Source: a virus. Taken from it: a stretch of 20,764 nt of DNA. The stretch spans positions 1 to 20,764 of the IMG/VR virus record IMGVR_UViG_3300011118_000827. One strand, written 5' to 3'. How positions within the stretch are numbered: position 1 is the stretch's first letter; each line of letters opens with the position of its first letter. Shown one piece after another: positions 1 through 20,764 of the stretch. Both the position numbers and the translations under genes were made by a program. The notes beneath the pieces were generated by a model. That model was not told where the DNA came from. It worked only from the letters and a program-made list of their open reading frames with translations, and ran no database searches.

Positions 1-2
1 AC

Positions 3-443
3 TATGGAGTTGTTGGGTATCCTGACTTAGGAAATAGAGACTTTGCTATATTAGGATATAGATGTGAAGCCTTCGCATCAGGTGTTAATCCAGATTTCCG
101 ATTAATCATACAAAAAGTCCAAGATGATGGAAGTAAACAAATGAGTATTGTAATACTTGAAGATATAGGAGTTGACGCAGATGCTGCAGGCAACCAAATC
201 GTAGATCATGTCAGAACCGGTGGAGACGACAGGTCCTATGATCCTGCTGTTACTGATATATGGGATAACAATACTCAGTTAGTCTTTAAACAATTGGACT
301 TCAATCAATATTTTTCTGGTGGTGAAAACACATTCTTAGCAGAGAATAATGATGAAGGATATATCATAAGAATTGAAGGTGAAGGTGGAGGAATTTCGAA
401 CGTTGACTTCATAATTATCCACCTTTATTTCCAAATTATATAA
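3..443 (+). CDS. C-terminal part of an unidentified phage protein (5' end outside window)
   Basis: The reading frame is open from base 3 to the TAA at 441-443, so the gene begins upstream; the ATG at 141 is internal. The visible 146 residues are rich in Asp, Asn, Gly and alternating hydrophobics. They end in a strongly hydrophobic alternating stretch (FIIIHLYFQII), which suggests a beta-rich C-terminal domain such as those of virion surface or fibre proteins. I do not recognise the family. It lies directly upstream of the portal gene, and the late promoter motif of the portal gene overlaps its stop codon. A structural role is inferred only from position. It is certainly coding: long open frame, same codon use as neighbours, conventional end. 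Confidence 0.75.
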   Translation, partial: YGVVGYPDLGNRDFAILGYRCEAFASGVNPDFRLIIQKVQDDGSKQMSIVILEDIGVDADAAGNQIVDHVRTGGDDRSYDPAVTDIWDNNTQLVFKQLDFNQYFSGGENTFLAENNDEGYIIRIEGEGGGISNVDFIIIHLYFQII

Positions 444-446
444 ATA
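439..446 (+). promoter_or_regulatory. T4-type late promoter motif TATAAATA before portal gene
   Basis: An exact TATAAATA octamer, the consensus of T4 late promoters recognised by RNA polymerase with the phage late sigma factor (gp55 in T4). It lies 28 bases before the portal ATG with an AGGAG ribosome site (462-466) in between. By eye, exact copies on the + strand occur only in gaps before genes (439, 2968, 5180, 17098, 17114). Confidence 0.6.
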
Positions 447-473
447 AATATGTTCGTGTAAAGGAGAATAAGA

Positions 474-2054
474 ATGGCAAAATGGTATAACCCTACAACG
501 TGGGGCGAACAAGAACCTCAAACACTTGATGAATCAATAAGTGCTTTTGAGCAGAAACCAAAACCTAAATTAAGAGACACACTTGCTACGAGAGGTGAAG
601 GTTGGGAAAACATTATGGACATTCCCGGCATTGGCCACGTAGGACTACAGTCATTTAATATGTTTTATAACACCTATATTAATAGGCAGTTTGAAAATGA
701 AGTAGAAAGAATTTTTGAGTATAGAAACATGGCGTATCAAGCAGAGATCGCTGACGTTATTGAAGATGCTGTCAATGAATCAACCCAAGAGGACGACGAT
801 GGAAAAACTTTCCATCTTGATATAATTGATAAAGAATTACAAAAGAATGAAAACATTGTTAATAACTTAACAAAACAATTTAATAAACTCTTCATTAATA
901 AACTAGATATGCCTAACTTTGTATGGGAACTTTTCTATAAGTACATGGTTGATGGTAGATGTTACTATGAAAGAATTATAGACACAAGACATCCAAAGAA
1001 TGGAATAATCGGAATCAAAAGTCTTCCATCTGAAACAATGGATTACATTTATGATCCATTAGCTGGTACAGTAATACTTTACATGCAGTACTTAAAACCA
1101 AAACCAAAGAAACCCGCCACCGTTGAAGAAGCAATGAAAAGACATGGTGATGATCTAATTGTTTTTCAACCAGATCAAATTGGTTTTGTTAACTATGGTA
1201 TCTTTGGTTCAACAAAATACAATATTTTTGGGTACCTTGAAAAAGCAAGGGTCCCATTTAACCAGTTAAAATTACTTGAAACATCAGTAATCATATATAG
1301 AATTGTAAGGTCGCCCGAGCGATTCGTTTTCAGAATTGACACAGGCAACATGCCAAGAGATAAAGCCCTAAAGTACGTAGAGAAGATCAAGCAGAAAATG
1401 AGTAAAAAGCAGACTTACGATCCTCGCTCGGGCACCCTTACAAACGAACCAGAAATTATGAGCATCCTTGAAAACTTTTATCTACCTCAGTCCGCTGAAG
1501 GTAGAGGTAGTCAAATTGAATCCATTGGTGGATTCTCACCAGGCTTTACAGAGCTTGATGACATTTACTACTTCGCAAGGAAACTCTATCGAGCATTGAA
1601 ATATCCGGCTTCACGTGTCCAAGCCGCACAAGAAAGTAGATCAGCAGATATTACTTTTAATCAAGGCGACACAGGTACAATTTCAAGGGATGAAATCAAA
1701 TGGAGTAAGTTCCTTGAAAGACAACAAAAGAAATTCTGTCAAGATTTTACAGATATGTTTCTACTTCATTTGAACTTTTTAGGTATTAAAAAACAATATG
1801 GATTAGATTCAGAAAAAATCAAAGTATCTATGAACGCACCGTCAAGATACAAAGAACAAATGGATCAAAGTTTCTTAAGTACTCGTTTTGATAACTATAC
1901 TGCATTAGCTGATAGAGAAGAAATGAGTAAGTCATATCTTATGAAAAGATATTTGAAATGGGATGATGAAGAAATCAAAGCCAACGTTGAAGGCATGAAG
2001 AAAGACAAAGAGCTAGGATTCAGAGTAGAAGAAGGAGGCGGAGGTTCATGGTAA
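474..2054 (+). CDS. gp20: Portal vertex protein (T4 gp20-like)
   Basis: 526 residues, matching the size of T4 gp20 (524). The portal forms the dodecameric ring at one capsid vertex, nucleates prohead assembly and is the DNA channel used by the terminase. Family hallmarks by recall are the segment around residues 265-300 (VIIYRIVRSPERFVFRIDTGN) followed by a Lys-rich stretch and YDPRSG, then SILENFYLP, GRGSQIE and the C-terminal YFARKLYRAL block near residues 360-375. The ATG at 474 has AGGAG nine bases upstream. The C-terminus is Gly-rich (EEGGGGSW). It opens the head block portal-core-protease-scaffold-capsid, the same order as T4 genes 20-67-21-22-23. Confidence 0.95.
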   Translation: MAKWYNPTTWGEQEPQTLDESISAFEQKPKPKLRDTLATRGEGWENIMDIPGIGHVGLQSFNMFYNTYINRQFENEVERIFEYRNMAYQAEIADVIEDAVNESTQEDDDGKTFHLDIIDKELQKNENIVNNLTKQFNKLFINKLDMPNFVWELFYKYMVDGRCYYERIIDTRHPKNGIIGIKSLPSETMDYIYDPLAGTVILYMQYLKPKPKKPATVEEAMKRHGDDLIVFQPDQIGFVNYGIFGSTKYNIFGYLEKARVPFNQLKLLETSVIIYRIVRSPERFVFRIDTGNMPRDKALKYVEKIKQKMSKKQTYDPRSGTLTNEPEIMSILENFYLPQSAEGRGSQIESIGGFSPGFTELDDIYYFARKLYRALKYPASRVQAAQESRSADITFNQGDTGTISRDEIKWSKFLERQQKKFCQDFTDMFLLHLNFLGIKKQYGLDSEKIKVSMNAPSRYKEQMDQSFLSTRFDNYTALADREEMSKSYLMKRYLKWDDEEIKANVEGMKKDKELGFRVEEGGGGSW

Positions 2055-2096
2055 AACATTTAAAAGAAGATAAATACAAAGGAGGAGAAAATTGTT

Positions 2097-2294
2097 ATGA
2101 CAGTAGATAATGAACAAATTAAAAAAGCTTTAGATCATTTTGAGAATGACGAGTTTGTGGATGCTAAAGAAATTTTACAAAAGGAAATTCTTAAAGCCAA
2201 GAATGACCATTTAAAAAATAAGTTGGAACTCAAAGGCGATGCTGATTCAAGAGTAGAAGAACCAGCAGAAAAAGAGGCCGACACAGAGGAGTAA
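2097..2294 (+). CDS. gp67: Small acidic prohead core protein (T4 gp67-like)
   Basis: 65 residues: an N-terminal helical half (residues 3-45, Lys/Glu/Leu-rich) and an acidic tail (EEPAEKEADTEE). T4 gp67 has the same plan (short helical part, then Glu/Asp-rich tail) and sits at the same place between portal and protease genes; it is an internal core component needed for correct head shape. The similarity is in architecture and position, not strong sequence identity. The ATG is preceded by GGAGGAG at 2081-2087. The TAA is followed after four bases by the protease start, so the two genes are translated from one message. Confidence 0.6.
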   Translation: MTVDNEQIKKALDHFENDEFVDAKEILQKEILKAKNDHLKNKLELKGDADSRVEEPAEKEADTEE

Positions 2295-2298
2295 AAAA

Positions 2299-2919
2299 AT
2301 GATGACAAAGGCAAAACTTATTACTGAAGTTAGCCATGATTTTGAAGTATCAGAATCCAAGGCAGGGGGCACGCACATCGTTGGTATCTTTAGCTCCGCG
2401 GAACTAGAAAACAACAACAAGAGAAGATATAAAAAGTCCATCTTGGAAAGAGAAGTTAAAAAGGTATCTGAAAAGATCACTGGAGAAAATAATTCTCTTT
2501 GGGGTGAGCTAGGACATCCACCGAATCCAGAAGTAAACCCAGACAAAATTGCTATCTTAACCACAAAATTAGAGTGGAGAGGAAATGACGTATTTGGGAA
2601 AGCAAAAGTACTTGATACCCCAATGGGTAATATAGCAAAGACTCTCATTAAAGAGGGCAGTATGGGTATTAGTTCAAGAGGTTTAGGAACTGTTGCGGAT
2701 GACGGATATGTCAATGAGGATTATAACTTAATTTGTTGGGACTTAGTAACTGACCCATCAAATAGTCCATCATGGGTAAATGGTATCTATGAAGGTAGAA
2801 CATGGGAATTAGAAATCCCGGATAGACCACTAACACAGGATGAACAGTTAGTAGAAGCACAAGAACATTTCAAAAGTCACTTATGGCAAGTGATTGAAAA
2901 AATTGAAAAGAGTCTCTAA
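2299..2919 (+). CDS. gp21: Prohead maturation protease (T4 gp21-like)
   Basis: 206 residues; T4 gp21 has 212. This serine protease is built into the prohead core, activates itself and cleaves the scaffold, core proteins and capsid N-terminus after assembly, typically after Glu in (L/I)-X-E. The family signatures are visible: the catalytic histidine in GELGHP (His73) and the nucleophile block SMGISSRGLG (Ser125 or Ser126), in the spacing expected for the herpes/T4 protease fold. The next conserved block (CWDLVTDPSNSPSW, residues about 149-162) is also typical. Two adjacent ATG codons at 2299 and 2302 are possible starts; the ribosome site AGAGGAG lies in the end of the preceding gene. Confidence 0.93.
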   Translation: MMTKAKLITEVSHDFEVSESKAGGTHIVGIFSSAELENNNKRRYKKSILEREVKKVSEKITGENNSLWGELGHPPNPEVNPDKIAILTTKLEWRGNDVFGKAKVLDTPMGNIAKTLIKEGSMGISSRGLGTVADDGYVNEDYNLICWDLVTDPSNSPSWVNGIYEGRTWELEIPDRPLTQDEQLVEAQEHFKSHLWQVIEKIEKSL

Positions 2920-2941
2920 ACATAATAAAGACATATATTAC

Positions 2942-2967
2942 CGTACGTTTCTGTAACTAAACGTACG
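2942..2967 (+). repeat. Perfect 9-bp inverted repeat next to a late promoter
   Basis: CGTACGTTT (2942-2950) and AAACGTACG (2959-2967) are exact reverse complements separated by 8 bases. There is no T-tract, so it is not an ordinary intrinsic terminator. It ends one base before the TATAAATA motif of the scaffold gene, so it could be an operator, or an RNA hairpin at the 3' end of the protease message. Confidence 0.7.
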
Positions 2968-2975
2968 TATAAATA
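2968..2975 (+). promoter_or_regulatory. T4-type late promoter motif TATAAATA before scaffold gene
   Basis: Exact TATAAATA, 39 bases before the scaffold ATG and directly downstream of the 9-bp inverted repeat. It would give scaffold and capsid proteins, needed in many copies, their own late transcript. The ribosome site AGGAGGG is at 3001-3007. Confidence 0.6.
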
Positions 2976-3014
2976 AATACAAATGAAGTAAAAATATAAT
3001 AGGAGGGAAATAGC

Positions 3015-3836
3015 ATGGATAAACTTCTTGAAATACTTGGCGCTAACAAACTTAATGAAGAAGCGCAGGGCCAAGTAAAAGAAAGGCTTGAAACACTCAT
3101 CGAAGTGAAAGCTCAGGAACTTTCCAGCAGCAAACTTCAGGAAGCAAAGGAACAGCTAGTCGAGTCCTACGAAACCAAATTTGAAGAATATAAAGAAGAC
3201 ATTACTTCTAAGTTCTCTAATTTCGTCGACTCAGTACTGGAAGAAGAAATGACAATTCCAGACAAAGTTCTTGAATTTGCAAAGAAAGGAGAGTTGTATC
3301 ACGACTTGATCGAACAATTTAAAATCAGATTAAGCGTTGACGAAGGATTGCTGGACGATGAAGTAAAAGGTTTATTGAAAGAAGCTAAGTCAGAAATTCT
3401 TAAGCTTCGCGGTAACCTTGATGAAAGTATTGCTAAACAACTTGAAACCATCAATGATGCACAAGAGTTAGCAGCAGAACTTTATCTTAGAAGGAAATGT
3501 GATGGTCTTACAGAAGGTCAAAAGAAAAGAGTACTTGAAATGCTTTCGGGCATAAAAGACAGAGCAGAAATTGACCGCAAGTTTGACATCGTCCTTGAAA
3601 CTTATGACAATAAGGATAAAGAGGAAGAAGAAGACGAAGATAAAGAGGAAGAAGAAGATAAGGACAAGAAGGAAGAGGAAGAAGATAAGGAAGAAGAAGA
3701 AGAAGACGAGAAAGATAAGAAAGATAAGAAAGACGTGAAGGAAGGCAAAGACACAGATGATGATCTGAATGAAGATAGCCCCTTCAAACAACACCTAAAT
3801 CAATATGTACAAATATTGAAAGAAGGTAAATTTTAA
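3015..3836 (+). CDS. gp22: Prohead core scaffold protein (T4 gp22-like)
   Basis: 273 residues, close to T4 gp22 (269). It forms the internal core around which capsid subunits assemble and is then degraded by the protease. Residues 1-195 are almost all helical, charged and coiled-coil-like with Leu/Glu/Lys periodicity. Residues about 198-251 are a low-complexity run of Glu, Asp and Lys, followed by a short normal C-terminus (residues 255-273). The call rests on composition, length and position between protease and capsid genes. Candidate protease sites of the L-X-E type include LNE near residue 15 and LKE three residues from the C-terminus. The acidic run is encoded by a purine-rich imperfect repeat, unusual beside the neighbouring genes. 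Start: ATG 3015 with AGGAGGG upstream. Confidence 0.85.
   Translation: MDKLLEILGANKLNEEAQGQVKERLETLIEVKAQELSSSKLQEAKEQLVESYETKFEEYKEDITSKFSNFVDSVLEEEMTIPDKVLEFAKKGELYHDLIEQFKIRLSVDEGLLDDEVKGLLKEAKSEILKLRGNLDESIAKQLETINDAQELAAELYLRRKCDGLTEGQKKRVLEMLSGIKDRAEIDRKFDIVLETYDNKDKEEEEDEDKEEEEDKDKKEEEEDKEEEEEDEKDKKDKKDVKEGKDTDDDLNEDSPFKQHLNQYVQILKEGKF
3608..3760 (+). repeat. Purine-rich low-complexity tract in the scaffold gene
   Basis: About 150 bases of imperfect repeats of GAGGAAGAAGAAGA and GATAAAGA units, almost all A and G on the + strand, encoding the Glu/Asp/Lys run of the scaffold. Such tracts change length readily by slippage, so related phages probably differ here. Confidence 0.8.
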
Positions 3837-3866
3837 AAGCAGTAAAATATTAAGGAGGAAAACAAC

Positions 3867-5090
3867 ATGGACGTTAGAGACCTAGTCAAAAAATGGGAAG
3901 GTGTTCTCAGTGAGGGTTCGGACATTAAGTCTGATAAAGTAAAGAAAAGTACTGCCATCATGTTAGAGAATCAACACAACTACCTCATGGAGCAAACCGC
4001 TTGGGGTAATGACTCATTTGGTACTGGTGACGGTCGTGGTCTGGCTAATTGGCCAACCTCAGGTATGTTTAACAAAATCGCAGTTCCGATGGTTAGACGT
4101 ACTTTCCCAGAATTAGTTGCCCATCAACTAGTTGGTGTTCAACCTTTAACCGGTCCTGTAGGACTTGCTTTTGCCCTAAGGTTTAGAGCAGGTACGACAG
4201 CCGGAAGTTATGTAGCAAACGTTACAGAACTTGGTTACAATACCATCGACAGCACTTATTCAGGTTCTTATATCACCTCCGCTGGTGAAGCTTTAGGTTC
4301 TAAAGCTGGTAGCGGTGTAGGGGATGATATTGGACTTGGTGTAGGTTCTGGACAACATATTCGCGAAGTCAACTTGACCGTTGAAAAAGTACAAATTGAA
4401 GCAAAAACCCGTAAACTCAGAAGCCGTTGGTCCCTCGAAGTCGCTCAAGACTTGAAAGCTATGCACGGTCTTGACCTTGAGGAAGAAATGATGGATATTC
4501 TGGCTTACGAAATTACCCAAGAAATCGACCGTGAATTGATCGCAGCAATCGACGCTACTGTAACAGGTATCGTAGGTTATGACACAAACTGGGACTTTTT
4601 GGCATCAGCTCAAGGAGTTAAAGGTAGATGGGAGATGGAGCGTTATCGTGAATTATATCACAATATTATCCGTAAAACCCAAGACATTGCAATCAACACA
4701 CGTAGAGGATCAGGTAATTGGATCGTAGGTAACCCACGAGGCGTTGCTATTCTTGAAACACTGGCAGCTTTCACAATTGCCCCAGTTCCAAGTGATGTAA
4801 CAACCCAACCAACTGGTGTATCCAGGATAGGTTCCCTTGACGGAAGATTAGTAGTTTACCGTGATACTTTCGAAAGTAGAGATCAATTCATTATCGGCTA
4901 TAAAGGCCCAAGTGAATACGATACTGGTGTAATTTATTTACCTTACATTCAGCTACTCGCAAGTAAAGCAGTATTCGAAAATTCATTCCATCCAACCGTA
5001 GGTTTGATGAGTCGTTATGCGATTCACAACCATATGTTCGGAGCAAGAGAATACTACCAGAAGATCAACCTAGTGAATATTCCGCAATAA
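3867..5090 (+). CDS. gp23: Major capsid protein (T4 gp23-like)
   Basis: 407 residues, shorter than T4 gp23 (521) but within the range of distant T4-like capsid proteins. It forms the hexamers of the head shell with the HK97 fold. The block around residues 75-110 (MVRRTFPELVAHQLVGVQPL, then TGPVGLAFALRFRA) is the best-known signature of gp23-family proteins (MVRRA-P-L-A-D--GVQPM-GPTGLIFAMR). The C-terminal part includes the Phe/Tyr-rich segment typical of the P-domain. A possible maturation site of the gp21 type (L-S-E before Gly17) lies near the N-terminus, suggesting a short propeptide. Strong AGGAGG ribosome site at 3853-3858 before ATG 3867. A strong terminator follows 20 bases after the stop. 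Confidence 0.96.
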   Translation: MDVRDLVKKWEGVLSEGSDIKSDKVKKSTAIMLENQHNYLMEQTAWGNDSFGTGDGRGLANWPTSGMFNKIAVPMVRRTFPELVAHQLVGVQPLTGPVGLAFALRFRAGTTAGSYVANVTELGYNTIDSTYSGSYITSAGEALGSKAGSGVGDDIGLGVGSGQHIREVNLTVEKVQIEAKTRKLRSRWSLEVAQDLKAMHGLDLEEEMMDILAYEITQEIDRELIAAIDATVTGIVGYDTNWDFLASAQGVKGRWEMERYRELYHNIIRKTQDIAINTRRGSGNWIVGNPRGVAILETLAAFTIAPVPSDVTTQPTGVSRIGSLDGRLVVYRDTFESRDQFIIGYKGPSEYDTGVIYLPYIQLLASKAVFENSFHPTVGLMSRYAIHNHMFGAREYYQKINLVNIPQ

Positions 5091-5110
5091 TCACTAAATA
5101 AAATAAAAAA

Positions 5111-5143
5111 GGCGGTGGACTTCGGTTCACCGCCTTTTTTTTT
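5111..5143 (+). terminator. Intrinsic terminator after the capsid gene
   Basis: GGCGGTGGAC (5111-5120), loop TTCG, GTTCACCGCC (5125-5134), then nine T. The 10-bp stem (one G-T pair) is capped by a C(UUCG)G tetraloop, the most stable type. It ends the head transcript and insulates the next unit. Confidence 0.95.
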
Positions 5144-5151
5144 GCCCGAAA

Positions 5152-5180
5152 TTTACAATCAACTATTTTTGTAGTATAAT
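5152..5180 (+). promoter_or_regulatory. Sigma70-type promoter before terS-prkA
   Basis: TTTACA (5152-5157), a 17-base spacer and TATAAT (5175-5180): a near-consensus host housekeeping promoter directly after a terminator. The predicted start is near 5187, with ribosome site AGGAGG at 5195-5200. Over 32 bases (5150-5181) it agrees with the promoter at 7731-7762 at 25 positions, including shared TCAA and TTGT in the spacer, so the two look like one promoter class. Confidence 0.85.
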
Positions 5181-5187
5181 ATAAATA
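5180..5187 (+). promoter_or_regulatory. Late promoter motif TATAAATA overlapping the sigma70 -10 box
   Basis: An exact TATAAATA starts on the last T of the TATAAT box. If functional it lets terS and prkA be transcribed both by the host-type holoenzyme and by the phage late holoenzyme. The sequence is directly visible; function is inferred. Confidence 0.45.
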
Positions 5188-5210
5188 TCTGTGCAGGAGG
5201 AATAAAAAGC

Positions 5211-5642
5211 ATGGAAATAAACAGAGATAATTTATCAGACGTATTTGATATGGATGAAATAGAAAGAGATGTAGAACGTCTTACCCTCGTTTCGAAAACA
5301 GACCCGGAAGAGTCATTGAAAGAGAACATTGACAGAGCGAATAGGATATTGGATAGGGTAGAAAACGAACTAGAAAACGGTAACTTTACTGCAAGGATGG
5401 TAGAGGTAGCCGGAAACATTCTCAATACTGTAACAAACTCTAGCAAGGAATTGATTACCAATATTAACTATAAGAAGTATTTACAAATTCGCGAGTCTAT
5501 GGTAAAATATAAGTATGATGAATTGGAAGCCAAGCAACAGAAATTTCGTTCTCCAACAAGTCAAAACATTATCGTCTCCAACAGGGAAGATATAATGAAG
5601 CTAATAAACGGAGAAGTGGAACAAATTGAAGACACCAACTAA
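5211..5642 (+). CDS. gp16: Probable small terminase subunit (T4 gp16-like)
   Basis: 143 residues (T4 gp16: 164), mostly helical and acidic. Compared with gp16 from memory, the order of features matches: a variable acidic N-terminus, a central helical pair (MVEVAGNILNTVTNSSKELI, residues 63-82, resembling the gp16 segment [21 protein letters not shown]), a Lys-rich linker, then a short C-terminal motif (QNIIVSNREDIMKLI, resembling gp16 NIQNATVFMGSPTELMDEI). The small terminase forms a ring that recognises DNA and regulates the gp17 motor. The large-subunit gene is 6 kb downstream, beyond the PrkA-YhbH-SpoVR module, although the two subunits are usually adjacent. ATG 5211 has AGGAGG at 5195-5200. 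It is the first gene after its promoter and runs to within 23 bases of prkA. Confidence 0.7.
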   Translation: MEINRDNLSDVFDMDEIERDVERLTLVSKTDPEESLKENIDRANRILDRVENELENGNFTARMVEVAGNILNTVTNSSKELITNINYKKYLQIRESMVKYKYDELEAKQQKFRSPTSQNIIVSNREDIMKLINGEVEQIEDTN

Positions 5643-5664
5643 AAACAAGAAAGGAAAAAATGTT

Positions 5665-7644
5665 ATGTTCGAAAACAACGCCGATTTTATGCAAGTAATT
5701 CTTGACCAGCAAAAAGGAACTGGTTTCAAGGAATGGGAAGGAACTGCTATCGACTACTTAGGTGAAGTCGAAAAAAGACCGGAAATCGCAAATTTCTCAC
5801 CCGGCAGAATCTATAATATGATTATGAAGGTTGGGACCACACCGGTAAAAGAAGAATTAAAAACAAGAGGTTATGAGGACTTAGTTCAATATAACTTCTT
5901 CAAGGATAAAATTTTCGGTACCCTTGAACCAATCCATGATCTTATGAGATTTTTGAAAGCCGCCGCAAGAAGAACCGAAACTGGTAAAAGGATTCTTATC
6001 ATGGTTGGTCCTGTATCTTCAGGTAAATCAACTATAGCTTCCTTAATCAAAAGAGGATTAGAAAAAGATTGTACCCCAAAGTTTGCAATCAAAGGCTGTC
6101 CTATTCACGAAGAAGCACTTCACTTAATTCCACTTGATGATCGACCATACTGGGAAGATCGACTTGGAGTTAAAATTGAAGGTACCCTTTGCCCAGTTTG
6201 TATGCAGATGTTGGATGAAAAGTATACAGAAGAAGTGGATGGTGAAGAAGGAAAAATCGTTCAATGGCATAGTGTCCCGGTTGAAGCTGTTAAAATCAGC
6301 GAACAACGGAGAACATGTATCGGTACATTCCAACCAAGTGATCCAAAATCACAGGACATTACCGAGTTAATTGGTCGAGTTGACATGACTCAAATGGCTC
6401 GTTGGGGTGAAACTGACCCACGAGCATATAAGTTTGATGGTGAACTTCAAGTTGCCAATGGTGGCATGATTGAGTACATCGAAATTTTGAAAGCCGATAC
6501 GAAATTTCACTATGTTCTTATCACCGCCGCACAAGAACAGGTTATCAAAGCACCTGGTTTCCCGCAGATGTATATTGATACTTTGATTCTGTCTCACACA
6601 AACCAGACAGAGTTTGACTCATTCAAATCGGACAAAAAGAATGAGGCTCTGCATGACAGGATGTACAAAGTACATGTACCATGGAACTTAAGAGTGGATG
6701 ATGAAATTAAGATTTATCAAAAGATGATTAATGAGTCTGATTTCAGAAGCATCCACATCGCCCCTGGAACTCTAAGGGTTGCCGCCGAGTTTGCAGTACT
6801 TTCAAGGTTGACCAAGTCAACTAAAGTTTCCAACAAAATCACCAAGATGAAACTCTACAATGGAGAAATTCCAACAGAGTTTAAAAAGACTGACATAGAT
6901 ATTAAGAAGTTAAGAGAAGAAGGACGAGATCAGGGTGAGGGTATGTACGGTATTTCACCAAGGTTCGTTATCAATGCTCTTAACCTCGCTCTTGGTGCCA
7001 AAGAAGAAAAGAAGTGTATCAATCCGATTGACATGATTAGAGCACTTAGAGATAACTTCGACCATCACATTGGTATCGCTGATGAAGATGTCGAAACCTT
7101 TATGAATATTCTGACTGGTAACAAAGAGTCAGTCGCCGCTGAGTATAAAGACTGGGCCAAAAAAGAAGTCAACATGGCTTTCTTATGGGCCTATGATGAA
7201 CAAGCTCAGGAACTTTTTGAAAGGTATATGACAAATGCTGTCGGTTTCTGTAAGAACGAACAGATCAAGGATTCAGTTACCGAAGAGTATCATACACCCG
7301 ATGAAAAGATTATGAGGTCTATTGAAGAACTTATCGGAGTTCCGATGGAGGCAAGAAAAGAATTTAGAAATGGAATTTTCGTTTATAAATCTGACTTCTT
7401 GTCCGAAGGTAAGGACTTCACTTACAAAGATTACGATCCTTTGAGAGAAGGTATTGAAAAGAAGTTAATGGGTGATTTGAAAAATGTTGTATCTCTTTCA
7501 ATTGCCGATACAGCAAGTACTAATCCGAAGTCTAAAGAAAGAAGGTCAGCCGCCCTTGAAATCCTGATTGAAAAGGGATACTGTGAAAAATGCGCGAGCA
7601 TGTTGCTTTCCTTTATAGGAGAAGTACTCAGGAAGGAAGACTAA
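5665..7644 (+). CDS. prkA: PrkA-type AAA+ serine protein kinase
   Basis: 659 residues from ATG 5665, close to bacterial PrkA/YeaG (about 630-645). PrkA has an N-terminal AAA+ ATPase domain and a C-terminal region with reported protein kinase activity; in Bacillus it acts in sporulation and in E. coli in stationary phase and nitrogen starvation. Visible features: Walker A GPVSSGKST (115-123); FAIKGCPIHEE just after it; CPVC (Cys pair near 175); the PrkA signature RRTCIGTFQPSDPKSQDITELIGRVD (split here only for naming, residues about 214-239); ARWGETDPRAYKFDGEL; a Walker B-like GGMIEYIE (266-273); and HTNQTEFDSF with NEALHDRMY near 310-335, all conserved in PrkA. The TTG at 5626 would overlap terS, but ATG 5665 has AAAGGA at 5650-5655 and is preferred. 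It shares a transcript with terS and ends before a terminator. It looks intact, not decayed. Confidence 0.95.
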   Translation: MFENNADFMQVILDQQKGTGFKEWEGTAIDYLGEVEKRPEIANFSPGRIYNMIMKVGTTPVKEELKTRGYEDLVQYNFFKDKIFGTLEPIHDLMRFLKAAARRTETGKRILIMVGPVSSGKSTIASLIKRGLEKDCTPKFAIKGCPIHEEALHLIPLDDRPYWEDRLGVKIEGTLCPVCMQMLDEKYTEEVDGEEGKIVQWHSVPVEAVKISEQRRTCIGTFQPSDPKSQDITELIGRVDMTQMARWGETDPRAYKFDGELQVANGGMIEYIEILKADTKFHYVLITAAQEQVIKAPGFPQMYIDTLILSHTNQTEFDSFKSDKKNEALHDRMYKVHVPWNLRVDDEIKIYQKMINESDFRSIHIAPGTLRVAAEFAVLSRLTKSTKVSNKITKMKLYNGEIPTEFKKTDIDIKKLREEGRDQGEGMYGISPRFVINALNLALGAKEEKKCINPIDMIRALRDNFDHHIGIADEDVETFMNILTGNKESVAAEYKDWAKKEVNMAFLWAYDEQAQELFERYMTNAVGFCKNEQIKDSVTEEYHTPDEKIMRSIEELIGVPMEARKEFRNGIFVYKSDFLSEGKDFTYKDYDPLREGIEKKLMGDLKNVVSLSIADTASTNPKSKERRSAALEILIEKGYCEKCASMLLSFIGEVLRKED

Positions 7645-7685
7645 AATAAATAGCAGACCAGAAATCCGTTGAGCTATTGGAGGTG

Positions 7686-7713
7686 AAAACCCCAGAGAAA
7701 CCTCTGGGGTTTT
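7686..7713 (+). terminator. Intrinsic terminator after prkA
   Basis: AAAACCCCAGAG (7686-7697), loop AAAC, CTCTGGGGTTTT (7702-7713): a perfect 12-bp stem ending in T residues and followed by a T-rich stretch. It separates the terS-prkA unit from the next promoter, 20 bases on, and the symmetric A/T flanks mean it could work in both directions. Confidence 0.93.
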
Positions 7714-7732
7714 CTTATTTGAAGTGAAGTAA

Positions 7733-7761
7733 TTTACATTCAAATACCGTTGTGATATAAT
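7733..7761 (+). promoter_or_regulatory. Sigma70-type promoter before the membrane ORFs-yhbH-spoVR unit
   Basis: TTTACA (7733-7738), 17-base spacer, TATAAT (7756-7761), with TG one base before the -10 (extended -10). It is the sister of the promoter at 5152-5180. The expected start is at about 7767-7769, exactly on the ATG of the first ORF, so that ORF would be read from a leaderless message or not at all. Confidence 0.88.
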
Positions 7762-7766
7762 ACAGT

Positions 7767-8021
7767 ATGAATAAGAAAATTATAAATTTTGTTTTTACAA
7801 TTCTTCTTATAAAGGTGTTTGTCACATCTGGAAGTGGGATAGGATTCGCTTTATTCCTATTATTTTTCTGTGCTGACTGGTTTATAGTATTGTGGTTAAC
7901 CGATAAACTTAATTACGAAAGGAAACAAGATGAAACTCTACAAGGAAAACACAGGGTTTTTCATAAACATGGCTTTCTGGACATTGGCCATATTCACCGA
8001 TCCGATTTGGATGCTGATTAA
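7767..8021 (+). CDS. Small membrane protein, possibly translated leaderless
   Basis: 84 codons from ATG 7767. Residues 5-20 and 24-45 are hydrophobic (VFTILLIKVFV; GFALFLLFFCADWFIVLWL), indicating two membrane segments or a hairpin, followed by a charged, His-rich tail. No ribosome site precedes the ATG, and the promoter start falls on or within a base of it, so translation would need a leaderless mechanism. Its last 92 bases overlap the next ORF in another frame; that ORF has a better start, and the tail here may be read only because the frame is open. No family recognised. The hydrophobic coding over its first 50 codons argues that at least that part is real. Confidence 0.45.
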   Translation: MNKKIINFVFTILLIKVFVTSGSGIGFALFLLFFCADWFIVLWLTDKLNYERKQDETLQGKHRVFHKHGFLDIGHIHRSDLDAD

Positions 8022-8109
8022 AGAAATGGGACCGGCTTGCCTTATTCTGCCGGCTTTTTTCGGATTACTTCTTGGACATTGGGAAGCAGATATTGATTGG
8101 ACAATATAA
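7930..8109 (+). CDS. Small two-segment membrane protein (59 aa)
   Basis: Starts at ATG 7930 with AAAGGA at 7918-7923. Residues about 10-24 (FFINMAFWTLAIFTD) and 34-50 (ACLILPAFFGLLLG) are hydrophobic with a short charged turn, giving two likely membrane helices and an acidic C-terminus (EADIDWTI). Its TAA overlaps the next ATG as TAATG (8107-8111), the usual sign of coupled translation, which supports it as a real gene despite its length and its overlap with the ORF at 7767. Function unknown; position in the yhbH-spoVR transcript suggests a membrane partner of that module or an unrelated small phage function. Confidence 0.65.
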   Translation: MKLYKENTGFFINMAFWTLAIFTDPIWMLIKEMGPACLILPAFFGLLLGHWEADIDWTI

Positions 8110-8306
8110 TGAGAATAATAACTTTATTAACATATATGGGCATATCATTCTATAATGCTCTCATAGAAGGATGGACTGCATTGAAATCCATGTGGATGTG
8201 TTTAGTGTGGATGGCAAATCTCTGCACCTATGAAGTAGAAATAGAGGATGAAGAAGGTAATATAATTCATCACTTCCCACAATTAAATCATGGAGACAAC
8301 GAATGA
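8109..8306 (+). CDS. Small membrane protein with acidic tail (65 aa)
   Basis: Begins at ATG 8109, overlapping the previous stop (TAATG); the in-frame TTG at 8097 is unlikely. Residues 2-20 and 24-42 are hydrophobic with several Trp and Met (GWTALKSMWMCLVWMANL), followed by an acidic cytoplasm-like tail (EVEIEDEEGN) and a His/Asn-rich end. It ends as ATGA with the next gene, so translation is coupled on both sides. No family recognised. It is the third of a run of three membrane ORFs ahead of yhbH. Confidence 0.7.
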   Translation: MRIITLLTYMGISFYNALIEGWTALKSMWMCLVWMANLCTYEVEIEDEEGNIIHHFPQLNHGDNE

Positions 8307-8500
8307 AAATTGAAGTTACTTTAACTGTAGTAGAAAATGAGGCAGTTGAATATACTATCACAACAGGTGGAGAAACCTGGGCTGATATTCATACTATAAT
8401 TGATAATGCCGAAGACATAAATCTTCGTAAAAACAAAACTCAAAGGAAAAAAGTACTTGGGTTTATAGAAAACGGAAAGAAAAATGAAAGGAAAAGATAA
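8303..8500 (+). CDS. Small hypothetical protein (65 aa), basic C-terminus
   Basis: ATG 8303 overlaps the previous TGA (ATGA). Residues 1-20 alternate hydrophobic and polar (IEVTLTVVENEAVEYTITTG), typical of beta strands; residues 25-40 are probably helical; the end is strongly basic (KKNERKR). There is no membrane segment, unlike the three preceding ORFs. It ends directly at the yhbH start codon without a gap, so the two are translated together. Function unknown. Confidence 0.7.
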   Translation: MKIEVTLTVVENEAVEYTITTGGETWADIHTIIDNAEDINLRKNKTQRKKVLGFIENGKKNERKR

Positions 8501-9829
8501 ATGACAACGGTTTTTCATGACGACTGGGATTTAAGTGAGAAAGGTAAAAAGGATGCCGAACGTCACCAAGATAAAATCGACGATGCCATTCGAAAGAATG
8601 TTCGTGATGTTATTGGTGAGGAGTCAATCATTACTCAAAAGGGTAAACGAAAAGTTCGAATCCCTGTAAAGGGTATGAAAGATTACAAATTCGTTCATGG
8701 TGATAACAAAGGACCCACCGCCGGTGTTGGACAGGGTGATGGAGAAGCCGGTGATATTATTGGTCAAAGACCAAGACAAGATGGTAATGGTGATCCGGGT
8801 AAACCTGGTGACCAAAGAGGTGAAGACTATATGGAAGCAGAAGTCGATATTGACTACCTGCTTAAAATAATGTTCGAGGACCTTGGTCTACCCTGGATTG
8901 AGGAGAAGACTAAAGCCGCACAAATGGTTCCTAAAGGATGGAAGTTTGAAACAATTTCCAAAAAAGGTATCATGCCGAGGCTACATAAGAAAAGAACTAT
9001 GATGGAGGCAGTCAAACGAAATATCATGTTGGCCGCTGAAATTATGAGAGTAACCGGTGTTGATGAGCCAACAGCATACAAGGCTTTGAACCAAGCCTTC
9101 GGTGATGTAAATTATGCTATTGACATCATTGAAAAGGATGAAGTCACATCAGATCAAGATACATTAGTTATCAATGAGGATGACTTACGATACAAACAAA
9201 TTGAGCAGGATGTTGAATATCATTCTAATGCTGTAGTCATAGCAATGATGGATGTATCTTACTCAATGGGTAGAGAAAAGAAGTACTTATGTAGAAGTCT
9301 TCTTTTCTGGTTGACTGAGTTCTTAAAGAAACGATATGACCATGTAGAAATTAAATTCATTCAGCATACAACAGAAGCACTAGTTGTTGATGAAGATACA
9401 TTCTTTCACACTCATACAACTGGTGGTACCATGTGTTATACTGCTTTCGAAAGAGCTAACTACATGATCGACACCGAATATCCTCTGAATGAATGGAATG
9501 TATACTGTATCTATGTTGGTGATGGTGAGGATTTTGAACCAAAGAAAACTGTTACTCATATAGATATTATGCTTAAGAAAGAAATCAACATGTTAGGTTA
9601 TGTTGAAATTGATCTTGACCATGAAGAAGATGATAGTTTTGGTTATAGAGATATGATGCGAACTCTTCTGGTAGAAATTAAAAAGAAATGGAACTTCTTC
9701 CATAACCGTGAGAAGCAAACTGACTTCTATAAAAATGAGAAGAAAAGATTCCTTTGTGCAGTCATTCGAAACAAAACCCATGTGTGGCCAGCCTTGAAAC
9801 ACATGCTATTTGAAAAGGAGAAGAAATAA
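8501..9829 (+). CDS. yhbH: YhbH/YeaH-type DUF444 protein with VWA domain
   Basis: 442 residues. DUF444 proteins (Bacillus YhbH, E. coli YeaH) are encoded beside prkA and spoVR and are thought to act with them. The N-terminus (WDLSEKGKKDAERHQDKI, then IRKNVRDVIGEESII and KVRIPVKGMKDYKF) matches the Bacillus YhbH pattern rather than the enterobacterial one. Residues about 68-110 form a Gly/Asp-rich disordered linker, followed by EDYMEAEVDIDYLL. The C-terminal von Willebrand A domain has an intact metal site: Asp251-x-Ser253-x-Ser255 (DVSYS), a TGGT loop near 305, and Asp341 in YVGDGEDF. AAA+ ATPases often work with VWA partners (MoxR-type pairs), which fits pairing with PrkA. ATG 8501 follows the previous stop directly, with AAAGGAAA as ribosome site. 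It ends TAATG with the next gene. Confidence 0.94.
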   Translation: MTTVFHDDWDLSEKGKKDAERHQDKIDDAIRKNVRDVIGEESIITQKGKRKVRIPVKGMKDYKFVHGDNKGPTAGVGQGDGEAGDIIGQRPRQDGNGDPGKPGDQRGEDYMEAEVDIDYLLKIMFEDLGLPWIEEKTKAAQMVPKGWKFETISKKGIMPRLHKKRTMMEAVKRNIMLAAEIMRVTGVDEPTAYKALNQAFGDVNYAIDIIEKDEVTSDQDTLVINEDDLRYKQIEQDVEYHSNAVVIAMMDVSYSMGREKKYLCRSLLFWLTEFLKKRYDHVEIKFIQHTTEALVVDEDTFFHTHTTGGTMCYTAFERANYMIDTEYPLNEWNVYCIYVGDGEDFEPKKTVTHIDIMLKKEINMLGYVEIDLDHEEDDSFGYRDMMRTLLVEIKKKWNFFHNREKQTDFYKNEKKRFLCAVIRNKTHVWPALKHMLFEKEKK

Positions 9830-10044
9830 TGGAAATATTAAAAGAAAAACAATTAGACAGTGGTGATTATCTATGGGATATAGAATGCACTGAAGAAGAA
9901 ATTGTACACTTCAGAGCATATGCACTGGAAAAAGGACAGAAAATCCAGGACATGAGCGACGAGGAAATAATCCAATTCTCTGTCTTGGGAATGTTAAAAG
10001 AACAGATTGATAAAGACGAAAGGATTGAAAATGAACAAGACTGA
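9829..10044 (+). CDS. Small acidic protein between yhbH and spoVR (71 aa)
   Basis: Starts at ATG 9829 within TAATG and overlaps the spoVR start by 14 bases, so it is translationally locked between the two. The protein is acidic and mostly helical (CTEEEIVHFRAYALEKGQ, then MSDEEIIQFSVLGMLKEQ), with no membrane segment, Cys motif or known domain that I recognise. Bacterial loci do not normally have a gene here, so it may be a phage-specific adaptor, but only its position supports that. Confidence 0.75.
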   Translation: MEILKEKQLDSGDYLWDIECTEEEIVHFRAYALEKGQKIQDMSDEEIIQFSVLGMLKEQIDKDERIENEQD

Positions 10045-11605
10045 GCTACAACGACTTGTAAAAATAGAGGATAGGATATATCAGATCGCGAAAGATTTTG
10101 GACTTGACTTCTGTGATATTGAATTTGATATTATTCCAGACCAGAAAATGCTAGAGATTATGGCTTATCGAATCCCTGGTAACATTTCAAACTGGAAATA
10201 TGGTCGTGACTATGAACGACTCAGAACTATCCATGAAAAAGTTCATGCTGGTCTTCCATTAGAAGTCGTTATAAACTCAGACCCATCAAGAGCATATCTG
10301 ATGAAAGACAATACTCTCGCAATCCAAGCACTAGTCATGGCCCATGTTGTTGGTCACGTTGCTTTCTTCACAATGAATAAGTACTTTCAAAATACAAATA
10401 AGGATATTATTCCTTATTTGAGTGAAGCAACAAAACGATTTAACAAATATGAAAGAATGTATGGCATAAATGAGGTTGAAAGAATAATTGATGCTGGTCA
10501 TTCAATTCAGTTTCACTCAAGTCCATTTGATAACGAAACTGAAGATGAAAAAAGAGATAGAATATATGAACAAAAAATGAAACAGGCTCACACTAAAAGA
10601 GCTACTGAATTTGAGGATATTGTTCCTGTTGATGAGTCATACAAAGATATGGATGTTTCTCTTTTCAATCAACGACTATGGAGAGCATTGAAGTTAAAGA
10701 CACCGATTGAACCAACTGAAGATTTATTGAGATACATAATTGATAACTCCAATTCTCTTGAAAACTGGCAAAAGGATGTTCTTGAAACAATGAGGGGAGA
10801 AGGTAGATACTTCTGGCCTCAAATGAGAACGAAGTATATGAACGAAGGTTTCGCAACTTTCTGGCATGAAAAAATTATGAAGCAATTGTTTGATGAAGAG
10901 TTGCTTAACATGACAGACCATGCTCAGTATAACTTTTCTAACTCGCTAGTCAAGGCCGCTAACAGAACAGCCTTGAATCCATATCTTGTTGGTTCCAAAA
11001 TGTGGGAAGATATAGTAAACAGATGGGACAAAGGTAGACATGGCAGAGAATGGAACCAATGCAATGATAGAAAACAAAAAGAAGTCTGGGACAAGCATGA
11101 CATGAAAGGCAAGGAGAAAATGTTCGAAATAATGAGGACCCATACAGACTGGCTCTTTATGAAAGGATATTTAACTCCAGATTTGGTTGATGAAATGGAA
11201 CTTTACATCTTTGTTGAAAGAACAACTCCAATGACTGAGGACTTAGTCATTACAAAACAAAGAGCTGAGAAAATTGCTGAATTGATTATAACAAGTTTCA
11301 CTCATAGTCATGTACCGAAGGTTGAAGTCACAGATGGAAACTACGATCAAAAAGGATATTTGTTCTTGACTCACAGATGGTCCGGAGCAAACCTCAAACA
11401 GGATTACTGTAAAAAGACCTTGCAACATATTGCTAACATTTGGGGAACCAACTGTTATCTTGAATCAAAAGATGGTCCTGATAAAAGATTATTATATAAG
11501 GTTGAAAGAAAAGCAAAACTTGGTGGTCCATCAAAAACCGGCCAACCACCATTAAATACTCCACCATCAAGTAATGTTTGGTCTACAATGACTGTTTCTG
11601 AATAA
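10031..11605 (+). CDS. spoVR: SpoVR/YcgB family protein
   Basis: 524 residues from ATG 10031, against about 470 in Bacillus SpoVR and 510 in E. coli YcgB. SpoVR is needed for normal spore cortex in Bacillus; its biochemical activity is not established. Family hallmarks: the N-terminal FDIIPDQKMLEIMAYRIPG block (about 33-51), SNWKYGRDYERLR (54-66), LEVVINSDPSRAYLMKDN, and MAHVVGHVAFF with His105 and His109 followed by NKYF. The Glu/His-rich central part includes YMNEGFATFWHEKIM (near 274-288), another conserved block with possible metal ligands. The last 40 residues are Pro/Ser-rich and probably disordered. The TTG at 10007 is a poorer start; ATG 10031 has AAAGGA at 10018-10023. It is the last gene of its unit and looks complete. 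Confidence 0.95.
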   Translation: MNKTELQRLVKIEDRIYQIAKDFGLDFCDIEFDIIPDQKMLEIMAYRIPGNISNWKYGRDYERLRTIHEKVHAGLPLEVVINSDPSRAYLMKDNTLAIQALVMAHVVGHVAFFTMNKYFQNTNKDIIPYLSEATKRFNKYERMYGINEVERIIDAGHSIQFHSSPFDNETEDEKRDRIYEQKMKQAHTKRATEFEDIVPVDESYKDMDVSLFNQRLWRALKLKTPIEPTEDLLRYIIDNSNSLENWQKDVLETMRGEGRYFWPQMRTKYMNEGFATFWHEKIMKQLFDEELLNMTDHAQYNFSNSLVKAANRTALNPYLVGSKMWEDIVNRWDKGRHGREWNQCNDRKQKEVWDKHDMKGKEKMFEIMRTHTDWLFMKGYLTPDLVDEMELYIFVERTTPMTEDLVITKQRAEKIAELIITSFTHSHVPKVEVTDGNYDQKGYLFLTHRWSGANLKQDYCKKTLQHIANIWGTNCYLESKDGPDKRLLYKVERKAKLGGPSKTGQPPLNTPPSSNVWSTMTVSE

Positions 11606-11656
11606 AAAAAACCCTGTATTTCTGCTAAATAACTAAGTATAGATACAGGGTTTTTT
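11606..11656 (+). terminator. Intrinsic terminator after spoVR
   Basis: A perfect 14-bp stem, AAAAAACCCTGTAT (11606-11619) with ATACAGGGTTTTTT (11643-11656), and an unusually long 23-base loop. The A and T flanks make it potentially bidirectional. The loop and right arm contain TATAGATA (11638-11645), one mismatch from the late promoter octamer, which might start terL transcription. Confidence 0.85.
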
Positions 11657-11688
11657 ATGCCCTAAAGTTGTAACTTGGGGAGAAAGGA

Positions 11689-13236
11689 ATGGCAATAAGA
11701 TATGATGAGCAGTATGTAAAGAGACCAAGGGCAGAGCTAGAGTATGAACCAGATCAGATAATTGAACTACAAAAATGTATGGCGAGTGTAACGTACTTCC
11801 TTAAATACGTTAAGATTGTAAATCCAGATAAAGGGGAAATTTTATTCGAACCCAGAGATTATCAATGGGAACTCCTGGAAAAATTCCAGAAGCATAGATT
11901 CAATGTTGGATTATGTTCAAGACAGTCTGGTAAAACTACTATCGTTTCTGCTTATGTTCTATGGTATGCTATTTTTCATGCAGATAAAAATATAGGTATT
12001 GTTTCAAATAAAGAGTCAAGTGCTAAGATGATTCTAGCAAGACTCAAAAGAATGTATGAGTCATTACCAATTTGGTTAAAGCCAGGTGTTACTGAGTACT
12101 CAAAAACATTTACTACGTTCGATAATGGAACAAGAATAGTTATATCAGCAACCTCACCCGATGCCTTTCGTGGTGAGTCAATGAACCTACTATGTTGCGA
12201 CGAGTTCGCATTCGTCCCCAGTATAGCAGCCGAAGACTTCTGGGCTGCTAACTATCCTACCATTTCCGCATCCAAAGAAGCAAAAATCATAATCATATCC
12301 ACTCCAAATGGTTTGTTCAATATATTCCATAGAATATGGTCCCAGGCCAAAGCAGGTCTAAATACTTTTGTTACCACAAAAGTAAGCTATGAAAGAGTGC
12401 CAGGCAGAGATGAAGAGTGGGCAAAAGAACAGGTCAAAAACCTTGGAATGTTAAAATTCAATCAAGAGTTTGCAGTTGAGTTCATTGGTTCTACAAATAC
12501 CGTTCTTAACTCAGAAACTATTAAAGTACTTTTGGCTTCTCATAAAGACCCTAACTACATGGACTTAGAAGATAGATTAAGAATTTGGGAGAAACCAAAA
12601 GAAAGATCAGTATATGCCATGGGAGTAGACCCATCAAAAGGAACAGGTGAACACTGGTCTACAATACAGATTTTTGAAATAATATCTTTAAATCCTGTAA
12701 GAATGGATCAGGTTGCCGTGTTCGAACATAACTTAACCGATGTATATGACTTCTGTGATATAATTGATAGACTCTCAATGTACTATAACGGCGCATATAT
12801 TATGTGTGAAAATAATGGTGAGGGTTCAGCAGTTATTCAAAGACTATGGTGGGATATAGAAAATGAAAATCTAGTTAACTCTGGTGCTAAGACAGCAAGC
12901 CTTGGTATTAGAGCTTCAAGAATAACAAAACCAAAAGCTGTTTTACTTATGAAGAAACTTATTGAAGATGGTAGTGTAAAAATAATTGACAAAAACACCA
13001 TCGAACAACTCAGTTCTTTTATTGAAGAAAAAAACAAATTCTTTGGTAAAGATAAACCAGATGACTTAGTCGCCGCTCTTTATTGGTGTTTATACTTATT
13101 AGAAATGGACATCCTTGATGAAAGTTATGGGTTTATTAAAAGAGAAGACGATGAAGATGGATGGGGTGTCTTATCAGACGTAGAATCAGACGTAGAAGAT
13201 TGGACTTGGTTGACAGACACGGAAGTTTTTGAATAA
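11689..13236 (+). CDS. gp17: Terminase large subunit (T4 gp17-like)
   Basis: 515 residues (T4 gp17: 610). It packages DNA into the prohead with an N-terminal ATPase and cuts concatemers with a C-terminal RNase H-like nuclease. ATPase motifs: adenine/Q region YQWELLEKF (58-66), Walker A SRQSGKTT (77-84), Walker B LLCCDE with Asp171 and Glu172, and the coupling motif IIISTPNG near 200-207. Nuclease residues: Asp314 (GVDPSKG), Glu374 (CENNGEG) and Asp458 or Asp459 (KPDDLVAAL). All catalytic residues are present. The N-terminal extension of T4 gp17 is shortened. ATG 11689 follows GGGGAGAAAGGA. The gene is separated from terS by the PrkA-YhbH-SpoVR region. Confidence 0.97.
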   Translation: MAIRYDEQYVKRPRAELEYEPDQIIELQKCMASVTYFLKYVKIVNPDKGEILFEPRDYQWELLEKFQKHRFNVGLCSRQSGKTTIVSAYVLWYAIFHADKNIGIVSNKESSAKMILARLKRMYESLPIWLKPGVTEYSKTFTTFDNGTRIVISATSPDAFRGESMNLLCCDEFAFVPSIAAEDFWAANYPTISASKEAKIIIISTPNGLFNIFHRIWSQAKAGLNTFVTTKVSYERVPGRDEEWAKEQVKNLGMLKFNQEFAVEFIGSTNTVLNSETIKVLLASHKDPNYMDLEDRLRIWEKPKERSVYAMGVDPSKGTGEHWSTIQIFEIISLNPVRMDQVAVFEHNLTDVYDFCDIIDRLSMYYNGAYIMCENNGEGSAVIQRLWWDIENENLVNSGAKTASLGIRASRITKPKAVLLMKKLIEDGSVKIIDKNTIEQLSSFIEEKNKFFGKDKPDDLVAALYWCLYLLEMDILDESYGFIKREDDEDGWGVLSDVESDVEDWTWLTDTEVFE

Positions 13237-13265
13237 ATAGATAAATAGAAATAAGAGGAAACAAA

Positions 13266-14120
13266 ATGTCTTTAACAAAACAACAATTAGCAGAAAACAT
13301 AAAACGTAGACTGGGTTATCCTATGGTAAAAGTAGAACTTCATCCACGACAGATTGAAGATGCGATTGACTATGCCCGTGATAAGTTTATCAAGTGGGCC
13401 ACAGGTCAAGCAACATCTGAAACATTTCTTACTATGTTACTTTCCGGTGGTCAAAACTTTTATGACTTACCAGTTGGCGTAACTGAAGTTTTATCTTATG
13501 ATGATAAAGGATCATCATGGGGAATTAATACATTATTTACTATTGATAATTACTTATACAGTAGAGGAGTATTTGATCCTATAATTTGGGGATCAGGTGG
13601 TGATTATAACCTAATTTCATATCACATTGCTAGAGATTTTTTAGATACTCTTTCAAAATACACACCGAGTGTGTATAACTGGAAGTATCATAGATTTACA
13701 AATCAAATGGAAATTCATCCAAAACCACCATGTGGAAATGCTTTAGATGTTCCTATAAGTGGAAGTGAATGTGATGACACTATTACTTATGGCACCGCTG
13801 ACTCACCTGGGTATGTATTATTAAGAACTTATATGATGGAAGGAAGTCAATATGCTAACACAGATAGAGGATGGGCGCCATTAGATAGCTTTGAAAATTT
13901 CTATACAAGCGATTGGATTTTTGACTATGCTCTTGCCGAATGCAAAATAGTACTCGGTAGGATAAGAACCAAATTTGCACAATTCGCGTCAATAGGAAAT
14001 ACTGGTATAGCTTTAGATGGAGACGCCCTCCTTAGCGAGGGTATAGAAGAAAAACGAGAACTTAAAGAAACACTACAATTAGAAGAAGTATGGGATGGCC
14101 TTGGTATATCCATGGCCTAA
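13266..14120 (+). CDS. gp13: Probable neck protein / head completion (T4 gp13-like)
   Basis: 284 residues. The N-terminus (LTKQQLAENIKRRLGYPMVKVEL, then QIEDAIDYARDKFIKW) is the helical adaptor-like start seen in gp13-type connector proteins of T4-like phages, followed by a beta-rich middle with VTEVLSYDD, NFYDLPVGV and FEIHPKP-like strands (MEIHPKPPCG) and a helical end with Ala-rich FDYALAECKIVLGRIRTKF. gp13 and gp14 form the collar that closes the portal after packaging. The order terL-gp13-gp14-gp15 supports the call; direct sequence resemblance to T4 gp13 is weak. Start ATG 13266 with AGAGGAAA upstream. It stops directly before the ribosome site of the next gene. Confidence 0.6.
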   Translation: MSLTKQQLAENIKRRLGYPMVKVELHPRQIEDAIDYARDKFIKWATGQATSETFLTMLLSGGQNFYDLPVGVTEVLSYDDKGSSWGINTLFTIDNYLYSRGVFDPIIWGSGGDYNLISYHIARDFLDTLSKYTPSVYNWKYHRFTNQMEIHPKPPCGNALDVPISGSECDDTITYGTADSPGYVLLRTYMMEGSQYANTDRGWAPLDSFENFYTSDWIFDYALAECKIVLGRIRTKFAQFASIGNTGIALDGDALLSEGIEEKRELKETLQLEEVWDGLGISMA

Positions 14121-14130
14121 AGGAGATAAA

Positions 14131-14472
14131 ATGTCAGAATTAAGCGCATATGAAAAAATGTTAAAAGATGGAACGGCTTTTAAACAAATAAAGATAGAAC
14201 AACCAACACCTGATAACCCGGATGGTGGTATGGGTAGAGGAGCCGATCCAGATCGTGAAATAGACTACAGTGTATTCGACGACCACATGAAAGGCGTGAT
14301 ACAGGAAAAAATAGAAGCAAAGAAAGCGGCAGCCGGAACACCAGAAAGACCAGGTCCACCGCCTTCACCACAACAAGGTGATAAAATGGCAAGACTTGAA
14401 AGGAGAATTGAACTTCTTGAACAAGCACTCAGCCTTGTAATGGAAACTCAAACCAAATTAATGAGAGGATAA
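14131..14472 (+). CDS. Hypothetical protein with Pro-rich linker and C-terminal coiled coil (113 aa)
   Basis: ATG 14131 is chosen because AGGAG (14121-14125) precedes it; an in-frame ATG at 14095 lies inside the previous gene and has no ribosome site. The protein has a short N-terminal helix (SAYEKMLKDGTAF), a Gly/Asp-rich part, an Ala/Pro-rich linker (TPERPGPPPSPQQGD) and a Leu-heptad helix (MARLERRIELLEQALSLVME) that should form a coiled coil. No family recognised. Its place among neck genes suggests a small head-neck or assembly factor. The next gene starts one base after its stop. Confidence 0.75.
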   Translation: MSELSAYEKMLKDGTAFKQIKIEQPTPDNPDGGMGRGADPDREIDYSVFDDHMKGVIQEKIEAKKAAAGTPERPGPPPSPQQGDKMARLERRIELLEQALSLVMETQTKLMRG

Positions 14473-14473
14473 A

Positions 14474-15148
14474 TTGGGTAAAGCAGCAAGACAAAGACGG
14501 CCTGATTGGCAGTTATATGACATTAGACATAATGTTGAACACGACTTATTTGAAGGTTATATAACCGAGTTCACAGACATTTCTGGTATAGTATGTGATT
14601 ATTATATTAGAGATAGGAGAGTAGAGTTAGATACTCTTTATGGTGAGTCAACTAATACTAATTACTTGAAGCCATTAAAGACCAAACTTATCTATGAACC
14701 AACAGAAGAACCAACTCTAACAAGAGGGTTTGGTATTCATTCAGAAGAAGCAATTCAATATGCTTCAGTTCCAAAATTTACTTTCACTCGCGATGTAAGC
14801 GCTGGTTATCACCCGATTCCAGGAGACGTTCTTGTAACACTCTGGAATAATAGAGCATATGAAATAGCAGATGTTGCTGAAGAAGAACATATTTTTCAAC
14901 TCAAAAAATTCATTTGGGGTTTTATACTTAGAGCATATAGATTCAGCGATCAATCAGATGCAGCAGTTGGACTTCAAACAACCGTTGGCGCTGAAGAACC
15001 TTTCAGAGATTTTAGAGAACCAACAGATAAAGATATTGATACGTTTACAGAACCACTTACAGCTTTCGGGGATAATGAGTGGTTAGAAGACGAGAGTGAA
15101 GATATATATGACTACGAAGGAATAGATACCAGTGTATATGGTTACTAG
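14474..15148 (+). CDS. gp14: Probable neck protein (T4 gp14-like), TTG start
   Basis: 224 residues (T4 gp14: 256). The segment DYYIRDRRVELDTLYGES, then the strand-rich part around TRGFGIHSEEAIQYASVPKF, PIPGDVLVTLWNNRAYEI and the end FQLKKFIWGFILRAYRFSDQ follow the pattern of gp14-type proteins (DxLxGE ... F-x-PxxGDLIYFP-x-x-x-FEI ... YQLG-x-x-YTYKLKCELFKYS). An in-frame TGA at 14462-14464 leaves TTG 14474 as the only usable early start, with AGAGGA just before it. The C-terminus is very acidic (EDESEDIYDYEG). It lies between gp13-like and gp15-like genes. Confidence 0.65.
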   Translation: MGKAARQRRPDWQLYDIRHNVEHDLFEGYITEFTDISGIVCDYYIRDRRVELDTLYGESTNTNYLKPLKTKLIYEPTEEPTLTRGFGIHSEEAIQYASVPKFTFTRDVSAGYHPIPGDVLVTLWNNRAYEIADVAEEEHIFQLKKFIWGFILRAYRFSDQSDAAVGLQTTVGAEEPFRDFREPTDKDIDTFTEPLTAFGDNEWLEDESEDIYDYEGIDTSVYGY

Positions 15149-15156
15149 GAGATAAA

Positions 15157-15579
15157 ATGAGATTAAGAATGTTTTTAGAAGGCAAGATGAAACAACTTCA
15201 TATGGAAATTACGAATTTCCTAAAGAAGAATCCAAAACCAAAGGATACAGAAATTCACGCTCTTGCTGAAAAATTAGGAATGGACCCACATAAATTTGAA
15301 GAACAAGTTTATATGATACTTGGTGAGCTACTTAAAAAAGAAGATAAAATCCCGGGTGGTAGAGCAGATAAAATGACAGCAAAAGATATTGCTGATAAAC
15401 ATAAAGTTTCAGTTGAAGAAATTGAAAAACAAATAGCCATGGGTGTAAAAGTAGAAATGGAACATGTTGATAGTAAAGATTTAGCAAGAGAAATTTCTTT
15501 GGATCATCTTGAAGAAATGCCAGACTACTATACCAGATTAGCAAAAATGGAAAAGGAAGGTGGTGTATCACATGAGTAA
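15157..15579 (+). CDS. Hypothetical protein, DUF5661-like C-terminus (140 aa)
   Basis: The N-terminal half (residues 8-60) is a helical, winged-helix-like stretch (MEITNFLKKNPKP, IHALAEKLGMDPHKFEEQVYMILGEL, about 17-60). The second half has AKDIADKHKVSVEEIEKQI and then GVKVEMEHVDSKDLAREISLDHL with MPDYYTRLAKME. The latter resembles, from memory, the E-H-x-x-x-x-x-A-x-x-I-A-x-D-H-L-x-E-x-P-x-YY core of DUF5661 proteins common in phages and of unknown function. Start ATG 15157 with TAGGAG upstream. Overlaps the next gene by 8 bases. Function unknown. Confidence 0.75.
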   Translation: MRLRMFLEGKMKQLHMEITNFLKKNPKPKDTEIHALAEKLGMDPHKFEEQVYMILGELLKKEDKIPGGRADKMTAKDIADKHKVSVEEIEKQIAMGVKVEMEHVDSKDLAREISLDHLEEMPDYYTRLAKMEKEGGVSHE

Positions 15580-15760
15580 AGATATATTAAGTAAAATTAA
15601 TAAGCTTCTAATAGAAGAAGTTGACATGGGTAAATGGAAATGTCCATGTGGATGGGTCTATGATCCAAAAGATCATGGAGGAAAACCATTTAGTGAATGG
15701 CCAGGTCCATGTCCAGAAAGCGGTACACCAAAAAGTAAATTTAAAAAGTTAGGCGATTAA
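15572..15760 (+). CDS. Small rubredoxin-like protein with incomplete Cys set (62 aa)
   Basis: ATG 15572 is preferred (GGAAGG at 15555-15560); GTG 15560 sits on the ribosome site. After an 18-residue helix comes KWKCPCGWVYDPKDHGG, then WPGPCPESGTPKSKF, which follow the rubredoxin pattern (W-x-C-x-x-C-G-Y-x-YDP ... W-x-CP-x-CG-x-x-K-x-x-F). The first knuckle is C24-P-C26 with one residue missing, and the fourth Cys is Ser50, leaving three Cys plus His35. It may bind zinc or iron atypically, or be a structural remnant. It is coupled to the gp15-like gene by TAATG. Electron transfer is doubtful given the lost Cys. Confidence 0.7.
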   Translation: MSKDILSKINKLLIEEVDMGKWKCPCGWVYDPKDHGGKPFSEWPGPCPESGTPKSKFKKLGD

Positions 15761-16569
15761 TGAAAGGTTATTACTACTATGAAGTAATCAGGAAAATGAC
15801 TATCCAATTTCTTGATGCTTTCAATGATATACAAGTTAAAAGATTGCAGCCAGATAGCAGTACTGTAAGAGAGCTAGTACATGTTCCAATTAAGCTTGCG
15901 GTAAAAGAAAAATTCTGGTATTGGCTACAAGAACGTAAAGACGATGAAGTACTTCCAATGATAACTACTTGGTTGAGTACAATTGATTATGCTTCTGATA
16001 GACAAGTCAATACCTTTTATGAGTTATGCAAAAGTACTGATCCCGAAACTGGGACTTATGAAAAGTTTCCACATCCAACACCATATAACTTTACTTACTC
16101 TATGAACATTTGGTCCCTTTATCTATCTGATATTGACCAGATACTGGAACAAATTCTACCGTTCTTTGCACCACATATTTTTATACGTATTCGTATAGAT
16201 GAATTAGATATTGAATATGATATTAAAGTTATCTTTCAAAGCTGCACACCAGAACTAAGCCTTGAAATGCCTGACGACCAATACAGAGTAGTTAATTACT
16301 CACTTGAATTTGTTGCTCAAGCCTGGTTATTTAAACCAGCTGTAGAAGAAGGCGGTCTGATAAATTGTATATACACAAATTACTTTCCAACAGTAGAAGG
16401 ATTTGCTAGATCACTCACAGACACATCAAGTACTTTTTCATCTGGTGCTTCCGGTGGCGAGGCAACACAACTTTGTTGTTATTACGACCCAGATGCACAA
16501 ATCATATGTGATTATGAAACGTTTGGGCCTGGTGAATCATCAGGTGATGCCTGTCAGGAGGATACATAA
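15760..16569 (+). CDS. gp15: Tail completion / sheath stabiliser protein (T4 gp15-like)
   Basis: 269 residues, like T4 gp15 (272). gp15 forms the hexameric ring at the top of the tail, ends sheath and tube growth and joins the tail to the head. Matching blocks: the start (M-x-GYYYYEVIRKMTIQFLDAF, NDIQVKR, like GYFYNSSFRRYATLMGDLFSNIQIKR), VPIKLAVKEKFWYW, YSMNIWSLYLSDIDQILEQI, LPFFAPH, and IKVIFQSC with NYSLEFVAQAWLFKPA near 175-215. The C-terminal 50 residues are Ser/Gly/Cys-rich and family-variable. ATG 15760 overlaps the previous stop (TAATG). It ends TAATG with the tube-like gene. Confidence 0.88.
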   Translation: MKGYYYYEVIRKMTIQFLDAFNDIQVKRLQPDSSTVRELVHVPIKLAVKEKFWYWLQERKDDEVLPMITTWLSTIDYASDRQVNTFYELCKSTDPETGTYEKFPHPTPYNFTYSMNIWSLYLSDIDQILEQILPFFAPHIFIRIRIDELDIEYDIKVIFQSCTPELSLEMPDDQYRVVNYSLEFVAQAWLFKPAVEEGGLINCIYTNYFPTVEGFARSLTDTSSTFSSGASGGEATQLCCYYDPDAQIICDYETFGPGESSGDACQEDT

Positions 16570-17090
16570 TGCCATTAGTTTGCGCCGATAGTGGATTGGT
16601 AAATTTGGGTAAAGCGACACCAAGTAACTATGAGTTAATCATTCCAAAAATACCAACAGAAACTACAATATCTGCAATCAATCCACTCATACTAAATATT
16701 TTTAGTACTGTTATACCTAGTGTTTCCATAGCCGAAGAAGTATTGAGTTATCAAGCGGCCCAGACAAAACGTGCACAGGGACCATTGGTCTATGAACAAA
16801 TGTCAGTGAGTTTTGTCGTTGACTCTTTATTTGCAGACTGGAAAATTTTAGTAAACTGGTTGAAGTATATAAATGATAACTCAGAAAAAATGGCAGAGCT
16901 GCATAAAGAATATTCAGTAGACGCAACGCTTGCAATTACTGATAACTACAGACAACCACTTATGGCTATAAGATTTGTAAGCCTCTGGCCTATAACTGTA
17001 GCTGAAGTAGGATTGAGTCAAAGAGAAGGTGAGAGCCAGTTAGAATGTTCAGCGACATTCAACTACGATTACTTTTTAATAGAAGATTAA
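16569..17090 (+). CDS. Tail-tube-fold protein upstream of the sheath (gp19/gp54-like)
   Basis: 173 residues. The pattern YELIIPKIP (22-30), IFSTVIPSVSIAEEV (43-57), RAQGPLVYEQMSVSFVVDS and WKILVNWLKYIND resembles the tail tube and tube-like baseplate proteins of T4-like phages (FxVxIPxx ... VPSITL ... P-x-x-x-EPLNITFLVDEDLKNYLEIHNWM). A second tube-type gene, the likely main tube protein, lies after the sheath at 19054. This copy may be the tube initiator (gp48/gp54-like) or a tail cap component; I cannot decide. Start ATG 16569 within TAATG, AGGAGG at 16557-16562. It ends before a late promoter pair. Confidence 0.6.
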   Translation: MPLVCADSGLVNLGKATPSNYELIIPKIPTETTISAINPLILNIFSTVIPSVSIAEEVLSYQAAQTKRAQGPLVYEQMSVSFVVDSLFADWKILVNWLKYINDNSEKMAELHKEYSVDATLAITDNYRQPLMAIRFVSLWPITVAEVGLSQREGESQLECSATFNYDYFLIED

Positions 17091-17097
17091 TAAAAAC

Positions 17098-17121
17098 TAT
17101 AAATATGACTAAATATAAATA
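17098..17121 (+). promoter_or_regulatory. Tandem late promoter motifs before the sheath gene
   Basis: Two exact TATAAATA octamers at 17098-17105 and 17114-17121, 16 bases apart, ahead of the sheath gene, whose product is needed in the highest tail copy number. Either or both may act as late promoters. Confidence 0.6.
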
Positions 17122-17139
17122 GTAAAGTGAACAAAAGCT

Positions 17140-17158
17140 TGCCTGAGAAATTCAGGCA
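17140..17158 (+). other. 5'-leader hairpin of the sheath gene
   Basis: TGCCTGA (17140-17146), loop GAAAT, TCAGGCA (17152-17158): a 7-bp stem with no T-tract, ending three bases before the AGGAGG ribosome site (17161-17166). A transcript from the TATAAATA motifs would carry it near its 5' end, where it could protect the message or shape ribosome access. Confidence 0.6.
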
Positions 17159-17172
17159 TAAGGAGGAAAGAA

Positions 17173-18999
17173 ATGGCACTATACTTAAGCCCACTAGTAG
17201 ATGTCAACGAGATTGACCTATCTACTACAATTCCAGCTGTGGCAACCTCCATAGGTGTATTGGTTTTAAGAAATACATGGAAAGGTCCGGAACTAAAAAG
17301 ACAACTAGTAAACAATATAGATGAGTTGATTGAGATATTTGGTGAACCAGAAGATGCATCATATCAAGATATTTTTTCTGGTATAGGATTCTTGAAATAT
17401 GGTATTAATTTGTATTGCACAAGAGCATTAGCTCCAAGTGCAACATTTGCTGGTCTATATGGAATAACAGCATCAGCAGGAACACTAACCCAATATACTT
17501 CTGGAAATGCTTATCAATTAAGTGACTTCGCATCAGAGGACTCAGATGAGTTCAATAACGAAAGCACTGTATTTGATCCAGGCAGGCCAGACTTTGGAGC
17601 CGAAGTAGCTTTCATTGCGAAGGACAGAGGTGAATGGGGTGACTACGTACAAATAGCTTATGTAGGCAGAGATGTTTATAACGGTGTTAGAAGAACTAGT
17701 GATGGATCATCAGGAGGAGGAACATCCGCTGCATCGTTAGGTATTTCAGCAAGTCTTTATGATGATATTGCTGATATTGATAAAGCCTTTAACACTGATG
17801 ATTCCGGGAAAAAACAATTCTTAGTAATTGTAAGAACAGCACAACAAGAAGACTTGAATCTAAATCCTGTTCCTTATCAAGTAGTAGAGTCTCATTTAGT
17901 ATCAACGGACCCACGATCCATTGATGATGGAGGCCAAAATACATATGCACCAATTTGGATTAACATAGTTTCAGATGTTATAAGAATGGCTGCATCACAG
18001 TCTGCGGGCTTTGATAATAAAAACATGAGTGCTGTTTATACAGCTGACTACTCAAATATGGGTGGGGGTGTAAGAGATCAAGGAGATTCTGTAACTGACG
18101 CAGATATTATAGAAGCCTATGAGTTATACTGTGACCCAGAAGTAGTAGATGTTAACATCTTTATTGATGGAGCCAAATCAACAACTGTTCAAACAGAAAT
18201 CGCAGCTATTTGCGAGAGTAGAGCAGATGCAATGGCCTGTCTTGATGTACCATACTCACTAGTAGTATTTAATAAAGGAAACGAAGCAACAGATTGTAGA
18301 GATTTTAGAATTGGAGAACATAGTACTTATAACTTAAATCTAAATACAAGTTATGCAGCACTATATGCTCAATGGCTAAATGTATATGATAAATGGAATG
18401 CAGTATACCGTTGGGTACCATCTTCGGGATACGCTGCAGGAATTTTCGCAAACACAGATGATGTAACCGATCCTTGGTTTGCACCTGCAGGACTCAACAG
18501 AGGTATTCTAAATAATATTAGAAAGCTAGCTTGGAATCCAACTCTTGGTGAAAGAGATATTCTTTACAAGAACGGTTTGAATCCAATTGTATCATTCGCC
18601 GGACAAGGAAAAGTTGTCTGGGGTCAAAAAGATATGCTGGATAGGAACTCTGCTTTTAATAGAATTAACGTTAGAAGATTATTTATGATTATAGGAAAAT
18701 CAGTATCAACAGCATTGAAGTACTTTCTATTCGAACCTAATGACTCATTCACAAGGTTACAAATTATCAACATGGTCGATCCTTTCCTTAGAGATATTAA
18801 GGGTAGAAGGGGAGTCTATGACTACATGATAGTTTGTGATGAAAGAAATAACACACCAGAAAGAATAGATAGAAACGAATTGTGGTGTGACATTTACATC
18901 AAACCTACAAGAGCAGCAGAATTTATAGTACTTAACTTAATAGCTACCAAGACTGGAGCATCATTCACAGAATTGATAGCGGCACAATCACCACAATAA
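17173..18999 (+). CDS. gp18: Tail sheath protein (T4 gp18-like)
   Basis: 608 residues (T4 gp18: 659). Subunits form the contractile tube around the tail tube. N-terminal signature SPLVDVNEIDLSTTIPAVATSIGVLVLRNTWKGP (residues about 6-39) and the following NNIDELIEIFGEP, and the C-terminal fold with LFEPNDSFTRLQIINMVDPFLRDI, GVYDYMIVCDERNNTPERIDRNELWCDIYIKPTRAAEFIVLNL are classic for contractile sheaths (given here as marks of position, about 515-600). The middle (residues 100-420) is the variable surface domain. Start ATG 17173 with AGGAGG at 17161-17166. A GC-rich hairpin and the tube gene follow. Confidence 0.96.
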   Translation: MALYLSPLVDVNEIDLSTTIPAVATSIGVLVLRNTWKGPELKRQLVNNIDELIEIFGEPEDASYQDIFSGIGFLKYGINLYCTRALAPSATFAGLYGITASAGTLTQYTSGNAYQLSDFASEDSDEFNNESTVFDPGRPDFGAEVAFIAKDRGEWGDYVQIAYVGRDVYNGVRRTSDGSSGGGTSAASLGISASLYDDIADIDKAFNTDDSGKKQFLVIVRTAQQEDLNLNPVPYQVVESHLVSTDPRSIDDGGQNTYAPIWINIVSDVIRMAASQSAGFDNKNMSAVYTADYSNMGGGVRDQGDSVTDADIIEAYELYCDPEVVDVNIFIDGAKSTTVQTEIAAICESRADAMACLDVPYSLVVFNKGNEATDCRDFRIGEHSTYNLNLNTSYAALYAQWLNVYDKWNAVYRWVPSSGYAAGIFANTDDVTDPWFAPAGLNRGILNNIRKLAWNPTLGERDILYKNGLNPIVSFAGQGKVVWGQKDMLDRNSAFNRINVRRLFMIIGKSVSTALKYFLFEPNDSFTRLQIINMVDPFLRDIKGRRGVYDYMIVCDERNNTPERIDRNELWCDIYIKPTRAAEFIVLNLIATKTGASFTELIAAQSPQ

Positions 19000-19005
19000 T
19001 AAAAA

Positions 19006-19027
19006 TGGGGGAGAACACTCTCCCCCA
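19006..19027 (+). other. GC-rich hairpin between sheath and tube genes, no T-tract
   Basis: TGGGGGAG (19006-19013), loop AACACT, CTCCCCCA (19020-19027): an 8-bp stem of mainly G-C pairs. Because no run of T follows, it should not be an efficient intrinsic terminator. It may stabilise the 3' end of the sheath message or give partial attenuation, setting the sheath:tube ratio. Confidence 0.75.
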
Positions 19028-19053
19028 AGTAACAAATAGGAGAGCAAAATAAA

Positions 19054-19608
19054 ATGCCATCATTAGATAGTTTCAATATTGAAAAATTCAAAGCAAAGTT
19101 TGGAGACGGAGCGAAAGGTTCCCTGTTCTATTTTCAGCCTCAATGGCCAGCCGGTGTAGAAACTTCATTGAGTCCAGAAGATGTTATTTATTTGGTTAAA
19201 ACGGCAACGATTCCAGATACGACACTCGACGAAGCAACTATCAACTGGCAAGGATTTGACTACAAGTATGCAACTAAACATACATATGCCGACCTAGCAG
19301 TAACATTCTATGTAGACTTAGAAGCAAAAGTAAGAATGTTATTTGAAAACTGGTCAAATCTAGTACATGATCCTTTATCAAATGTATGGGCGACAACAGC
19401 CGAGTATATGATGGATCAAAAACTACAGATGGTTGGTTATCAAGGTCAAACAATTATGGAATTTACTATGCACCACGCATATCCAAAAGCAATTGGAACA
19501 ATTGCTATGGATTATGCTTCAAATGAATATCTTACATTTGATGTAACATTTTCATATCTATACCATACATTGTCGTTCAACGAAACAGGTGGAGCAGTAA
19601 ACGTATAA
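19054..19608 (+). CDS. gp19: Tail tube protein (T4 gp19-like)
   Basis: 184 residues (T4 gp19: 163). It forms the inner tail tube through which DNA is delivered. It lies directly after the sheath gene, as in T4. Visible pattern: FYFQPQWPAG, VIYLVKTATIPDTTLDEATI (about 46-65), then a strand-rich part with DLAVTFYVDLEAKVRMLFENW (residues 90-110), WATTAEYMMDQKLQMVGYQG and YPKAIGTIAMDYASNEYLTFDVTFSY at the end; the late YPxxIGxIxMDYxSNE-LxTFxVTFxY motif is typical of tube proteins. Start ATG 19054 with AGGAGAG upstream. Another tube-fold gene lies at 16569. Confidence 0.9.
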   Translation: MPSLDSFNIEKFKAKFGDGAKGSLFYFQPQWPAGVETSLSPEDVIYLVKTATIPDTTLDEATINWQGFDYKYATKHTYADLAVTFYVDLEAKVRMLFENWSNLVHDPLSNVWATTAEYMMDQKLQMVGYQGQTIMEFTMHHAYPKAIGTIAMDYASNEYLTFDVTFSYLYHTLSFNETGGAVNV

Positions 19609-19629
19609 AATAAATAAGTGAGGTAAAAA

Positions 19630-20394
19630 ATGTTAGAACAACAACAAAAGCAACAAGCAAAGTTCCGTAATATACTTAATGTGTATAGTTTCACTTGTGA
19701 GTTACCAGGCTCAGGTGAAGAAGTAGAATTTAAACCATTAACAACCGGACAACTAAAAAGACTTTTAACATATGAAAACGAAAAAAATCCGGCCATTCAA
19801 GAAAACGCAATAGATGAAATAATTAACTCAGCCATTATAACAAATGGTATGTCATCGGAAAAAATGTTTCTTGAAGATAGATTTTTCTTCTTAATCCAAG
19901 TAAGAAAGAAGTCAAAAGGTGAAATCATTGAATTTACTAATGACTGCTCGGAATGTAAATCCCAAAGTCTTATTAGATTAGATTTAGGTGATCTTCCAAT
20001 TATTAATAAGAAGGAAGATGAAGATAATGAATTAGATTTAAATAATGGAATAAAAGTTAAATTAAAACATATAACTCGTGGAGAACAAAAACAAATTCAT
20101 CCTCGAGTTTTCAAAGGATTATCTGAAACACAAATGGGTGCTGAGATGCAATTATTCACAACTGCAATCGGTATAGAATCTGTAACAACAGAAGACTTTG
20201 GTGAAGAAACAGAATTAACTTTAGATGATAAAAAGTACTTAATAGAAAACATACCAACAAATGAGTATCAAAAGATATTAGACTGGAGCGAAGACAACTT
20301 TTTTGGAGTTAAATTTGACACTCAATTTAGTTGTGTTCACTGCCGTCACACAGAAAAAATTGACATACCAATGGAACAGGCTTTTTTTTTCTAA
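19630..20394 (+). CDS. gp26: T4 gp26-type baseplate/tail assembly protein (T4_baseplate family), frame 0 product
   Basis: 254 residues. Resembles the T4 baseplate hub assembly family (PF12322 by recall): FTCELPGSGEEVEFKPLTTGQLKRLL (residues 18-43), LIQVRKKSKGEIIEF near 88-102, and two Cys pairs, C106-x-x-C109 (CSEC) and C235-x-x-C238 (CVHC), probably a zinc site; the blocks VDL/LGDLPI follow the first pair. It lies between tail tube and the presumed tape measure, the position of tail assembly chaperone G in lambda-like tails. The gene ends GCT TTT TTT TTC TAA, a slippery site at the very stop (see the next entry). ATG 19630 has GAGG at 19619-19623. Confidence 0.85.
   Translation: MLEQQQKQQAKFRNILNVYSFTCELPGSGEEVEFKPLTTGQLKRLLTYENEKNPAIQENAIDEIINSAIITNGMSSEKMFLEDRFFFLIQVRKKSKGEIIEFTNDCSECKSQSLIRLDLGDLPIINKKEDEDNELDLNNGIKVKLKHITRGEQKQIHPRVFKGLSETQMGAEMQLFTTAIGIESVTTEDFGEETELTLDDKKYLIENIPTNEYQKILDWSEDNFFGVKFDTQFSCVHCRHTEKIDIPMEQAFFF
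20382..20391 (+). other. Candidate -1 ribosomal frameshift site (T9C)
   Basis: Nine T then C: in the reading frame GCT TTT TTT TTC TAA, giving the canonical heptamers T TTT TTT (20382-20388) and T TTT TTC (20385-20391) with the stop codon next. A -1 slip gives ...Phe-Leu-Thr-Lys-Met-Phe-Glu and continues through 58 more codons to 20576 with no stop in between. No clear downstream pseudoknot was seen. Confidence 0.65.
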
Positions 20395-20399
20395 CGAAA

Positions 20400-20576
20400 A
20401 TGTTTGAAACAACTCTTGATGGAATAATTGATGACCAATATTGGCTATCAAGAAGAGCTCATATTAGTATATCTGAATCAAATGAAATGGCAGAGTTTGA
20501 ACGATTGTTTTTTGTTAGCTTACTTCTTAGAGATATTAAAGAAGAAAGAGAATCATATGAAGGATTAAGTAAATAA
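20400..20576 (+). CDS. 58-codon ORF, probably the -1 frameshift extension (GT-like) of the gp26-type gene
   Basis: From ATG 20400 the ORF encodes 58 residues with FETTLDGIIDDQYWLSRRAH, then MAEFERLFFVSLLLRDIKEERE. The end resembles the short T parts of tail assembly chaperones and the small ORF after gp26 in other T4-like phages, where a conserved E-R-x-F/W-x-x-x-L-x-x-x-x-x-E-x-E helix is common (from memory). No ribosome site precedes the ATG (the upstream bases are the T-tract and CTAACGAAA), so expression by frameshifting from the gp26-like frame is more likely than independent start. Followed by an intrinsic terminator. Confidence 0.7.
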   Translation: MFETTLDGIIDDQYWLSRRAHISISESNEMAEFERLFFVSLLLRDIKEERESYEGLSK

Positions 20577-20605
20577 GAGCTCACTTAGCCAATGGCTAAT
20601 GGATC

Positions 20606-20640
20606 AAAAGGTCTCAAGACTCTACTTGAGACCTTTTTTT
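20606..20640 (+). terminator. Intrinsic terminator before the last gene
   Basis: AAAAGGTCTCAAG (20606-20618), loop ACTCTA, CTTGAGACCTTTT, with T continuing to 20640: a 13-bp stem plus T-tract. It ends the sheath-tube-gp26 transcript. A smaller hairpin (TTAGCC/GGCTAA, 20585-20598) lies just upstream. Confidence 0.93.
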
Positions 20641-20653
20641 ATTAGAGGATTAA

Positions 20654-20764
20654 ATGGCACAACAAGATACTAACTTACCAGAGATTAATAAAGGAATCCA
20701 ACAGGTAGTAAAAATACTATCCATTGGGGCGAGCCCGGCTGACCAGAAGAAGCTTGCAGAAATG
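20654..20764 (+). CDS. N-terminus of a gene running off the window; possible tape measure protein
   Basis: ATG 20654 with AGAGGA at 20644-20649; 37 codons are visible (MAQQDTNLPEINKGIQQVVK, then ILSIGASPADQKKLAEM) and no stop. The visible part is hydrophilic and helical with no diagnostic motif. Directly after tube and chaperone-like genes the next gene is usually the tape measure, so that is the positional guess, with baseplate hub proteins as alternatives. Confidence 0.6.
   Translation, partial: MAQQDTNLPEINKGIQQVVKILSIGASPADQKKLAEM

Follow-up and report, generated by a model that had tools for sequence, protein, structure and literature searches.

Three linked bacterial families, encoded as prkA-yhbH-spoVR or yeaG-yeaH-ycgB and familiar from starved and sporulating cells, are known relatives of the locus studied here; what PrkA, YhbH and SpoVR do biochemically in bacteria has yet to be settled. 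The kinase label of bacterial PrkA reflects weak biochemistry and is disputed, with kinase and protease activity contested there too; a 2026 study found both to be negligible in purified B. anthracis PrkA (PMC13001217). Annotated copies of these families are already known from phages. The Thermus phages phiYS40, TMA, phiLo, MN1 and Lalka8/27a/27b encode them, and the records examined label each protein on its own, as a serine kinase, as SpoVR or as hypothetical. In the Ralstonia jumbo phage RsoM2USA, SpoVR (ORF28) and PrkA (ORF30) are annotated close together, and its authors connect SpoVR with the control of the cell cycle and the partitioning of chromosomes, not with assembly (PMC8504454). 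Viruses also encode MoxR-VWA pairs. One has been reported as required for the tails of the Acidianus two-tailed virus. For the MoxR-vWA pair of group 2.2 jumbo phages, in which a metallopeptidase domain is fused to the VWA protein, a role in virion assembly has been proposed (PMC7824862).

An earlier note had placed a complete PrkA-YhbH-SpoVR module in a 20,764-nt stretch of viral DNA (the window), and all three genes were found there, intact. They resemble the bacterial trio in that the same three families are linked, Bacillota contigs share the order and the active residues are retained. They differ in that each protein falls under its NCBIfam equivalog cut-off (PrkA, NF011999, 297 bits against 576; sporulation YhbH, TIGR02877, 330 against 468; SpoVR, NF008737, 218 against 679), in that the phage PrkAs form one clade of their own, separate from all sampled bacteria (stem 0.89 changes per column), and in lying in a probable late operon as opposed to a bacterial stress or sporulation regulon. 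The Thermus phages encode the same families, but belong to different lineages, have a separate PrkA clade and follow the order YhbH-SpoVR-PrkA. RsoM2USA shares the proximity of SpoVR and PrkA, a comparison made by published annotation, its genome not being among the matches in the collection searched. The MoxR-VWA pairs likewise combine a virus-encoded AAA+ with a VWA protein, whereas the AAA+ protein here is PrkA and not of the MoxR class (AAA_PrkA was its sole Pfam assignment), and SpoVR, a putative peptidase at most, stands against the peptidase domain of group 2.2. YeaG/YeaH of Enterobacter phage LAU1 were set aside, since the end of that prophage record, where they lie, is probably host chromosome. 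No near-identical DNA was found among isolated phages, and the fixed terminase-operon architecture of the trio appears to be undescribed in the literature searched.

The trio within a T4-like head-tail cluster

The trio is flanked by a gp16-like small terminase gene (5') and a gp17-like large terminase gene (3'). Profile matches identified portal, protease, scaffold, gp23 capsid, TerS, TerL, head-tail adaptor, neck, sheath stabiliser, sheath, tube and baseplate hub, which bears out the T4-like structural setting read from the DNA earlier. The main features are as follows.

474..2054, +, T4 gp20-like portal protein (Pfam Portal_T4 324 bits, PHROG 213)
3867..5090, +, T4 gp23-like major capsid protein (Pfam Gp23 309 bits)
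5180..5187, +, T4-type late promoter element TATAAATA, 23 bp 5' of the TerS start
5211..5642, +, small terminase subunit (gp16-like), first gene of the putative operon (PHROG 445 and location 5' of TerL)
5665..7644, +, PrkA, AAA+ ATPase with PrkA C-terminal domain, 659 aa (Pfam PF08298 and PF06798, Walker A intact)
7685..7714, +, possible intrinsic terminator 3' of PrkA, 13-bp stem (pattern match only)
7733..7761, +, possible sigma70-type promoter 5' of the small ORFs and YhbH (11/12 with TG extension)
7767..8500, +, small ORFs (84, 69 and 65 aa) in the PrkA-YhbH interval, without family and not clade-conserved
8501..9829, +, YhbH/DUF444, VWA domain with complete MIDAS, 442 aa (Pfam PF04285 292 bits)
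9829..10044, +, 71-aa ORF overlapping the SpoVR start, retained in close relatives only
10031..11605, +, SpoVR with SpoVR_C, 524 aa (Pfam PF04293 337 bits, PF24755 35 bits)
11689..13236, +, large terminase, gp17-like (Pfam Terminase_6N/6C, PHROG terminase large subunit)
17098..17121, +, two TATAAATA late-promoter elements 5' of the tail sheath gene

The small terminase was identified through a weak match to PHROG 445 (terminase small subunit) in the window (5e-5), which recurred in all four clade members compared (best 2.6e-6). Matches of the sigma70 type, such as the one at 7733..7761, are no more frequent in the region than expected by chance, and the 84-aa ORF is present only in the closest relatives.

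PrkA starts at the ATG at 5665; the TTG at 5626 of the ORF list lies upstream. It belongs to its family by carrying AAA_PrkA (352 bits) and the PrkA C-terminal domain (222 bits) in one chain, both far above their cut-offs, with an intact Walker A (GPVSSGKS) of which G115, P116, V117, G120, K121 and S122 are invariant in the alignment. Moreover, the phage profile recovers the solved PrkA structure 9xip (2e-165). YhbH is placed in YhbH/DUF444 by its DUF444 domain, by MIDAS residues (D251, S253, S255, T310 and D341) that are invariant across 77 homologues, and by a structural model that matches VWA domains in the PDB (best E 1.9e-6). SpoVR has both Pfam domains of its family, and in 83 homologues H105, H109, E150, D154, H157, E272 and H279 show no or almost no variation. 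The Pfam scores of YhbH and SpoVR, too, lie far above the cut-offs. Pfam and residue conservation thus agree with the view that the trio is full-length and undecayed, with intact Walker A, VWA metal site and SpoVR blocks.

SpoVR has no sequence match in the PDB, and its AF2 model (pLDDT 86) has no structural match there at E < 0.001; a few weak matches were zincins (TM about 0.1). A reading as a zinc metallopeptidase of the gluzincin type gained no support, as there is no significant fold match and the protein has HxxxH and NEGxA, lacking the catalytic Glu of HExxH. The model had one significant match in a viral structure library, to an unnamed entry. PADLOC defence models matched none of the three proteins.

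A probable late operon kept across relatives

Four TATAAATA matches, all sense, lie wholly inside the 1190 intergenic bases of the window, a number reached in 0/1000 shuffles (mean 0.22). Among non-redundant relatives the element lies upstream of terS (28/51), TerL (40/67), the scaffold gene (21/38) and the sheath gene (17/17), and hardly ever upstream of PrkA (1/53), YhbH (0/58) or SpoVR (0/66). In 49/49 cases PrkA begins no more than 155 bp after terS, the median gap being 17 bp. A T4-type late gene set was judged by the TATAAATA promoter together with the gp55 late sigma factor, the latter taken from relatives, the window being too short; both are present, with a gp55 homologue on 5/6 contigs that carry the module and are 100 kb or longer. 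Membership of the trio in a late operon with terS is strongly supported by this pattern, and the genes are probably switched on late in infection. Against operon unity in the window stands the possible terminator 3' of PrkA, and in the marine group the late-promoter motif was not found as a pattern (1/23).

All 70 non-redundant relatives are consistent with the order terS-PrkA-YhbH-SpoVR-TerL: 49 are complete, 21 are partial, being cut by contig ends, and none is contrary. PrkA and YhbH are linked in every complete contig, so that the AAA+ and VWA proteins are encoded together. The trio-terminase block is unbroken even where the MCP/portal and neck genes (L100, L126) or the neck genes alone (L031) are inverted, and likewise in L053 despite a flanking inversion. 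In a scan by TerL alone the trio was present in 25 cases, absent in 4 and undetermined in 8. The TerL-clade contigs L163, L166, L169 and L171 have no trio at the terminase site, and PrkA and SpoVR were not found on the 171 kb of L166; three T4-type contigs (L028, L034, L113) have the trio with no recognisable terminase nearby. The trio-carrying T4-like phage group is widespread.

The earlier note had named chimerism, absence from related phages and tight grouping with one bacterium as grounds for doubting a phage function. Chimerism of the contig is excluded because independent contigs of other samples span the junctions: L003 runs from portal to neck (PrkA 95%), and in L002 and L084 the matched proteins are 100% identical. 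The trio is kept in most of the related phages, and its proteins fall together with no single bacterium. Three MAG contigs (L250-L252) were considered as bacterial sources of the marine type and rejected: the trio they carry is nested within the marine phage clade, and they are therefore more likely binned phage contigs. The dN/dS values of PrkA (0.06-0.11), YhbH (0.07-0.15) and SpoVR (0.08-0.14) are close to those of TerL (0.07-0.10) and to the capsid value, and pairwise distances of the trio correlate with TerL distances (r 0.65-0.80). Inteins, where present, are always inserted in frame and at conserved motifs. Taken at the level of sequence, the trio is neither a recent capture nor a chimera artefact, and these data support a module that is complete, maintained by the phages and subject to purifying selection.

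Virion assembly as the proposed role, and its alternatives

Because the trio is fixed between the genes of the packaging motor and is probably expressed late, it most likely serves the building of virus particles, not the reprogramming of the host. We see about an even chance for the following reading, in which the three genes are a phage-owned segment of the late operon for an AAA+ ATPase (PrkA), its VWA co-factor (YhbH) and SpoVR, and the products would act late as an AAA+/VWA/SpoVR machine that remodels proteins for virion assembly or packaging. PrkA would form a ring driven by ATP, the MIDAS site of YhbH would dock a substrate and SpoVR might act as effector or adaptor. Their joint target in head maturation or packaging could be a virion protein or an intermediate of assembly, such as prohead, portal, scaffold or terminase, which they would remodel by analogy with MoxR-VWA pairs. 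Consistent with this are the fixed order, the late-promoter pattern, the TerL-like dN/dS, the MoxR-vWA precedent (PMC7824862) and the placement in two Thermus phages: in the unrelated Lalka8 the trio likewise lies between portal and TerL, and in phiYS40 it is 1.2 kb from TerL. Against it count the sister phages without the trio at this site, the three contigs with no nearby terminase, the near-absence of the late motif in the marine group, and the marine T4-like jumbo phages, MN1 and phiLo, in which the trio lies away from the terminase. Position in the operon may reflect timing only and not substrate. A narrower version, in which the trio would serve a large T4-like phage clade as a machine dedicated to remodelling terminase or proheads, a new viral AAA+/VWA assembly system, we consider rather unlikely.

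The earlier note had inferred either a remodelling step in infection or the reprogramming of starved or differentiating hosts; the former fits better, since the late-promoter operon couples the trio to terS. A host-directed stress module acting like YeaG/YeaH/YcgB, which would keep the metabolism of a starved or slow host productive during late infection, is the idea proposed for 'sporulation' auxiliary genes in viromes. It gains from the requirement for YeaG in bacterial adaptation to nitrogen starvation (PMC4664914), from spoVR being the most abundant of the sporulation-related viral genes in an oxygen-minimum-zone virome (PMC8940887) and from the unlinked positions of the trio in other phages. 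Nonetheless, the fixed terminase neighbourhood, the late operon, the TerL-like selection and the sister phages that lack the trio at the same site make it unlikely, and reprogramming through sporulation sits badly with the presence of the family in phages whose hosts, Thermus for example, are not known to form spores.

T4 internal proteins are products of late genes with early action, a precedent for a virion-borne module made late, packaged, injected and active at the start of the next infection. The late operon within the head cluster would suit such a role, but an injected cargo of about 1600 residues, including an oligomeric ATPase, would be unusual, and we regard the idea as distinctly improbable. 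Equally poor are the prospects of general late-phase proteostasis, with the trio acting on abundant late proteins as a disaggregase or chaperone and serving no single assembly step: the AAA+ and VWA composition would allow it and the gene 3' of PrkA in one marine phage has a weak GroEL-like PHROG match (5e-9), but Pfam finds no chaperonin domain in that gene, and the strict coupling of trio and terminase argues for a specific client. Finally, its absence from some relatives could mark the trio as a neutral hitchhiker or a recent capture without function, which is scarcely credible for one old clade with clade-wide purifying selection, low dN/dS, intact active residues and inteins confined to in-frame positions at conserved motifs.

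A phage that fixes all three genes beside its packaging motor provides a small system for a role unsettled in bacteria, and the question becomes testable because the substrate is expected among few virion proteins. If the dedicated remodelling machine proved true, the bacterial trio would be best seen as a protein-remodelling machine and not as a kinase pathway. Since spoVR of this clade lies in a structural operon, virome surveys should be cautious in counting spoVR genes of viruses among the sporulation auxiliary genes. Isolated Thermus phages with the trio, foremost Lalka8, offer an entry point for laboratory work.

Gene order around the terminase operon

The window, an IMG/VR virus contig of 20,764 bases, carries intact genes for PrkA (5665-7644), YhbH/DUF444 (8501-9829) and SpoVR (10031-11605), all far above the Pfam cut-offs and with Walker A, MIDAS and the conserved SpoVR His, Glu and Asp undamaged. 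The complete set at 5665-11605 proposed in the earlier note is thereby confirmed. So is its T4-like structural setting, given the head-tail gene order: portal, protease, scaffold, gp23 capsid, small terminase (terS), trio and large terminase (TerL), then head-tail adaptor, neck, sheath stabiliser, tube, sheath, tube and baseplate hub. The small terminase match is weak in the window (5e-5), and the same call was obtained in 4/4 clade members tested. Two tail-tube-like proteins, not one, flank the sheath gene (16569-17090 and 19054-19608).

The order terS-PrkA-YhbH-SpoVR-TerL is complete on a single strand in 49 non-redundant contigs; 21 more end mid-block yet agree with it, and none of these 49 complete and 21 cut contigs has a contrary order. 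The five-gene block is untouched in contigs L100 and L126, where both neighbouring segments (head genes on one flank, neck genes on the opposite flank) are inverted; L053 shows the same flank inversions around an intact block, and in L031 the neck is inverted. Because these contigs had been collected via the trio itself, a separate scan was made by TerL alone, with 37 relatives of at least 46% identity and 43 more distant ones among the matches listed. Among these matches the trio adjoins TerL in 25 of the 37 close relatives, terS and TerL occur without it in four (L163, L166, L169 and L171), and eight end too early to be scored; it is absent from the stretch fetched around the 43 more distant ones. 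L166 has neither PrkA nor SpoVR across 171 kb. The trio is therefore typical of the clade, yet some members manage without it. Between terS and TerL, L166 (6680-9979) holds one gene of PIN/PhoH-like type, interrupted by an intein-like insert, and another that resembles an endonuclease gene. No terminase was found near the T4-type PrkA of L028, L034 and L113.

Thermus phages offer independent support for a terminase-linked trio: in Lalka8, of a different lineage, portal and TerL again flank it, and in phiYS40 its end is some 1.2 kb away from TerL, a gene encoded there on the other strand. Against such linkage, in MN1, phiLo and marine T4-like jumbo phages it is tens of kb from the terminase, or none was seen nearby, and the marine group has no late-promoter motif; the role of the trio could differ from lineage to lineage. 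Several marine contigs (L071, L078 and others; records G015, G017-G019, G028, G029) come from large T4-like phages in which a second YhbH-SpoVR-PrkA operon, tightly packed, stands far from the terminase; their gp23-type capsid frame has an insert and is about 630-660 aa long.

The trio families, and the fact that some phages encode them, are already known by annotation (Thermus phages; RsoM2USA, PMC8504454), and no description of the trio as a conserved unit of the terminase operon was found in the searchable papers, which cover few subscription journals.

Origin of the phage copies

The earlier note had considered that the contig might be a chimera or the trio a recent bacterial insertion. 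Neither holds: its junctions recur within independent contigs obtained from other samples, and the T4-type PrkAs form one group with no bacterium inside. PrkA relatives are encoded by at least 238 IMG/VR contigs and SpoVR relatives by at least 187 with the patterns used. In a PrkA tree of 98 proteins, built by a rapid search, containing several long branches and with its bacterial members taken from the 80 best matches, all 29 phage sequences of the T4 type group together (SH-aLRT 100); their stem measures 0.89 changes per column and 0 bacteria fall among them. Since marine, Thermus and huge-phage PrkAs branch outside this group, phages probably acquired the family several separate times. The window proteins fall short of the NCBIfam equivalog cut-offs, which marks them by sequence as diverged relatives of bacterial PrkA, YhbH and SpoVR, not copies.

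The trio of contigs L250, L251 and L252 (MAG bins Halobacteriovorax, Legionellales and Methylococcaceae) is of the marine phage type, and these contigs probably belong to phages and were misbinned. YeaG and YeaH of Enterobacter phage LAU1 (MN688132.1, 1-3308; our L223) sit at the edge of a prophage record and look like host genes, a possible source of mis-annotation.

Probable late expression and possible role

The motif TATAAATA occurs four times wholly inside the window's 1190 intergenic bases, always in sense orientation: once before scaffold, once before terS and twice before sheath. Shuffling gave a mean of 0.22, and four copies in 0/1000 trials. A fifth copy, at 439, overlaps the end of the first ORF, with the portal downstream. 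Among non-redundant relatives the motif lies upstream of terS in 28/51, TerL in 40/67, scaffold in 21/38 and sheath in 17/17, and upstream of PrkA in 1/53, YhbH in 0/58 and SpoVR in 0/66. The PrkA start is at most 155 bp from terS in 49/49 (median 17 bp), and five of six module-bearing contigs of at least 100 kb encode a gp55-type late sigma factor. Read most simply, terS and the trio would be co-transcribed from a late promoter. Within the window itself, this unit may be divided by a hairpin downstream of PrkA (7685-7714) and a sigma70-like site (7733-7761).

Of the three proteins, PrkA belongs to the AAA+ ATPases and YhbH to the VWA proteins; the predicted model of YhbH matches VWA domains, that of the MIDAS region in the AAA+ protein MDN1 included. 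The SpoVR model is confident (pLDDT 86) and has no significant match in the PDB. Its HxxxH and NEGxA motifs resemble those of gluzincin peptidases but without the catalytic Glu; with this residue missing and the fold test failed, a peptidase assignment is only a lead. AAA+/VWA pairs in general remodel or activate client complexes, as do NorQ/NorD and RavA/ViaA. MoxR-VWA sets offer an analogy for the phage trio: such a pair is reported as needed for tail assembly in Acidianus two-tailed virus, and for jumbo phages a MoxR-VWA-metallopeptidase set has been put forward as acting in virion assembly (PMC7824862). From this analogy and the genomic position, the trio would most likely act late in infection, remodelling a component of the head, portal or terminase; that it forms a ring and docks, and what its client is, are what we infer for it. 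The earlier note had raised help with a remodelling step in infection as well as an action on starved or differentiating hosts, and the host-stress reading keeps real weight: YeaG matters under nitrogen starvation (PMC4664914), and viral spoVR was interpreted earlier as a sporulation aid (PMC8940887).

Selection and inteins

Omitting pairs with saturated dS, dN/dS is 0.06-0.11 for PrkA, 0.07-0.15 for YhbH, 0.08-0.14 for SpoVR and 0.07-0.10 for TerL. At the protein level, the trio's pairwise distances are correlated with those of TerL (r 0.65-0.80) and with one another (r 0.78-0.85). In-frame LAGLIDADG inteins interrupt SpoVR directly after the NEG(F/W)A motif, at the same spot in two unrelated phages, and YhbH close to the MIDAS GGT motif in a third:

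L057:5282-7975, LAGLIDADG intein
L062:18935-21586, LAGLIDADG intein
L028:12438-15074, LAGLIDADG intein

Inteins mostly occupy conserved active sites of needed proteins, so their placement points to a functional NEGxA motif in SpoVR. In L171, TerL is interrupted at Walker A by an intein-like insert. In two huge-phage contigs, DUF7487 proteins, perhaps homing elements, lie between the trio genes (L062:11854-13800 and 16910-18517; L017:11798-13468 and 15583-17172).
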